Below are positions 1 to 64,000 of a DNA stretch of 64,000 nt, piece by piece (position 1 is the first letter of the stretch; every line of letters begins with the position of its first letter). Where the stretch lies: NCBI GenBank assembly GCA_028485475.2, contig CP144143.1, positions 2,170,001 to 2,234,000 on the forward strand, written 5' to 3'. The notes under the pieces were generated by a model. It was not told the DNA's origin, made no database searches, and worked only from the letters and a program-made list of their open reading frames with translations. The position numbers were made by a program, and so were the translations under genes. Origin of the DNA: Chitinophagaceae bacterium C216 (GTDB lineage Bacteria; Bacteroidota; Bacteroidia; Chitinophagales; Chitinophagaceae).

Positions 1-351
1 AGGGATCTAAATCGTATTGTCAATCTTTTTGCAGAGAATGTGAAATGGCAGATTCCCGGAAATGAGAAGCGAATAGCTTGGCTTGGCAAACGTAATAGCA
101 GGGCAGAAGTGGAAGCATTTTTTAAACTACTTTGGTCTGCTACGGTGCCTTTATCTGCAAGCATCCATAAAATACTGATGACGGGAAGCGATGTGATTAT
201 TAAAGGTGATTTTGCTACTGAAATGCTTAAGACTGGAAAAATAGTGACTTCAATATTTTTTATTCATTTTGTTGTAAAAGAAGAAAAAATTGTGGAATAC
301 ACTTTATTGGAAGATAGTTTTGCAGTTGCGCAGGCTATGGAGGTTGGTTAA
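1..351 (+). CDS. NTF2-like (SnoaL-type) protein, 5' end outside window
   Basis: The reading frame is open from base 1 and continues to a TAA at 349-351, so the start lies before the window. The first in-window codons read RDLNRIVNLFAENVKWQIPG, which resembles the start of nuclear-transport-factor-2-like small alpha+beta barrel proteins (one active-site helix, then 'F-A-x-N-V-x-W'). The visible part is about 116 residues; such proteins are usually 120-140 residues. The family includes many uncharacterised ketosteroid-isomerase-like proteins of unknown substrate. A GTG at 40 could act as a start, but the upstream residues fit the family, so a partial gene is preferred. Confidence 0.6.
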   Translation, partial: RDLNRIVNLFAENVKWQIPGNEKRIAWLGKRNSRAEVEAFFKLLWSATVPLSASIHKILMTGSDVIIKGDFATEMLKTGKIVTSIFFIHFVVKEEKIVEYTLLEDSFAVAQAMEVG

Positions 352-597
352 CGGGGTTTGCACAGGAATGGCTGATTTTTAGGAGCACACCACTATGATA
401 TATTGCAAGCGCCTATGACGCAGTTCGGCACTAGCCATAATGATATGGTGTGTAGAATTTTTGACAATCATTGTGAGTATAATAATGAATACGAGTCAGA
501 GCTAAGCCTTTTGTATTACGGAGAGTCAAACATATTTTATTATTGAAGCTTTCGAATGACTTAGGTCTTAAATCAGCTCAAAAATCCGTCGTGTATC

Positions 598-1434
598 TTA
601 ATCAAGGATGTATATTTTTTTGTTTTTCAAGCTAATTCCAATTTTATTTCCTAACCAATTAATACTGGTTTTCCCTTCGTAAATCAATCCTTCCACAAAA
701 GTAACTTGAGGAGCTTCTCGTCGGGCATACTGATTGGAAATAGACTTAATGGAGCCTTTGTAAAATTTTGTAACGATCTTTTCATCAAATTCACTTTTCT
801 TTTCCGTTATCTCCAATGTCGATTTGTCTATTCCTAATGTATTGATGAAACGGTCGCTCAACCAAAAGGAATTGTCGCCTGCTCCCGAATCCAGTAAAAC
901 CTGTATGGTATATTTATCATTTAAAGTAATGTAAGTAGTAATATCGGTGGATTTATCGGCATGGGTAATGAGTTGAATGTCGAAAGATTTTGCAATAGCT
1001 TCTTTAGAGAAATCAGTCAATACAATTTCTTTATTATTATAATCAATGAGGATGTCTGTATCGTTAAACATCTGAAGCGAGATAACACCATCAATTCCGT
1101 TTGCTTTCAGATCAAAACTAGTGTAGGGGACTTTGAAAAACTTCTTGCCTGCAAATACTATCTCTTTGTTTTCGTATATCGGAGCATTGATCCGTTCGCT
1201 CGTAGCTCTGTAGGCAGTGAGAAAATTGTATGTGGAGGCTGGTTTTATACTTTTTATGAAACTATCGAAGAAAAGATTAATTCCTCCACCAGTGTCAAAA
1301 ATAAAATTACCTTCTTTCCCTTCAATTTTCGCTTTTACAAGTATATGGCCAGAAGGAAGTAGCTGTATTGGAGTTTTTTGGGCGTATGTGTTTGTCAAGG
1401 TTAAAAGAAACAGTAGCGATAAAATCTTTTTCAT
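598..1434 (-). CDS. secreted retropepsin-like aspartyl protease
   Basis: The 278-residue product begins with a signal peptide (MKKILSLLFLLTLTNTYAQ, cleavage likely after TYA). It holds two pepsin-type catalytic motifs about 130 residues apart: FIFDTGGG near residue 45 and VLLDSGAG near residue 180. The two half-barrels fused in one chain match the 'aspartyl protease family' common in Bacteroidota, expected in the periplasm or on the outer surface. The second motif has DSG instead of DTG, which is allowed in the clan. Substrate is unknown. It stands alone, with no operon partner within 150 bases. Confidence 0.8.
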   Translation of the reverse strand: MKKILSLLFLLTLTNTYAQKTPIQLLPSGHILVKAKIEGKEGNFIFDTGGGINLFFDSFIKSIKPASTYNFLTAYRATSERINAPIYENKEIVFAGKKFFKVPYTSFDLKANGIDGVISLQMFNDTDILIDYNNKEIVLTDFSKEAIAKSFDIQLITHADKSTDITTYITLNDKYTIQVLLDSGAGDNSFWLSDRFINTLGIDKSTLEITEKKSEFDEKIVTKFYKGSIKSISNQYARREAPQVTFVEGLIYEGKTSINWLGNKIGISLKNKKIYILD

Positions 1435-1612
1435 ACGGTTAATTTTTATTGGTTATCAATGTACAAGCGCTTTATATACGCATCGATTATGTTTTGGTTG
1501 ACTAATTTCGTACATAACACTACCTGAATATCAGATTTCGTAGCGCTATTTGTGTTAAGCCTATGTATCAGATAGTCTAAACGTACAAACCTATAAAAGG
1601 TTTATTATTGCA

Positions 1613-1957
1613 TCAAGTTGTTGGTCTTACTTGTTGTGCTAGTTTTTGAGGAGCTACATCGCAATATGCTGTTGTCAGTAGATCGACGAACAAGTCTTTG
1701 GAGACTTTGCTCATTTCTACGAACGTCCAACCTTGTTTACCCCAACTGTTTTCTACTGGGTATATGACTGTTTTATCTACTGCGGAAAAAACATCTTGGT
1801 GTATTTCGGATAGTTTAAGACAGGCTCTTTTGGATTTCTCGTCATAGGTTACGAAAATTTTTTTCTTCACTCGAAAGGATATTTTTTCGAAGTGCGGTTC
1901 TTCTGTCACTTGTGGAAAGGATAGTGCCAATTTTCTTAGTGTTGTCAGTGAAATCAT
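1613..1957 (-). CDS. MmcQ/YjbR family protein
   Basis: A 114-residue protein with the CyaY-like fold signature of the YjbR family: an N-terminal helix (LTTLRKLALSFPQVTEEPHF), then RVKKKIFVTYDEKSKRACLK and the WGKQGWTFVEMS segment. Family members are small, cytoplasmic and sometimes described as DNA-binding; no reaction is established. Length is normal (110-120). The gene is monocistronic. Confidence 0.85.
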   Translation of the reverse strand: MISLTTLRKLALSFPQVTEEPHFEKISFRVKKKIFVTYDEKSKRACLKLSEIHQDVFSAVDKTVIYPVENSWGKQGWTFVEMSKVSKDLFVDLLTTAYCDVAPQKLAQQVRPTT

Positions 1958-2074
1958 TTAATCAACTTTCTTTTAAAGTATTTGCAATATCTATAGAGAG
2001 TACTTACTAAGCTATTCAATTAAAACTTCTTCTTGCTTGGTTTAGATATTATGACGACGGAAGGGACCAGCTTA

Positions 2075-2764
2075 TTATTCATCGCTTAGCTGCACCTGAA
2101 GCCCTATGCCATCAATTACATATTCCGGAAATTCGGAGAAATCTATATTTTTAAAATGGGATTCTAGAGATTGTTTATCCGTCAAATGAAACTTTTCAAT
2201 ACTGTATTCTATTACTTTTTTATTTAACGAACTTACAAAAATATCGATTTGTTTGTTCAAGTTCGATTGGAAAAGCAATTCATTGAGCTGCTCATAACTG
2301 ATACTCTTTCGTCCGAATTGTTTTTCATATCCGACTGAAAGTTCTTTTATGACATCTGTATAATAAATAGGTGATGTGAAATAAATAGAACCAAGCTTAG
2401 TTAATGGAAAGTCTTCTTGAATAATTGAGAGTGATTCGTCTATATGAACTATAGCCGTTGAAAAGGCTGTCGGCTCTTTGTGATATATACTTAAGTGTAA
2501 AGTGCTATCTTTTATATATTGCCGTGCATTTATTGAAAAGTTTAATGTGTCTTGATCTACAATCCAAAAATAACTGTAAGATTTTGACAAAAATCCTAAT
2601 TCGTAGGAGGGGTTTAATTCGTTTTGACGCTTTGCGATAATAGTATCGTTTTTTTCGTCAAATAATGCAGAAGGGTTGCGAGAGGTACTATTCTGATTGC
2701 AAGATAGCCAGCTAAGCGATGTAACGAATATTAGTAAGAGCAGTTTTATTATAGGTTTGATCAT
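2075..2764 (-). CDS. putative lipoprotein of unknown function
   Basis: I do not recognise the family. Starting at the internal Met at 2764 gives about 229 residues with a lipoprotein signal (MIKPIIKLLLLIFVTSLSWLSC), the Cys of a lipobox at about residue 22. An upstream start at 2833 would put 23 charged residues before the signal peptide and is less likely. The mature part is polar and low in Cys, with no membrane segments, suggesting a periplasmic or surface-anchored protein. Confidence 0.55.
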   Translation of the reverse strand: MIKPIIKLLLLIFVTSLSWLSCNQNSTSRNPSALFDEKNDTIIAKRQNELNPSYELGFLSKSYSYFWIVDQDTLNFSINARQYIKDSTLHLSIYHKEPTAFSTAIVHIDESLSIIQEDFPLTKLGSIYFTSPIYYTDVIKELSVGYEKQFGRKSISYEQLNELLFQSNLNKQIDIFVSSLNKKVIEYSIEKFHLTDKQSLESHFKNIDFSEFPEYVIDGIGLQVQLSDE

Positions 2765-3108
2765 TTTGGTGTGTTTATGAATGAGGCTGCGAATTATCAA
2801 AACAACAGACTGATAGGGAGGGCTCCTAATCAACTGATGTTGATTTTATGCTCCAATTTAAGAAAATTATCTCAATAATGGGGGATATTGTTTCAATCTG
2901 AGGAGAAATCAGCAAATCTTTCCTTGCTGTTTGAAACATCTATCTTCCGGCTTCACGAACAGCTTTAGAAAAACGATCTACTTTATCATATCTAATGACT
3001 GGGATACGAGGTGGTGTGTTTCGGACTATATAAACTTGTGGCCACTATAATTGAGATGGGGAAAAACTAAGCATATAAGTGTTTCTGTTGCGATGCAAGT
3101 AATTTTTT

Positions 3109-3966
3109 CTATTTGGAGTAAACAGTTTTAGTATAGAGCCGTTTAAACGCGTTATATACAGCCTAATGCATCACTGTGGAGTGCAGCTCATCAGGTAAGT
3201 AATCAAAATGCGTAATAAGGCGGGGATGCTTTTTTAGTAATTTATAAAGTGCTCTTGCTTGATTATACATGCTTAGATCTTCTTTTTTATTGGGTGCGGC
3301 AATGAAGACTTTTGTGTGTGGATTTAATTGCATCTTAAATAAACTATCTGCTTGCTTTAAGAGTATGGCGTCACCCCACCAAAGACTAGGGCTGATGATA
3401 ATATAGGTATTAAACAAAGATGTTTTTTCCAGTAAAATTTCTGTACATAAAAGTCCTGCTAGACTTTCGCCGATAATGGTGCGGTTAGTATTAGCTTTGT
3501 ATTTTTTTTCAATATAAGGCAATAGTTCTTTTTCAAAAAAGGCGATATAATTTGCAGATTCTCCGTAGCTGGGAAAGTTTTCTTTTGAGAAGCCCATCTT
3601 CTCAACAAAATCCAGATTGGCGACTTGAAAGGTAAAATCGCGTCGGCGATTGACATTTTCAATTCCTACTACAATAGATTTAGGAAAGCGGGCAATCCAA
3701 GGTTGGGTATTAAATCTTACAATACCTGTGATGTGAATGAAATCCTCCTCAATACCTCCGTCGGGGATATAAATAACGGGTTAGGTGATAGTATCATCTA
3801 CATTGTATTCTTCGGGCAGATAAATATTAATGGTTCTGGTTTCTCTCAGTACGACTGATTCTAATTTCTCGGTGACGCCAATGGCCAGCGGCTGTACGTG
3901 CGTTTGTGCTAATATGGTTAAACCACCCGATAATAAAAACCCAATAATTGCAAATGCCTTTTTCAT
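3109..3966 (-). pseudogene. alpha/beta-hydrolase esterase (Fes/EstD-like) with two in-frame stops
   Basis: Read through, this is one 285-codon frame encoding a secreted esterase: signal peptide (MKKAFAIIGFLLSGGLTILAQ), INIYLPEEYN, DGGIEED, the nucleophile elbow GESLAG, SPSLWWGD and a C-terminal ELHSTVMH. The frame is interrupted by TAA at 3781-3783 (codon 62, where relatives have the Tyr of 'T-Y-P-V-I-Y') and by TAG at 3163-3165 (codon 268, one base from CAG). No length change is needed to restore it. The catalytic Ser lies after the first stop, so no active enzyme is expected without readthrough or re-initiation. Confidence 0.8.
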
Positions 3967-4103
3967 AATGTTAGCTGCTTTTCTTCGTTAGGAATCTACA
4001 AATTTTAAATTTGCAGCTAAATTAAGATAAACACTCTAGCTATATCGTTTTATCTGAGCGATATTTTACAACTCCTAGCGCATTATTGAGAGGAATAGCT
4101 TGC

Positions 4104-4874
4104 CTACAATTTTGATTGGGAATAACGATGAAATTCTTCTATGTCGTGGTAACCAAAAACTTCAATTTCGGGATGGTCGTTTACAAGTTTGCGTATTTTA
4201 TCAAGCGATGCCAGCCTTAAAATATTATCATCAGCCCTTAATTGTGCTAATTCGTTTACAGGATGCCGCTCATCGGTAAGTTCTACGCGCATATAATACG
4301 CGTCAGCCACATAAAAAAGCCACTTGTCATTTGCTTTAAGAGATACACCGCATTGTCCCATAGTATGTCCGAAAAGAGGTATTAAATAGATGTCGGTGTT
4401 GATATCAATATTGACTTTTCTTGCTTCAAAGCCAAACCAGTTAAAGTCAGAGCAGCCATAGGTTTTGATAATAGGATGATGCTCCAATGGAAGTTTGAGA
4501 TATCTTGGATTTCCGGAATTAAAGTTCTCTAGCTCTTCATTGCTCACATGAACGGTGGCTTTTGGAAAGTCGGCTAACCCTCCAACATGGTCGTTATCCA
4601 GATGGGTAACAATGCAATCGGTCACGTTTTCAGGATCTAATCCCAGTTTTTTAATTTGGCGTATTGCGGTGATATTTTCATCAAATTGATACCCTACCAG
4701 ATCAATTAGTTCTTGTCCTATTCTTTCTTTGGGATGTAGCGTATCCTGAAGTCCGATGCCGGTGTCAATCAGAACCAGTTTATCATTTTCCCTAATCAAT
4801 AAGCAATGGCCACATACATTATCGTTGATAGGGGATACAATTTTAACGCAGTTGAGATGATATATTTCTATCAT
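4104..4874 (-). CDS. MBL-fold metallo-hydrolase (lactonase-like)
   Basis: A 256-residue metallo-beta-lactamase-fold protein. The metal-binding motif HLDNDHVGGL (HxDxDH type) lies near residue 113, a GHTMGQCG His near 190, and a C-terminal GYHDIEEF supplies a further His. The order and length match the AHL-lactonase branch of the superfamily, which opens lactone rings with two zinc ions, but the substrate cannot be decided from sequence. The Met at 4874 is the natural start. It is cytoplasmic and stands alone between two convergent-free minus-strand genes. Confidence 0.75.
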   Translation of the reverse strand: MIEIYHLNCVKIVSPINDNVCGHCLLIRENDKLVLIDTGIGLQDTLHPKERIGQELIDLVGYQFDENITAIRQIKKLGLDPENVTDCIVTHLDNDHVGGLADFPKATVHVSNEELENFNSGNPRYLKLPLEHHPIIKTYGCSDFNWFGFEARKVNIDINTDIYLIPLFGHTMGQCGVSLKANDKWLFYVADAYYMRVELTDERHPVNELAQLRADDNILRLASLDKIRKLVNDHPEIEVFGYHDIEEFHRYSQSKL

Positions 4875-4999
4875 AGCTTAATTGATTAAACCGATATTAG
4901 GGAGGTTTTACGACTAAAGAAGACGCCGTAGGACGGTGTTTTCGGTACTATAATTCCGCACCCCAATGATACATAAAGTTGCAGATAGAATCAAAAAAC

Positions 5000-5899
5000 T
5001 TAACGCCCAGATGTATTGGCCTTAGTAGCCATTCTTTTCTCTTTGGAGAGAAAATCAAATATGGCCTCGGCTACCTTGTCAGCTTCTTCTTCTTGCGGAA
5101 AGTGGCCGCTCGTAGCTAACCTCACTATAGAAGCATTCTTAAAACCATGTTCAAATCTGCTAAGGTAATGTGGTTTTATGACAGGGTCTTTCATGCCCCA
5201 AATGAGTAATGTGGGTTTGTCAGAAATTGTGTGATGTGCACTCCATAGCTCTTCGAACCAATCCTGATCATTGAGCAATGATTTTGCAAATGCTAGGGGC
5301 CCATTTCGCTGGCTTTTCTCAGCAAAAGGCTTGGTGTATTGTTTAAGTAACCTTTTCGAGAGTTTGTGATCTCCAAACGATTTGGGTAATATACATCTAG
5401 GCGAAAAGTTTAAACATCGGTATAATATAGGTAGCAACGGGCTCTTCAGTATTTTACTCATCTTTTTATAATCCGGATCTGTTTTACTACTCCATAGCCA
5501 GGAGTTCAGAATAACGATGCGCTTAATCTTCTGTGGGTAACGGATAGCAAAATTTAATCCGATGGGACCTCCAAAATCATGCACAACCAGAGTGATATCA
5601 TGTAGCTGTTGATCCAGTATGAATTTCTCAAGTGTAAGACTGTGGTTTTGTGTAGAATAATCATAGTGTTGGGGTTTGTCCGAAAGTCCGAAGCCTATAT
5701 GATCAATAGCTATGCAACGGTAGGTTGCTTTTAATTTTTTGATTACATTACGAAAATCAAAGCTCCACGAAGGAGTGCCGTGAACAAACAGTAGGGGTTC
5801 TCCTTCACCTTCATCGATAAAGTGCAGGTTATGCCCATTAACATTAAAATAGTTCGATGTGAACGGGTATTCTGATTTGTCCAGCCAGCGATTTTCCAT
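5000..5899 (-). CDS. haloalkane dehalogenase-like alpha/beta hydrolase
   Basis: An alpha/beta hydrolase of about 299 residues. HGTPSWSF supplies the oxyanion region, the nucleophile elbow is VVHDFGGPIGL with Asp in place of Ser (typical of haloalkane dehalogenases), NSWLW offers Trp candidates for halide binding, GMKDPVIK carries the acid and SGHFPQ the His. Together they predict hydrolytic dehalogenation or a close relative. Start chosen at the Met at 5899 (MENRWLDKSEYP), as the seven residues before it are not conserved in style. It lies 64 bases downstream of a Crp/Fnr gene on the same strand, which may control it. Confidence 0.75.
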   Translation of the reverse strand: MENRWLDKSEYPFTSNYFNVNGHNLHFIDEGEGEPLLFVHGTPSWSFDFRNVIKKLKATYRCIAIDHIGFGLSDKPQHYDYSTQNHSLTLEKFILDQQLHDITLVVHDFGGPIGLNFAIRYPQKIKRIVILNSWLWSSKTDPDYKKMSKILKSPLLPILYRCLNFSPRCILPKSFGDHKLSKRLLKQYTKPFAEKSQRNGPLAFAKSLLNDQDWFEELWSAHHTISDKPTLLIWGMKDPVIKPHYLSRFEHGFKNASIVRLATSGHFPQEEEADKVAEAIFDFLSKEKRMATKANTSGR

Positions 5900-5963
5900 G
5901 CGTTTAAATTTATACCGCAAAATTCCTGACTGTTTTCAAAACGAATGTTGGTCTACACCAATA

Positions 5964-6530
5964 TTAAAATTTTACTGTATTAAATAGCTTGCTAAAATTG
6001 GTGGGATCAATGTTTAGATAGGACGCAATGTATTTGTGGGGGACAAGTTGCAGCAAATGTGGACTACGTTTGCAAAATGCTTTATATCTTTCCTCAATGC
6101 TCATGCTATGCAATTCAATATGGCGGTTAATTAAACCTGCCAGCACCGCTTCTGTCATGCGTCGGAAAAGGCGCTCAATTTGCTGCGATTGATTGAATAA
6201 TCTCAGGAGCTCATCATAAGTAATGTACTCCAGCTCGCTATTTGTAAGGCAGGTGAGAAAATATTTGGACGGTATTTGAAATGAAAATGATTCGGGAATC
6301 ACGCATAGGTTGGGAGGGTAGGTAAAAGCCATCACATGCATTTTATTGTCCGAGTCGAAAAAAGACATTTGCACACCGGTTTTTACAAAATAAAGCTCCC
6401 TTTGAATTTGTCCCGGAACAGTGATAAGCTCACCTTTTTTATAGGTTTTGGTTCTCAGGTTTTGAGTCAGCAGCTCATAGTCGGCCTGGGTGATATCGTG
6501 AAAAAGCCTTAGAAAATCGTAGTGTTCCAT
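5964..6530 (-). CDS. Crp/Fnr family transcriptional regulator
   Basis: A 188-residue protein with an N-terminal cyclic-nucleotide-binding-like beta-roll (KKGELITVPGQIQRELYFVKTG) and a short C-terminal helix-turn-helix (LVPHKYIASYLNIDPTNFSKLF). It lacks Fnr-type Cys ligands, and the residues that contact cAMP in E. coli Crp are not obvious. Such short Crp/Fnr proteins are very common in Bacteroidota, usually next to the gene they control; here that is the haloalkane-dehalogenase-like gene immediately downstream. Confidence 0.85.
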   Translation of the reverse strand: MEHYDFLRLFHDITQADYELLTQNLRTKTYKKGELITVPGQIQRELYFVKTGVQMSFFDSDNKMHVMAFTYPPNLCVIPESFSFQIPSKYFLTCLTNSELEYITYDELLRLFNQSQQIERLFRRMTEAVLAGLINRHIELHSMSIEERYKAFCKRSPHLLQLVPHKYIASYLNIDPTNFSKLFNTVKF

Positions 6531-6829
6531 TCTTCAAAGCGGAAAGTTAATGAAAATAATAGGATAACAGGCTAAAAACCGGATTTGCTAAAGCTCCACT
6601 TATTAAATACCTACTTATATCCGGATTTCTATGGGATAGTTCAGTGTAGATGCAGCAGCAGTATTTTCAATGACGCTAGGGGAGCAGGAATACTTTTTCT
6701 AAATTACTTTTCTGAAAACCCAATCTCTTGCAGCGTTGCCTCCGCTATTTTGATTAGTGTTCATAATTGATCCCATTTAAGATACTCATAGACATAGCAT
6801 ATATTTTATAATAGCTTGTAGTGTGTACT

Positions 6830-7306
6830 TTACTTTAAAATCAGATCGATTACTTCTTCTGCATCAGCATGAGTGTTTTTCCATAGGTCTTCAAAATATT
6901 GAGCCTCATCTACCGCAATACCGATCGTCTTTAATCTCTTTTTAGCCTCATAGTAATCTATATTTAAAGCATTAAAGGCATCTTTTACTGGCGCTCGTAC
7001 AATTCTGTTCATTATTTGTAAGTCAACTGGGGGGAACATCCTTTCGGAAACAATGATAATACCCGACAGTGTTAATACTGATAGTAATGCGGGTAAAAAC
7101 ACTCTTTTTTTGAAATGAACCTTTAAGGCTTTCCAATTTAGAATGATGTGAAAAATGGCACACACGATGAAGAAAACACCCAATACTTCATGAACAACTT
7201 CGGTATAGCCATCAAGTAAATGGAAGAACATGAATAGCCCCGATATTCCCACCACAAAGAATACTAGAGATAAAAAGGGAGTAATATAGTTTCTGTTAAG
7301 TTTCAT
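6830..7306 (-). CDS. DUF4405 membrane protein
   Basis: A 158-residue inner-membrane protein with about three hydrophobic helices (FLSLVFFVVGISGLFMFF; VLGVFFIVCAIFHIILNW; a third after KKR) and paired His residues in the first two, the DUF4405 pattern that resembles b-type haem-binding membrane proteins. The tail (about 50 residues) is soluble and acidic. The gene follows the flavin oxidoreductase gene by 16 bases on the same strand, so the pair is probably one transcript and perhaps one redox unit. Confidence 0.75.
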   Translation of the reverse strand: MKLNRNYITPFLSLVFFVVGISGLFMFFHLLDGYTEVVHEVLGVFFIVCAIFHIILNWKALKVHFKKRVFLPALLSVLTLSGIIIVSERMFPPVDLQIMNRIVRAPVKDAFNALNIDYYEAKKRLKTIGIAVDEAQYFEDLWKNTHADAEEVIDLILK

Positions 7307-7322
7307 GGTAACGAAAATTTAA

Positions 7323-7913
7323 TTATTGAAAATTTGAAAATCTTTTTTCTAGTCGTTGTAGCCATTTTACTCTTTTTTCTTGGCTTACATTTTTCACTGA
7401 TGTAAAGCTTATCCAGTTTACATTTTTGTAACCCATAGTTTTGAAAACACTCTTTATCATTACTTTTCTAATTAAGTTTCCGATGAGCAAGGAGTATAGG
7501 ATGGCTGGCTTGTTCATAGTAGTGATGATGGTTACACTTTTCAGATTTTTTAATAAGGGGATCAGCCCGAATCCTCGAGGATGATGATCGTATGCCAGGC
7601 CGGGTGATAGAACTCTGTCGATGAATCCCTTGGTAGTAGCAGGCATGATATCCCACCAAATCGGGAAAATGAAAATTAGGTGATCGGCAGCCTTAATTCT
7701 TCGTTGGTAGTCGATAACTTGAGGGTCAACTGCTGTATGTTCTACAAATGCTTTTAAATCTGCAGAAGTCATTCGGGGGTTAAATCCATCTCTATCCAGA
7801 TGGATGATATCCACTTCGTGCTTGGCATTAGTGAGTCCTTGGGTTACAGCACTCAGGATAGCATGACAATAACTGCCTTCATATGGGTGATTGAATACAA
7901 TGACGGTTCTCAT
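7323..7913 (-). CDS. flavodoxin-fold NAD(P)H oxidoreductase
   Basis: A 196-residue protein of the NQO1/MdaB-like flavodoxin-fold family: FNHPYEGSYCHAI binds the FMN phosphate region, and IFPIWWDIMPATTKGFIDRV is the typical flavin-contact segment. It should reduce quinones or similar compounds by two electrons in the cytoplasm. It is first in a probable two-gene operon with the DUF4405 gene. A 16-bp perfect palindrome 80 bases upstream is a likely operator. Confidence 0.85.
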   Translation of the reverse strand: MRTVIVFNHPYEGSYCHAILSAVTQGLTNAKHEVDIIHLDRDGFNPRMTSADLKAFVEHTAVDPQVIDYQRRIKAADHLIFIFPIWWDIMPATTKGFIDRVLSPGLAYDHHPRGFGLIPLLKNLKSVTIITTMNKPAILYSLLIGNLIRKVMIKSVFKTMGYKNVNWISFTSVKNVSQEKRVKWLQRLEKRFSNFQ

Positions 7914-8236
7914 TTTTTACAATTTAATTTAGTGCAAAGTTGAGAGCCGGATAAGGCGAAGACGATAACAAATGTTAATAAAAAAGGACTGTTGAGTGAG
8001 CTCACTCATTGCAAACCTCTATTTTATGGCAATGCAGTTGTAATGATGAAAAAGGTGTTATTGAATGGTATGGTTATTTTTATCGAAAATTCCATTCTCG
8101 GGTTATCATTGTCCTCCACATACTACCTGATCGTATAAGTATATATTGCTAAATCTCTTTCAGGTTCATTTGATGATAATGAGTCTTTAAGATTCTAAAT
8201 GTTCTTATAAACCATTGTTCTTATGTGCTAAAAAAG
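7914..8236. other. intergenic region with palindrome; no supported gene
   Basis: This 323-base stretch holds a perfect palindrome (7993-8008), and a near-consensus -7 element CAACTTTG on the minus strand (7942-7935) shortly before the oxidoreductase start. A 31-codon plus-strand frame (8043-8138) has no recognisable product. Confidence 0.4.
7993..8008. promoter_or_regulatory. perfect 16-bp palindrome, candidate operator
   Basis: TGAGTGAGCTCACTCA reads identically on both strands. Length and perfect symmetry suit a dimeric TetR- or MarR-type repressor. It lies 80 bases upstream of the oxidoreductase/DUF4405 pair and about 50 bases upstream of its likely -7 element. No TetR or MarR gene is seen in the window; the nearest regulator is a Crp/Fnr protein. 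Confidence 0.45.
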
Positions 8237-8767
8237 CTACCTTCTGTTGCGGATACGACTTAAAGAAACAGAGGTAATACCGAGGTAGGATGCAATATAA
8301 TGCTGTGGAACTCGTTGTACAATATGCGGATGCCGGGTTATTAATTCTTCATAACGTTGTTGGGGAGAATTTTTAAGGTATGAAAAAAACAGTTGCTGTG
8401 CCTGAAATAAACGTCGGAATAAATGTTCTTCGAATTGTTTTTTGATTTCGGGAGACTGCTCCACAATCATTTGAAACTCTTTTTGGGTGAGAGTTTGCAG
8501 CACGCAAGGTTCAATGGTTTCAATGCTGTACAGGCTAGGCTGGTTGGTTCTGAAACTTTCTATAGAAGAAACACTGTCGCCTTCGAAGAAAAATTGAGTA
8601 GTAATTTCTTTACCATCACTATTTATCCAAGTGCGCAAGCATCCTTTTTCAATGAAGTACATTTTTCGAGAGATCTTACCTTCCTGCAAAAGGATCTTCC
8701 TGGCCGACACTTTTTCTTCTTTAAAATAAGGGCGAAATAAATCCCAATTGTTTGGTTGTTGTTTCAT
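8237..8767 (-). CDS. Crp/Fnr family transcriptional regulator
   Basis: A 176-residue Crp/Fnr protein: beta-roll with KILLQEGKISRKMYFIEKGCLRTW, then ITTQFFFEGDSVSSIESF, and a C-terminal helix-turn-helix VPQHYIASYLGITSVSLSRIR. No Fe-S Cys cluster. Its product is closer in sequence style to the frameshifted regulator at 27594 than to the one at 5964. Target genes are not evident; the oxidoreductase operon downstream on the same strand is one candidate. Confidence 0.85.
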   Translation of the reverse strand: MKQQPNNWDLFRPYFKEEKVSARKILLQEGKISRKMYFIEKGCLRTWINSDGKEITTQFFFEGDSVSSIESFRTNQPSLYSIETIEPCVLQTLTQKEFQMIVEQSPEIKKQFEEHLFRRLFQAQQLFFSYLKNSPQQRYEELITRHPHIVQRVPQHYIASYLGITSVSLSRIRNRR

Positions 8768-8833
8768 CTCATTTGCGTATTAGTTCATGCTTATGCCAAG
8801 TAATAGATGGCATCAGGATTTTAAGTACGGGGA

Positions 8834-9124
8834 TTATCTTTTATTCGGCGGTATTTCTTTATATTTTTCCTGTAATTCTATAAATTTTTCCCTATCTATC
8901 GGCTGCAAAAGTGTTTTGTTACTTGGTGGATATTTTTCTAAAAATCTTGCAGGCCTTACCGGACGTTTTTCAAAACCACCACCACAGTTCGGGCATACAT
9001 TATGTAAAACTTTGGTAACACAAGTTATACAAAAGGTGCATTCGAAAGTACAAATCATTGCTTCCTCACTATCGTAGGGTAAGGATTTCCCGCAGTTTTC
9101 GCAATTAGGTCTGATTTCAAGCAT
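8834..9124 (-). CDS. DUF1272 zinc-ribbon-like protein
   Basis: A 96-residue protein with Cys pairs typical of DUF1272 (RPNCENCGKSLP, CTFECTFCITC, VCPNCGG). The motif series implies one or two bound zinc ions. Family members are small cytoplasmic proteins of unknown role. It is transcribed away from the Erm gene, and the two share a 391-base intergenic region with overlapping promoter-like elements. Confidence 0.85.
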   Translation of the reverse strand: MLEIRPNCENCGKSLPYDSEEAMICTFECTFCITCVTKVLHNVCPNCGGGFEKRPVRPARFLEKYPPSNKTLLQPIDREKFIELQEKYKEIPPNKR

Positions 9125-9258
9125 GAGGTTGTTTTTTATAAGTTATGTTGAATAGTAAAATTGGGAAGAGTCGTTGATAAAACAAAATTTATTTGTGCAT
9201 TATATATTCCAAGTTCTTACTACTATATATCCCTTTACTTAACCTTTCGGCTTATTTT

Positions 9259-9290
9259 CAAACTTAGTTACTAAATTTGCGATTTAGTAA
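9259..9290. promoter_or_regulatory. divergent promoter elements with inverted repeat
   Basis: On the plus strand TAAATTTG (9272-9279) and on the minus strand TAAGTTTG (9266-9259) both match the Bacteroidota -7 consensus TAnnTTTG. A perfect 9-bp inverted repeat, TTACTAAAT / ATTTAGTAA with a 5-base spacer (9268-9290), covers the plus-strand element. Upstream TTG elements at proper spacing are weak. The likely roles are promoters for the Erm leader (plus) and DUF1272 (minus) with a shared operator. Confidence 0.4.
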
Positions 9291-9291
9291 T

Positions 9292-9515
9292 GCAAATATA
9301 TACCTCTATGTTTTGTCTTTGTAGACTGTGGACTTCTATCTAAGTGATAGACAGTCCTGTATAAATCCAATTCTTTTTTGTGGCAAAAGTGCTTGTCACA
9401 CTGAGCTTTTTCGTTTTTTATGACGAAGCTGTGTGATGGCTACACTATCAGGGAATGCTGTCTATTCACTTCTCGCTGATCTGAATAACAAGTATTCACC
9501 TGTAAAATGTGGCCT
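9292..9515 (+). promoter_or_regulatory. structured leader, candidate Erm translational attenuator
   Basis: Between the promoter-like site and the Erm start lie two short frames and several hairpins. Frame 1 (9308-9343) encodes MFCLCRLWTSI; the hairpin GACTGT...CTATC-taagt-GATAG...ACAGTC overlaps it. Frame 2 (9420-9479) encodes 19 residues. Segment TATTCA (9463-9468), inside frame 2, can pair with TGAATA (9482-9487), which can instead pair with TATTCA (9493-9498), 18 bases before the Erm ATG. Such mutually exclusive pairing, with a leader frame over the first segment, is how inducible erm genes respond to macrolide-stalled ribosomes. The function here is inferred. Confidence 0.4.
9420..9479 (+). 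CDS. possible Erm leader peptide (19 aa)
   Basis: ATG at 9420 and TGA at 9477-9479 bound a 19-residue frame (MTKLCDGYTIRECCLFTSR). It overlaps the first of three mutually pairing segments and ends 36 bases before the Erm start codon, the position expected of an erm leader peptide. It does not contain a known arrest motif that I can point to, so the coding assignment rests on position only. Confidence 0.3.
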   Translation: MTKLCDGYTIRECCLFTSR

Positions 9516-10319
9516 ATGGCAAAATCCAAATTGCCCGTTCGACTCACGGGACAACATTTCACTATTGATAAAGTATTAATAGCAGATTTGATAAAGCAAG
9601 CAACCATACATAAGAGCGACACTGTTTTGGATATAGGGGCAGGAAAGGGATTTCTCACAGTTCATTTAGTAAAAATGTGTGACCAAGTTATAGCGATTGA
9701 AAAGGACAAGACATTAGTAAAATATTTACGTCTACGATTTTCTAATGCTCACCATGTGAAAATTGTCGGTAGTGATTTTAGAAATTATAGAATGCCAAGC
9801 AAGCCATTTAAAGTTGTTTCTAATATTCCTTATGGCATTACATCTGAAATACTCAAGATACTAATGTATGAGCATGCTGAAAACTTTGTTGGAGGTTCTA
9901 TCATACTTCAATTGGAAGCAGCCCAAAAGTTAGTATCAAATAGGTTGTATAATCCCTTCGCTGTTTTTTACCATACTTTTTTTGAACTAAGGCTACTTTA
10001 TAAAGTAAGTGCTAAAAGCTTTATGCCACCACCCACCGTTACATCAGCTTTGTTATGTATTAAGAGAAAGAATGTGAGAAATTGTGATTTAAAACACAAA
10101 CAAAAATATTTAGCTTTTGTTTCTTGCTTGTTGAGTAATCCAAATGTATCAACTAGAGTAGCTTTCAAGAAGATTTTCAGAAAAAGGCAGCTAAGGGCAC
10201 TTGCTGAAAGATTCAAAATAGATCTTAACGCGCCAATTACTTGTTTGTCACCATGTCAATGGAACAACTGCTTTTTGGAAATGCTGGACATGGTTCCAGA
10301 AAAGTTCCATCCCGTATAG
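9516..10319 (+). CDS. erm: Erm(F)-like 23S rRNA adenine-N6 methyltransferase
   Basis: A 267-residue SAM-dependent methyltransferase that mono- or dimethylates A2058 of 23S rRNA, giving macrolide-lincosamide-streptogramin B resistance. Visible motifs are the N-terminal TGQHFTIDKVLI, SAM motif DIGAGKGFLTVHL, acidic EKD, and catalytic NIPYGIT (NxPY). The start LPVR.TGQHFTIDKVL and end CLSP.QW.NCFLEML..VPEKFHP closely resemble Erm(F) of Bacteroides, but many residues differ, so it looks like a diverged relative rather than the clinical allele. ATG at 9516 gives the usual Erm(F) length; an ATG at 9507 is also in frame. Confidence 0.9.
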   Translation: MAKSKLPVRLTGQHFTIDKVLIADLIKQATIHKSDTVLDIGAGKGFLTVHLVKMCDQVIAIEKDKTLVKYLRLRFSNAHHVKIVGSDFRNYRMPSKPFKVVSNIPYGITSEILKILMYEHAENFVGGSIILQLEAAQKLVSNRLYNPFAVFYHTFFELRLLYKVSAKSFMPPPTVTSALLCIKRKNVRNCDLKHKQKYLAFVSCLLSNPNVSTRVAFKKIFRKRQLRALAERFKIDLNAPITCLSPCQWNNCFLEMLDMVPEKFHPV

Positions 10320-10528
10320 CTCTATCTCATTACTATGTTTCTTGGCTAATTTAGTTATCTTGTAATTTTATACTACAGCTAGTAGCTACTCATAGCTGAA
10401 GAAGGATAGGGGGTATCTTCTTTAGTATTCCATTAGCCGAAATAGCTACAGGAACTAGAGCTTAGGTTTTTGATTGATCAATATCCGGTTTGATTATTTT
10501 TGGCTCTCAATTTTATCAAAATAATCCA

Positions 10529-11275
10529 TTACTTTTTTTCTGTATTCTTATGTAGTATTACGGTATCATCAAATAGCACTACTCTAAGTTGCCGGTATAA
10601 AGCTACAGCATTTCTTAAGCTATCTAGTAGTGATTGTTTGCTATATGCCGGAAGAGTGTGTTTCAGTTTTTCTAAATCTTCACGCTCTATTTGGGATTCT
10701 ATTTTCCTTACGCCCCGAGGGAGGTTGCCGTTTTTTATATGAAGTAAAGGCCCCAATACCACCATACGCAAAAATCCCATAAAATCGTAAGCTTCAAAAT
10801 ATTCGCCTCGCCCGATTTTTAGTAAAGCATAATGTATCCATGTCCAAAATCGATCTTCAATCCATTGGTAATCTGGGTATGGAAATTCTGCTTGCGAATC
10901 ATTAATGGCTTTTTCAAGTAGTCCATTTCTATCAAATAGTATGGTAGGGGTTTCAATGCGCAAATGAAACTCTTCCAACGTCACAAATTTAAGATCTACA
11001 TGCAAAAGAGGGTTGTCGTAAAGACAGATGAGCAACCTAGGCTCACCGACATGTTCTCCAGTAAATCCAGACAAAAAATTCCCCAATCTTTTTGCATAAT
11101 CCAGCATTTTGCTTTTGTGATCGGAAATTCTTTGATGTGTTACAATGATTAAATCAAGATCAGAAAACTCATCAATTTCATTTGTCAGCCAGGAGCCAGA
11201 AACTGCCACACCAATAACGTTATCGTCTTGTTGCAAAATCTTCTTTGCTTTGTTTGCAAATTCTTGTTGTATCAT
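10529..11275 (-). CDS. nucleotidyltransferase-domain protein
   Basis: A 248-residue protein with the polymerase-beta-like nucleotidyltransferase signature GSWLTNEIDEFSDLDLI (GS then D-x-D about 12 residues later) and a later DLKFVT that may give the third acidic residue. The helical C-terminal half resembles antibiotic nucleotidyltransferases of the aminoglycoside/lincosamide type, which transfer AMP to a drug hydroxyl, but the substrate cannot be read from sequence. It converges with the Erm gene, so the two form a small resistance-type patch. Confidence 0.6.
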   Translation of the reverse strand: MIQQEFANKAKKILQQDDNVIGVAVSGSWLTNEIDEFSDLDLIIVTHQRISDHKSKMLDYAKRLGNFLSGFTGEHVGEPRLLICLYDNPLLHVDLKFVTLEEFHLRIETPTILFDRNGLLEKAINDSQAEFPYPDYQWIEDRFWTWIHYALLKIGRGEYFEAYDFMGFLRMVVLGPLLHIKNGNLPRGVRKIESQIEREDLEKLKHTLPAYSKQSLLDSLRNAVALYRQLRVVLFDDTVILHKNTEKK

Positions 11276-11537
11276 TTTTGTTTCTTCCTATTATTTCATA
11301 TTGCGTATACCGGCCGAAGGTTAGCAACAGAAGCAATGTTGGCAGTGTTTCTGTCCGTATGCTACACAGCATGCTTATCAGTGAAATTAAACAATATTGC
11401 TGACATGATTTTTGTCATAGGGCAATTAAAACTAAGTAGTAATATAAAAAAGACGGGCTACAAATCTCAAGTATTTGTCAATAGTTGGACGGATCACTTT
11501 TAACCTATTAGCTCGTTGTTATTTTATTGAAAATAAC

Positions 11538-12058
11538 CTATTCGTCTTTAGTGTTGATCAATTTTGCTAACTGACGAATAGCATGTTGGGATTCTTTCAT
11601 ATTGGTTAAAGCCATCCAAAGATGAAACATTTTAGGATACTCAAAATAGTTGACCGCGATTTGTTGTTGCTCCAGTTTTTTCTTGAGTTTTTGGGCGTCG
11701 GCAAAGAGCAAATCATGGGTACCGATAAATATGGAAATTTTTCCAAGACCTGAGAAATCTCCAAAGATAGGGCTCACCTTGTAGTCTATTGGATTTATTC
11801 CTGCAGCATATAAAGCTCCAGCCATTTTAAGACCTTTAATGCCTAATAGCTTGTCTTTTTTATCCAACTCGATAATATCCATATTACTTAATGTAATATC
11901 GAGCCAGGGGGAGTTTAAAATAATTTGTGAAGGTTGTGGCTTATTTTCATTCCTTAGTTTTTGGGCAAATCCCAGTGCTATGCCTCCACCGCAAGAATTG
12001 CCCATGAAAATAATATTCTCTGAAGGCGTTTCGTTAAGTATCGCATTGTAGAGTTCGT
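11538..12058 (-). pseudogene. alpha/beta hydrolase, 3' half (interrupted)
   Basis: This half encodes NELYNAILNETPSEN, the nucleophile elbow GNSCGGG, NSPWLDI, the acid region GTHDLLF and the His in KMFHLWM, then a normal stop: the C-terminal part of an HSL-type lipase/esterase. The N-terminal half with the oxyanion motif HGGGY lies at 27076-27543. Aligned to the family pattern 'YKD-x6-L-Y', the halves join exactly at YAYF|NELY. The bases from 12059 to about 12131 read in frame but belong to the inserted block, not to the hydrolase. Confidence 0.85.
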
Positions 12059-12062
12059 TTTG

Positions 12063-12173
12063 GGTATTGCCGAAGGCGGGGATTTTTAGCACAAAAGCAT
12101 AATCGAAGAACGAAAGTTGAACCTTGCACAAATGTTCAATCGAAACCGTTCAGCCCCGCTTTTGGCAATACCT
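12063..12173. repeat. imperfect 110-nt palindrome at left end of the block
   Basis: GGTATTGCCGAAGGCGGGG (12063-12081) and CCCCGCTTTTGGCAATACC (12155-12173) are inverted copies with 17 of 19 matches. The DNA between holds a smaller inverted pair (GTTGAAC / GTTCAAT). Its size and fold resemble single-strand-folding recombination sites, but the standard integron core sequences are not present. Confidence 0.6.
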
Positions 12174-12174
12174 T

Positions 12175-12189
12175 GTTACCGGCTGGTGT
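12175..12189 (+). repeat. inverted repeat copy, left
   Basis: GTTACCGGCTGGTGT, which matches 14 of 15 bases with the reverse complement of 27058-27072. It lies about 115 bases inside the left edge of the inserted block, just after the palindrome. Confidence 0.6.
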
Positions 12190-12331
12190 TCTGTCTGCCA
12201 GTCTTTGCAAACCATTGTCAGTACTGAGTTTTTGTTTCATTGTCAGGTCGGTTGTGTGTTGCATTTTGCGTTTTTTACTTTTTTAAAGGATCGGGAATTT
12301 TTTAAAACAATCTTGTATTGAGTCGGTTTTG

Positions 12332-12383
12332 CAAGCTCTTTGCCAAAGCGTTGGCTAGTGTGGCTTTGGCAATATGCTTGCAA
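12332..12383. repeat. imperfect palindrome before the multicopper oxidase end
   Basis: GCAAGCTCTTTGCCAAAGC and GCTTTGGCAATATGCTTGC are inverted with two mismatches around a short TTGGC-rich centre. It follows the stop of the minus-strand oxidase gene and could also act as a transcription end, though no long T run follows. Confidence 0.45.
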
Positions 12384-12393
12384 TTGCAGAACT

Positions 12394-14639
12394 TTAATAA
12401 TTCAATGATAGTCCAACTCCAAAGCCCATATCGCTATCGTAATGAGTACGAATACCCATATTTTTGTTGATGATGTATTTTAGTTCTCCCATATATTCCT
12501 TGTCGGTATTGACCATAAAGCCTGCTCGAACCCTTTTAGAAATCGGAATGTCTTCACGCATCAAAGACAATCTGACAATTCCATCGTGATAGATCTCTGC
12601 CTGAAAGTTAACGAGCATTGGCAATGTATATACAAAACCCAAACTGATAGCGGCACGTTGGTCTTTGCCATTCTTTTGTCCAAAAAGATTAGTTTCGTGT
12701 TCGTCCATTCCAATTTTACGGTAACGCCAATCGAAACCTACAAAAGGCATAAACCACTGCATTTTATCTACGTATCTGCCTAAATGCGTTTCTACTTCAT
12801 AACCTTTTTGTGCAGAATATCCCAAACGCCACTCCGAGGTAAGATTCCAACGTGCATTTTGCACTCTGAACATACCGTCGTTTCCATTGGTAGCGAAGTC
12901 ATTTTCTAAAAATACATACGCATATTACTTTCTCTTTTAAGCATTCTGTATGCTTTTTCTTTGTTAGGAAGTAGTGGGTTGTGTAATTCTCCTACACTAA
13001 AAACCCGATTCATACCTGCCATCATATGATAAAGAATGTGACAATGAAAAAACCAATCACCTTCGGTATTGGCTGCAAACTCTATCACGTTGGTTTCCAT
13101 CGGCATTATGTCTAAGACATTTTTCAGAGGGGAATAGTCGCCGTGTTCATTCAACACGCGGAAATCAAACCCGTGTAAGTGCATCGGATGTCGCATCATC
13201 GAGTTGTTGTATAAGGTGATACGGAGGATTTCACCCTTTTTTACCAATATCTTATCCGTTTCAGAAAACACTTTATTGTCCATACTCCACACATATCTGT
13301 TCATATTTCCAGTGAGTTCGAAGCGCATTTCACGAACTGGTAAATCTTTTGAAAGCGTAGTCTTTTCTGTCGCTTTCAGCATTCCATAATTGAGTGTTAC
13401 TAGTTCAGTAGTGTTGGCCGTATGGTTTTCGTGTTGCTGATGATTTTCTGCGTTTGAGTGTCCGTGATGATGATCGTTTTGCCCAGAAACTTCAGGGTAC
13501 ATCACGGTATTCATATCCATTTGTTGCAGGCTCATTTCCATTCCCATATCGTGCATATCGCCGTTCATCTTCATCATATCATTCATCATTTTCATTCCTT
13601 CAAAGTACTTGAGCTTTGGCAACGGGGTAGTGAGTTGTTTTACTCCTGAACCTACATAGAGCGAAGCAGAACCCGAACGGTCTTCGGCAGTTGCCAAGAG
13701 TTCATAAGAAACACCTTCTTCAGGAATGGTGACGACAATGTCGTAGGTTTCTGAGACAGCCACAATGAGCCGATCTACTTCTACAGGCTCTACATCGTTT
13801 CCGTCGTTTGCTACAACTGTAATTTTACCACCCGCATAGGTGAGCCAAAAGTAAGTCGAGGCACCTGCATTAGATATTTTTAACCTCACTTTGTCTCCTG
13901 CTTTGAACTGTGATAGTTGGCTTTCGGGCACTCCGTTTATGAGGAATTTATCATAATAAACATCGCTCACATCCATTGCCAGCATCCGTTTCCACTCATT
14001 GGTGAGTTTGGTCTTGAAATGTCCTTCACGAATGGCTTCGGCATAACTTTGTGTAGCATCCTTTTTTATAGCAAACCAATCGCTGGCATTGCTTAACATT
14101 CTTTGGATGTTTTCAGGTTTATAATCCGTCCATTCGCTGATAATTACTGGAATGGTAGGCAGATCATCTATGCCTTTTCTGAAAGAGACATCATTTTCTT
14201 TTTTATTGAAAATGAGTGATCCATACATTCCAATTTGTTCTTGGTATCCGCTGTGGCTGTGGTACCAGTGGGTTCCGTTTTGTATCACCGGGAATCGGTA
14301 CACGTGTGTGGTGTTTGGTTCTATCGGCATTTGTGTTAGAAGCGGAACGCCATCTTCCTGGTTGGGCAACTATACCCCGTGCCAATGTAGTGATGTACTT
14401 TCTTTTAGCTGATTGTGCACCACAATTTCAGCAGTATCGCCCTCTGTAAAAGTGAGCGTTGGCATCGGAATTTGACCGTTTACTGCAATGGCTCTTTTTT
14501 CTTTTCCGGCATAGTTTACCAATGTGTCTTTTACATATAAATCGTATCGCACTACTTTTTGTGCGAAAAGAGAAGTTGTTGCCAAGAGCATCAATGTTAT
14601 CGGCAACAGTTTTTTTGAGAAAATATTTTGTATATCCAT
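12394..14639 (-). pseudogene. multicopper oxidase with C-terminal outer-membrane-type domain, broken
   Basis: Across three segments the DNA encodes one protein of about 747 residues. It has a signal peptide (KKLLPITLMLLATTSLFAQ), copper motifs HWHG, HWYHSHSG, HPMHLHGFDF and HCHILYHMMAGM, a Met/His-rich stretch near residues 340-400, then a beta-rich domain ending VGLSLNY as in CopB-like outer-membrane proteins. Normal role: periplasmic Cu(I) oxidation. It is broken by an in-frame TAG at 14370-14372, just after HWHGV, and by a one-base loss in an A/T run (12908-12912), after which the C-terminal domain continues in another frame. Every copper ligand motif is intact. Confidence 0.8.
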
Positions 14640-14649
14640 TTCAGAATTT

Positions 14650-16800
14650 TCATTTATTAATTTTTAAAAGGCTTGCATTTATGGCAACCACAATAGTACT
14701 TATGCTCATCAAAACCGCACCCATTGCAGGGCTTAAAACGAAACTCGGATAAAGCACGCCTGCTGCCAGTGGTATGGCTATCATATTGTAACCAACTGCC
14801 CAAAGCAGGTTTTGAACCATTTTTTTATATGTCCGTTTTCCAAAGTCAATCATCTTTACCACATCTCTCGGGTCACTGTTTACTAGGATGATATCAGCTG
14901 TTTCCGCAGCTACATCTGTTCCTGATCCCACAGCGATTCCGACATTAGCCTGTGCCAATGCAGGTGCATCATTGACCCCATCTCCAGTCATAGCAACAAT
15001 TTCACCTTTCGCTTGATATTGCTTGACTTTTTCCTGCTTTTCGTGAGGCAGTACGTTGGCGATATAGTCGTCCATTCCCAATTGTTCAGAAACTGCTTTT
15101 GCAATTTTTTCATTGTCGCCTGTAAGCAGAATGGATTTGATACTCATCTTTCTTAACTCATCAATGGCTTCTTGCGCCCCCTCACGAATGCTGTCTGCCA
15201 ACGTGATAATACCGATAACTTCATTATCAATAAAAACATAGTTGACTGTTTCAATGCTTTGATTGATTTCTTTGGGCGTTTCAGGCTCTGTAAGATTATT
15301 TTGTTTGAAATAATTAGGTCCTGCTGCTACTATTTCCTTTCCGTTTACTAATGCTTTGACACCTATGCCTGCCATATAGCTGAAATTCTCCGACTTCCAT
15401 AGTTCAAGGTTTCTTTCTGCCAGCATTTTCAAAATACCTTTTGCAATGTGGTGTTCGGAATATTGCTGAACGGCTGCTGCATATTGTATCATTTCATCAG
15501 CAGAATATTTATCAGTAAGTGGGATCACTTTTTCTACTGCGTGAGAGCCTTTGGTAAGCGTTCCTGTCTTGTCGAAAATAATCGTGGATAGTTTTCGGGT
15601 AGTTTCAAATGCGGTACGATTGCGAATGAGCAAACCATTGGTAGCCGAAAGCGTTGTAGAAATGGCAACCACCAACGGAATAGCCACACCCAAAGCGTGG
15701 GGACAAGCCGTAACCATTACTGTAACCATTCTTTCCAATGCAAACGCAATATCTCCGCTACTGCTGAGCCAATAAATAAAAGTGATTACGCCTATTGCAA
15801 TAGCAAGAAAGGTGAGCCATTTAGCTACTTTATCGGCAAGGTTTTGCGTATTCGATTTTGCTGCCTGTGCATCCTGAACCAAGTTGATTACCTTATTGAG
15901 GTAACTGTCTTTGCCTACTCCTGTTGCCGTAACACTTAACGCACCTTCGCCATTGATAGAACCTGCAATTACTTTTCCGTCTTTTTCTTTTTTTACCGGA
16001 ACACTTTCGCCCGTAAGCATACTTTCGTTTACATAAGAAACGCCATCTACAATCGTTCCATCGGCAGGAATTTTTTCACCGGGTTTGATGATAATGGTTT
16101 CACCGTTTTTTAGGTCTTCGAGTTTTATTTTTATGGTTTCACCATTTCGCTCCACCGTAACATCGTTTGGTAAAAGTGCCACCAATGACTGCAATGCTTT
16201 TGAAGCTGCCATAGTAGAACGCATTTCTAACCAATGTCCCAAAAGCATAATCACGATAAGAGTTGCCAGTTCCCAAAAGAAGTCCATTCCCGGCAGACCA
16301 AAAACGACGGCAACCGAATAGATGTAAGCGACTGAAATAGCGATTGCCACCAATGTCATCATCCCAATAGCTTTGGCTTTTATCTCGCCTACCATTCCTT
16401 TCAGAAATGGCATTCCACCATAGATGTAAATAAAAGTTCCCAGCGCCAATAGCACATATTTATCTCCAGGAAAAGCAACCGTGAAACCAAACCATTCCTG
16501 TATCATTTGCGATAAGAGCAAAATGGGAACGGTAATGATTAAACTTACCCAAAAACGTTTGAGGAAATCGTGGGTATGATGTCCTTCGTGTTTATCGTAA
16601 CCACTATCGGAATGATGATGGTTATGTTCGTCGCTATGTGTGGAATGTTCTTTATGGTCGTGATGATGATGGTGTCCGTGATGGCTGTGAGCTTCATTTT
16701 TTGCTCCACTCATTGGAACTAAATCCATTCCGCAAAGTGGACATTTCCCTGGCTCATCTTTAAGTATCTGGGGGTGCATTGGGCATGTGTATTTTTTCAT
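14650..16800 (-). CDS. copB: CopB-type copper/silver P1B ATPase
   Basis: A 716-residue P-type ATPase exporting copper or silver from the cytoplasm. It starts with a heavy-metal-binding YHS-like motif (YTCPMHPQI...GKCPLCGMDLVP, residues 4-29) and a His-rich tract (residues 38-76). The membrane metal site is CPH (366-368), the signature of the CopB (P1B-3) group, not CPC of CopA. DKTGT (Asp410) is the phosphorylated site, TGES lies at 264-267 and GDGVNDAP near 620. Start at 16800. It ends 10 bases before the oxidase gene on the same strand. A 7-bp inverted repeat (ATTTGCG / CGCAAAT, 16834-16859) lies upstream. Confidence 0.9.
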   Translation of the reverse strand: MKKYTCPMHPQILKDEPGKCPLCGMDLVPMSGAKNEAHSHHGHHHHHDHKEHSTHSDEHNHHHSDSGYDKHEGHHTHDFLKRFWVSLIITVPILLLSQMIQEWFGFTVAFPGDKYVLLALGTFIYIYGGMPFLKGMVGEIKAKAIGMMTLVAIAISVAYIYSVAVVFGLPGMDFFWELATLIVIMLLGHWLEMRSTMAASKALQSLVALLPNDVTVERNGETIKIKLEDLKNGETIIIKPGEKIPADGTIVDGVSYVNESMLTGESVPVKKEKDGKVIAGSINGEGALSVTATGVGKDSYLNKVINLVQDAQAAKSNTQNLADKVAKWLTFLAIAIGVITFIYWLSSSGDIAFALERMVTVMVTACPHALGVAIPLVVAISTTLSATNGLLIRNRTAFETTRKLSTIIFDKTGTLTKGSHAVEKVIPLTDKYSADEMIQYAAAVQQYSEHHIAKGILKMLAERNLELWKSENFSYMAGIGVKALVNGKEIVAAGPNYFKQNNLTEPETPKEINQSIETVNYVFIDNEVIGIITLADSIREGAQEAIDELRKMSIKSILLTGDNEKIAKAVSEQLGMDDYIANVLPHEKQEKVKQYQAKGEIVAMTGDGVNDAPALAQANVGIAVGSGTDVAAETADIILVNSDPRDVVKMIDFGKRTYKKMVQNLLWAVGYNMIAIPLAAGVLYPSFVLSPAMGAVLMSISTIVVAINASLLKINK

Positions 16801-16893
16801 AATAACAGTTTTAAGAATATTTCACAATATTTAATTTGCGATGATTTTAACACGCAAATCGAAGTTTTAACCTGTTCAGCTTATACGCTAAAT

Positions 16894-17373
16894 TTATTCA
16901 TTATCCATTAACGAATTAAAGTAATCGACTAATAATTTCTTATCTTCATTGCTCAAACGAGCACCCCCATGCATCCATAAATAAGAGGTTAATGGCATTT
17001 TATCTTGTTCAATTTGCTTGGTAATTTGCGTAAATTTTGAATTTAGTCTCCGGGAACCATAAGAAGGCAATTCATCAAAATTCAACTTTTCCTTTCCATC
17101 TTTTACATGCTTATCCATTAGCCATGCCATGGGTTGAATCTCACTGTACCAAGGATACTTCGTATTATTACTATGGCAATCGTAACAAGAAACAGCCAAA
17201 ATTGCATTGACCTGTTCACTAACTTGAAAGGTATCAACAAAAGCCTTTCCTGCAGGAGAGTCTGATGTATTCTTTTGAGGTCTTACTAGCTGAATTAATA
17301 ATAAAACAGCTAGCAAAACCATAAAGACTAGTTTTGATTTAGAAATTGCATTTTTTTTTCTTATGCCTTCCAT
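16894..17373 (-). CDS. haem-binding domain protein (PF14376 type)
   Basis: A 159-residue protein with one N-terminal membrane anchor (KLVFMVLLAVLLLIQLV) and a c-type haem motif CYDCH in SCYDCHSNNTKYPWYS, the hallmark of the Haem_bd family in Bacteroidota. The haem domain should face the periplasm. Its place between the efflux genes and the CopB-like gene suggests electron transfer for copper oxidation, but this is inferred from position. Confidence 0.8.
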   Translation of the reverse strand: MEGIRKKNAISKSKLVFMVLLAVLLLIQLVRPQKNTSDSPAGKAFVDTFQVSEQVNAILAVSCYDCHSNNTKYPWYSEIQPMAWLMDKHVKDGKEKLNFDELPSYGSRRLNSKFTQITKQIEQDKMPLTSYLWMHGGARLSNEDKKLLVDYFNSLMDNE

Positions 17374-17399
17374 AACGAACTAATTTAAATGATTAATGG

Positions 17400-18980
17400 T
17401 TAACGGGCATACAGACAACAGCTCGGCAGTCCGTCATAAACCGCCTTGGGAGCCTTGTCCAGCTCTGTATCGTGACCAACATTAGCAATAGCTTTGCTTA
17501 TGGCACTTTTTGAGGTTACTTTTGAATCGAAATCCAAATGGATAACTTTGGCATTAACATCCCAGTTTGCGGAAATCACCCCCTTGACACTTTTCGCCGC
17601 TTTCTCAATCCGGCTTTTGCACATTTCACAATTTCCTGATACTTTCAACATATCATGGGTCTTATTGACATTGGTTTGAGCATCGCCATGCTGATGTCCG
17701 GCAGCCGATGCTGCGCCATCGTTATTCATCATACTGATTTTACCTTCCAGCTGGGCACTTGCATCAACGGTGAAAGCTCCCTTGGTCACGATTTCCTCGC
17801 CATTTTCCAGCCCCGACATAACAACATATTGGTCGCCCAATGAGGGGCCCAAGACGATCTCCCGAAGTTTAAAAGCAGGCGTGGATGTATTTGGCTGTTT
17901 TACGTAAACTATGGAGCGCTTCCCTGTCCATAAAACCGCCGACTTGGGAATGACTATCTCTTTACCCTTTCCTTTCAAAGGAGCTGAAGTACGTCCTGTA
18001 GCATACATCCCTGGTTTTAGATTACGGTCTATATTATCGGCTTCAACCCTAACCTTTGCAGTTCTCGAGCTAGCATCAATGATTGGATTAATAAAGGCTA
18101 TCCGCCCTTTATATACTTTTCCGGGCACACTCTGTAAAGTATATTCCAATTGATCCCCAACTTTCAAAAAAGGTAAGTCGGTTTCATAAGCATCAAAAAT
18201 CACCCATAACTTTGAAAGGTTTGAAATAGTGTATAATACGCTTCCTTGGTTGATATAATCTCCTTGGTTTACATTTTTTGATGTGACAACACCGCTTGTA
18301 TTTGCGTATATATTTACATAAGGTGAAACGCTGTTAGATGCAAGGATTTCACTTATCTGATTTTCTGACACCTTCCATAAACGCAGCTTTTCTTTTGCAG
18401 CATCAAGCAATACCGGTTGGATATCCTGCAATTTTGCGGCTTCCAATAATTCCTGTTGTGCGGTCAGCAGATCAGGCGAATAAATCTTGGCTATCAGTTG
18501 ACCTTCTTTCACGGATTCGCCAGTAAAAGTTACGTAGAGGTTTTCAATACGTCCATTAACATGCGATGTTTGGGATTGTTGTAAACGCTCATCTACCTGA
18601 ACGGTTCCGTATAGCTGCACATCTTTGACAGCATCTTGATGACCGACAACCGAAGTCTGTATATTCGCTAATGCGATGGCCTCTTCGGACATCAGGATAG
18701 CGTCATCGTCAATCACGTCATCACCTCCTCCGGAAGATTTCAATGGGATTAAATCCATTGCACATAAAGGGCATTTACCCGGTTTGTCCATTCTGATCTG
18801 GGGGTGCATAGAGCATGTCCAAACGGTTTCACCTTCCTCGGTCACTTCCATTTCAAGATCATGACTGTGATCATGGGACGAATTCCCGCCAAATATCGCC
18901 CAGCCAAGCAGTAGTCCGGACAATAATATAACCCCGTAAGTTACCGCCTTATTTCTAAAAATATTTTTCAGTTTATTCAT
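17400..18980 (-). CDS. cusB: CusB-like periplasmic adaptor with N-terminal HMBD and C-terminal HMA domain
   Basis: A 526-residue RND adaptor. After a membrane anchor (residues 13-30) come a His patch, a heavy-metal-binding motif WTCSMHPQI...GKCPLCAMDLIP (53-79), and the barrel-sandwich and beta-barrel domains of CusB. An extra C-terminal HMA domain (about 440-510) carries GNCEMCK and ends in LPSCCLYAR. It should link the CusA-like pump to the TolC-like channel and pass Cu(I)/Ag(I). The gene follows the channel gene by 25 bases. The HMA-plus-CC tail is not part of E. coli CusB. Confidence 0.9.
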   Translation of the reverse strand: MNKLKNIFRNKAVTYGVILLSGLLLGWAIFGGNSSHDHSHDLEMEVTEEGETVWTCSMHPQIRMDKPGKCPLCAMDLIPLKSSGGGDDVIDDDAILMSEEAIALANIQTSVVGHQDAVKDVQLYGTVQVDERLQQSQTSHVNGRIENLYVTFTGESVKEGQLIAKIYSPDLLTAQQELLEAAKLQDIQPVLLDAAKEKLRLWKVSENQISEILASNSVSPYVNIYANTSGVVTSKNVNQGDYINQGSVLYTISNLSKLWVIFDAYETDLPFLKVGDQLEYTLQSVPGKVYKGRIAFINPIIDASSRTAKVRVEADNIDRNLKPGMYATGRTSAPLKGKGKEIVIPKSAVLWTGKRSIVYVKQPNTSTPAFKLREIVLGPSLGDQYVVMSGLENGEEIVTKGAFTVDASAQLEGKISMMNNDGAASAAGHQHGDAQTNVNKTHDMLKVSGNCEMCKSRIEKAAKSVKGVISANWDVNAKVIHLDFDSKVTSKSAISKAIANVGHDTELDKAPKAVYDGLPSCCLYAR

Positions 18981-19005
18981 TGCTAAGAATTTTAAAATAA
19001 TTGCA

Positions 19006-20472
19006 TTATTTATGGTCTGCTAATAATTTTTTAATTGACACAACCATCGTATTATAGTTTGCAAGGGCCTCAGCTTTCCTAAGCTGATAATCCAATAATT
19101 GCCGCTGCACCTGAATAACGTTGGTCAAGTCACTTTTGCCTGTAACGAACTCTTTTACGATCAGGTTATATGTCGTTTGGGCGAGCGTAGTTTGTTTTTC
19201 GTACAGCTCGATGGCACGCTGAGCATCATCCAGTTGGCTTTTGAGACTGTAAAACTCGCTTTTCAAAGTGTTGAAGGTGTTTTTAAAGTTCTCTTCGCTT
19301 GATTTTCGCCATAGCCTGCTTTCGTTTTGCTGGGCATTGTATTTTTTACGGAAGAGCGGCAGGCTCACTGAAACCATGGGCATGACCATATCCTTGCCGT
19401 TCATCCCGTCCATTGCCAGCATTGAATTATTCGTCTTTCCCACAACCATGTATTCCACACCGATACCAATCATAGGGTAACTCATTTTCCGATCCATTTC
19501 CGCTTTTGCCTTAAATGCCAATCCTTCTTCGGTAATCATTTCAAGCATGGGGTTGTTTGTCTCAATAACCCTCAGCGCTTCTTCCTCGCTATATAAAAAA
19601 TTCAGCTTGTGGATCTCTTGTCCCAACATTACTTCTTCATTGGCTTCCCTGTTCAGCAATGCATTGAATTTCGCTTTTTCGGCTTTGATCTGGGCATGTA
19701 AACTTTCAATGTTATTTTCAATTTCAGCGATTTCCAATTGGATACGAAGCACCTCTGACATACCCGATCCGGAGCCACCTTCCATTGCTCCCATGCCACC
19801 ACCGGACGGCATACTCATATTCTGATTAGTAGCAGGAGCTGAATTGCCTCCTCCCATACTCATCCCTCCCATACCCGATGGAGTGCTAGAGCTGGTTGTT
19901 GAGGAAGGCGTATTGCTGCTTACAACGGGTGCTGCACTTGATTGTGAGGTGCTTGAGGGCGCAGAGAATTTCCGTATTGCCAATTGTTCCAATTGCTCCA
20001 AGAGTGCTTTGTTTTCTTGGTTATTCCTCAATTGTTCATTCAATTTTTGCATCGTGTACCACTGTGTGCTGACCTGAAGGATCAGATTATTTATGGCTTC
20101 CCGATACTGTTGATATTGCATATTGGCCATATGTGTAGCCTCTGTGCGAGCTGCTTTTCTCGTGCCAAACCATGGAAACATTTGCATCAAGCTCACATTT
20201 CCAATAGAACGCCCTCCTATAATTTCCATAGGCATCGTATATGCTTCCAAGGACAATTCGGGGTCTTGGTATGCTCCGGCTTGCGGAATTTTTTCAAGGT
20301 ATGCCTCATGCGCATACTTTTGTGATTTTACACCCGGATTATTTTCGATTGCGACTTGTATATAATAGGACAGCGAATCGGTGGGGTAGTCTTGGGCTAA
20401 AGCTTGCGAAAAAATGCTTAAGCTTGTTAATACAGCCACGGTTATATACCGATTTATCTTATTCGTTTTCAT
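19006..20472 (-). CDS. cusC: TolC-family outer-membrane channel (CusC-like)
   Basis: A 488-residue TolC-type protein with a signal peptide (TVAVLTSLSIFSQALAQ) and the repeated helical-hairpin pattern of outer-membrane efflux channels. Residues 170-239 are a low-complexity insert of Ser, Thr, Gly, Met and Pro (for example GMGGMSMGGGN and NMSMPSGGGMGAM), placed between long helices. Met-rich stretches bind Cu(I) in other proteins, so this may be a metal-binding loop. The gene overlaps the end of the CusA-like gene by 14 bases, which implies translational coupling. Confidence 0.88.
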   Translation of the reverse strand: MKTNKINRYITVAVLTSLSIFSQALAQDYPTDSLSYYIQVAIENNPGVKSQKYAHEAYLEKIPQAGAYQDPELSLEAYTMPMEIIGGRSIGNVSLMQMFPWFGTRKAARTEATHMANMQYQQYREAINNLILQVSTQWYTMQKLNEQLRNNQENKALLEQLEQLAIRKFSAPSSTSQSSAAPVVSSNTPSSTTSSSTPSGMGGMSMGGGNSAPATNQNMSMPSGGGMGAMEGGSGSGMSEVLRIQLEIAEIENNIESLHAQIKAEKAKFNALLNREANEEVMLGQEIHKLNFLYSEEEALRVIETNNPMLEMITEEGLAFKAKAEMDRKMSYPMIGIGVEYMVVGKTNNSMLAMDGMNGKDMVMPMVSVSLPLFRKKYNAQQNESRLWRKSSEENFKNTFNTLKSEFYSLKSQLDDAQRAIELYEKQTTLAQTTYNLIVKEFVTGKSDLTNVIQVQRQLLDYQLRKAEALANYNTMVVSIKKLLADHK

Positions 20473-23400
20473 TCGCTATATTTTTATTATTTTTCCTATT
20501 TTCTTTTTTAGTGGCAGATTCTCTCCACCAGCATTGGAATACCGGAACCACAAACATGGTCATGGATTGGATTAGCATGCCGCCGAAAGTCGGGATGGCC
20601 ATTGGTACCATGATTTCCGCACCTTTACCGGTAGAGGTCAGGACAGGCAGTAAGGCGATCAGTGCTGTAGCAGTGGTCATCGCTGCCGGTCTGACACGCT
20701 TTAAGCCTGCGTATATGACTGCTTCCCGTATTTCATCTTTTGTTCTGGGGTTCCGTGCTTCAAATGTATCGTGGATGTATGTTCCCATTAATACACCATC
20801 ACTCGTCGCCAGTCCGAACAGGGCGATAAATCCTACCCAAACGGCAATGCTGAGATTGATGCTGTGCATCTGGAACAGATCCCTCATATTTGTCCCTCCG
20901 ACAGAGAAGTCCATAAACCAGGGCTGCCCGTAAAGCCATAATAAAATAAAGCCACCTGCAAGTGCTACAAAAACACCGGAAAAATGAATTAACGATGCTG
21001 TAACCGTTCGGAACTGAAAGTAGAGAATTACTAAAATGGCTAACAAACTCAGTGGTATAATAAGCATTAGCCTTTTTGCGGCACGCTCTTGTTGTTCATA
21101 ATTGCCAGCAAATTTATAAGTCACTCCGTTAGGCAAACTTAGTTCTCCGGATGCGATTTTTTCCTGTAAGATTTGATCGGCTTCACGGACGACTTCAACT
21201 TCAGCTTTACCGCTTATTTTGTCAAAGATGACATAGCCCAACAAAAACGTATTTTCACTTTGGATCATCTGTGCACCCTTGGCGTACTCGATGTCTACTA
21301 CATCCCCCAATGGGATCTGTGCGCCAGTGGCTGTAGGGATGATTATTTTTTTTAAAGCTTCAGGATCATCTCTCAACTCACGCGGATAGCGCAGGCGAAC
21401 CGGGAACCGTTCCCGACCTTCGACCGTGCTGGTCAATGTCATACCGCCTACGGCTGCACTGATTACTTCCTGAAGCTCGGCAACGGTAATACCGTATCTG
21501 GCCATTCTATTCCGGTTCAGATGGATTTCGATATAAGGTGCACCTACTGCACGGTCGTAAAAGACCGTAGATGGCATGATCGATGGTATGTCTTTCAAGG
21601 CAGTTTCCAATGCTTTTCCGCCCGCTTCTATCGATTCAAGGTCAGGCCCGAATACTTTTAAACCCATGGGAGCTCTCATACCGGTAGAAAGCATGACCAG
21701 CCTTGCTTCAATGGGTTGCAGTTTTGGTGCGGAAGTCAGGCCCGGCAAATGCGAAACATTGACAATCTCCTGCCAAATGTCGTCCGCCGTTTTTATCTCG
21801 GGACGCCATTGGCGGAAGAACTTGCCGCCTTTATCTATGATAAGGCTATCTCGTGGAATTTGTCTGAATCCTTGATCTATATGGTAGGTATCTCCGTTAA
21901 TCAGTTCAAAATGCCCGTCACTATTGGTTTTAAACCGCTCTCTATGACCGTCTTCGTCCAAAATATACTCAGGTATATAATTGATGGTATTTTCAAACAT
22001 TTGGGTAGGTGCCGGGTCAAGTGCAGAATTCACACGGCCCCATTTTCCTACGATAAGTTCGACTTCCGGTATGTTTTGAATACGTTTATCAAGTGTTCTG
22101 ATCAATTGCAGGTTTTGTTCAATCCCAGTATGCGGCATACTGGTGGGCATCAAAAGGAAAGAACCTTCATTGAGGCTTGGCATAAATTCCTCCCCGATAC
22201 CGGGAAATGTTTCGGTGGATTTTTGCCAGAAGGCAGTCTCCCGAAATGACTTCCAACCTATCTTTTCGAAGCCATTTGCAACAAAACCAAAACTCTTCTC
22301 TACGCCCATCCATGCTAACATTCCGAATAATAAAGTAATGATAGGGATGGCCATGAATTTCCACCGGTTGGAAAGTGACCAACGCAGGATCTGTTCATAA
22401 TAGATCACCAATGCCCATAACATTCCCAGGATGGAACCAATGGCAAAGAATACGAACACAAAGTTAAGTGTGGTGCTTGCCTGTGTGCCGAGTGGCAGCC
22501 ACTCAACCGTCAGGTAATACATCGCTACAAAAAGTGTGATAGCTACATTAACGTAGTTGGCAATTTTTTCTCCTTTCCATCTTGGTGTAAACAGGTTGTT
22601 GACTCCGATCAAAGTCAATGCGAACACCACAAAAATACCTGAATAGATCCAAAGGCCGATACCGGCTACCACCAAAACATAGTTGGCTAACCGACGTATT
22701 TTATTTCCATTTATCCGGATCGAAAAAACATAATACGCCAGTGTGGGCAATAAGATAATTCCCACTACAAACGTTGATACCAAGGCAAAGGTTTTGGTAT
22801 AAGCCAATGGACCGAACAGTTTTCCTTCCTGTGCTTCCATCATGAATACAGGCAAGAAACTGATGATAGTGGTGAGCATTGCCGTTGACAACGCTCCGGA
22901 AACTTCTGAAACCGCCCGGGAAATCAAGTTTATAAAGGCTTTTCCCCGACTATCAATTCCCTTGGCTTTTTCTTCATCCATATGCCGCAGGATACCTTCG
23001 ATAAAGACGATTCCGACATCTACCATGACCCCAATGGCAATTGCGATTCCCGAAAGAGCCACAATATTTGCCTCGACTCCCATTTGTTTCATGATGATAA
23101 AGGTCGCCAGCACACCAATGGGCAGAATACTGGATATGAGAATGGATGCTCGCAGATTGACGACCAGAACGATGACAACGATAATACAAATCAGTATTTC
23201 GTGTGCCAGCGCATTTTCTAACGTTCCGATCGTTTCCTGAATTAAACCGGAACGATCGTAAAAGGGTACAACGGTAATTTTTGAGATGGTACCATCCGCC
23301 AACGTTTTTTGAGGGAAGCCTGCCTCCATTTCTTTAATCTTTTCCTTGACATTGTTGATGACAGCCATTGGGTTTGCGCCATGTCGGGCAACCACTACGC

Positions 23401-24310
23401 CGCCGACAGCTTCAACGCCTTCCTTATCCAATCCGCCACGCCGCGTGGAAGGCCCTAAATTGACAAAACCAACATCCTTAATTTTTACAGGTACATTGTT
23501 TCGAACGGTGACCACGGCATCTTCCAAATCTTTTACACTCTTTATATACCCCAATCCACGCACCAGATATTCCGCCTTGTTTATTTCGATTGTCTCTGCA
23601 CCGATATCCAGGTTGCTGTTTTGGATAGCCGACATGATATCCATTACGGATACATTGTATGCGCGCATCGCATCTGGATTGATATCGACTTGGTATTCTT
23701 TTACGAAACCTCCGATGGAAGCTACTTCGGAAACCCCCTCCAATGCTGCCAAATTATATTTTACATAGAAATCCTGCACAGTACGCAGTTCATCCGGATC
23801 CCAGCCACCGGCAGGTTTTCCGGTCTCTGGATTTCGTCCTTCCAGTGTGTACCAGAATACCTGACCCAAAGCAGTGGCATCCGGTCCGAGTGTAGGCGTT
23901 ACGCCGGATGGTAATGTGCCGGCAGGCAATGAATTCAGTTTTTCCAGAATACGGGAACGGCTCCAATAAAACTCTACATCTTCCTCAAAAATTACATAGA
24001 GGAAGGACATTCCGAACATCGAACTGCTCCGGATCGTTTTTACGCCGGGGATGCCCAGTAAGGCGGTCGTGAGTGGATAGGTAATCTGTTCCTGTATATC
24101 TTTGGGAGACCTTCCCATCCATTCCGTAGCCACGATTTGCTGATTCTCTCCAATGTTTGGGATCGCATCGACTGGAACAGGATCACTTGGCAAAACCCCC
24201 TGATGCCAATTGAAGGGTGCTGTAATCAGCCCCCATATCAGGACAACCAGAAGTAATAAGAGTGTTATTACTCTGTTTTCCAAAAAATACTTGATTATTT
24301 TATTAAGCAT
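20459..24310 (-). CDS. cusA: CusA-type heavy-metal RND pump
   Basis: A 1283-residue inner-membrane proton-driven pump of the HME-RND family. Family markers are DAIPNIGENQQIV, GRSPKDIQEQITYPL, FGMSFLYVIFEED, GPDATALGQVFWYTLEG, the TM4 segment GVMVDVGIVFIEGIL with its proton-relay Asp, and GEEFMPSLNEGSFLLMP. At about 230 residues longer than E. coli CusA, it has extra hydrophobic helices near 535-650, a feature of many Bacteroidota members. The block has no other pump; with the adaptor and channel genes downstream it forms a complete tripartite system for Cu(I)/Ag(I). Confidence 0.92.
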   Translation of the reverse strand: MLNKIIKYFLENRVITLLLLLVVLIWGLITAPFNWHQGVLPSDPVPVDAIPNIGENQQIVATEWMGRSPKDIQEQITYPLTTALLGIPGVKTIRSSSMFGMSFLYVIFEEDVEFYWSRSRILEKLNSLPAGTLPSGVTPTLGPDATALGQVFWYTLEGRNPETGKPAGGWDPDELRTVQDFYVKYNLAALEGVSEVASIGGFVKEYQVDINPDAMRAYNVSVMDIMSAIQNSNLDIGAETIEINKAEYLVRGLGYIKSVKDLEDAVVTVRNNVPVKIKDVGFVNLGPSTRRGGLDKEGVEAVGGVVVARHGANPMAVINNVKEKIKEMEAGFPQKTLADGTISKITVVPFYDRSGLIQETIGTLENALAHEILICIIVVIVLVVNLRASILISSILPIGVLATFIIMKQMGVEANIVALSGIAIAIGVMVDVGIVFIEGILRHMDEEKAKGIDSRGKAFINLISRAVSEVSGALSTAMLTTIISFLPVFMMEAQEGKLFGPLAYTKTFALVSTFVVGIILLPTLAYYVFSIRINGNKIRRLANYVLVVAGIGLWIYSGIFVVFALTLIGVNNLFTPRWKGEKIANYVNVAITLFVAMYYLTVEWLPLGTQASTTLNFVFVFFAIGSILGMLWALVIYYEQILRWSLSNRWKFMAIPIITLLFGMLAWMGVEKSFGFVANGFEKIGWKSFRETAFWQKSTETFPGIGEEFMPSLNEGSFLLMPTSMPHTGIEQNLQLIRTLDKRIQNIPEVELIVGKWGRVNSALDPAPTQMFENTINYIPEYILDEDGHRERFKTNSDGHFELINGDTYHIDQGFRQIPRDSLIIDKGGKFFRQWRPEIKTADDIWQEIVNVSHLPGLTSAPKLQPIEARLVMLSTGMRAPMGLKVFGPDLESIEAGGKALETALKDIPSIMPSTVFYDRAVGAPYIEIHLNRNRMARYGITVAELQEVISAAVGGMTLTSTVEGRERFPVRLRYPRELRDDPEALKKIIIPTATGAQIPLGDVVDIEYAKGAQMIQSENTFLLGYVIFDKISGKAEVEVVREADQILQEKIASGELSLPNGVTYKFAGNYEQQERAAKRLMLIIPLSLLAILVILYFQFRTVTASLIHFSGVFVALAGGFILLWLYGQPWFMDFSVGGTNMRDLFQMHSINLSIAVWVGFIALFGLATSDGVLMGTYIHDTFEARNPRTKDEIREAVIYAGLKRVRPAAMTTATALIALLPVLTSTGKGAEIMVPMAIPTFGGMLIQSMTMFVVPVFQCWWRESATKKENRKNNKNIANENE

Positions 24311-24403
24311 AACATATACATTGTTTACATTTTAATATCAGATACGAGCTTACAGAAGTTGGCCCGTATCCGATATTTGAATTTCAAATCTTAATCAGAG
24401 TTT

Positions 24404-24991
24404 TTACTTCAGTTCTTCCTGAACTTCACCACATGTTAGCATATCTTCACCATAGTAAGGGTTTTTGATTTCCTTGCTATCACTCAGCCAGTATGCGCCC
24501 TTGTTGTCATCATACATCGGGCAAAAGACTTTATATAAAGGTTTGTCTGTGCCAAATGTCTTTGCTATATCGTAAAAATCCTTACTCAACATCACTAAAT
24601 GCTCTCGTTGATGAGCAATATTGCCCACGTTGTCTGAGATATGTTCTGCATGTTCTTTAATTTCCGCAGCAATATCCTCGTATGTAGTTTTGTCTTCCGC
24701 ACTGAATCCATCTGATTTGATTTTTGAAAGGGCTTCTAGCATTCCTTTGGATGCATTAGCGGCTTCTTTATCATTATCTGACGACAATGCAAATGTGAGA
24801 TGTTGGTAGTGAGAAAACAATTCAGAAAAATTGCCCTGTTCAGGGTTTTCTGTACTGTTATCTGAAGGTATTGTTTCAGTTACAGGAGCAGAAGTTTGCT
24901 CTGTACTTGCGGCTTTTTTCTCTGTATTTCCGTTACATGCTGTTAAAGCCAGTATTGAAGAGGCGATTAAGCCTAAAAATAAATGTTTCAT
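24404..24991 (-). CDS. DUF3347 lipoprotein
   Basis: About 195 residues with a lipoprotein signal (lipobox LTAC) and a helical DUF3347 domain ending in the family pattern FCPMYDDNKGAYWLSDSKEIKNPYYGEDMLTCGEV. The Cys, Met and His residues in FCPM and MLTCG look like metal ligands. DUF3347 proteins usually accompany copper efflux genes and are thought to be periplasmic copper chaperones. Start chosen at Met 24991; a Met two codons earlier is equally possible. It lies 94 bases upstream of the pump gene. Confidence 0.8.
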   Translation of the reverse strand: MKHLFLGLIASSILALTACNGNTEKKAASTEQTSAPVTETIPSDNSTENPEQGNFSELFSHYQHLTFALSSDNDKEAANASKGMLEALSKIKSDGFSAEDKTTYEDIAAEIKEHAEHISDNVGNIAHQREHLVMLSKDFYDIAKTFGTDKPLYKVFCPMYDDNKGAYWLSDSKEIKNPYYGEDMLTCGEVQEELK

Positions 24992-25015
24992 TGTCATGAT
25001 TTCTGTTTTTAATAA

Positions 25016-25441
25016 TTAAAATTGATTTATGTAATTTGTATATGTAGTATTATTTTCAAAATATGATACTTCCCCGTGGTTGCCCGTAATTGCTATTATA
25101 GCAGTCGCTTTATCTATCTGCTTTTTGGAAAATGGATCTATGGCAACGCGTGTAGAAGGATCTTTTGGAATGCGTTCTTTACACATTTGGCAACATCCGT
25201 AATATATTTTTCCTTCAAAATTTACCTCAAATTGTTTTTTGCCCATGTATTCATTGTTGACCATGCATACCTCTTCCGACGGAACTACATCGCCCATTTC
25301 AAAGGCATTGTGGTCACGGGTATTTGTATTTGAGCTTTTTGAAGTATATGTATTGTCTTACACCTTTAGTGTAGGGTTATTGTTGCATGAACTAAATATG
25401 ACTACAATAGAAGTAACGATCCCAATCAATAGACATCTCAT
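25016..25441 (-). pseudogene. metal-binding (YHS/TRASH-like) lipoprotein with premature TAA
   Basis: From ATG 25441 the frame encodes a lipoprotein signal (IVTSIVVIFSSCNNN), then a TAA at 25358-25360 (codon 28). It continues in the same frame with DHNAFEMGDVVPSEEVCMVNNEYMG, FEVNFEGKIYYGCCQMCKERI and a normal end. The EVCMVN...YYGCCQMCK pattern is a Cys-rich metal site of the TRASH/YHS kind. One base change restores the frame. Start and lipobox lie before the stop, so only an unlipidated fragment could be made by re-initiation. Confidence 0.7.
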
Positions 25442-25450
25442 AATGGCTGA

Positions 25451-26299
25451 CTAATTTAATTTTTCAACTGTACTACCACACGTTAGCATTTGTGAACCGT
25501 AATAAGGGTTTTTAATCGCATTTTCTTTGCTCAACCAATTTGCTCCTTTGCCTTTGTTCGCCATTGGGCAATGTTGATAATAAACAGGCGTTTCCTGATT
25601 TGAAACTTTTATCAGTTCGTACATATTTTTTGAAAGGCTCATAAAATGGTCTCGCTGATGTGCCACATCTTTGGTTTCAGCAATGTGTCCTGCATCAAAG
25701 GCAAGGTCTTTCATTACTTTCATCCAAACCGTATGTTCCTCGTTTGATAGTTTATTCATTTGCACAGCGTCAAGAGCGGTTAGCAATTCTTTTGCTTTAG
25801 TGGAAGTGGTGTTTGCGTCAGATTTTACCAATGCATCTTTTACCGAAAAATAGTTGTTAAAAACAGATTTCAGTTGGTTTACTTCCTGCATTTCTGTAGA
25901 TGCGGTATGACTGGAATGGTCGTGTGTTTCCGTTTTCGATTCTGCTTTTGCAACAGGTTTGTTCACACGTTCGTACTGGCAACATTCAGGTAATTTTGCA
26001 TATACATCATCAGGGGCAAGAAATTGGTCGCTGTCGTAACCTGCCAACGCAATGCGTTTCAGGATTTCATCCTGATTTGTTTTTGTACTGTCATAAGTTA
26101 GGACAGCCGTTTTAGTGTCCTTGTTCCAATCTACTTGGGCTACTTTTTTTATGTTCCCTGCTTTTTCGATAGTGCTTTTGCACATACCGCAGTTTCCGTA
26201 AATCTTTACGGTTTCTGTTTTGGCGTTTTTAATTTGAGCGTTACACGCTGTGAATGATAGCAATAGTGTAATTGCCACCAATATTTTTATTGATTTCAT
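25451..26299 (-). CDS. HMA domain fused to DUF3347
   Basis: A 282-residue secreted or lipid-anchored protein: signal with lipobox-like FTACNA, then an HMA copper-chaperone domain (YGNCGMCKSTIEKA, about residues 33-95) that ends LPECCQYER, a His-rich linker (THDHSSHTAS) and a C-terminal DUF3347 domain (YYQHCPMANKGKGANWLSKE, MLTCGS). It probably binds Cu(I) in the periplasm and passes it to the Cus system. The HMA + CC tail matches that at the end of the CusB-like adaptor in this block. The gene is 10 bases upstream of the broken lipoprotein gene. Confidence 0.82.
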   Translation of the reverse strand: MKSIKILVAITLLLSFTACNAQIKNAKTETVKIYGNCGMCKSTIEKAGNIKKVAQVDWNKDTKTAVLTYDSTKTNQDEILKRIALAGYDSDQFLAPDDVYAKLPECCQYERVNKPVAKAESKTETHDHSSHTASTEMQEVNQLKSVFNNYFSVKDALVKSDANTTSTKAKELLTALDAVQMNKLSNEEHTVWMKVMKDLAFDAGHIAETKDVAHQRDHFMSLSKNMYELIKVSNQETPVYYQHCPMANKGKGANWLSKENAIKNPYYGSQMLTCGSTVEKLN

Positions 26300-26391
26300 C
26301 TTTTTAAAATTAAATGTTTAACGAATAATAGAATTTGAAAGCAAGAAAAATGCTTTCAATAGGACACAGCTATGGCTGACAAGGTAAGAAA

Positions 26392-26763
26392 TTAGCTTAT
26401 TTTAGGCGGTTGCCAAATGGAGTGATAACCCGAAGAAAAGTATGGGTCTGAATAAAGAAAGAATTGTTTTTGAGCAACAACTAATAAATTGTATTTGAGT
26501 TCACGTGTAGAAGGAATAAAGCTAAAACTAACTGTAGGGCAATGGCAAGATGAATGTCCGCATTTGCCCCCACAATCGTCATTGTCTTTTTGGTTATGCG
26601 AACTTTTATTTTTGCAACAGTCATTTTTGTCTGTCTGTGAAGTTTTTTTGTCGCAACAAGATTTTTCGGTTTGTGTGTGAGATTTACTACAAGCATAAGT
26701 CAGTGTTGGTGTCAAAAAGAAACCAAGCAATGCTATGAGTAATATGTAAATCTGTTTTGTCAT
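26392..26763 (-). CDS. Cys/His/Lys-rich secreted protein
   Basis: A 123-residue protein with a signal peptide (MTKQIYILLIALLGFFLTPTLTYA) and a core of Cys pairs (KSCCDKK, DCCKNK, DCGGKCGHSSCHC) rich in Lys and Asp, then a short hydrophobic tail. The Cys content suggests periplasmic metal binding. I know no family name. It is the first gene of the block behind a consensus promoter, so it probably starts the copper transcript. Confidence 0.65.
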   Translation of the reverse strand: MTKQIYILLIALLGFFLTPTLTYACSKSHTQTEKSCCDKKTSQTDKNDCCKNKSSHNQKDNDDCGGKCGHSSCHCPTVSFSFIPSTRELKYNLLVVAQKQFFLYSDPYFSSGYHSIWQPPKIS

Positions 26764-26777
26764 TTATTATCTATCTG

Positions 26778-26805
26778 CAAAGGTATAAAAAATTTTCGGT
26801 GGCAA
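26778..26805 (-). promoter_or_regulatory. Bacteroidota promoter for the copper block
   Basis: On the minus strand TTG (26805-26803), a 17-base spacer and TACCTTTG (26785-26778) match the TTG-N17-23-TAnnTTTG consensus. The element is 15 bases from the start of the Cys-rich gene, giving a very short leader. Minus-strand genes follow without long gaps to 12394, so it may drive the whole block. No metal-regulator gene is present in the block. Confidence 0.65.
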
Positions 26806-27057
26806 AAAATGGCTCTTTTTTTTGTGAAGGGTTGGCTTGTGTGTTGGGGAAAACCAAATGTGCTATTTGTGCGGTTGGCCAAAAATTGTTTTTAAAAAAT
26901 TTGCGTTGGCAAAAAAAAATGGGGTAGGTCAGCGTGTCGGGTTTCTCGCTGTCCGTTAGTTTTAACGTCTATATATTGGTCGCTTTTCAAAATGGTTTGC
27001 CCTAGTGTGAATGTTCAAATTTTGGTCGTCCGTTTAATTTTAGCACTGTCGTCTGTT

Positions 27058-27072
27058 ACACTAGCCGGTAAC
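27058..27072 (-). repeat. inverted repeat copy, right
   Basis: GTTACCGGCTAGTGT on the minus strand, reading into the block. It pairs with 12175-12189 (14 of 15). It starts exactly where the hydrolase coding sequence stops matching its family. Confidence 0.6.
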
Positions 27073-27075
27073 TTT

Positions 27076-27543
27076 AAAATAGGCGTACACATCTTTATAG
27101 TTAGAAAATGGAGCTAAAGGATAATCAGGTACTATTATCGAACAATTAGTCTTTTCTAGTAGTTCATGTACAAGATCCCAATCATATTTTGTTAGGTTGG
27201 ATATATACCCACCTCCATGTATGTATAGGATTACTTTAGATGAACTACTTTGTTTAGGTGTAAACGTCCAAACTTTTCTCTTATTGATGTTCCGTATTTC
27301 AGTATTAAAGTCAGATATCAAATCACTTGTAGGTTCTGTAGGTTGGGAGGGGTATCTGTTGCTCTTAATGCGCTTCTCAATATCCTTTTTCTTCCCGACC
27401 ACTGTCATCAATGACTGTAACAACTGAGATTTAAAACTTGGAGAGGAAGAATGTACATAGGTTACCGATGTAGCTGTTTGTGATTGCCCGATCATTGTTT
27501 TTATAATTAACAAGGTGAATAGTGATATTGAACGTATGCTCAT
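27076..27543 (-). pseudogene. alpha/beta hydrolase, 5' half (interrupted)
   Basis: This half starts at MSIRSISLF (27543) with a signal peptide and holds VILYIHGGGYIS (oxyanion motif) and VPDYPLAP, ending at YKDVYAYF. Beyond this the frame runs only into KVTG and a TAG in the inserted DNA. The Ser, Asp and His of the active site lie in the other half at 11538-12058. The two together would encode an HSL-type esterase of about 330 residues. A Crp/Fnr gene (now frameshifted) lies 50 bases upstream on the same strand. Confidence 0.85.
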
Positions 27544-27593
27544 TCCTTTTTGCAAAGGAAATTGAATGTTCCATATCAAACAATGAACCTGGG

Positions 27594-28186
27594 TTAAGAA
27601 ATTCGTCTTCTTATCCTACTTAATGCTTGAGGGGTGATACCAATATAAGAAGCGATATACTGTAAAGGGATTTTTTTAATTAATTCGGGTTGTTCTGTGA
27701 GGAGGTTTAAATAACGCTCTTCAGCAGTATCATTTAAAAAAGAGATTTCACGTTTTACTTTTTCTAAAAATAGTTTTTCCGTTGCGAGTCGACCTATCAG
27801 ATTGCCTCTTTCAGTTTCACGATATAGGGTTTGCACATCCTCATAGGAAAGTCTCCACAATTTTGTTGGAGTGATGGTTTCGATGTGGTATACCGAGGGT
27901 TGTCTGGTGAGGAAAGAGTCATAAGCACCAATAAAGTCATTAGCAAAAGTAAGCTCAAAAGTGATTTCTTTATTTTCCTTGGGTATATAGTATCGAACAA
28001 TACCTTCTTCAATAAAAGAAACGTATCGCTCTACTTGACCTTTTTTCAGAATCAAGGTCTTTTTAGGGAATTCCTGTTGAATAAATTTTGAAGCTATTCT
28101 ATGCCAGTCCTGCTCAGTAAAGTCTGCATACTTATTTCGAAAAAATGCTTAATCTGTTCCACCGTTGAGATGATTTTTACTTGCAA
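27594..28186 (-). pseudogene. Crp/Fnr family regulator with 5' frameshift
   Basis: The main frame encodes RNKYADFTEQDW, a beta-roll (LILKKGQVERYVSFIEEGIVRYY), and a helix-turn-helix IPLQYIASYIGITPQALSRIRRR. It has no ATG or GTG and opens right after a TAA. The missing start sits in another frame (VKIISTVEQIKHFF from TTG 28186); joining them needs one more T in the A/T run at 28140-28145. The gene is thus frameshifted or a homopolymer length is misread. A TTG at 28055 would give only a 153-residue truncated form. It was probably the regulator of the hydrolase gene downstream. Confidence 0.6.
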
Positions 28187-28199
28187 AGGTTTGCATTAA

Positions 28200-28524
28200 A
28201 AAACATTTTTGATTTGACGGTAATATTTTACCCCTATTGGCTAAGAGAATACTATGAATAGCGGATATTGAGTACTATCTTGCCATTCGTTTGTCCTAGC
28301 ACGATTTAATTGAAATTAAGAAAAAATTGACTGTTTTTGGTATAAGGTGCTATTGAAGTTTACCACAGGATTTTATTGGACATTATATATTCGGATTAAA
28401 ACTACTCCATCATGCTTATTTTGGCCTATGATTTAATTTAATTTTTCTGGGAGTGTACTTTTTATTTTGTTTATTTTGTTTAAATATCAATTATTTTTTG
28501 ACCATATATGCTCAAATAATGTTT
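28200..28524. other. AT-rich intergenic stretch, nothing supported
   Basis: No frame, hairpin with T run or consensus promoter could be supported here. It lies between the frameshifted regulator and the serine-hydrolase remnant. Confidence 0.4.
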
Positions 28525-29140
28525 TAATAGGCTTTCGTAAGGATTATTCCCGATGCTAGACCCAAATACTTTCCTTTCTTAGTTATAACTTGGTTTTGTG
28601 TCATTTCTTCAAAATATTTTTGATCAATTATCCCACTTTTGAGCACTGGCTAGAAACTTTCCATAATCTTCTATCGTTGTCAACAAGTCATCTGCAGCGT
28701 TGGGCGTTTTATTTTTCTACTATTTCATAAGCCTTCCCTTCTTTATTGTGACCAATTGCTAATTTAGTAGTGTCTATATCTTTGTCCCAAATATATTTTT
28801 GTCGTTCATCTTTAATGAATGGAAAATGAGCTCATAAGCCAATTGTTACAGAGATTTATTAAACTTCTTTCCAAGGCTTTTCGCAGGTATTCCATACCTT
28901 CTCCCGATATTTATATTGGGTTTCTGAAGCAAGCATAAAGGATAGTTTTTTAGTTGCTGTCATCCAGCGCCAATTGGGAAATCCAGTTTAAAGACTTAGT
29001 ATTAATCTTGTAGTTAATTTTCTATGTCAGGGGGCAGATAGCAATATCAGGATCTATCCAATATTTGTAAATGGGTTCATCTAAAGTCGATTTACCTAAA
29101 CTTATTAGCCTTAGTGCAATTATTAGGCTGTTCGATAGTG
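28525..29140 (-). pseudogene. serine hydrolase (beta-lactamase-like, class C fold) remnant
   Basis: No long frame exists, but segments in different frames follow one another in the order of a penicillin-binding-protein-like serine hydrolase: LISLGKSTLDEPIYKYWIDPDIA (about 29110-29040), GFPNWRWMTATKKLSFML, LRKALERKFNKSL, DTTKLAIGHNKEGKAYEIV, then NAADDLLTTIEDYGKFLAS (about 28710-28640) and KGKYFGL-like residues. At least four frameshifts and several stops separate them, and the SxxK motif is not recognisable. It is clearly dead. Confidence 0.7.
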
Positions 29141-29213
29141 GACAATTGATAGTTAATGACAATCCTCCCATTGACATTGGGAATTGATCATAGTTTCAAT
29201 TTCTTTTGTAAAA

Positions 29214-29960
29214 TTATTCATCAAAATGAACAGCTGTTAGTCCTCCATCAACAACTAGTTCCTGTCCATTTATATAGGATGCCATATCAGAAGCAAGAAA
29301 AAAAACTGTATTAGCAATTTCAGAAGAGTGAGCAAATCGACCGATAGGGACTTTTGCTATTGTAGCTTTATAACGCTCGGGACTTATATGCGATTCATTA
29401 AACTGATCGGTATTGGTATACCCCGGACTAATCGTATTAACGCGTATTTTGCGAGGCGCTAATTCCAGTGCCAATACTTTGGCCAAATAAGCAATAGCAG
29501 CTTTGGAAGATGCGTATAATGCCGCAGTGGGAAGTCCTCTCAAATGTGTCCATGAGGCGTTAATAATTATACTACTGCCTATTTGCATGAGTGGGAGCAA
29601 CTTTTGTATAGTGAAGAAAACTGCTTTATAATTAATGGCAATTAATTTATCAAAGTCCTCATAGCTAATTTCATCGAATCTTTTAAACATACCTATACCT
29701 GCATTTACAAAAAGTGTATTTAGTCCTGTTGTATAGGCATTTACTTTTGAGTATAGATTATTTATATCTTCGGTTTTAGATGCGTCTGATATAAAGGCTT
29801 GAAAAGAGGGATATTCTTCAATGACTTTTTGTAGTTTTTTTTCATTACTGCCGGTAAGAATTACTTGATAACCTTCTTCGAAGAATTTTTTTGCGGTAGC
29901 AAGTCCAATTCCTGATGTTCCGCCTGTAATAAAAATTGTCTTAGGATGATTATTTGCCAT
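29214..29960 (-). CDS. SDR-family oxidoreductase
   Basis: A classical short-chain dehydrogenase of about 248 residues. TGGTSGIG binds NAD(P), NAG lies near residue 87, the catalytic Ser is in NASWTHLRG, and YASSK gives Tyr and Lys; the end VDGGLTAVHFDE is typical. The substrate is unknown. Start chosen at MANNHPKT (29960); a Met three codons earlier is also in frame. Either start overlaps the end of the ankyrin gene upstream, so the two are co-transcribed. Confidence 0.88.
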   Translation of the reverse strand: MANNHPKTIFITGGTSGIGLATAKKFFEEGYQVILTGSNEKKLQKVIEEYPSFQAFISDASKTEDINNLYSKVNAYTTGLNTLFVNAGIGMFKRFDEISYEDFDKLIAINYKAVFFTIQKLLPLMQIGSSIIINASWTHLRGLPTAALYASSKAAIAYLAKVLALELAPRKIRVNTISPGYTNTDQFNESHISPERYKATIAKVPIGRFAHSSEIANTVFFLASDMASYINGQELVVDGGLTAVHFDE

Positions 29961-30984
29961 AGTTTTCAAAAAGGTTTATAATTTCTGTTCTATTATATTT
30001 TTCTGCTAATTCATAAGCTGTGAGCCCATCCCAGCCTTTTAAATCTATAGCAGCTCCGGCATCCAGTAAAATCTTTACGATGTCCGTATGCCCTTGCCAA
30101 ACGGCATCGTGTAAGGCCGTGTAGCCGTTAAAAGGACCTTGTTGATCTATGATTTTCTTAAAATCGGGATGATCTACTAATAACCTCATCACTTGGTTAT
30201 TACCCATATAAGCAGCTTTGTGTGCTGGAGTAGCCTTCATCAATCCGCAAGTTATCGTCATATCTGCTCCTGCATCCAATAATACTTTTACTGTTTTGGT
30301 ATGCCCATCTCGGGCAGCGATTAATAAGGGGGTATGTCGACTGTTAGGCCCGTGTCCACATGGATAAACATAATTAACATCTGCTCCTTTCAACAAAAGT
30401 GAAGCCACTTTAGTTGCCTTTATGGAATCCTCCAGTGTGCTATCAATAATTATATGAATCATTTGTTTGCTGTGTTTATCAATAATTTGACGATTCTTGG
30501 CTTCCTTCAATAATTTTTCGATTTCACTGAGAGGACTTTCGATAACGGAATTATCATTTTTGTTTTCTTTCCCTAGCATATCAAAAACATTTCTACCATC
30601 TGCTGATTGCGCATCTAAGTAAATGTCTGGTATTGTTAGTAGATACCTAACGATATCTATATTTTGGTGCCAAACTGCTACCATGAGAGGTGTCATTCCA
30701 TGTAAACCCGAAGGCTGATTGTAAAGAGCTCCTGCTTCTACAAGTTTTTGAACGATGTGGACATTGCCTCCCTGTACCGCATAGTGAAGCGGCGTAGCTC
30801 CGGTAATGGAATCCAGTAGAAACACTGCACGATTATCTTTTTCAATTATTCTTTCTACATGCAAAGAATCTCCTTTCTTAATAGCTTCATGAAGGCCGCT
30901 TATGCTTTGAGCAAGGATAATGTTTTGGAAGGAGTAGCAACAACAAAAAAATATAAGAATGCTTATATAAATTCTTTTACGCAT
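29950..30984 (-). CDS. secreted ankyrin-repeat protein
   Basis: About 344 residues: signal peptide (ISILIFFCCCYSFQNIILAQS) followed by roughly six ankyrin repeats, in two groups split by a polar linker (about 165-215). Repeats show the pattern GATPLHYAVQGGN, GMTPLMVAVWHQN, HTPLLIAARDGHT, ATPAHKAAYMGN, YTALHDAVWQGHT. Ankyrin arrays bind proteins; no enzymatic part is present. The start at 30984 is preferred because eight residues before it would precede the signal peptide. Overlaps the SDR gene downstream. Confidence 0.85.
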   Translation of the reverse strand: MRKRIYISILIFFCCCYSFQNIILAQSISGLHEAIKKGDSLHVERIIEKDNRAVFLLDSITGATPLHYAVQGGNVHIVQKLVEAGALYNQPSGLHGMTPLMVAVWHQNIDIVRYLLTIPDIYLDAQSADGRNVFDMLGKENKNDNSVIESPLSEIEKLLKEAKNRQIIDKHSKQMIHIIIDSTLEDSIKATKVASLLLKGADVNYVYPCGHGPNSRHTPLLIAARDGHTKTVKVLLDAGADMTITCGLMKATPAHKAAYMGNNQVMRLLVDHPDFKKIIDQQGPFNGYTALHDAVWQGHTDIVKILLDAGAAIDLKGWDGLTAYELAEKYNRTEIINLFENYGK

Positions 30985-31008
30985 ACAATTTCTTTTTATA
31001 TTTTGCAA

Positions 31009-31556
31009 AAGAACAATACATTCACTAATGAAAAGATCAATTGTGAATGCTATATAAAAAGATAACTATCTTCTCAGTCATATATAAATGCCATCAAGAG
31101 GTCATGATAAAAGATTCTAAGTCTCATTTTGTAATGCCCATATTTAGAAGCGATTTTAGGGATCAAAAATATTAGATGAGTTTCGGGAAAATATTAAACT
31201 GGTTTAAGATTTTATTTTCTTTTTTTATATTTTGTAGGCTTTTATAAGCATACTGCTTCTATACACAATTAACGCTTTAGAAGCATCGAAAAGTAGAATT
31301 ATTAATTGGAAAATATCAGAGGCTATACTTATAACGAGTTACGTACCCATCCTATCTTACTGATTTTGCTATCTGTAGAATCCGATACTATAATATAATT
31401 GGTGTGTTGGCTAAGGCTTATCAATTCTTTTTTACTCTTCGAACTCTGGTAAAGGGAAAAAAATACAATTTATAGCGAAATCCGTCCATTGAACAGCCCT
31501 CGTTTACATACCAACTTTGTGTTAGAAAATTTGCTAACAACTAAAATTACTTCATT
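31009..31556. other. intergenic region with chloroperoxidase promoter
   Basis: Apart from the promoter and inverted repeat at its right end, this 548-base AT-rich stretch shows no coding frame or RNA gene that I can support. Confidence 0.4.
31489..31539 (+). promoter_or_regulatory. promoter and inverted repeat before the chloroperoxidase-like gene
   Basis: TTG (31489-31491), a 20-base spacer and CAACTTTG (31512-31519, one mismatch to TAnnTTTG) precede the gene. Directly after it TGTTAG / CTAACA (31520-31525 and 31534-31539) forms an inverted repeat over the likely transcript start, a natural repressor site. Confidence 0.45.
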
Positions 31557-32378
31557 ATGAAAACATTAACACTTAAAGACGGAACAGAAATCTTTTATAA
31601 AGATTTTGGATCAGGACAACCAATTTTCTTTCATCACGGTTGGCCTTTGTCATCTGATGATTGGGATGCACAGATTATGTATTTCCTTGAACGAGGATAT
31701 CGTGTTATAGCACACGACCGTAGGGGGCATGGTCGTTCCACTCAAACTGCAGTAGGAAATGATATGGATACATTTGCTTCTGACGTGAATGAGTTAGTGG
31801 AGCATTTGGATTTGAAAAACACTATTCACGTGGGACACTCCACTGGAGGGGGAGAAGCTATCAGGTATGCGGCTAAATACGGAAAAGGAAGAGTGTCTAA
31901 AGTGGTATTGATCGGGGCTGTAACTCCTTATATGATTAAAAACGAAAACAACCCCAAGGGAGTTCCCATTGAGGTTTTAGATGATATCCGTAATAATACT
32001 AAAAACAATCGCTATCAATTTTTCAAAGAATTGCCAATTCCGTTTTACGGATTCAATCGGGATGGTGCCAAACTGATCGAAGGATTGAGAGATAATTGGT
32101 GGAGACAAGGAATGATGGGAGGCGTAAAAGCACAATACGATAGTGTAAAAGCTTTTTCTGAGACTGATTTTACCGAAGATTTGAAAACTGTAGATGTGCC
32201 TGTTTTAGTATTACACGGTGATGATGATCAGATTGTTCCTTATGAGGCCACTGCTCTGCGTTCGATAGAGTTACTACAAAAAGGTAAAATAATCATATAC
32301 CCGGGATTGTCACACGGAATGCTTACCGTAAATGCAGATATCATTAACAAGTCTATTTTAGACTTTATTAAATCTTAA
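31557..32378 (+). CDS. non-haem chloroperoxidase-like alpha/beta hydrolase
   Basis: A 273-residue alpha/beta hydrolase of the cofactor-free haloperoxidase/perhydrolase group: HHGWPLSSDDWD, HDRRGHGRS, nucleophile elbow GHSTGGGEA (Ser near 98), acid in LHGDDDQIVP and His in LSHGM. These enzymes hydrolyse esters and can make peracids; the natural substrate is unknown. Length and start are normal. It is monocistronic with its own terminator. Confidence 0.9.
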   Translation: MKTLTLKDGTEIFYKDFGSGQPIFFHHGWPLSSDDWDAQIMYFLERGYRVIAHDRRGHGRSTQTAVGNDMDTFASDVNELVEHLDLKNTIHVGHSTGGGEAIRYAAKYGKGRVSKVVLIGAVTPYMIKNENNPKGVPIEVLDDIRNNTKNNRYQFFKELPIPFYGFNRDGAKLIEGLRDNWWRQGMMGGVKAQYDSVKAFSETDFTEDLKTVDVPVLVLHGDDDQIVPYEATALRSIELLQKGKIIIYPGLSHGMLTVNADIINKSILDFIKS

Positions 32379-32387
32379 GAATTCCCT

Positions 32388-32427
32388 GAAGGTGGGATCT
32401 TCGTCTCACCTTCTTCATCTTCTTTTT
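32388..32427 (+). terminator. rho-independent terminator
   Basis: GAAGGTGGGA (32388-32397) pairs with TCTCACCTTC (32404-32413), one G-U pair, 6-base loop; a T-rich run follows. It ends the chloroperoxidase-like transcript. Confidence 0.75.
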
Positions 32428-32583
32428 ATGGCTTTCGAGAATCAATGAAATGGATATAGGTGATGAGCAATCCATCTAATCTGAGGGAAATGGACATGGT
32501 GTATTTAGTAGGAGATGGTTAAATTTAATCCGAAGCTTAAGAAGTTTTCAAGGTCTCGACTTCATAATATTATATTAGTAGAT

Positions 32584-32608
32584 GAGATGCTATTTGCATC
32601 TCTTTTTT
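32584..32608 (+). terminator. orphan terminator hairpin
   Basis: GAGATGC-TATTT-GCATCTC followed by seven T. No gene ends here on the plus strand, so it is a leftover or a second end for the chloroperoxidase-like transcript. Confidence 0.55.
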
Positions 32609-32613
32609 TGTGT

Positions 32614-33018
32614 TTCAGATAGGGGTTTACTTGCATTTTCGCATTGATCTAAAACCATATTCATACCAGATTGTGAGATATCTTAGTTTTATCTGATTGT
32701 GCATGTAGATTTTTTTAACCCTATTTGGAAAGTTCTTTATACTATGATGGTCCTGATTGTTACGCTTGGATTTGGCCAACAAACTTCGGGCTCATCAAAA
32801 TTAATTTGCTGTACAATTTTTCTGAGGCTGTAAAGTTTTCCGACTCCGAAAGTGGGAGAGGCTCGAACGGAGTTCCCCCACACACAGAGCTCCAGCTCCG
32901 GTATTGAGTTGTAATTTTGCTATTAAAAATAAGAGGGGCTGTTATATAAATTTATAATCTAAATCTTGGATGAGAGATAGTGGAGACTGTTGTGTTGTGC
33001 ATAGCTTTGATAGTTTTC
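32614..33018. other. non-coding stretch, nothing firm
   Basis: No gene could be supported. A G/C-rich patch at 32855-32905 contains GGCTCGAAC and a 7-bp stem, which looks slightly tRNA-like but does not fold as one. Confidence 0.4.
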
Positions 33019-33150
33019 TTATTCTTCCTTCCAATATGCATTTAAAAGGCTATACATTTCTTCGTGTGCGGCCAAACCGAGGTGATCTTCAAGTGTCTTA
33101 TTGTGGTAAGGTTTCTCCTTGTAACTAAATTCTTCCAATGGAATAGAGGA
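33019..33150 (-). pseudogene. orphan C-terminal coding fragment
   Basis: A 43-codon frame opens directly after a TAA and has no start codon. Its product (LEEFSYKEKPYHNKTLED, then LGLAAHEEMYSLLNAYWKEE) has protein-like composition and looks like the end of a longer protein whose front is gone. I do not recognise the family. Confidence 0.3.
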
Positions 33151-33168
33151 TTATAAGATGCATACGCA

Positions 33169-34017
33169 TCACTCCACCACAAAACTCCTCTCACTAAAAG
33201 CAGGAAGGGAGGGTTCGCCTTCGTAAAAGTAGCGGATCGCATCTTTGGAGTCGGTGAGCCCTAAGCTGTAAAGTACGGGTACAAAGTGATCTGGAGTGGG
33301 AGCGGCTAGTTTTCCTAATTGGTGACTGTTTTCGTAATGAATGATGTTTTCAAAGTTGCGTTCGTCAATCTGCTTTTTAATCCAGGCATCGTATTCGGCT
33401 TCCCATCCGTAAGGCGTCATGTCGTTCGTAAATAACTTTCGGCTGGCAAGCGGTAGGTTGTGGATGAGAGCACCACTGCCGATGATTAGTACACCTTTTT
33501 CGCGCAGAGGTTTTAGCTGCCTACCCAGTTCATAATGGTAGGAGGGTGGGGCATAGTAATCAATGCTCATTTGAAATACCGGCACATCTCCTTCGGGAAA
33601 TAGGTGCATCAGCATAGGCCAGGCACCATGATCAAGCCCCCATTCGGTAGTTTCCTGCACAATGGGAGCTACCTTTTTAACTTCTTTGGCCACATCAGGA
33701 GCCCCGTGTGCATGGTAGTATACCTGATAATAATGCTCTGGAAAACCATAGTAATCGAATATCTGCTTTTGCTCCTGCGATATGTTTACGTACGTACCAC
33801 GCGTACACCAATGCGCTGAAATGATCAGCGCCGCCTTTACGTCGTAATGCTGTTTAAGGTAATTGCCCAGTTCAAATAGCCGCTCCCAAAAAGGGCGCTC
33901 TTCCTTTGAAAGCGGAATATCCATCGGATTTCCGTGAGAGGTAAATAATACCGGCATCCGTTTGCTTTGGATGGGGAGCGTGTCAGTAAAAGCCTTTAGG
34001 GTACTAAGTGTATGCAT
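33169..34017 (-). CDS. ygiD: class III extradiol dioxygenase, 4,5-DOPA dioxygenase (YgiD) family
   Basis: About 282 residues of the DODA/LigB family: VLFTSHGNPMDIP, metal ligands in ISAHWCTRGT and HHxH-like regions, DHGAWPMLMHLFPEGDVPVFQMSID and GSGALIHNL. These iron enzymes open catechol rings between C4 and C5, and the E. coli homologue acts on L-DOPA. The Met at 34017 is preferred; one six codons earlier is also in frame. The gene stands alone. Confidence 0.88.
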   Translation of the reverse strand: MHTLSTLKAFTDTLPIQSKRMPVLFTSHGNPMDIPLSKEERPFWERLFELGNYLKQHYDVKAALIISAHWCTRGTYVNISQEQKQIFDYYGFPEHYYQVYYHAHGAPDVAKEVKKVAPIVQETTEWGLDHGAWPMLMHLFPEGDVPVFQMSIDYYAPPSYHYELGRQLKPLREKGVLIIGSGALIHNLPLASRKLFTNDMTPYGWEAEYDAWIKKQIDERNFENIIHYENSHQLGKLAAPTPDHFVPVLYSLGLTDSKDAIRYFYEGEPSLPAFSERSFVVE

Positions 34018-34126
34018 TGGTGTAAACAAAATCAAATTTAACTATCCTTACTATAGCTTGTATAAATCAATGTCTAAACATCATTTATTTAACAAAGATA
34101 CTTATCATTTGGTTGTTTCGTACAAC

Positions 34127-34154
34127 AAAAAAGGCTAATGCCAAAGCATTAGCC
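34127..34154 (-). terminator. terminator of the PepSY-like gene
   Basis: GGCTAATGC (34133-34141), CAAA loop, GCATTAGCC (34146-34154): a perfect 9-bp stem. On the minus strand it is followed by six T (34132-34127). Confidence 0.8.
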
Positions 34155-34178
34155 GGGGAATGCGGAACGTGTTATATA

Positions 34179-34628
34179 TTATTGATCACCTCTGTTGAAA
34201 ACTTTTGCTACTTCAATATCACCCTTGCTGTTGGCATTAAGGTGCAGGTATTGTTTTTGATCTTTCAGAACGATGCGGTAGTTAGTACCGTATTTATTTT
34301 GAACTTCAGTTACCGCAAAAATTTCTTTATTCTTGTAATTTTCGGTAACAGCATCAGCTACACTTGCAGGAAGCAGTTCCTTACCGTAATAACGGATGGT
34401 TTGCAAAATGCGACCTTTATGATCTAGTAATGCTCGGGTTTTAACATCACCTGAGATGAAAAAGGCTTCATAGTGGTTGGCAACCTGAGTCCAGCTAACC
34501 TGAGTGGCTCCTGCAAAGGTTTCATTAAAAGATTTCAATACTTTGTCATCAACATTGTTGGGATTTATGGCAAAGGCACTCATTGCAAATGAGATGGCAA
34601 AAACGGCGGAGAAAATCAGTTTTTTCAT
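34179..34628 (-). CDS. secreted PepSY-like protein
   Basis: A 149-residue protein with a signal peptide (MKKLIFSAVFAISFAMSAFA). The mature part (VLKSFNETFAGATQVSWTQV...YEAFFISGDVKTRALLDHKGRI) follows the pattern of the small periplasmic BLIP/PepSY-like proteins common in Bacteroidota, which often occur in tandem copies. Role unknown. It has its own terminator. Confidence 0.75.
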   Translation of the reverse strand: MKKLIFSAVFAISFAMSAFAINPNNVDDKVLKSFNETFAGATQVSWTQVANHYEAFFISGDVKTRALLDHKGRILQTIRYYGKELLPASVADAVTENYKNKEIFAVTEVQNKYGTNYRIVLKDQKQYLHLNANSKGDIEVAKVFNRGDQ

Positions 34629-34901
34629 TGTATTGTGTTTTTATGTTTTAGTGATTGATTACAATGCAAACATAGCATGTACAGATGCCCCCTGTCAATA
34701 GGAATCTGGCGAACACTAGGGAAAGGGTCGGTGAATGACGGATTTTGGGTGGTTAAAATATAGCGGTTTAGAGCTGTTGTATACGAAATCGTTTTTGTAT
34801 GAGGCGATTTTTGGAAAACAAAGTAATTTACCGCATCGTTCTGATCAGCTTGTCAGGTATTGTAAATAGATTTTATAACGATTGTAAACCAATTTTTATT
34901 T

Positions 34902-36293
34902 ATGCAAACCTCACCCCAGTCCACCGTGCATGCGTCCACACAGCGCAGCAGAAACATTTTGGGTCTGTCATTGATTGCCGCACTGGCCGGCTTTATTTTC
35001 GGATTTGATACAGTAGTAATTTCTGGTGCTAACCTGCCTATTAAGGAGCTTTGGCACACTTCGCCATGGTTTCATGGGTTCTTTATTATGTCTATGGCTT
35101 TGTGGGGTACTGTAATAGGGGCTCTGTTTGGTGGCATTCCCACTCAGCGTTATGGAAGAAAGAAAGTATTGTTATGGATAGGCATACTGTTTACGCTATC
35201 GGCTTTAGGGACTGCTTTGGCGCAGGACCCTTATACCTTTTCCTTTTTCAGGTTTATAGGAGGGGTAGGCATTGGGGTTTCATCGGTGGTAGCGCCTACT
35301 TATATTTCTGAGATTTCTACTCCCAAAACACGTGGACGACTGGGAGCGATGTACCAGTTCAATATCGTTTTCGGTATTTTGATTGCGTTTCTATCTAATT
35401 ACTGTTTGCAGGGTGTGGACGGTGCCAATGATTGGCGCTGGATGTTGGGTGTTATGGTTATTCCTTCGGTAATTTATACCATCATGGTATTTAGCATCCC
35501 TGAAAGTCCGCGTTGGTTACTATCAGTTCAAAATGATAGGGAGAAAGCTAAAACCGTGATGTTGCAACTTGGAGTAGAAGATCCTGAAAAGGAAATCAAC
35601 CTCATTGAGAAAGCCGGACAGAAGGAAGAGCCGCAGGCAAAGGGGGCGGGCCTCTTTGCTTCACGTTACAAAAAGATATTATGGCTGGCTTTTTTTATTG
35701 CTTTTTTCAATCAATGGAGTGGAATCAATTTTATTTTGTACTATGCCCCTGAAATACTGGAACGTGCAGGGCTGGCTGCAAAAGATTCTCTTGGTAATTC
35801 TATTTTAATCGGTCTTACCAATCTTATTTTCACTTTTGTTGGCCTTTATTTTATTGACCGAGCAGGGCGCAAAACCTTGCTTATAGCAGGTTCCGTTGGT
35901 TATATCATCAGTCTGGCCATCGTAGCTTGGGCGTTTTATGCGGGAGCTGGTGCCGTTTTTCTATTAGTATTTTTAATGTTGTTCATTGCATCACATGCGA
36001 TAGGGCAAGGTGCTGTAATATGGGTATTCATTTCTGAAATCTTTCCCAATCAAGTGCGTGCGGCTGGACAGGCTTTTGGTTCCAGCATACACTGGGTATT
36101 TGCTGCAATTATCACTTTAATCACACCGGTATTTTTGGATGCTGAAAACGGTATATTCAAAGACAATCCATGGCCTATATTTGCCTTCTTTACCTTTATG
36201 ATGGTATTACAACTGATTTGGGTGCTCACCAAGATGCCTGAAACCAAAGGCATTTCACTGGAGGAGCTGGAACAGCAGCTGGTGAAGGATTAA
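34902..36293 (+). CDS. sugar-porter MFS transporter
   Basis: A 463-residue inner-membrane transporter with 12 predicted helices. Sugar-porter signatures are present: RYGRKKVL between helices 2 and 3, PESPRWL at the end of helix 6, DRAGRKTLL, and PETKGISLEELE at the C-terminus. It should move a hexose or pentose with protons; the sugar is not predictable. The stop is 4 bases from the convergent PolX gene, so the two transcripts overlap. Confidence 0.92.
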   Translation: MQTSPQSTVHASTQRSRNILGLSLIAALAGFIFGFDTVVISGANLPIKELWHTSPWFHGFFIMSMALWGTVIGALFGGIPTQRYGRKKVLLWIGILFTLSALGTALAQDPYTFSFFRFIGGVGIGVSSVVAPTYISEISTPKTRGRLGAMYQFNIVFGILIAFLSNYCLQGVDGANDWRWMLGVMVIPSVIYTIMVFSIPESPRWLLSVQNDREKAKTVMLQLGVEDPEKEINLIEKAGQKEEPQAKGAGLFASRYKKILWLAFFIAFFNQWSGINFILYYAPEILERAGLAAKDSLGNSILIGLTNLIFTFVGLYFIDRAGRKTLLIAGSVGYIISLAIVAWAFYAGAGAVFLLVFLMLFIASHAIGQGAVIWVFISEIFPNQVRAAGQAFGSSIHWVFAAIITLITPVFLDAENGIFKDNPWPIFAFFTFMMVLQLIWVLTKMPETKGISLEELEQQLVKD

Positions 36294-36297
36294 CCAT

Positions 36298-37983
36298 TTA
36301 TCCTTGCTTCAAGCTTTTGATTCTTTGCAAATAGGCTTCAAATGCTTCAAGGCTAAAGCTACTCAGATTATATTCGGCAGTAAGGCCGCCTTTCTGGGCT
36401 GCCAATACGCCGTATTTAATATCGCTGAAGCCGCTGATGGAGTGTGCATCTGGATCGATGGAGAGCAAAACTCCTTTTTCCATGGCGTAGTCAATCCACT
36501 GCCAGTCCAAATCCAGACGATGTGGATTGGCATTGATTTCGATCGCTACATGATTCGCTGCACAGGCATCAATGATTTTTTTATGATCGATGGGGTAGCC
36601 GTTTCGGCTCAGTAGCAGCCTACCCGTAGGGTGGCCTAAAATAGTGGTATAGGGATTTTCAATTGCTTTTAGCAAGCGTTGCATGGCTTTCTCTTCGCTC
36701 ATGTACAAATTGCTGTGCACTGATGCAATAACCAGATCAAACTTGCTGAGTATCTCATCGGCATAATCCAAGCTACCGTCATTGAGGATATCGCTTTCAA
36801 TGCTTTTGAATATTTTAAAGGGCGCGAATTTTTTGTTCAATTCATCGATCTGTTCATGTTGCTGCAATATTCTTTCTTCCGATAATCCGTTGGCATAAGC
36901 GGCCGTTTTCGAGTGATCGGAAATGACCAGATATTCAAAATTGTTTCTAATGAGCTCAGCCGCCATTTCTTCAATCGTATTGATACCGTCACTCCAAGTA
37001 CTATGGTTGTGAATAATGCCCTTGATATCTTCCTCACGTATAATAGTAGGTACCCCTTTGTTTTTTGTGTATTGAATGATACTATCTTTTTCTCTCAGAT
37101 ATGGTGGAATATAGGGCAATCCCGCTTTTTCAAATATTTCCGCTTCGCTTGTATAGTGGGTTGCAGCAAAAGATTCGGGCGATTGTTCTGTAAAAAAAGC
37201 TGTTTTAAAGTTTTCACTACAGGAAGTCAAAAACTGTTTGGCAAAAATGTTTGTTGAATTGCAATATAAGCGTAGCTTCAATCCGTTGGTGAGTTTATAT
37301 AAAAGCGAATCTTCATTGTCTTCCAGTAGTTCGGGAGGATAAGCTGTTTGAAATTTAGGTTTGATAATAGCTTTGGTGGCATCCACAACAAATTCCAGTT
37401 CTTTCAGCGTAAGAAGTTGCCGACGGTATTCGCCCGTTACCAATACCTTATCTTTTCCAAATAGTTGTTCCAGATAGTTTTGAATGGTGGGGTAGACCGC
37501 ATCCACCTGCGCATACAGAAAATGACCGAGGTGCTGATGATAGAACTGTATTGCTTCCAATACATTTGCTTGCGTTTTGGCGCCAAAACCTTTGTATCGT
37601 GTCAGGCGGTTCTCGTTGCAGGCATATTCCAGCTCACCTATCGACTGGATGCCCATTTCCTTCCAGATCGTATGAATTTTCTTAGGGCCTAGGCCTTTCA
37701 GTCGGAGCATTTCGCGAACGCCTTCGGGTGTGTTATCGATGTATTCTTGCAGGATAGTCATTGTACCGGTGTCCAGTAGCTCCGTCACTTTGGCTGCTAC
37801 CGAAGGACCCAGTCCCTTAATGCCGGCAATAGCATTTCGGTCGGTCTCTGCAAGGGGGTACTCCAGCTTCTCGATGTGATAAGCAGCAATAGAATAGGTT
37901 TTTGATTTGAAGGGGTTTTCCCCGTGAATGTCCATCAGTTTGGCCAGAAGGGAAAAGTGTTCGGCTATCTCTGCATTATTCAT
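36298..37983 (-). CDS. polX: PolX-family protein with intact PHP domain and altered polymerase site
   Basis: A 561-residue protein laid out as bacterial PolX: helix-hairpin-helix segments (GIKGLGPSVAAKV, LKGLGPKKIHTIW), a polymerase-beta-like palm and a C-terminal PHP domain. The PHP metal ligands are complete (IIHNHSTWSDG, ISDHS, SIESDI, ASVHSN, LGHPTGR, DPDAHS), predicting a metal-dependent 3'-5' exonuclease or AP-endonuclease. In the palm the catalytic Asp pair of PolX (K-D-L-D-F type) appears as KELEF, and the third Asp is not seen (LKLRLYCN). Polymerisation is therefore doubtful. Confidence 0.88.
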   Translation of the reverse strand: MNNAEIAEHFSLLAKLMDIHGENPFKSKTYSIAAYHIEKLEYPLAETDRNAIAGIKGLGPSVAAKVTELLDTGTMTILQEYIDNTPEGVREMLRLKGLGPKKIHTIWKEMGIQSIGELEYACNENRLTRYKGFGAKTQANVLEAIQFYHQHLGHFLYAQVDAVYPTIQNYLEQLFGKDKVLVTGEYRRQLLTLKELEFVVDATKAIIKPKFQTAYPPELLEDNEDSLLYKLTNGLKLRLYCNSTNIFAKQFLTSCSENFKTAFFTEQSPESFAATHYTSEAEIFEKAGLPYIPPYLREKDSIIQYTKNKGVPTIIREEDIKGIIHNHSTWSDGINTIEEMAAELIRNNFEYLVISDHSKTAAYANGLSEERILQQHEQIDELNKKFAPFKIFKSIESDILNDGSLDYADEILSKFDLVIASVHSNLYMSEEKAMQRLLKAIENPYTTILGHPTGRLLLSRNGYPIDHKKIIDACAANHVAIEINANPHRLDLDWQWIDYAMEKGVLLSIDPDAHSISGFSDIKYGVLAAQKGGLTAEYNLSSFSLEAFEAYLQRIKSLKQG

Positions 37984-38037
37984 AGGTGCAAAATATTAAA
38001 AAATATGGCTGTGGTGTGAGGGAAATATTAATGGGCA

Positions 38038-38064
38038 AAAAAAAACCTCCGCAGAGGAGGTTTT
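38038..38064 (-). terminator. terminator of the histone-like gene
   Basis: AACCTCC / GGAGGTT around GCAGA; on the minus strand a run of eight or more T follows. It lies 23 bases after the histone-like stop. Confidence 0.75.
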
Positions 38065-38086
38065 ATAAGCTCGATAAGATAAAATG

Positions 38087-38371
38087 CTATTTTTTCTTAG
38101 CTGCAGTTTTCTTTTTAGCTGCAGTTTTTTTCTTAGCTGCTGCTTTTTTAGGAGCTGCTTTTTTCTTAGCTGCTGCTTTTTTAGGAGCTGCTTTTTTCTT
38201 AGCTGCTGCTTTTTTAGGAGCTGCTTTTTTCTTAGCTGCTGCTTTTTTAGGAGCTGCTTTTTTAGCTGCTGCCTTTTTAGGAGCTGCTTTTTTAGCTGCT
38301 GCCTTTTTAGGAGCTGCTTTTTTAGTTGCAGCTTTTTTGGAAGCTGCTTTTTTAGCTGCTGCTTTTGCCAT
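38087..38371 (-). CDS. histone H1-like Lys/Ala/Pro repeat protein
   Basis: From the ATG at 38371 this is 94 residues made of KKAAPKKAAA and KKKAAPKKAAA units, ending KKKTAAKKK. Such basic repeat proteins resemble the tail of eukaryotic H1 and bind DNA non-specifically in several bacterial groups, shaping the nucleoid. An upstream frame extension to 38455 is possible but its residues are not repeat-like. The 33- and 30-base DNA units are nearly identical, so the copy number may vary. On the other strand the repeat also leaves long but meaningless frames. Confidence 0.8.
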   Translation of the reverse strand: MAKAAAKKAASKKAATKKAAPKKAAAKKAAPKKAAAKKAAPKKAAAKKKAAPKKAAAKKKAAPKKAAAKKKAAPKKAAAKKKTAAKKKTAAKKK

Positions 38372-38570
38372 TGTTTTAGAATTTAATAGATTAGTAAATG
38401 GATTATCGTCGGTAAAATTATTGAAATTTAATATATCGCCAAATTTTTTTTCCACATCTTATCAAGAGTTTTCCATAGGTTATCCACATCTGCATTTATG
38501 TGACATGAGAAAAGAAAAGCATTGGTAGGCTGAAATGCAGTGTAGAATCGGGTTTGAAGAGATTAAAATA

Positions 38571-38593
38571 AAAAAGGATGGCTAATGCCATCC
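38571..38593 (-). terminator. terminator of rplU-rpmA
   Basis: GGATGGC-TAAT-GCCATCC (38576-38593), with T run on the minus strand at 38575-38571, 49 bases after the rpmA stop. Confidence 0.8.
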
Positions 38594-38641
38594 CTTTGAA
38601 AGTACTTTACTTTCGGATATAGTAATCTCGAAAAAACGTTC

Positions 38642-38905
38642 TTAGGCTTGAGGAACTTCGGCAACAGAAACGTAAGTTCTGTTTTTTCTTCCTTTTTTAA
38701 ATTCAACAATACCATCGGTCAGAGCGAAGAGTGTGAAATCTCTTCCGATACCAACGTTAGCTCCGGGATGGTAAACAGTACCACGTTGACGAACGATGAT
38801 GTTTCCGGCAATTACCGGTTGTCCGCCAAATACCTTAACACCTAATCTCTTGCTTTCTGAGTCGCGACCGTTTTTTACGCTACCTTCGCCTTTCTTATGT
38901 GCCAT
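38642..38905 (-). CDS. rpmA: 50S ribosomal protein L27
   Basis: An 87-residue L27: [24 protein letters not shown], then [17 protein letters not shown] and [16 protein letters not shown]. The N-terminal tail starts directly with Ala-His-Lys after Met, without the cleaved extension found in Firmicutes. It reaches the peptidyl-transferase centre. It follows rplU by 73 bases, as in most bacteria. Confidence 0.97.
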
Positions 38906-38978
38906 TTCTTATTGATTTAAAAGTTGAATACATTAAATACTGTTGAAATTACTCTGTGAGTTTTCAACCCGAACAGGT

Positions 38979-39278
38979 TTATGCGATACCTGTTACTTTA
39001 ATTTTAGTGTAAAGAGTGCGGTGACCTTTCTTTTTACGGAAACCTTTTCTTCTTTTGGTTTTGAACGCAATAACTTTATCGCCTGCAACTTGGTCAACAA
39101 TCTCAGCGCTTACTTTTGCATTCACATCAGCGCCTACAGAAAGTTTACCATCGGCATGTACAAACAATACTTCCAAGTTTACTGGATCACCTGCTTTTCC
39201 TTCGATATGGGGAACATATAAGGTTTGATCTTTTTCTACCTTATACTGTTGTCCTGCCACCTTAATTACTGCTATCAT
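38979..39278 (-). CDS. rplU: 50S ribosomal protein L21
   Basis: A 99-residue L21 (MIAVIKVAGQQYKVEKDQ, then KRRKGFRKKKGHRTLYTKIKV). The Met at 39278 is the conserved start; a Met seven codons earlier is in frame but not in the family. It is the first gene of the rplU-rpmA unit, with a consensus promoter upstream. Confidence 0.96.
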   Translation of the reverse strand: MIAVIKVAGQQYKVEKDQTLYVPHIEGKAGDPVNLEVLFVHADGKLSVGADVNAKVSAEIVDQVAGDKVIAFKTKRRKGFRKKKGHRTLYTKIKVTGIA

Positions 39279-39296
39279 CGTATAAAAATTAGGCCG

Positions 39297-39325
39297 CAAA
39301 GGTATATATTATTTTTGATTTTCCA
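39297..39325 (-). promoter_or_regulatory. promoter of rplU-rpmA
   Basis: On the minus strand TACCTTTG (39304-39297) matches TAnnTTTG exactly, with a TTG 17 bases upstream. The leader before the L21 start is short. Confidence 0.6.
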
Positions 39326-39356
39326 ATAGAAATCCTTAAAGTTTATTCAAGGATTT

Positions 39357-39386
39357 TTGCTTCATTACTTACACCTGTTATATTTG
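39357..39386 (+). promoter_or_regulatory. promoter of the GH3-family gene
   Basis: TTG (39357-39359), 19-base spacer, TATATTTG (39379-39386): a full Bacteroidota consensus, 45 bases before the start codon. Confidence 0.65.
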
Positions 39387-39431
39387 CCTAACTTTAAGGC
39401 TCCCTAGCCATAAGGAAAACTTGATAAATAA

Positions 39432-40931
39432 ATGAAAATCAAATCTTTTTTAGCTAAGCCATTTGCCTCTATTGTTTCCAAAAATATAAAAAAAGGAATG
39501 GTTACAGCTGTAGATGATCAGCAAGCCATTCTAAAAAATCTTATTAAGACCGCTCGAGATACACATTTTGGCAAAGAACATCATTTCGATGCCATCAATA
39601 CTTATGAAGAGTTTAGAGATGCTGTTCCGATAAGAGATTATGAGGCTTTTTCGCCTTACATCCATCTTATCAAGGAAGGAAAGCATAATGTACTGTGGAA
39701 GGGCAGACCTATTTACTTTGCCAAAACATCGGGCACTACCAGCGGTACTAAGTATATTCCTATTACTAAGGATTCCATCAGCAATCATATCAATGGCGCG
39801 CGCAATGCCCTATTGTGCTATATGGATGAAACCGGTAATACCGCCTTTGCCGACGGTAAAATGATTTTTCTGAGTGGTTCGCCTGAGCTGGAGCGGGTAA
39901 GTGGTATCCCCACTGGACGCCTTAGTGGTATTGTGAACCACCACATACCGCGCTATTTGCGCAGAAATCAGTTGCCCGAATATGAAACCAACTGTATCGA
40001 AGATTGGGAAACCAAACTGAATAAAATTGTAGACGAAACACTGCATCAGAACATGACCCTGATTAGCGGCATTCCACCATGGGTACAGATGTATTTCGAT
40101 GAGCTAACGAAACGCACAGGCAAACCCGTAGGGGAAATTTTTCCCAATTTCTCGGTAATGGTATACGGAGGAGTAAATTTTGAACCTTATAAAGCAAAGT
40201 TATATCAGAGCATCGGCCGGGTAGTGGACGGTATTGAAACCTTCCCGGCTTCGGAAGGGTTCTTTGCTTTTCAAGATTCGCAAAACGAACCCGGATTGCT
40301 GCTGAATACCAATAGTGGCATTTTCTTTGAGTTTATTCCAGAAGAAGAAATCGGCAAACCTAATCCCAAACGCGTTTCACTAAAGGATGTACAAAAAGGT
40401 GTCAATTATGCCTTAATTATTAATAGTAATGCGGGATTATGGGGCTACGATATCGGCGACATGGTAAAATTTGTATCAACAGCACCATATCGACTTATTG
40501 TTACCGGTCGTACCAAGCACTTTATTTCGGCTTTTGGAGAACATGTGATAGGCGAGGAGGTGGAATACAGCATTTTGAAAGCTGCTGCGGAAGAAAATGT
40601 GCAGATTACAGAGTTTACAGTTGCTCCTTATATCAGTAAAGATGAGGGAAAAAGTTATCATGAGTGGTTTATAGAATTTGCCAATCCGCCCCAAGACTTG
40701 CAAAGCTTTGCGTTGAAGGTGGACAATTATCTGCGACAGAAGAACATCTATTATGATGATTTAATTTCGGGTCATATTTTGCAGACGTTGCGAATAACAC
40801 CTATCCGTAAAAACGGATTCATTGATTATATGAAATCAATCGGTAAATTGGGCGGACAAAATAAAGTGCCTCGTTTAAGTAACGACAGAAAAATTGCCGA
40901 TGTACTTAAACAGTGGGCTTTGGAAAATTAA
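39432..40931 (+). CDS. GH3-family adenylate-forming protein
   Basis: A 499-residue protein of the GH3 family (acyl-acid amido synthetases in plants). The ATP-binding motif FAKTSGTTSGTKYIPIT lies near residue 98, with YGGVNFEPY, ASEGFFAFQ and GLWGYDIGDMVKF following. Bacterial members are widespread in Bacteroidota, and their acid and amine substrates are unknown. The start at 39432 has the conserved KPFASIVSKNIKKGM beginning. It lies 53 bases upstream of dxr. Confidence 0.88.
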   Translation: MKIKSFLAKPFASIVSKNIKKGMVTAVDDQQAILKNLIKTARDTHFGKEHHFDAINTYEEFRDAVPIRDYEAFSPYIHLIKEGKHNVLWKGRPIYFAKTSGTTSGTKYIPITKDSISNHINGARNALLCYMDETGNTAFADGKMIFLSGSPELERVSGIPTGRLSGIVNHHIPRYLRRNQLPEYETNCIEDWETKLNKIVDETLHQNMTLISGIPPWVQMYFDELTKRTGKPVGEIFPNFSVMVYGGVNFEPYKAKLYQSIGRVVDGIETFPASEGFFAFQDSQNEPGLLLNTNSGIFFEFIPEEEIGKPNPKRVSLKDVQKGVNYALIINSNAGLWGYDIGDMVKFVSTAPYRLIVTGRTKHFISAFGEHVIGEEVEYSILKAAAEENVQITEFTVAPYISKDEGKSYHEWFIEFANPPQDLQSFALKVDNYLRQKNIYYDDLISGHILQTLRITPIRKNGFIDYMKSIGKLGGQNKVPRLSNDRKIADVLKQWALEN

Positions 40932-40984
40932 ATATTGAAATCAAATTCATTCATCAGGGCTATAGTTAACAGTTAGTATAAGCA

Positions 40985-42139
40985 ATGGTAAAACGAATAG
41001 GGATTTTCGGATCAACGGGTTCTATAGGAAAGCAGGCATTGGAAGTCATCAAAGACAATCCGGATAAGTTTTCCGTGGAAATTCTCACGGCTTATAATAA
41101 TCATGAATTACTGGTGGAGCAGGCGCTGGAGTTTGATCCCAATATTGTGGTGATAGGAGATGAAACACATTATACGAAAGTAAAAGATGCACTTTCTAAT
41201 ACATCCATCAAGGTGTTTGCAGGTGAAGATGCGTTAGAAGAAGTGGCCGCTATGGATTGTTATGATATGATGTTGGCGGCAATTGTAGGATTTGCCGGTT
41301 TAAAACCCACCTTGAAAGCCATCGAAAATAAAAAAGCCATTGCACTCGCGAATAAGGAAACCCTAGTGGTGGCGGGAGATATCGTGATGAATATGGCAGT
41401 GGAAAATCAGGTGCCTATTATTCCGGTGGATTCGGAACATTCGGCCATTTTCCAATGTCTTGTTGGCGAAACGCGAAATAAAATCGAAAAGATATATCTC
41501 ACTGCATCGGGAGGACCTTTTGTAGGAAGGAAGCCGAACTTCTTGGTAAATGTAAAAAGAGAACATGCTTTGCAGCATCCCAATTGGCAAATGGGGGCCA
41601 AGATATCAGTTGACTCTGCTACATTGATGAACAAAGGTCTGGAGATGATCGAGGCCAAATGGCTTTTTAATTTACATCCCGATCAGATAGAAGTACTCAT
41701 CCATCAGCAAAGTGCCATTCATAGTATAGTGCAGTTTGAAGACGGCAGTATGAAGGCGCAGCTGGGGGTTCCCGATATGCGGCTACCTATTCAGTATGCA
41801 TTGGGGTTCCCCGCGCGTATCCCCAATAATTATCCTCGTTTTGATTTCAAAAAGTTCAGCACTTTCACCTTCGAAGAACCGGATTATAGAACCTTTAGAA
41901 ACTTGGTGCTGGCTATAGATGCACTACATAAAGGCGGTAATTTGCCCTGTATTATGAACGCCGCTAACGAAATTGCGGTATATGCCTTTCTTAAAAACCG
42001 AATAGGCTTCCTGGAAATGACCGATGTTATCGAAAATGTGATGTGTAAAATACCCTTCATTGAATCGCCAACATTGGAAGAGTATCTTGACAGTGATGCC
42101 GAAGCCCGCACGCTGGCAGCAGACATCATTAGGCTCTAG
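40985..42139 (+). CDS. dxr: 1-deoxy-D-xylulose-5-phosphate reductoisomerase
   Basis: A 384-residue Dxr, second enzyme of the MEP isoprenoid pathway (DXP to MEP, NADPH-dependent, cytoplasmic). Motifs: NADPH-binding GIFGSTGSIGKQALEV, ANKETLVVAG, VDSEHSAIFQ (metal-binding Asp and Glu), ASGGPF and the catalytic loop NWQMGAKISVDSATLMNKG. Length is normal. It is followed by an esterase, mazG and a sensor kinase on the same strand. Confidence 0.96.
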   Translation: MVKRIGIFGSTGSIGKQALEVIKDNPDKFSVEILTAYNNHELLVEQALEFDPNIVVIGDETHYTKVKDALSNTSIKVFAGEDALEEVAAMDCYDMMLAAIVGFAGLKPTLKAIENKKAIALANKETLVVAGDIVMNMAVENQVPIIPVDSEHSAIFQCLVGETRNKIEKIYLTASGGPFVGRKPNFLVNVKREHALQHPNWQMGAKISVDSATLMNKGLEMIEAKWLFNLHPDQIEVLIHQQSAIHSIVQFEDGSMKAQLGVPDMRLPIQYALGFPARIPNNYPRFDFKKFSTFTFEEPDYRTFRNLVLAIDALHKGGNLPCIMNAANEIAVYAFLKNRIGFLEMTDVIENVMCKIPFIESPTLEEYLDSDAEARTLAADIIRL

Positions 42140-42284
42140 CTATGAGGTGCGCGTGCCATTATCTTTATTCCTTCGCCAATAAAATAATTTTGTTACAAGA
42201 CCTGTAATGACTATGGTCATTGAAATGTTGTGCCTTTATTTTTTGCGCTGCAACATGTATATTCGTTCTTTAAACCATTTAAAA

Positions 42285-43097
42285 ATGAAGCTCAGAACCT
42301 TACTGTTTTTTATCTCCATTTTTGCTTTTGCACAGGTTAATGCATCGAAAGTGGATACTGTTGAAACACATAGTACAGCCATGAACAAAACTATCAAGGC
42401 TGTAATTATTACTCCTGATAAATACGATAAAAACAAACAGTATCCTGTAGTGTATTTGTTGCACGGATACAGCGGCAATTATGCCGACTGGCCTAAAGCC
42501 GAAGCCGTACGGCAGGCTCCCGATTTATACAATATGATTATTGTATGTGCAGATGGAGGTTTTGGTAGCTGGTACTGGGACAGCCCTGTTGATCCTTCCT
42601 ATAAGTACGAGACCTATATTTCGAAAGAGCTAGTGCAATGGGTAGATGAACGGTATTCCACCATTAAAAGTGCCAAAGGTCGCGCTATCGCCGGACTGAG
42701 CATGGGTGGGCATGGTGCTTTATATCTGGCCATCAAGCATCCGGATGTATTTGGCGCTACCGGAAGTATGAGCGGAGGCGTGGACTTTCGTCCTTTCCCT
42801 AATAACTGGGAAATTGCTAAACGTTTAGGTAAATATGCAGCGTATCCTGAGCGTTGGGAGCAAAACACCGTCATCAATATGCTACACCTAATTGAACCGA
42901 AAACGTTAAAGATTATCATCGATTGCGGTACGGAAGATTTCTTCTATGAAGTGAATCAGAAATTGCACGAAGCATTATTGTACCGAAATATACAACATGA
43001 TTATATCGTCCGTCCGGGCGCTCATAATTGGCCCTATTGGGAAAATGCGGTAAAATATCAGTTGCTTTTTTTCCACAATTTCTTTCAGCAAAAATAA
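42285..43097 (+). CDS. secreted esterase-D-like hydrolase
   Basis: About 270 residues with a signal peptide (MKLRTLLFFISIFAFAQVNA) and the PF00756 esterase fold: YLLHGYSGNY, nucleophile elbow GLSMGGHGAL, acid in IIDCGTEDFFY and His in PGAHNWPYW. These enzymes hydrolyse acyl esters, for example of S-formylglutathione or sugar acetates. The start at 42285 is preferred to 42207 because only it places the signal peptide at the N-terminus. It ends 39 bases before the mazG start. Confidence 0.85.
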   Translation: MKLRTLLFFISIFAFAQVNASKVDTVETHSTAMNKTIKAVIITPDKYDKNKQYPVVYLLHGYSGNYADWPKAEAVRQAPDLYNMIIVCADGGFGSWYWDSPVDPSYKYETYISKELVQWVDERYSTIKSAKGRAIAGLSMGGHGALYLAIKHPDVFGATGSMSGGVDFRPFPNNWEIAKRLGKYAAYPERWEQNTVINMLHLIEPKTLKIIIDCGTEDFFYEVNQKLHEALLYRNIQHDYIVRPGAHNWPYWENAVKYQLLFFHNFFQQK

Positions 43098-43136
43098 AGG
43101 TTGATTTACTCATCATCATTTAATAAATTTAGACCA

Positions 43137-43937
43137 ATGGCGCAGCAGGAATTTGACAGGCTCGTAGAAATCATGAATACCTTAAGGGAAAAATGTCCTT
43201 GGGACAGAAAGCAAACCTTGCAGTCTTTAAGACAATTAACGATAGAAGAGACTTACGAGCTTGCCGATGCTATTTTGGAGGAGGATTGGGATAATATCAA
43301 GGAGGAACTGGGCGATCTCATACTGCATATGGTATTTTATTCAAAGATCGCCACAGAGCAGGGAAAGTTTACCATTCAGGACGTACTGACGGGTATTTGT
43401 GAGAAACTAATTGTGCGCCACCCACATGTTTATCCGCCGGATGAGCTGCCTGAAGGATTGAAGCAAGTGCGCAACGAAGAAGACGTGAAGCAAAACTGGG
43501 AAAAGCTCAAACTCAAAGAGGGCAAAAAATCTGTATTGAGCGGAGTGCCCGACTCATTACCCAGTGTGGTAAAAGCCATGCGTTTGCAGGAAAAAGCTAA
43601 GCAGGTAGGCTTTGAGTGGGACAATAAAGAGGATGTGTGGCTAAAAATTCAGGAAGAATTGAACGAGCTGAAAGAAGCAGTGGAAAAGGAATCTATTAAA
43701 AAGCAGGAAGAAGAATTGGGCGATCTTTTGTTTTCCATTGTAAATTATGCACGGTTTTTGAAGGTGGATGCAGATGCGGCACTGGAATACACCAATAAAA
43801 AATTTAAACAACGCTTCGGAAAAATGGAGGATATCGCCCGAAGTCAAGGTAAGAATCTGGGCGATATGACATTGTCCGAAATGGATGCGATATGGAACAG
43901 CATTAAGACCGCAGAAAAAAACAATGAACCTGTTTAA
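43137..43937 (+). CDS. mazG: nucleoside triphosphate pyrophosphohydrolase MazG
   Basis: A 266-residue MazG with two helical NTP-PPase domains. The first has CPWDRKQTLQSLR and EELGDLILHMVFY, the second EEELGDLLFSIVNYARF; both keep the ExxE...D metal-binding acids. It hydrolyses NTPs to NMP and pyrophosphate and clears non-canonical nucleotides. The Met at 43137 is the conserved start. Its last codons overlap the sensor-kinase start by 14 bases. Confidence 0.94.
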   Translation: MAQQEFDRLVEIMNTLREKCPWDRKQTLQSLRQLTIEETYELADAILEEDWDNIKEELGDLILHMVFYSKIATEQGKFTIQDVLTGICEKLIVRHPHVYPPDELPEGLKQVRNEEDVKQNWEKLKLKEGKKSVLSGVPDSLPSVVKAMRLQEKAKQVGFEWDNKEDVWLKIQEELNELKEAVEKESIKKQEEELGDLLFSIVNYARFLKVDADAALEYTNKKFKQRFGKMEDIARSQGKNLGDMTLSEMDAIWNSIKTAEKNNEPV

Positions 43938-46900
43938 GAGAAATAGTATCTTCTGGGCTTATTTCATGCTAATCGCATCGATAGCCCTGTTCATTGTATC
44001 ATTTGCGCTGAAATTCTTCCCTTTTGATAAAGTATCCGTAGAACATCGTGCAAAAGAGCTTGAAAGACAACTGCACGTACAGGAAAAAGATATTGCTACT
44101 GTCTTAAATGATACGGCTCTGCTGCAAAGATTGAAAACAGGCAAAGAGACGCAGGCCGATTTGGAATTGTTGTACGATAAGTACTATTCTTTATATGTTT
44201 ACAGATTACTGGATAAGGCTCAGTATCTGAAATTCTGGAGCTCGGCACATACCATGTTGCCGGATAGCTTACTCGATAATAAGAATGATGAACAATTTGT
44301 TCGTCTAAGCAACGGTTATTATCTCATTAAAAGATTGTACAATCCGGAAGTACCGGGCATCAATATATATTGTGCAATACTGATCAAATCTCAATTTTTC
44401 GTCGACACGCGATTTTTTAAGCAATCTTTTCCTTTAAACACCAAACTGGATAAAATCGCCGACATCAGTGAAATACCTACTGAGTATGCCATCAAATCTG
44501 CGTCAGGGAAAACATATATTTATTTAAAAGAAGCAGGACAGATCACAAATGAATACGAAAGCCTAATAGTTGTAGTTATAAGGCTGGTTAGTTTCTTTTT
44601 GATATTTCTTTCCTTGTATTTTTTGCTGTATTTAAAAGTTGTAAAAAAGCGAGGTAAGAGTGATATTTCCATTTTTCTTGGATGCATGCTTGCCTTTCGT
44701 GCCTTGTTATATGTTTTCCGAGAACCATTTAAGTTGGGGAGCTTGGAGTTGTTTTCACCACAAATTTTCGCTTCAGGCTTTCTGTTACCTAGCCTAGGTG
44801 ATTTGCTTATTAATAGCTTATTATTTTGTTGGTTGGGTGTATTTATATGGAATCGTATCCGGTCTACTGAACATAAAGAGATATTGCCACCCATACGTAG
44901 GAATAACTGGTTATTAGGCGTGGCGTGTATATCCTTACTCTTGGGGCTGACATTTGTCGTTATTCATGTCATTCGAAGCATCATAATTGATTCCAAAATT
45001 TCTTTTGATGTTACCAATTTTTTTAGTCTGAATATTTATACTGCGGTAGGATTTCTTGTGTTGGCGTTTCTGGTATTAGGCTATCATTATTTTACACGTA
45101 TTCTTTATCGTTATCTGTTCCCGTCTTTTGCATTCAATGTATATTGGTTGTATTTGTTGATCGCTTTAGTTGGATTGATGTATATCGCCCTATTCGTTCC
45201 TCCTGCAAGCATCCATTTATCATTATATTGCTTGTTATGGTTGTTGTTATATACATTTCTTTTTAACTATGAAAAAACCCTCAACCATTTTATAAGATTC
45301 AACATCGCAGGTATTGTAGTGTGGATTTTTATTTTTTCGGTGAGTTTGTCATTGCTCATGCTCAGTGAAATTAAAAAGGCCGAGCTGATTCAGCGAAAAA
45401 ATTATATAGAGAAACTGGATACACAAAGTGATCCTTCTACAGAGCGACTGATGGCTATTGCCAGTGCTTATCTGAACAATGACTTTTTTCAGCGCAATTT
45501 TCATAGGTTTTATGATGAAAATGAGAATTGCTATTTGAGAGACAGCATTCTCTCTAATAATTACATTCGATATATTAAAAATTATGATGGTCAGCTTTAT
45601 ATTTTCGATAGCCTCAATCAACCATTATATAATCCGGATAATATTTCCTATGAGGCATTAAATACCATCTTGAGTCGACAGTCAAGACCTACCGATGTCC
45701 CCGATCTCTATTTTTATGAACCGGAATACGACCGTTTTGCCTATATCACATACCGACCTATTAGCGACTCTAGCGGTAAATCGTTGGGAACTGTATACAT
45801 TATTTCCCAACCTAAAAAGTTTTCTGTAGTATCTCTTAGTCCTGAACTTTTCAGGCAATATCGGGATTGGGAATTTTCCAACTCTACCGTATACAATTAT
45901 GCTATCTATTCGCACAAGCTTCTCGTAGCTTCTTCTAAAAAATATCCTTTTACTTCCACATTAGTGGAGACGCAGATACCCAAAGCTAAGTTTGAGTTGC
46001 GCGAGCAAGACGGATATAGCGAATTATGGTATAGGGCTAGCAAGGACAAAGTTATAGTGATGACTCGAAAGAAGGAGGTGGCATTAGAAACAATAACGTT
46101 GTTTTCTTATATCTTTTGTACATTTTTGTTATTGCTGGCTTTAATAAGACTTACCACTCGTCTGCTCAATTTTATATTGAATAAAAAGCTACCGTCACGT
46201 ATAAAATTCTCTACCAGTATCCGAGGGCAGATTCACAATACCTTTATCCTTATTACGATTCTATCGTTTGTGGTAATTGGTGTTGCAACCATTTCGTTTT
46301 ATACCAAGCGGTTTGAGTATTCCAATGAAGAGCGACTGAGTCAAACCATGAGCATCATGCTGAATGAGCTACAATCGCATCGGGAGTTGGGAAGTCTTAT
46401 TTATGAGCAGAGAATTAGGCAGGATTCTATCAATTCAACGCCCTTAGATGAAATTATTAAGCGCGTTGCCGATATTCATGGCGTGGATGCTAATATCTAT
46501 GATTTTACCGGCCGTTTGTTGGCTACCAGTCAGCCCGATGTTTACACTAAGGGCTTTCTGAGTACACAGATTGACCCAAGAGCATTTTTCTACTTATTCA
46601 AAATGCGACGCATCGAGCATGCACAAAAAGAGAAGGTGTCCAATCTTCAATATACCAGTATGTATGCACCCATCCGCAGCAGCGATGGTTTTTTCAACGC
46701 ATACCTCAGCATCCCTTATTTTACTTCGCAACAAGTATTCAACCATGAGATGTCCCGCTTTCTGGTAACCCTTATTAATCTAAATGCCTTTATCTTCCTG
46801 ATCACCGGTTTGATGGCACTGTTAATTGCCAACCGTATTACGCGTTCGTTCGCACTAATTAAGGAAAAAATCATGCAGCTCAATCTGTCCAAAAACAATG

Positions 46901-47679
46901 AAATGATTGTGTGGAATAAAAATGATGAGATAGGGGGCCTGGTTACGGAATATAATAGAATGGTGGTAAAACTTAGAGAAAATGCGGACGCGTTGGCCAA
47001 ATCCGAAAGACAGGAAGCTTGGCGTGAAATGGCCCGCCAAGTGGCGCATGAAATTAAAAACCCACTGACACCAATGAAGTTGAGCTTGCAATATCTTCAA
47101 AGAGCCATTGACAGTGGTAGCCCTAATGTACCGCAGCTTACAGCCAGCGTATCAAAAACCTTGGTAGAGCAGATAGATTATCTGTCCAAAATCGCTGCGA
47201 ATTTTTCACAGTTTGCCAATATCAATCATGCCAATAAGGAAATCTTCGACCTGCACGAAGTGATTCAGTCGCTGATTACCATTTACAGTAAAAATCCAGA
47301 TATTGATTTTGTATGGAAGCCGCTGCCTCGAGAACTGAATATTTTTGCCGATAAGGCACAAATGAACAGGGTATTCACTAATTTGTTTTCCAATGCCAAT
47401 GAGGCCAAACGCGATGATGCCAATTGTCAGATTACAATTTTGGAGGAAATAGTGGACGGCAAAGTGCGTATTAGTGTAATAGATAATGGGGTAGGCATAA
47501 GTGAGGAAATGAAACAGAAAATCTTTACCCCCAATTTTACTACTAAAAGTTCAGGTACAGGCTTAGGGCTAGCGATGTGCAAAGGTATCTTGGAGCAAAC
47601 AGGAGGGGATATCAGTTTTACAACCGAAGCTGGAATGGGTACTACTTTCTTCCTGACAATTCCGCTGGTGGATGATTAA
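43924..47679 (+). CDS. large NtrY-like membrane sensor histidine kinase
   Basis: A 1251-residue kinase. The N-terminal two-thirds have multiple hydrophobic helices (first at 10-30, a cluster near 190-460, another near 735) around two extracytoplasmic regions. A HAMP-like linker lies near 970, then the dimerisation helix with the phospho-acceptor His in ARQVAHEIKNPLTPMKLSL (about 1040) and an ATPase domain with NLFSNANEAKR, DNGVGI and SSGTGLGLAMCKG. No response-regulator gene is adjacent. Start chosen at MNLFKRNSIFW (43924), which overlaps mazG and suggests translational coupling. Confidence 0.9.
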   Translation: MNLFKRNSIFWAYFMLIASIALFIVSFALKFFPFDKVSVEHRAKELERQLHVQEKDIATVLNDTALLQRLKTGKETQADLELLYDKYYSLYVYRLLDKAQYLKFWSSAHTMLPDSLLDNKNDEQFVRLSNGYYLIKRLYNPEVPGINIYCAILIKSQFFVDTRFFKQSFPLNTKLDKIADISEIPTEYAIKSASGKTYIYLKEAGQITNEYESLIVVVIRLVSFFLIFLSLYFLLYLKVVKKRGKSDISIFLGCMLAFRALLYVFREPFKLGSLELFSPQIFASGFLLPSLGDLLINSLLFCWLGVFIWNRIRSTEHKEILPPIRRNNWLLGVACISLLLGLTFVVIHVIRSIIIDSKISFDVTNFFSLNIYTAVGFLVLAFLVLGYHYFTRILYRYLFPSFAFNVYWLYLLIALVGLMYIALFVPPASIHLSLYCLLWLLLYTFLFNYEKTLNHFIRFNIAGIVVWIFIFSVSLSLLMLSEIKKAELIQRKNYIEKLDTQSDPSTERLMAIASAYLNNDFFQRNFHRFYDENENCYLRDSILSNNYIRYIKNYDGQLYIFDSLNQPLYNPDNISYEALNTILSRQSRPTDVPDLYFYEPEYDRFAYITYRPISDSSGKSLGTVYIISQPKKFSVVSLSPELFRQYRDWEFSNSTVYNYAIYSHKLLVASSKKYPFTSTLVETQIPKAKFELREQDGYSELWYRASKDKVIVMTRKKEVALETITLFSYIFCTFLLLLALIRLTTRLLNFILNKKLPSRIKFSTSIRGQIHNTFILITILSFVVIGVATISFYTKRFEYSNEERLSQTMSIMLNELQSHRELGSLIYEQRIRQDSINSTPLDEIIKRVADIHGVDANIYDFTGRLLATSQPDVYTKGFLSTQIDPRAFFYLFKMRRIEHAQKEKVSNLQYTSMYAPIRSSDGFFNAYLSIPYFTSQQVFNHEMSRFLVTLINLNAFIFLITGLMALLIANRITRSFALIKEKIMQLNLSKNNEMIVWNKNDEIGGLVTEYNRMVVKLRENADALAKSERQEAWREMARQVAHEIKNPLTPMKLSLQYLQRAIDSGSPNVPQLTASVSKTLVEQIDYLSKIAANFSQFANINHANKEIFDLHEVIQSLITIYSKNPDIDFVWKPLPRELNIFADKAQMNRVFTNLFSNANEAKRDDANCQITILEEIVDGKVRISVIDNGVGISEEMKQKIFTPNFTTKSSGTGLGLAMCKGILEQTGGDISFTTEAGMGTTFFLTIPLVDD

Positions 47680-47701
47680 TACTGTGAAATCCTTCGACAA
47701 T

Positions 47702-47729
47702 AAAAAAAGCCGGTCTTCAACCGGCTCTT
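47702..47729. terminator. bidirectional terminator
   Basis: AGCCGGT-CTTCA-ACCGGCT (47708-47726), with A run before and T-rich run after, between the kinase end and the convergent small lipoprotein gene. Confidence 0.8.
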
Positions 47730-47764
47730 TATTAACTCTCAAGAAGTTTTTCTTTGTTGCCAAA

Positions 47765-47974
47765 TTATTGCACAGAATCAACAGCAGCAGCTGCAGCAGA
47801 ATCAACTGTAGCAACAGCTGAGTCAATAGTAGCTTGAGCAGAATCAGCAACAGCTTCAACTTGAGCACTTAAAGAGTCAGCTGTAGCTTCAGCAGAAGCT
47901 TCAGTTGAAGATTCACCACTGTTACAAGCTGCAAATGATACAGCGATTAATGCAATTGCAAATAATTTTTTCAT
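47765..47974 (-). CDS. small Ala/Ser/Asp-rich lipoprotein
   Basis: A 69-residue product: lipoprotein signal MKKLFAIALIAVSFAAC, then a repetitive mature part of SAQVEAVADSAQATIDSAVATVDSAA style, likely one amphipathic helix. It resembles small coiled surface lipoproteins. It has its own promoter and terminator, which argues that this small gene is real. Confidence 0.7.
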   Translation of the reverse strand: MKKLFAIALIAVSFAACNSGESSTEASAEATADSLSAQVEAVADSAQATIDSAVATVDSAAAAAVDSVQ

Positions 47975-48099
47975 GATTGTTTTTTTTGTTTTAAAAAATT
48001 ATAATTTATTAATTAATACGCAAAACACGATTTGGTAACCCTGTATGCGTAAAATTTTTTATTAAATTAAATGGTTGTGTTACAGGTTACTACGATTTG

Positions 48100-48128
48100 C
48101 AAATATAAAAATATCTGCTTTATACCAA
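48100..48128 (-). promoter_or_regulatory. promoter of the small lipoprotein gene
   Basis: On the minus strand TTG, 18-base spacer and TATATTTG (48107-48100) match the consensus; the leader of about 120 bases contains a TACGCA / TGCGTA hairpin (48017-48051). Confidence 0.55.
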
Positions 48129-48581
48129 AAATTCTTTACTGAGTTTATCAAAAATAGTGTCGCGATTGGCATTTTCAGTAACCAGATCTTGTAAAGTAAT
48201 GCGTTCCAGCAAGTTATTTACCGTCATTTGAATCATTTGCCAGAGAGACCTGGATGAACAATCCACCGAATTGGTACAAAACCGCATTACGGCACCGGTT
48301 TCATCCGTAAATTCTTTGTCGAGCGGGGTGCCCAACGCTTCCAAAACATTTTTAATAATAATTTCCGATGCCGGGCGGGCCAATACGTAGCCTCCCTTAT
48401 TACCCGGGGTACTACGGATAAAATTAGCCATCCTCAACAGACGGGTTAGTTTGGCTATGTAATGCTGACTGAGCTGTTCCGTTTCACTGAGTTGTGGAAT
48501 ACTCATACCTTCGCCGCTTTTGCAGGAGGCGATGCGTATGAGAATCCGCAATCCGTACTCTTCCTGAGCAGTAATTTTCAT
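48120..48581 (-). CDS. Rrf2-family regulator (suf-linked)
   Basis: A 153-residue Rrf2 protein: winged helix with EYGLRILIRIA and STPGNKGGYVLARP, and a C-terminal region with RFCTNSVDCSSRSLW. Only two Cys lie in the usual cluster-binding stretch, where IscR has three. Being last in the suf operon, it is likely an Fe-S-sensing repressor of that operon, by analogy with IscR and SufR. It follows the sufT-like gene by 10 bases. Confidence 0.85.
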   Translation of the reverse strand: MKITAQEEYGLRILIRIASCKSGEGMSIPQLSETEQLSQHYIAKLTRLLRMANFIRSTPGNKGGYVLARPASEIIIKNVLEALGTPLDKEFTDETGAVMRFCTNSVDCSSRSLWQMIQMTVNNLLERITLQDLVTENANRDTIFDKLSKEFLV

Positions 48582-48591
48582 AATGCTTTTT

Positions 48592-48903
48592 TTATAAAAA
48601 ACCTAGTTCGAGTTGAGCTGCTTCGCTCATCATGCTTTTCTCCCATGGTGGATCCCAAGTTAAGGTGACCAACACATCGTTTACCCCCTCAAGCTGTCTT
48701 ACTTTTTCATCCACTTCTAATATAAGAGTTTGTGCGGCCGGACAGCCGGGAGCCGTGAGCGTCATGAGGATAAAAACGTTATGATCGTCATTGATTTCAA
48801 TTTTATATATCAATCCCAGGTCGTAAATATTTACGGGCAGCTCGGGATCGTATATACCCTTGAGTGTTTCAATGATTTTTTCTCGTATTTCGGCTTCAGT
48901 CAT
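48592..48903 (-). CDS. sufT: SufT / MIP18-type Fe-S assembly protein
   Basis: A 103-residue DUF59 protein: YDPELPVNIYDLGLIYKIE, LTLTAPGCPAAQ with the conserved Cys, and VTLTWDPPW. The family helps mature Fe-S proteins. It lies between sufE and the Rrf2 gene with 23 and 10 base gaps, so it is part of the operon. Confidence 0.9.
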   Translation of the reverse strand: MTEAEIREKIIETLKGIYDPELPVNIYDLGLIYKIEINDDHNVFILMTLTAPGCPAAQTLILEVDEKVRQLEGVNDVLVTLTWDPPWEKSMMSEAAQLELGFL

Positions 48904-48926
48904 TTTCTTTAGGTTATGAATGATGG

Positions 48927-49361
48927 TTACTGGTTCAAGGCTTTAAATGCCAAAGCATAATTCTTCATTTGTTTTACCATGGCCAGTAATCCATTGGAAC
49001 GGGTTTGAGCCAGATGGCTCGTCATTCCTATTTTATTGATAAAATCCATCTTAGCATTCAGGATTTCGTCGGGGGTGTGGCCACTCAGCACTCTTATCAG
49101 CATAGATATAAGCCCTTTTACAATGATCGCATCGCTATCGGCCTGATAAAATATTTTACCATCTTTGTAATCGGCCACCAACCATACAGTAGACTGACAT
49201 CCCTTTACTTTATTTTCATCTTTCTTATGCTCCTCTGCCAGCGGGGGTAGTTTTTTACCTAGGTCGATGATATATTCATACTTATCGTCCCAGTTCTCAA
49301 AAAGCGAAAACTCGTCTACGATTTCGGCTTCTATTTGTTCGATAGATTGCGTTTCGGTCAT
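48927..49361 (-). CDS. sufE: SufE sulfur-acceptor protein
   Basis: A 144-residue SufE. The acceptor Cys is in KVKGCQSTVWL; EIVDEFSLFENWDDKYEYIIDLGK is the family N-terminus. It takes persulfide sulfur from SufS and passes it to the SufBCD scaffold. Start chosen at MTETQSIEQ (49361); Met codons up to 49391 add ten unconserved residues. Confidence 0.93.
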   Translation of the reverse strand: MTETQSIEQIEAEIVDEFSLFENWDDKYEYIIDLGKKLPPLAEEHKKDENKVKGCQSTVWLVADYKDGKIFYQADSDAIIVKGLISMLIRVLSGHTPDEILNAKMDFINKIGMTSHLAQTRSNGLLAMVKQMKNYALAFKALNQ

Positions 49362-49408
49362 TCGTCTGTTATTTTCGAGAGCTGCCATCAACAGCAGCTT
49401 CCCTTGGA

Positions 49409-50656
49409 TTACCTTAATATTTTAACGGCTTTCTGCAAAGCTTCAACCATTAAATCTATTTCTTCTACTGTATTATAGAACGCAAAAGAGGCTCGAATGG
49501 TTCCGGGGATACAAAAACGCTGCATCAGCGGCTCCACACAGTGATGCCCCGTGCGTACAGCAATACCTTTATTGTCCAGCAAAATACCCACATCCTGAGG
49601 ATGCACCCCATCAATCACAAAAGACACCACGCTTACTTTATGGTCATTATCGCCGATGATTCTTAGTCCCTCAATTTCTTTTAGGCGCTGTGTGGCGTGC
49701 TGCAACAACAGGTCTTCTTGTTTGCGGATATTTTCCTTACCGATTGTATTGATATATTCAATAGCCGGCTTGAAGGCAATGGCATCGGCAATATTAGGCG
49801 TACCTGCCTCGAACTTATAGGGGAGCTCGTTGTAGGTGGTCTTCTCAAAGGTTACCTCCTTAATCATTTCGCCACCCCCCATAAATACTGGCATAGACTC
49901 CAAAAGATGTTTCTTGCCATATAAGATACCCATACCGGTTGGCCCTAGCATTTTGTGTGCGGAGAAAGCTAAAAAGTCGCAATCCAATGCCTGCACATCA
50001 ACATCGAGGTGCATAGCGCTCTGTGCGCCATCGATGAGCACAAGAGCTCCTTGCGCATGGGCCAATTGTATAATTTCTTGAATGGGGTTTACCGTTCCCA
50101 ACGCATTGGATACATGGTTTACAGCCACCAATTTGGTACGTGAACTGAGAAGTTTTCTATATTCCTCCAGCTCTAGTTCTCCTTGTTCGTTCACCGGGAT
50201 CACTTTGAGTTGAGCGCCTTTTTCTTCACATACTATCTGCCATGGAACGATGTCGGAATGGTGCTCCATACCCGAGACAATCACTTCATCTCCTTGCGCA
50301 AGATGCTGACGTCCCCAGCTGTAAGCTACCAGATTAATACTTTCGGTAGTACCCCGCGTATAAATGATTTCTTCCCGTGCGGCAGCATTGATAAAGTGCT
50401 TAACCGCATCGCGGGTGGCTTCAAAAGCAGCAGTAGCTTCCTCCGCCAGGGAATGAATGCCACGGTGTACATTGGCATTATACTGTGTATAATAATGTAC
50501 CAATGCATCAATAACCGACTGAGGCTTTTGAGAAGTCGCAGCGTTATCAAAATATATCAGGCGATGGCCTTTCACTTCCCGGTTCAAAATGGGGAAGTCC
50601 TTTCGTACGGAATGCACGTCAAAGGCCTTATTGGTATTTAAAGTTGCTGTTTGCAT
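49409..50656 (-). CDS. sufS: cysteine desulfurase SufS
   Basis: A 415-residue class-II (SufS-type) PLP enzyme that frees sulfur from cysteine. The PLP Lys is in FSAHKMLGPTG, the reactive Cys in RTGHHCVEPLMQRF, and YFDNAATSQKP and GMEHHSDIVPWQ are family motifs. Length is normal. It lies between sufD and sufE, 122 bases after sufD. Confidence 0.96.
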   Translation of the reverse strand: MQTATLNTNKAFDVHSVRKDFPILNREVKGHRLIYFDNAATSQKPQSVIDALVHYYTQYNANVHRGIHSLAEEATAAFEATRDAVKHFINAAAREEIIYTRGTTESINLVAYSWGRQHLAQGDEVIVSGMEHHSDIVPWQIVCEEKGAQLKVIPVNEQGELELEEYRKLLSSRTKLVAVNHVSNALGTVNPIQEIIQLAHAQGALVLIDGAQSAMHLDVDVQALDCDFLAFSAHKMLGPTGMGILYGKKHLLESMPVFMGGGEMIKEVTFEKTTYNELPYKFEAGTPNIADAIAFKPAIEYINTIGKENIRKQEDLLLQHATQRLKEIEGLRIIGDNDHKVSVVSFVIDGVHPQDVGILLDNKGIAVRTGHHCVEPLMQRFCIPGTIRASFAFYNTVEEIDLMVEALQKAVKILR

Positions 50657-50778
50657 AACAAACCCCTCATTCGTACGTCTTCTTTTTGCCGTCGGGCTAA
50701 AGGGTTTAAGAAGACAATATTTTAAAGGTTATTATTGATATTATTCCTCCGTCTTCCTCTCATTAGTAGCACTCTCGA

Positions 50779-52083
50779 TTATAAATGCAGCTTGTCAGCC
50801 ACCAGCTGCTCTACAAATTCGCGGGTGGTAACGTGCTGAATTTTCTCTAGTATATCTTGAGCAAAACCGTGTAAGAGGAGGGCTGTGGCTGCTTTCTCGC
50901 TGATACCACGAGAACGCATATAGAACAACGCTTCCTCATCCAGACGGCCAACGGTACAGCCGTGCGAACATTTTACGTCATCTGCAAAGATTTCCAACTG
51001 CGGCTTGGTGTTCACACTAGCGTTATCAGAAAGCAAAATATTACGGTTGCTCTGATAAGCGTTGGTTTTTTGTGCGTCCTGACGTACAAAAATCTTTCCG
51101 TTGAAAACGCCGGTAGCATTTCCGTTCAAGACCCCCTTGTATAGTTCGTTGCTCAGACAGTTGGGTTTACGGTTGTCTACCACCGTATGGTTGTCCATAT
51201 GGGAATGTTGGTCGCCCAGATATAAGCCAAAAAGATTGGCTTCGCAATACTCGGCTGACATCACCATATTCAAGTTGTTTCTGATCAAACCGCCATTGAG
51301 GGACACGGTCACCACATTGGCTATGCTTTTACCGGTCTGATGTACGTGAGTAGTGCTTACCAGCTTGGAGTTGGGAGCATCGTTCTGGATTTTGTATAGA
51401 TCGAAGATGGCATCCTGCTCCACCGCAACCTCAATTACCTGGTTGGTAAAACTTTCATCCGCCCCCAGTGTAATATAAGTTTCTACAATCTGCACTTTGG
51501 CGTTTTCTGCTACATGAATCAAGCAACGTGGTTGCGCAAAGATGTTTCCCCGACGGGCATCCGTAACATTGTATAAATATATGGGGTGACTAGCTTCCTT
51601 GCTTCTAAACACGTGTACAAACACACCTTCCTGAATAAATGCAGTGTTTAAAGCATTGACGCCGTCTCTATGATAATCTGCACTATGGCCCAGATGCTCC
51701 TTTACGATGGAAGCATACTTTTCATGACCTGCAGCTTCCTGTAAAGACAAAATTTCCAGTTCTTCAGAACGTGTATGGGATAACTCTCTATTAAAATGCC
51801 CGTTTACGAATACCACCAAATTAGCATCCTCATGCCCAGGAATCTGAAAAGGAGCTAAGTCCTGCGCAGTTAACTGCTGTTCTTTTATATCGGTAGAAAA
51901 ATGATAATCCTTGCTGAAAAAATCGTTAATGCGGGTGTATTTCCACTCTTCGTGCTTTACGGTAGGTATCCCTGTTTGGGAAAATTCTGCAAATGCCGAA
52001 TCCCGCATGGACTTGATATGTCCATCTACCGGATGGGCTTGCAATTCTTCAAAACGCTTTTTAAAATATGTTATAGTATCCAT
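50779..52083 (-). CDS. sufD: Fe-S scaffold protein SufD
   Basis: A 434-residue SufD: central beta-helix and the C-terminal family pattern DDVKCSHGCTVGRLDEEALFYMRSRGI (the conserved Cys and His are present). It forms SufBC2D with the neighbouring products. The gene lies 53 bases after sufC. Confidence 0.95.
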   Translation of the reverse strand: MDTITYFKKRFEELQAHPVDGHIKSMRDSAFAEFSQTGIPTVKHEEWKYTRINDFFSKDYHFSTDIKEQQLTAQDLAPFQIPGHEDANLVVFVNGHFNRELSHTRSEELEILSLQEAAGHEKYASIVKEHLGHSADYHRDGVNALNTAFIQEGVFVHVFRSKEASHPIYLYNVTDARRGNIFAQPRCLIHVAENAKVQIVETYITLGADESFTNQVIEVAVEQDAIFDLYKIQNDAPNSKLVSTTHVHQTGKSIANVVTVSLNGGLIRNNLNMVMSAEYCEANLFGLYLGDQHSHMDNHTVVDNRKPNCLSNELYKGVLNGNATGVFNGKIFVRQDAQKTNAYQSNRNILLSDNASVNTKPQLEIFADDVKCSHGCTVGRLDEEALFYMRSRGISEKAATALLLHGFAQDILEKIQHVTTREFVEQLVADKLHL

Positions 52084-52136
52084 TTAATTTAATCTGATAA
52101 ATTGAAAATGAGTTAATTTGCATGTAATAACTCAAA

Positions 52137-52886
52137 TTAAACTGCCATTGTTTTAATGAAATCGTATCCTTTTTCCTCCAGCTCTAGTGCCAATTCCTTG
52201 GTGCCCGATTTTACGATACGACCATTATATAACACGTGAACGTAATCTGGAACGATATAGTTCAGCAAGCGTTGATAGTGCGTCACACATAGCACCGCAT
52301 TTTCCGAATTGCGCAATTTATTTACACCATTTGCTACGATGCGGATAGCATCGATATCCAAACCTGAGTCGGTCTCATCCAATATAGCCAGCTTCGGCTC
52401 CAGCATAGCCATCTGGAAAATTTCATTACGCTTCTTTTCTCCACCCGAGAAACCTTCATTAAGAGAACGACTTAGCATGGCCTGATCAATCTCCACTAGC
52501 GCCATTTTCTCCTTCATCATCTTTAGAAAAGATACTGCATCTAGCTCTTCCTGACCGCGATATTTACGAATTTCATTAACTGCAGTTTTCATGAAGTTGG
52601 TTGTGCTAAGTCCCGGAATTTCAATAGGATATTGAAAGCTCAAGAAGAGGCCTTCACCTGCTCTTTCCTCAGGAGAGAGCTCTAATAGGTTTTTACCCAT
52701 AAATTCTACCGAGCCGCCTGTTACTTCGTAATCTTCCTTTCCGGCAAGTACAGAAGCTAAGGTGCTCTTTCCGGAACCGTTGGGTCCCATGATCGCATGT
52801 ACTTCGCCGGGGTTTATTTGTAAATTAATGCCTTTTAATATCTCTTTTCCTTCGATGCCTGCGCGCAGATCTTTTATTGTCAACAT
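52137..52886 (-). CDS. sufC: Fe-S assembly ATPase SufC
   Basis: A 249-residue ABC-type ATPase: Walker A GPNGSGKST, signature SGGEKKRNE, Walker B LAILDETDSGLD with the family-specific D-S-G-L-D. It powers the SufBCD complex in the cytoplasm and has no membrane partner. Start and length are normal. Confidence 0.97.
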   Translation of the reverse strand: MLTIKDLRAGIEGKEILKGINLQINPGEVHAIMGPNGSGKSTLASVLAGKEDYEVTGGSVEFMGKNLLELSPEERAGEGLFLSFQYPIEIPGLSTTNFMKTAVNEIRKYRGQEELDAVSFLKMMKEKMALVEIDQAMLSRSLNEGFSGGEKKRNEIFQMAMLEPKLAILDETDSGLDIDAIRIVANGVNKLRNSENAVLCVTHYQRLLNYIVPDYVHVLYNGRIVKSGTKELALELEEKGYDFIKTMAV

Positions 52887-52940
52887 ATTATCTAGTATTA
52901 TCTGATTTTAAACTTTATGAATTTTATATCAAGTTAATTT

Positions 52941-54425
52941 TTACCCAACGCTTCCTTCTAGGCTGACAGCCAATAGTTTTTGAGCTTCAACCGCAAACTC
53001 CATCGGCAATTGGTTCATTACTTCCTTAGCGAAACCATTTACAATAAGGGCGACAGCTTTTTCGGTATCGATACCGCGCTGATTACAGTAGAAGATTTGA
53101 TCTTCCCCAATTTTGGAAGTAGTGGCTTCGTGTTCAACAATGCCGGTGTTGTTTTTCACCTCGATGTAGGGGAATGTGTGTGCACCACATTTATCGCCCA
53201 ATAGCAGGGAATCGCACTGAGAGAAGTTGCGTGCATTAGTAGCATTTTTCCCCACGCGTACCAAACCTCGATAGCTGTTATTACTATAACCTGCTGATAT
53301 TCCCTTACTTACAATGCGACTCTTCGTATTTTTCCCGAGGTGAATCATCTTGGTTCCGGTATCAGCTTGCTGGTAATTGTTGGTCACTGCTACAGAATAA
53401 AATTCTCCAATAGAATTGTCACCCTGCAGTATTACACTAGGATATTTCCAAGTAATAGATGAACCGGTTTCCACCTGAGTCCAACTAATTTTAGAGTTGA
53501 TACCTTTACAAATACCACGTTTGGTTACGAAGTTGTAAATACCTCCTTTACCATCTTTATCTCCGGGATACCAGTTTTGTACGGTGGAGTACTTTACTTC
53601 GGCATTATCTAAAGCAACAATTTCAACAACTGCTGCATGCAATTGATTTTCATCTCTTATTGGAGCTGTACATCCCTCGAGATAACTTACGTAAGCGCCT
53701 TCATCGGCTACGATGAGTGTGCGCTCGAACTGGCCGGTATTTTCGGCATTAATCCTAAAGTAAGTGGATAACTCCATTGGGCAACGTACGCCTTTAGGGA
53801 TATAGCAGAAAGAACCATCACTGAATACGGCGGAGTTTAGTGCGGCAAAATAGTTATCGGTTACCGGCACTACGCTACCCAAGTATTGGCGTACCAGATC
53901 TGGATGTTCTTGAATTGCTTCACTGATAGAACAGAATATAATGCCCAGTTCTGCCAACTGCTCCTTGAAAGAGGTTCCTATAGACACACTATCTATTACG
54001 GCATCCACGGCCACACCTGTAAGGCGTTTTTGTTCTTCCAGGGAGATACCCAGTTTTTCAAAAGTTTTTAGCAATTCGGGATCTACTTCGTCTAGGCTTT
54101 TGGGCTTGGTTTTTTGTTTAGGGGCAGCATAGTATATAATATCCTGATAGTCGATAGGAGGGTATTTCAGGTTTGCCCAATGCGGCTCCTGCATTTTCTG
54201 CCACTGTGCGAATGCTTTCAGTCGCCATTCCAGCATCCATTCCGGTTCATTCTTTTTTTGTGAAATGAACCGCACAATGTCTTCATTAAGTCCTTTGGGA
54301 GCAGATTCTATTTCAATATTGGTTACAAACCCGTATTTATACTCGCTATTGACGTGAATTTCTATGGGGTCTAAGTCTGTTTCCGCTGCCTGTGTACTTG
54401 ATAATTGTTCTGTATCTGTATTCAT
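52941..54425 (-). CDS. sufB: Fe-S scaffold protein SufB
   Basis: A 494-residue SufB, the main cluster scaffold. Motifs include [29 protein letters not shown] and [16 protein letters not shown]. It is the first gene of the suf operon (sufB-C-D-S-E-T-rrf2), which has no sufA in this window. The start at 54425 is 5 bases after a -7 element, so the leader is nearly absent. Confidence 0.97.
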
Positions 54426-54430
54426 GTTGC

Positions 54431-54464
54431 AAAAGTAAGTTATTTATACTAAAAAGTATAAATG
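54431..54464 (-). promoter_or_regulatory. suf promoter with perfect inverted repeat
   Basis: TACTTTTG (54438-54431, minus strand) fits TAnnTTTG. Just upstream ATTTATACT and AGTATAAAT (54443-54451, 54456-54464) form a perfect 9-bp inverted repeat with an AAAA spacer that would cover the -33 region. Its place fits the Rrf2 regulator encoded at the operon's end. Confidence 0.6.
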
Positions 54465-54695
54465 AAATACGTTAAAGCTGGTTAAAATACCAACACATCC
54501 TCCTGCATTTTGTTGCAGGTATAAGCGTTTTACACTAGCAAAAGAGAGGTTTTACAATTCTGTGATTTTTCATTGGAAAAACGGCAGTTCCCTTCAAAGG
54601 TTGAGCATAATGAAAAACAACAGCCTTTTGCGGATTGTGAGGCAAAAGCAGGTTATCTTTGCGAACATTCCTTTAACCTATTAGTTCCTAAAACA

Positions 54696-55721
54696 GTGAA
54701 GATAAATTACCATCCGTTCAATTTAAAATTCCGTCATCCTTTTACTATTTCTAAAGGTACCAAAACACATCAACCCACATTGGTGGTTGAGCTGGAACAT
54801 TTCGGTATCAAAGGCTATGGGGAAGCGCCCGCTATTACGTATTATAATATTACGGTGGATGATATGATCGCCGATCTGGAAGCTAAGCGTAGTATGATTG
54901 AGAGGTTTGCTTTTACTGATCCCGAGCGTTTCTGGCATTTTCTGCATCATCTGTTACCTCAAAATCCGTTTTTGGTATGTGCGCTAGACATAGCGGCCTG
55001 GGATATATTCGGCAAAATGTCGGGTAGACCGCTTTACCAGATTTGGAAAGGTGATCCCGCTGATAATCCCATAACGGATTATACCATTGGTATAGATACG
55101 GTGGAAAAAATGCTGGCGAAGGTGGAAGAAAAGCCCTGGCCGATTTATAAAATTAAAGTAGGAACGGCATATGATATTGCCATTGTAAAAGCCATCAGAG
55201 AAAAAACGGATGCCGTGATTCGCGTAGACGCCAATGCCGGATGGGACTTGGACACGGCACTTAAGTTGATTCCTCAGCTGAAAGAATTGGGTGTAGAGTT
55301 TGTGGAGCAGCCACTAGCTAAAGATAATTGGGAAGGAATGAAAGTATTGTATCAGGAATCCTCATTGCCCTTATATGCCGATGAAAGCTGTGTATTTGAA
55401 AATGATGTAGAAAAATGCGTGGGGCATTTTCATGGCATCAATATAAAGCTCACCAAATGTAGTGGTATTACGCCTGCTTTGCGCATGATTAAAAATGCCC
55501 GCAAACTCAATCTGAATGTGATGGTAGGCTCGATGAACGAGAGCACTATCGGCTCTGCAGCTATTGCGCATCTTTTGCCTTTCATCGATCATGTGGATAT
55601 GGATGGCCCCTTGTTGTTGGAGGAAGATCTGGCTACAGGTATCGAGTACGACAATGGAAAGATTATATACAGTAATGCCCCCGGCTTGGGGATAGCGTAT
55701 AAAGGCTTATTTAAAAAATAA
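54696..55721 (+). CDS. dipeptide epimerase, enolase superfamily
   Basis: About 341 residues. Catalytic KxK Lys pair in YKIKVG, metal ligands in RVDANAGW (Asp), VEQPL (Glu) and YADESC (Asp), and the second-base Lys in NIKLTKCSG: the L-Ala-D/L-Glu epimerase pattern. It would epimerise dipeptides from peptidoglycan turnover; exact specificity varies in the family. The GTG at 54696 is chosen because the family begins at KINYHPFNLKF; the in-frame TTG at 54573 adds 41 unrelated residues. It converges with the CAP gene, 3 bases away. Confidence 0.85.
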   Translation: MKINYHPFNLKFRHPFTISKGTKTHQPTLVVELEHFGIKGYGEAPAITYYNITVDDMIADLEAKRSMIERFAFTDPERFWHFLHHLLPQNPFLVCALDIAAWDIFGKMSGRPLYQIWKGDPADNPITDYTIGIDTVEKMLAKVEEKPWPIYKIKVGTAYDIAIVKAIREKTDAVIRVDANAGWDLDTALKLIPQLKELGVEFVEQPLAKDNWEGMKVLYQESSLPLYADESCVFENDVEKCVGHFHGINIKLTKCSGITPALRMIKNARKLNLNVMVGSMNESTIGSAAIAHLLPFIDHVDMDGPLLLEEDLATGIEYDNGKIIYSNAPGLGIAYKGLFKK

Positions 55722-55724
55722 CTG

Positions 55725-56213
55725 TTACATGGGCGCGGCAAACACGGCAGTCCAAAATTCGCCTTTTAGGGCGGCGCCCATTTCTGTTGCCTTATTGCTC
55801 ATAATATTTTTACAGTGCTCCACACTTTGCAACCAACTATTCATAACTTCTTTTACCGAGGGCTGTCCTAATGCGATATTCTCAGCTACGTAACTCCATG
55901 GGTAGCCTGCAGCTTTAACCCTATCGGCGGGCGTTGTATTATGGGGGCCACTATGCGTTAGCAATTTTCTGCGGTGCATATAATTGCTGTGGTTTTGGGC
56001 GGCGACTTCCAGTTTGGCATTCCATTGAAGCGCTTTTACAGGAGGCATGTATGTGTTGCCACAGTTGCAACCTTTGGCTCTAACGGCATTGATAGCCTGG
56101 AGCAACTCCTGTCCCGAAGCTGAAGATGCCCTCATCATTTTTGATTGCGACGAACAATGGCTGGCAACAATAGCGAGGCATATTGTTAGGAATAAAAATG
56201 TGAATCGTTTCAT
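55725..56213 (-). CDS. secreted CAP-domain (SCP/PR-1) protein
   Basis: A 162-residue protein: lipoprotein-like signal (FLFLTICLAIVASHCSS) and one CAP domain with NHSNYMHRRKLLTHSGPH, YVAENIAL and MNSWLQSVEHCKNIM. The conserved His and Glu residues of the CAP cavity are present. The role is unknown; it lies 12 bases after the radical-SAM gene. Confidence 0.88.
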   Translation of the reverse strand: MKRFTFLFLTICLAIVASHCSSQSKMMRASSASGQELLQAINAVRAKGCNCGNTYMPPVKALQWNAKLEVAAQNHSNYMHRRKLLTHSGPHNTTPADRVKAAGYPWSYVAENIALGQPSVKEVMNSWLQSVEHCKNIMSNKATEMGAALKGEFWTAVFAAPM

Positions 56214-56225
56214 ATTAGGTTGAGG

Positions 56226-57524
56226 TTAATGTGCAAAGTCTACCTCGTAGTTCCCTTTAATCCGCTCCATGGGTGGGTTATAATATCCATATTTGAGGTT
56301 GGGAAACTCTTTTCTGATTTCCTGCAGTAATACGCTCATGCCCATACAGTCTCCAGTATCGGTAACACCTATCTTTCCCAGATACCAGTCGGGATCTATA
56401 TTAAAGTTGCGCCACTGAATCATTTTTAGATCGGTTTCTCTGATGAGTTTGCGCAATGCTTCATACTCCGCTACACTGTCTGTCATGCCCGGAAATACAA
56501 AGTAGTTAATGGATGTCCACCCTCCGTAGCTGCTTACGATTTTCAGACTCTCGATAATATCTTCAAAATCGTAATTATTGGGGCGGTAATAGGGCATATA
56601 GATTTCGCGGCGGGCACTGTTGGTACTTACACGAATAGAGTTGAGTCCAGCCTCGCAGAGCCGCTTTACGGCATCGGGGCGGGAGCCGTTTGTATTAATA
56701 TTGATAGAGCCTTTATCGGTATGCTTTCTAATTTCGATAATGGCTTTCTCGATGGTTTCCCACATCAACAGTGGCTCTCCTTCGCATCCTTGTCCAAAGC
56801 TGATAAGAGGATAGGGGGCTGTTTCCAGATGCGGAACGGTAAATTCTACAATCTCTTCCACCGAGGGTTTGAATTGCAGACGGTCCTGTGTGGAAACGAT
56901 GGGTTCTTCGTCGGGTTGTAGGGAAATACAGCCAATACAGTTGGCATTGCAGGCGGGAGAAGCCGGTACCGGACATTCCCATCGGCCCATAAAATAATTG
57001 CGTGCTGCAGGGCAATGATAAGTGAGTGCGCAATTCTCCGCCAGGTGCTTAACCAAACGATTATGCGGATAAGCTTTAGTAAGATATTCCACGCCCTGCT
57101 TTACTTTGCCAGCATCAAAACCGGCACATTCCTGCCTTATATCCTGCTCAATTCTTACCGCAGGTACATAAAATTTTTCATTATACCAACCCACAGCAGT
57201 ATAGCAGAACAGAGGGAGGGTAGGTGCACCGGGTTCCGTTTCGTAAGCCGAGAGGTAAAATCCCGTATGAGCGGGAGGAATAAAAGCTGCCACAGCCCAG
57301 CCTTTTTCACAAAGGCGCATTTCTCCGGTTTTCACATCGATACCAATACCCCTGCGCCCGGGAAGTTCGTACAAACAACCGCCATCGGGTAGTTCAATCC
57401 ATTCGTCATTGGGGATAGGTACGGCGTCCCAACCAGTGCGACCGGTTACATACAAACTGCGGTCTTCGAAAATATTTCCTTTCCCGTCGGAATATAAAAG
57501 ATATGGTGATGATGGAAGTGACAT
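56226..57524 (-). CDS. radical SAM protein of unknown function
   Basis: A 432-residue protein. The 4Fe-4S motif CNANCIGC (CxxxCxxC) lies near residue 193, after a long N-terminal part with GFYLSAYETEPGAP and CPAARNYFMG. GQGCEGEPLL and NINTNGSRPDAV follow, as in other AdoMet radical enzymes, but no SPASM-type Cys cluster is seen. The 190-residue N-terminal part is unusual. It is third in a four-gene cluster with 3-13 base gaps; the reaction is unknown. Confidence 0.8.
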   Translation of the reverse strand: MSLPSSPYLLYSDGKGNIFEDRSLYVTGRTGWDAVPIPNDEWIELPDGGCLYELPGRRGIGIDVKTGEMRLCEKGWAVAAFIPPAHTGFYLSAYETEPGAPTLPLFCYTAVGWYNEKFYVPAVRIEQDIRQECAGFDAGKVKQGVEYLTKAYPHNRLVKHLAENCALTYHCPAARNYFMGRWECPVPASPACNANCIGCISLQPDEEPIVSTQDRLQFKPSVEEIVEFTVPHLETAPYPLISFGQGCEGEPLLMWETIEKAIIEIRKHTDKGSININTNGSRPDAVKRLCEAGLNSIRVSTNSARREIYMPYYRPNNYDFEDIIESLKIVSSYGGWTSINYFVFPGMTDSVAEYEALRKLIRETDLKMIQWRNFNIDPDWYLGKIGVTDTGDCMGMSVLLQEIRKEFPNLKYGYYNPPMERIKGNYEVDFAH

Positions 57525-57537
57525 GTGCTATTTTATT

Positions 57538-58089
57538 TTAACTGCCTTGAGAGTGGCTGTATTGCAACTGTTTTCTGCAAAAGTCGTTAAATTCTGCTTC
57601 ATCTGTTTCTCCGTCGAGATATTCAATGAGATGTTGATAGATTTTATTATTTTTTAAATCGATGGTGAGGATATCATCTTTTAGCACCACATTGTTTATC
57701 ATATTCCACTGAATCATTTTAACCGGAAAGGAAGGATAAGAAATATGTTTTTCCGATACGGTCACCACTAAATTTCGACGCGCAACTGTGTACAGCCCCC
57801 AAAGTAATAGATTCACAAAAAACAGCTGATAAAAAGTACGGCTCATCCAAAAAATACCGAATACCAGTATCAAAGTTCCAGCAAAGCGATATCGCCTTGG
57901 TGCCGAGAAAAAATAAAGGACGATACTAAAGATGACAATACAGGCTACTGCAAACACCCAGGCGTTGGTAGCATCTGCGCCGATGGTAAAATTGTACACC
58001 GCCGCTCCGATAATGTTAAGCAGGATAATGCCTACAGCAAAAACAAAATAAATCTGTTGCTTCTTATTGGGTATGATAAATTGATACAT
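57538..58089 (-). CDS. membrane protein of unknown function
   Basis: A 183-residue protein with four predicted helices in its first 110 residues and a soluble C-terminal part (VTVSEKHISYPSFPVKMIQWN) reminiscent of bacterial PH-like domains. I know no family name. Its stop lies 13 bases before the radical-SAM gene and its start is 3 bases from the arginase-family stop. Confidence 0.65.
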   Translation of the reverse strand: MYQFIIPNKKQQIYFVFAVGIILLNIIGAAVYNFTIGADATNAWVFAVACIVIFSIVLYFFSAPRRYRFAGTLILVFGIFWMSRTFYQLFFVNLLLWGLYTVARRNLVVTVSEKHISYPSFPVKMIQWNMINNVVLKDDILTIDLKNNKIYQHLIEYLDGETDEAEFNDFCRKQLQYSHSQGS

Positions 58090-58092
58090 TCT

Positions 58093-59136
58093 TTAGCTAT
58101 TACTGCTTGCCAGCACATTACAAAGTTTGAATAAAGCACGGGCGCCTACGTTGGCATTCCATTCAGTTTCGCCAACACCTACTTCTACCAAGTCGAAGCT
58201 GATAATTCGGCGTCCACTTTTCAAGATTTCATGAAAAATATAAAATATCTGATCCAGTTCAAAGCCACCCGGAACGGGAGTGCCTGTATCCGGACAAAGT
58301 TTGGGATCTAGACCGTCTATGTCGAAGCTGATATGTACATTCTGCGGCAGGCGGTCTATAATTTCTCCGGCGATATTTTTAAAGGTATCACCGGCAAACA
58401 TCCTTTCCTTAATATTTTGATCGAAGTAAACGCCGATACGATCCGGATGTTCTTGTATGTATTCCCACTCATCTTGGCTTATATCGCGCACGCCTATCTG
58501 TAAAATGTTTTTTACCTGAGGTATTTCTTTGAGGGTATTGTACATGATGCTGGCATGGGAATATTCAAATCCTTCATAAGCTTTTTTAAGATCACAATGA
58601 GCATCAATTTGCAGAATACCGAAGGCATCGTACCGTTCGGCTAAGGCTTTGTATAACCCGAATGGGGTGCTATGATCTCCACCCAGTAGACCTACCAGCT
58701 TTCCTTTGTTCAGATAGCTCATAGCCTGGTCGTACACCCATTGGTTCAGGTAATCGCTACCCTCGTTGATTTCTCGGATGGTTTTGCACATGAACTGATT
58801 GGCTTCGAGTGATTCACCGCGTGAGATATAATCGATATAAAGCTCGGCTTCTTTTCTTAAATAACTGCTTCGAAGCTGCAATTGCTTATCGGTAGGGGTA
58901 AGGTAAAAACCTCTTTTCCATGCATTGGGAAAATGGGGGTCGTACAAATCTACCTGTAGGCTGGCTTTGCAGATAGCCTCCGGCGCTTTGGCCGTACCCG
59001 AACCGTAGCTTACGGTGACTTCCCAAGGTACGTTCATAATAATGAGCTCCGCGTTTTCCTCCGTACTGGGTAAACCAAAAATATTGTTATCGGGGTTGCT
59101 TACGGCGTTTTGATCAAAGTTCCTTAAATCCAGCAT
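58093..59136 (-). CDS. arginase/agmatinase/formiminoglutamase family enzyme
   Basis: About 347 residues of the ureohydrolase family. Manganese ligands are visible: GGDHSTPFG, QIDAHCDLKKAY with a following SHASIM, and SFDIDGLDPKLCP. The family cleaves guanidino or formimino groups. The region GTPVPGGFELDQIFYIF suits agmatinase or formiminoglutamase, but the substrate is not decided. The start at 59136 (MLDLRNFDQN) is preferred to one nine codons earlier. Confidence 0.85.
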   Translation of the reverse strand: MLDLRNFDQNAVSNPDNNIFGLPSTEENAELIIMNVPWEVTVSYGSGTAKAPEAICKASLQVDLYDPHFPNAWKRGFYLTPTDKQLQLRSSYLRKEAELYIDYISRGESLEANQFMCKTIREINEGSDYLNQWVYDQAMSYLNKGKLVGLLGGDHSTPFGLYKALAERYDAFGILQIDAHCDLKKAYEGFEYSHASIMYNTLKEIPQVKNILQIGVRDISQDEWEYIQEHPDRIGVYFDQNIKERMFAGDTFKNIAGEIIDRLPQNVHISFDIDGLDPKLCPDTGTPVPGGFELDQIFYIFHEILKSGRRIISFDLVEVGVGETEWNANVGARALFKLCNVLASSNS

Positions 59137-59415
59137 CACGCAAAGTTTAAAACCAGCGCGCAAGATACGCTTATTTTATAACTTAAGGGAGCTGAGATGC
59201 TTGATATGCGGTTGATTTTTCGTTTACTAAATGTTCAAGTCTTTCTATAATTAGTCAAACTTACATTTTTTATATGCACGTTTTGTTAAAATATGAAGTT
59301 GTTTTCTAAAAAGTGTAAACAGATTTATAACAAAAAGTTGGCTTTAATATGACCATGTATAGGTATCTAACAAGCCAACTTAATGATAGCGATATATTTA
59401 TCAACTTACCTCATA

Positions 59416-60513
59416 TTATCTATAAGGAACGCCTTTTGCCAATGGCTTAAACCTGAAAATATAAAAGGGAGCATTTGCTAAATTTTTTCCGTTGTTAAAA
59501 ACGGCACCTAAATGCACTTGGGCTGCCGAAACATACATATAGCCATCTACATGATTATAGCTTACGCCGTCTGGCCAAAGTAGGTATTCGTCTACTACGA
59601 TATTGTGTATGCTTTTGTCTTTAGCAAGAATAACTGCTACGCTGTTATTTTCCATTGCTGTTAGGTAGATATTGCCTTCATCATCGATACTTAAGCCGCC
59701 ATTATTGGGTTTGTCTGAATAAATTTCTACTCGATTATCCAATTCACTTTCTGTCAAACTTTCGTTTAATAAGTCCTCTAATTTTAAGCGATATAATTTA
59801 CTACCATTTAGCGGTGCGTAATACAGCCATTCAAAATTTTTGTCTGCTGTGATTCCATCACAACCTACTAAGAGGTTTTTGCCATTAATAGCCAAAGGTT
59901 TTCCGTTGATGTTGGTGGGTACGTTTTCAGGTAATGTGCTTCGTGTGCCTTGCAACAGCCGCCTTGTTTTACCTGTTTTCATATCCACCACGATTAATGC
60001 TGCCGTACTACCATCTCCACCATTTCCAATTCCTTCGTCTGCTATTACAAAAACATTATGCTTTGTATCCACGATCAGGTCGTTTGGCTGAGAAGTAGGC
60101 ACAACTGAAGTTTCCGGCAAATAATAAATGCGCTCTAATTGATCTGTAACTGTATTCCACCCTACAATTTTCGGTGTAATGGGGTTGCGTTGTCCCATAT
60201 CCAAAATCCATACAATGCCGTTTTCATCATTTCTGATGCCCAAAACATTACTCAGGTAATGGTCGTCTGTTTCTCGTGGAGTGTTCCACTCTTCATTGGG
60301 GAATGGTGCTATTGTTTGGGTGTGAGCATTGTACTTCACTACCCGAAACTGCGGGTTAAAAAAGGGATGATGACTATAAACTAAATCGCCATTCGCAGTA
60401 AAGGCAATATTACCAACAGATTGCTCTACGGTTGCGAAAACTTCGTGTTTTACAATTTGTGCTTGAACTTTAAAGTTCATTAGAACTGCTGCCATTAAAA
60501 TATACTTTTTCAT
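59416..60513 (-). CDS. L-dopachrome tautomerase-related (MRJP/yellow-type) secreted protein
   Basis: A 365-residue protein with a signal peptide (KKYILMAAVLMNFKVQAQ) and a beta-propeller pattern (GNLVYSHHPFFNPQFRVVKY, DDEGNIYLTAMENNSVAVI, LWPDGVSYNHVDGYMYVSAAQ) of the yellow/MRJP family. Bacterial members often have lactonase- or sugar-binding-like propellers of unknown role. A consensus promoter with repeated TATAGT words lies about 170 bases upstream. Confidence 0.82.
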   Translation of the reverse strand: MKKYILMAAVLMNFKVQAQIVKHEVFATVEQSVGNIAFTANGDLVYSHHPFFNPQFRVVKYNAHTQTIAPFPNEEWNTPRETDDHYLSNVLGIRNDENGIVWILDMGQRNPITPKIVGWNTVTDQLERIYYLPETSVVPTSQPNDLIVDTKHNVFVIADEGIGNGGDGSTAALIVVDMKTGKTRRLLQGTRSTLPENVPTNINGKPLAINGKNLLVGCDGITADKNFEWLYYAPLNGSKLYRLKLEDLLNESLTESELDNRVEIYSDKPNNGGLSIDDEGNIYLTAMENNSVAVILAKDKSIHNIVVDEYLLWPDGVSYNHVDGYMYVSAAQVHLGAVFNNGKNLANAPFYIFRFKPLAKGVPYR

Positions 60514-60665
60514 TTTTTTAAATTGAGTGAATGATGTATGTAAAGTGAAACATGATTGATGGTTAGCTGCTGTATTTTTCGTTAGTAATTGGAGCGTTTG
60601 ATTTATATCTTATATATCTATTCTTAATCGGTTTTTAAATAAAGTGTTTTTCAAAATATTTATTT

Positions 60666-60740
60666 ACTATAATTTTTATAGTTACAAAACTAAGTATAGT
60701 AAGGTAATTATGCAATAACGGATAAAAAGTATAGTAACAG
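60666..60740 (-). promoter_or_regulatory. promoter with TATAGT repeat array for the MRJP-like gene
   Basis: On the minus strand TTG (60715-60713), a 20-base spacer and TAGTTTTG (60692-60685) match the consensus. The words TATAGTTAC, TATAGTAAG and TATAGTAAC (plus-strand view, 60677-60736), plus ACTATA / TATAGT as an inverted pair (60666-60671, 60677-60682), surround it. Three spaced copies look like operators for a dimeric regulator. Confidence 0.55.
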
Positions 60741-60749
60741 TCATACTGT

Positions 60750-61161
60750 GCAGAGGATACACCATTTTATTATGTTATGAGTATGATAATGAGTTATATA
60801 GATAGAGTAGGAGGGACGGATTATTTAATAAAATAATCATTGTATGAACTAAAAAAGGATGCGATGGTGACAGTGTGTATACAACAATGTACAATTGAAG
60901 GAAGAGTTTTTAGGGTATGCAATGTTTATCCAATGATAAAGGTATGTTTTCATGTTAAGTCGGGTGCAATATGTCTGAAAGCAGGTTGTAGTAATGGGAT
61001 GTGAGGTGCTATCTTTTTATCAATATTTTTTACCTTTGCATTATGAGAATGACCGTAATGTTATAATATCCTCTCGGCTTAACTTCTAAGCAACCCGCTA
61101 ATTCGTTACAATTAGTGCGTTTTCTCCTATATTAAATTTTTGTGTTCACTAAGTATATGAT
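60750..61161. other. intergenic region with one promoter-like element
   Basis: TACCTTTG (61031-61038) matches TAnnTTTG on the plus strand, 170 bases before the next gene, without a good TTG. No coding frame or RNA gene could be supported. Confidence 0.4.
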
Positions 61162-61179
61162 ACGGTAAGGACTTACCGT
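61162..61179. promoter_or_regulatory. 18-bp inverted repeat before the dioxygenase-like gene
   Basis: ACGGTAAGGACTTACCGT: perfect 8-bp arms with a 2-base centre, 30 bases before the start codon at 61209. Probably a regulator-binding site in the leader or core promoter. Confidence 0.5.
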
Positions 61180-61208
61180 TTCTATATGCTTTTCATAAAT
61201 CCATTTAT

Positions 61209-61988
61209 ATGTCTGAAATATTAAGTACAAAAGAAATAGAGCAATTTATTCATCAGGGTTATGTACGTATAGACAATGCTTTTTCTAAAGAAATTGCAGA
61301 TAAGGCCGTAGATATTCTATGGAAGGATATTCCTTTTGATAGGAATGATGCTGCTACCTGGACAGCGCCTGTTATACGTTTGGGTATGTATCTACAAGAG
61401 CCTTTTGTGGAGTCACTAAATAGCGAAACAATGCATGCCATTTTTGACCAACTGATTGGTAAAGATAGATGGATTCCTTGCCGAAATGTAGGAACATTTC
61501 CGGTAAGATTTCCTTCGGATAAACAACCCAACGATACCGGTAAGCATGTGGATGCTAGTTTTCCCGGAGAAGACCCGAATAATTTTCTGGAATGGCGTGT
61601 CAATGTCAAATCTAAAGGTAGGGCACTTTTAATGTTGGTGCTGTACTCAGATGTTACGGAGAATGATGCGCCTACCATTATTTATGAAGGCTCTCATATC
61701 GATGTTGCAAGATTGCTTGCTAAAGAAGGCGATCAAGGACTTTCTTTTATGGAACTTGCTGCTAAGCTTGACGAGTTGCCTAAAAGGAGAGAAGTGTATG
61801 CAACCGGTAAAGCAGGTACGGTGTATCTATGCCATCCGTTCTTGGTGCATGCTGCTCAACCCCATAGAGGAACTGTCCCCAAGTTTATGGCACAACCGCC
61901 TTTGTTGTTAAGAGGTGAATTGTGTATTGCGGGTAGTGATAACGGTTATACTCCTGTGGAAGAAGCTATTCGCTTAGGAATTGGCTAG
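61209..61988 (+). CDS. phytanoyl-CoA dioxygenase-family protein
   Basis: A 259-residue Fe(II)/2-oxoglutarate-type oxygenase fold. The HxD pair is in TGKHVDASF, the distal His in CHPFLVHAAQPHRG, and the Arg after it would bind 2-oxoglutarate. The substrate is unknown. Length and start are normal. It has its own terminator. Confidence 0.82.
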   Translation: MSEILSTKEIEQFIHQGYVRIDNAFSKEIADKAVDILWKDIPFDRNDAATWTAPVIRLGMYLQEPFVESLNSETMHAIFDQLIGKDRWIPCRNVGTFPVRFPSDKQPNDTGKHVDASFPGEDPNNFLEWRVNVKSKGRALLMLVLYSDVTENDAPTIIYEGSHIDVARLLAKEGDQGLSFMELAAKLDELPKRREVYATGKAGTVYLCHPFLVHAAQPHRGTVPKFMAQPPLLLRGELCIAGSDNGYTPVEEAIRLGIG

Positions 61989-62513
61989 TTTTGAAATATA
62001 TTATCGAGAAAGAGGTTGCTTTTGGCAGCCTCTTTCTTTTAAGATTGTACCGTTGTTTATGGGGGCTGTTGCAATCCCATCGCAAGAAATCATTGGTCTG
62101 GGTTTTCTTTTTATTGCTTTATAGCTCAGCACAACAGCAATATTCTTTAATCCATCCTCATACAAGTCTACTTTGGCCTCGATGGAAAAAAGGGCAATGC
62201 ATTTTTTTATCAAAAGCATAAGCATTTCAAGAGGTTTCTTTATCTATAGGAACGCTATAATTCAAAAGTACTCATTCTTGAAGCCGGCAGCTATATGCGC
62301 AACTTACTCCTGACCAGGACGATTGCGAAGGATCCGATCGTGAAAATAAAACAGAAGGAGAATCAGCGAAAAATAATGAGTGCAGTTTGAGATGTTTTAA
62401 GTATTCATTTTTTAACTCAATCTATTTCCCTAAGTGCTTAAGTCCCGTATCGTAGGTTACATGCTGCGATGGTGTTTACTTGGTGGGCATACATAGGTAG
62501 CCAGTCGTTGTGT
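61989..62513. other. mostly non-coding stretch
   Basis: Besides a terminator at its left end, the stretch holds short frames with no recognised product, for example an open 40-codon plus-strand frame at about 62270-62390. No gene is supported. Confidence 0.4.
62009..62040 (+). terminator. terminator of the dioxygenase-like gene
   Basis: AAAGAGGTTGC-TTTTG-GCAGCCTCTTT (62009-62035), one G-U pair, followed by a T-rich run, 21 bases after the stop. Confidence 0.8.
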
Positions 62514-63134
62514 CTATTTTTTAATCAGCTTATACCTTATATGCGTTGTGAGGTCAGACGGTATCACTTCTGCAATTTGAAGTTCATATTTGTCTTTGTC
62601 AATGCCGTCAAAAAGCCGAAAACCACTACCTAAAAATACGGGTGCAATATGAATAAAAAACTCGTCCACCAGTCCTGCATTTAAGAATTGTTGAATTGTA
62701 TTAGCCCCGCCTTGTATTCTGATATCCTTTCCTTTTGCCGATTGTTTTGCTTTTTCCAAGGCATTTTCTATTCCATCATTAATGAAGTAAAATGTTGTGG
62801 ATCCTTTCTGAACCCAAGGTTCCCGTTTTTCATGAGTTAATACATAAACATCTGCTTTGTACAAATCTTCCGGCCAGCTGACTTCACCTTCTTCAAACAT
62901 GCGTTTTCCCATAATAAATGCACCTGTTCTTGCATTTACATCTCTAATAAGTTGGCCTTCAAAATTATCTTCTTTGCCACCTTCTATGCCTAAGTATTCC
63001 CAAAATGCTTTTTGATTTAGTACCCATTTGTGAATTTTTTCTGAAACGCCGCCCATTGGGTTATTGGGTCCCCTGTTGTCTCCTGCGAAAAATCCGTCAA
63101 GGGATATGCCGCTGTCAAAGATTATTTTGCTCAT
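62514..63134 (-). CDS. dihydrofolate reductase-like (RibD C-terminal) protein
   Basis: A 206-residue RibD_C-domain protein: IFDSGISLDGFFAG at the N-terminus, AFIMGKRMFEEGE, DVYVLTHEKREPW and IRIQGGANTIQQFLNAGLVDEFFIHIAPVFLGSG-type end. The fold binds NADPH; the substrate is unknown. Such genes often sit next to SRPBCC and DoxX-like genes in Bacteroidota, as here. Confidence 0.88.
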   Translation of the reverse strand: MSKIIFDSGISLDGFFAGDNRGPNNPMGGVSEKIHKWVLNQKAFWEYLGIEGGKEDNFEGQLIRDVNARTGAFIMGKRMFEEGEVSWPEDLYKADVYVLTHEKREPWVQKGSTTFYFINDGIENALEKAKQSAKGKDIRIQGGANTIQQFLNAGLVDEFFIHIAPVFLGSGFRLFDGIDKDKYELQIAEVIPSDLTTHIRYKLIKK

Positions 63135-63156
63135 GATTTAGTTGTTTTTCGTTAGT

Positions 63157-63537
63157 TTAATTTTGTATTGCTAATTGAAATGATTTCAATCTAACCCAAA
63201 AGACATAAGAGACTGCAAGTAATAGCATGCCAATAGCGGGGATGAGTATATTGATTCCAAAACCATCAATTTGAAGTATCGAGTAAGTAGCTCCTGTTAA
63301 ATTTATACACAAACCAGCATAGGCCCATTCTTTCAATCTGTCAAATTTAGGTATCAGTATTGTGATGGCACCTAAAGTTTTAGCGATGCCCAAGAACGGC
63401 AATAGATACAGGGGATAGCCCAAATGCATGGCCACTTCTTTTGCTGCATCAATCATTAAAATATCAGGGACGGCACCTAATGCCATAAATAAGGAAAATA
63501 TTATCGTTATTGTCCAATAGAGTGTTTTATTTTTCAT
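63157..63537 (-). CDS. DoxX-like membrane protein
   Basis: A 126-residue protein with four predicted helices: LYWTITIIFSLFMALGAVPDIL, LYLLPFLGIAKTLGAITILIP, WAYAGLCINLTGATYSIL and ILIPAIGMLLLAVSYVFWV. This is the DoxX-like pattern; the role is unknown. It is 21 bases downstream of the SRPBCC gene and 22 bases before the DHFR-like gene, so the three form one unit. Confidence 0.8.
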   Translation of the reverse strand: MKNKTLYWTITIIFSLFMALGAVPDILMIDAAKEVAMHLGYPLYLLPFLGIAKTLGAITILIPKFDRLKEWAYAGLCINLTGATYSILQIDGFGINILIPAIGMLLLAVSYVFWVRLKSFQLAIQN

Positions 63538-63558
63538 TGTTTCTAGATGAATGTAGGA

Positions 63559-64000
63559 TTAATTAACTAATGAGATAAGGTAGTTTTCAAGTCTATTTAA
63601 TGTTTGCTTGCCACCTTCAATGGCGTTTACTTTTCTATTTAACTCTTCGATAATTTCTTTTGACTTGAATACGGATTGCATTGTCAATAATGTTTTGCCG
63701 TCCACTTCTTCAAAGAAAACGGAAACAGTGAAATTATAATCTTCATGCGCTGCCCCTGTGTGTCGATAAGACAAAAGGTGAGGCTTTTTTACCTCTATAT
63801 ACTGGATTTTGTTGTACCAATCGCGGCCCATTCCGTGCATGATAAACTCCCATTGATCACCTACTGCTACATTCATTGATTTAGTAGTAAGCGAAAAGCC
63901 GTTGGGGCCCCACCATTCTTTTATATGTTCGGGAGTGGTCCATACTTCCCAAACTAAATCTATTGGCGCATCAAGAAGTCTTGTATGGGTAAGAATATTG
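63559..64000 (-). CDS. SRPBCC (AHSA1-type) protein, 5' end outside window
   Basis: The frame is open to the last base. Visible residues are ILTHTRLLDAPIDLVWEVW, TTPEHIKEWWGPNGFSLTT, WEFIMHGMGRDW, FEEVDGKTLLTMQSVF and a C-terminal helix, the full pattern of an AHSA1-like START-fold domain, a hydrophobic-cavity protein of unknown ligand. Only a few residues at the N-terminus should be missing. The internal Met at 63876 is not a sensible start because conserved residues precede it. Confidence 0.82.
   Translation of the reverse strand, partial: NILTHTRLLDAPIDLVWEVWTTPEHIKEWWGPNGFSLTTKSMNVAVGDQWEFIMHGMGRDWYNKIQYIEVKKPHLLSYRHTGAAHEDYNFTVSVFFEEVDGKTLLTMQSVFKSKEIIEELNRKVNAIEGGKQTLNRLENYLISLVN

Follow-up and report, generated by a model that had tools for sequence, protein, structure and literature searches.

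A 15-kb copper-resistance block that splits an esterase gene: a probable mobile gene cassette of very large size

In the genome of Chitinophagaceae bacterium C216, an esterase gene is found in two pieces about 15 kb apart, both on the minus strand, with a block of copper-resistance genes between them. This raises the question of how so large a cargo came to lie within a gene. The window analysed here comprises 64,000 nucleotides (contig CP144143.1, positions 2,170,001 to 2,234,000), and all features described below are located on its minus strand. The 15-kb block most likely lies inside the esterase because it is a very large mobile gene cassette. With a probability of about 0.88, it represents a single cassette of a Bacteroidota integron-like system that was integrated outside any array by an enzyme acting in trans. 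This reading draws on features taken from the sequence, namely a recombination site, complementary ends, a rule relating the ends of cassettes in arrays, an empty site, arrays located beside integrases, and a shorter copper cassette in another genome.

The interrupted gene encodes an HSL-type alpha/beta hydrolase. Its N-terminal part (27073..27543) was delimited by protein and DNA alignment, its C-terminal part (11538..12056) matches PF07859, and a gene for a Crp-type regulator lies upstream (27594..28055). An intact hydrolase of 328 aa is encoded in Parapedobacter composti (L005:10010-10996), the sole relative recovered by a contig scan with the N-terminal piece, and the N- and C-terminal parts correspond to consecutive stretches of this protein (74% and 75% identity, respectively, the latter over residues 157-328). 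A Crp-type gene is located upstream of the intact gene as well (L005:9386-9955). Since the two halves fit one intact hydrolase beside the same Crp-type gene, an empty site exists. On these alignments the split of the esterase is real; the original prediction had placed two esterase halves on one strand at these positions and had proposed a search for the uninterrupted hydrolase in relatives, and both the halves and the intact relative with the same neighbour are found.

In the DNA alignment to L005, the N-terminal half matches up to its own junction with a few small gaps, and the C-terminal half is gap-free from about 39 bases beyond its own junction. The protein alignment joins the halves at residues 156 and 157. 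The length spanning the junction is unchanged in seven of eight further relatives (38-46% identity), and the eighth (L159) is one residue short, slightly downstream of the junction. Thus, the family spacing claimed earlier is retained and the cargo entered precisely, with no coding length lost in comparison with P. composti and these relatives. The extent of the block has been revised. The stretch originally taken to be inserted (12059-27075) is replaced by 15,016 bp at 12057..27072 in the C|GTT register, set by comparing the junctions with L005 and with array junctions, or at 12056-27071 in the G|TT register; the register is uncertain by up to 3 bp, and the junction is ambiguous over these few bases. 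The proposed 2-bp duplication belongs to one register only, as the C|GTT register needs none, just a G common to both ends. P. composti provides the only close empty site known, which counts against a cassette. Its protein finds a match at E<=1e-60 in nine of 396 genomes of the order, including the host, and when 17 genomes of the genus (again with the host) were searched with the N-terminal half, the host's own half was accompanied only by two weak matches at 31-32% identity (E about 1e-4), of which one lies in the host and the other in G008.

The block begins with a 5' leader (26797..27058), of which similar versions recur in other genomes of the family: a 684-bp leader query matches 40 of 394 genomes, the host included, and most of the listed matches fall within 26797-27058. 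Upstream of the first gene, pattern matching predicts a promoter-like motif, TTTG-N17-TAnnTTTG (26778..26806), which we take to be of the Bacteroidota consensus type. The first gene encodes a small cysteine-rich protein (26392..26763) homologous to a protein annotated as DUF6660 in a Flavobacterium plasmid. It is followed, according to domain scans, by an HMA-like and DUF3347 protein (25451..26299), a small cysteine-containing protein without a family (25016..25297) and a DUF3347 protein (24404..24997). A CusA-type RND metal efflux pump (20459..24310, PF00873), a CusC/TolC-type outer membrane protein (19006..20472, PF02321) and a CusB-type adaptor with HMBD and HMA domains (17400..18980) come next. 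The remaining genes encode a haem-binding domain protein (16894..17373, PF14376), a heavy-metal P-type ATPase (14650..16800) and a multicopper oxidase in two ORFs with an in-frame stop at 14370-14372 (12906..14639), the latter two assigned by domain scan, and a last protein with no Pfam family (12394..12873), which is the terminal gene in shorter versions of the block too.

The block's 12 larger ORFs share the minus strand and are of copper or heavy-metal types or unnamed, in keeping with the metal-resistance cargo described earlier. The domain scan of these 12 found no transposase, integrase or relaxase family, which agrees with the earlier view that no mobility enzyme is present. Transposon ends were considered and rejected, because no terminal repeat lies at the junctions among the 20 of at least 60 direct-repeat families and the 25 of 197 inverted pairs listed for 8000-31000. 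Among the pairs listed, a weak inverted one lies near both block ends (12279-12307 and 26890-26918; 29 nt, 72%). No Rfam family reaches its gathering score in the window. At E<=10, four Rfam matches were obtained in L134 and L084, three of them clear of any site and the fourth (a microRNA model, E 4.5) overlapping a site by chance.

At the 3' end of the block lies an attC-like site of about 135 bp (12051..12185), an imperfect stem with a long loop. It scores 116 bits in a covariance search of 5000-33000 with filters off, in which a match at 12063-12173 is the same site seen from the opposite strand and the remaining matches reach 18.5 bits or less. The outer arm of this covariance-model site, R'' (12175-12185), is complementary at 10 of 11 positions to R', the first 11 bases of the block (27062..27072); the mismatch is at base 11, as it is throughout an array in the congener G006. 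Within the window, GTTACCGGC or its complement is present at three places, two of which are the block ends. Since its start is complementary to its own R'', the block behaves as one closed unit, and a free circle would restore its own site. Tested against 44 cassette starts of G006, the R'' of the block never reaches 10 and reaches 9 twice. Among all non-own pairs within G006, 81 of 1,893 reach 10, by chance or through shared motifs, and this is a point against the cassette reading. The possibility that the block is a composite of several cassettes was rejected, as no second site was found inside it with filters off.

A site at the downstream end, together with mutually complementary ends, points to an integron-like cassette as the mechanism. 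The earlier proposal is thus partly supported: it was right about the precise entry, about the lack of an enzyme in the block and about the conclusion that the block was either mobilised in trans or lost its enzyme; what it missed is the recombination site and the complementary ends.

Similar sites are widespread. The segment 12060-12200 resembles three further places in the host genome (E<1e-4), and among plasmid records 24 are matched by 12040-12240 (E<=0.1). With a covariance model (R1) built from nine aligned sites, of which the host supplied three, the host genome yields 17 matches at E<=0.01. Within the genus, 12 of 17 genomes, the host among them, contain matches, and G006 has 51, for the most part in one array. 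In an alignment of 65 sites, 91.6% of cells in the 16 stem pairs are paired, versus 62% when shuffled and 36-44% when slid; the covariation score is 0.634 versus 0.156 and 0.05-0.10, and double changes number 276 versus 101. A second model (R2), built from this alignment, was used with a cut-off of E<=1e-6 and finds sites in 241 of 394 genomes of the family (76 of 101 genera) and in 176 of 375 sampled genomes of the phylum (97 of 165 genera), the host being included in both sets and some genomes having supplied training sites. These counts are understated, because the scans took eight candidates per genome and applied strict filters.

The complementarity of the two ends is not peculiar to the block. 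In the G006 array, one strand carries 45 sites at spacings of 138-3,710 bp; weaker matches on the opposite strand coincide with the same palindromic sites, and in 31 of 44 cassettes the longest ORF is on the strand of the site. Nearly all of these cassettes start with GTT and the reverse complement of the R'' of their own far-end site. Own pairs agree at 9.60 of 11 positions on average, as compared with 6.55 for all pairs, a mean that none of 20,000 permutations equalled. The neighbouring pairs could be scored in 43 of 44 cases, of which 42 score 9-10 and one scores 4. A promoter in every cassette was also considered and rejected: the strict motif occurs in 1 of 44 G006 leaders, and so the promoter-like leader of the block is no general rule.

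Five further stretches, namely the host's own cluster, a Riemerella resistance plasmid, G396, G202 and P. composti, provide 29 scorable pairs with a mean of 8.59 versus 6.07 (0 of 20,000 permutations). Six of these 29 fall below 8 (4 to 7). Three neighbouring pairs in the host score 5, 7 and 5, and these count against the cassette reading. Four short G396 sites (L163, 12342 to 9952) and one weak host site (L029:4643-4836) had been left out of the test, so that two of the low-scoring pairs are not true neighbours; sites that were lost or escaped notice could account for the rest. A Chryseobacterium plasmid combines an integrase with six sites at E<=1e-9, and only two of its six neighbouring pairs could be scored, at 9 and 5 of 11.

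A tyrosine recombinase gene, in two frames, is located at the end of the G006 array and is divergent from it. Homologues at E<=1e-15, including distant ones, are present in 158 of 394 genomes of the family; the host is not among them, with the 253-aa N-terminal piece as query. Sites and integrases tend to occur in the same genomes (141 with both, 17 with the integrase only, 100 with sites only and 136 with neither; odds ratio 11.3, a statistic that ignores relatedness). The 100 of 241 site-bearing genomes without a detected integrase weigh against the cassette reading, and so does the finding of a site in only 10 of the best 30 integrase loci when about 1.5 kb of flank on each side was searched. 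With larger flanks, 14 of 17 loci picked among the best matches have sites and three do not. In seven of these 14 the integrase is divergent, in five the array lies downstream on the same strand, and two are arranged otherwise.

The array integrase resembles IntI, with which it shares a terminal SPLD motif. In one region its 32 residues stand against 75 in IntI4, and it lacks the insert of IntI1 that defines the IntI type, which also counts against the cassette reading; it carries an additional N-terminal stretch of about 90 residues with no Pfam family. Four array integrases score 185.5-206.7 bits with TIGR02249, versus 507.6 for IntI1 and a cut-off of 265. One of the four, from Chryseobacterium, barely passes the XerA model NF040815 (221.5, cut-off 220), a model named 'tyrosine recombinase/integron integrase' by NCBI. 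In Acinetobacter, a recombinase gene annotated as TnpF in one record lies just upstream of tet(X3). Its product shares 47% identity with residues 128-361 of the array integrase, and with this identity and position it looks like a remnant of such an integron-like platform.

Resistance units are found in different surroundings. The plasmids L032, L033 and L034 have tet(X), estT and OXA-type units in common: Riemerella and Sphingobacterium plasmids share these units, and a Myroides plasmid shares tet(X), with 92.6-99.7% identity in different neighbourhoods. Similarity stops at TAACG, which is C|GTT in the sense of the gene, at the ends of tet(X), one end of estT and one end of the OXA unit, among the ends read; neither the second estT end nor one aadS end has so simple a break. 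The breakpoints fall somewhere inside the shared C-GTT.

Copper cassettes occur elsewhere as well. The G396 array includes one of 3.85 kb with the DUF6660 gene, DUF3347, the oxidase and the last gene; it is bounded by sites at L163:17201-17333 and 13349-13483, and its ends are complementary at 9 of 11 positions. A second, related copper set in G396 lacks DUF6660 and ends in another site. A Flavobacterium plasmid has a shorter version with the ATPase added, in which similarity begins at R'' and no attC-like site was found. Because the same end genes enclose an efflux operon in its middle, the block looks like a cassette that expanded internally. Of the suggestion that the same block might be found at other sites, the part that stands is that shorter versions with the same terminal genes exist; an identical 15-kb block was not found elsewhere. 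Its absence counts against the cassette reading, as does length: the largest other cassettes that passed the test of complementary ends measure about 4.4 kb, which the block exceeds by a factor of about 3.4.

The proposed mechanism would then run as follows. Cassettes of the system would start with GTTR and end with an attC-like site of about 135 bp, the outer arm of which is the complement of the start. A tyrosine recombinase would insert them, cutting at C|GTT in a single folded strand. In the present case, a circle of 15,016 bp with the copper-resistance genes would have been joined to one G in the esterase, outside any array, as IntI does at attG sites. We infer a circular, single-stranded intermediate, the identity of the enzyme and the choice of an off-array target. 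In the esterase the target G is followed by AA, not TT, which again counts against the cassette reading. Since 17 sites at E<=0.01 are present in the host, whereas no array-linked integrase or platform was detected there, the enzyme would have acted in trans, either coming from another replicon or being lost later.

Other routes into the gene need to be weighed. A classical IntI, supplied in trans by a mobile integron elsewhere, would make the site an ordinary attC and the esterase an attG-type target. The overall logic would be the same, with a G at the crossover, and IntI1 is described in PMC12901181 as recognising a broad range of substrates. However, no host protein is above the TIGR02249 cut-off, which the IntI1 control passes, the arrays adjoin a different integrase family, and the core boxes depart from the attC consensus RYYYAAC and GTTRRRY given in the same source (2 of 65 and 0 of 44, respectively). 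Involvement of IntI is therefore unlikely. Still less probable is that a rolling-circle transposase of the IS91 or ISCR-like type moved the block in trans and that the hairpin is its origin end. A hairpin at one end only would suit such an element, and Myroides plasmids carry pairs of an IS91 transposase and a tyrosine recombinase near such sites. Against this, no transposase family was found among the 12 block proteins scanned, both block ends obey the complementarity rule of the 45-site array, and the moving units break at C|GTT.

Chance placement of a genomic island in the gene, by illegitimate or homologous recombination or by a join made in assembly, would fit a long, multi-operon block. 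Yet the genome is a single contig, the join is precise with no coding length lost, and the site and complementary ends lie exactly at both junctions, which makes this scarcely credible. A cassette moved in trans by an integrase of the array-linked type thus remains the favoured reading. On balance, we also favour a broader view, with distinctly less assurance: that Bacteroidota have a phylum-wide integron system parallel to that of IntI. Its integrase would lack a domain described as essential to integrons and its outer arm of about 10 bp would be self-complementary. Such a system would have built the tet(X), estT, OXA-type and aadS arrays, would include gut defence arrays, and would move 15-kb multi-operon cassettes into ordinary genes.

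If functional, the system would let genes for resistance, metal tolerance and restriction pass between Bacteroidota as whole units. The block suggests that cassettes can far exceed single genes, and the array integrases suggest that integron-type recombination may do without the IntI insert. Integrons have been detected in Bacteroidota (PMC8618304), and PMC9024848 names one complete integron in Bacteroidetes, that of Salinibacter ruber. Among the titles and abstract openings surveyed, which come mostly from outside the subscription journals, none describes such a system in Bacteroidota.

Judged by sequence, the system behind the block would be a new variant of the integron kind. It resembles integrons in its tandem same-strand arrays, where each cassette has at its 3' end a folded site, the inner arms of which are paired, in the AAC..GTT outer boxes, in a crossover that would lie at or beside a G, in an integrase at the array end, and in insertion outside arrays. 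The block itself has the two marks of the system's cassettes, a start complementary to its own R'' and a site of about 135 bp at the 3' end. Unlike in integrons based on IntI, the array integrase has no IntI-specific insert and has the additional N-terminal stretch, the complementary outer arm is about 10 bp, and the core boxes are not those of attC, yet GTTR is present in 44 of 44. According to PMC8138268, integrons cannot function without this insert, even though its conservation within the subgroup is incomplete. Insertion of integron cassettes by IntI at attG, that is, at non-array chromosomal sites, is attributed in PMC12901181 to Loot et al. 2024. The block is likewise a cassette in a non-array chromosomal site; it differs in being 15 kb long and in the integrase, which is likely to be of another family.

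A more distant parallel is provided by a Parabacteroides plasmid array of genes annotated as T6SS immunity, which has a related integrase (43.9% identity). The end rule is seen in seven of seven cassettes (8-9 of 9 bases, mean 8.4), and 1 of 5,040 permutations reaches the observed sum, the real order included and TAAC required. In contrast to the present system, its sites are about 50 bp without a match to R2, and its cassettes begin with ATT rather than GTT. Immunity-gene arrays with an XerD-like recombinase are known as rAID, for recombinase-associated interbacterial defence arrays, and Ross et al. in 2019 reportedly described such arrays in gut Bacteroidales under this name. By this description the block is not one of them, since it carries copper genes.

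Finally, in Riemerella anatipestifer, a fragment carrying aph(3')-IVb, flanked by 27 bp on the upstream side and 140 bp on the downstream side, entered the chromosome without homology (PMC13148043, 2026). The 140-bp 3' region folds like attC, and its authors write of a mechanism yet to be fully elucidated. That unit is unlike the block in containing a single gene, and the passages of PMC13148043 that bear on it name no integrase. The present system may offer an explanation for this homology-free integration and, if functional, would supply both a candidate enzyme family and a candidate site for such transformation in Riemerella.

Two genes lie beside the split hydrolase, an Erm-type methyltransferase (window 9507-10319) and a nucleotidyltransferase-like gene (window 10529-11275). 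The former scores 240.6 bits, which passes the general Erm cut-off of 212 and does not reach the cut-off for Erm(F), while the latter is recognised by a weak match only. The covariance model of the attC-like sites also matches window 9233-9298, by the loop alone. Within the copper-resistance block, the frame of the multicopper oxidase is broken by an in-frame stop at window 14370-14372, which may reflect real decay or a sequencing error. A third occurrence of GTTACCGGC is located at window 53860, far from the block.

In Parapedobacter composti (L005), the intact hydrolase is followed by two attC-like sites (L005:11590-11725 and 12450-12584), and because of their position the hydrolase region may itself be cassette-borne. 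The host genome has site clusters of its own at G000:C1:2604457-2652723 and 2744861-2754502 (L029, L088, L090 and L091). Read by eye, the ORFs amid these clusters resemble metal-efflux genes and the genes of a type I restriction-modification system.

Array integrases and their sites are also encountered on plasmids. A plasmid-borne platform is present in Chryseobacterium sp. SNU WT5 (L168:16013-30962), where six sites at E<=1e-9 follow the integrase on its strand and one further site is weak. A Parabacteroides distasonis plasmid has an integrase and an array (L173:7737-14400) that contains immunity genes and whose sites are short; these short sites follow the same rule, whereby the cassette start is complementary to the outer arm, R'', of its own 3' site.

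On the Riemerella plasmid pRCAD0416RA-1 (L033), attC-like sites are found 3' of tet(X), estT, an OXA-type gene, lnu(I) and aadS, among other resistance genes. Judged by its sequence, this plasmid carries an array of resistance cassettes, which the annotation table shown does not mark. In the Acinetobacter indicus tet(X3) plasmid (L171:5052-7244), tet(X3) is followed by a weak site (24 bits) and directly preceded upstream by a recombinase gene, whose predicted product resembles a truncated array integrase.
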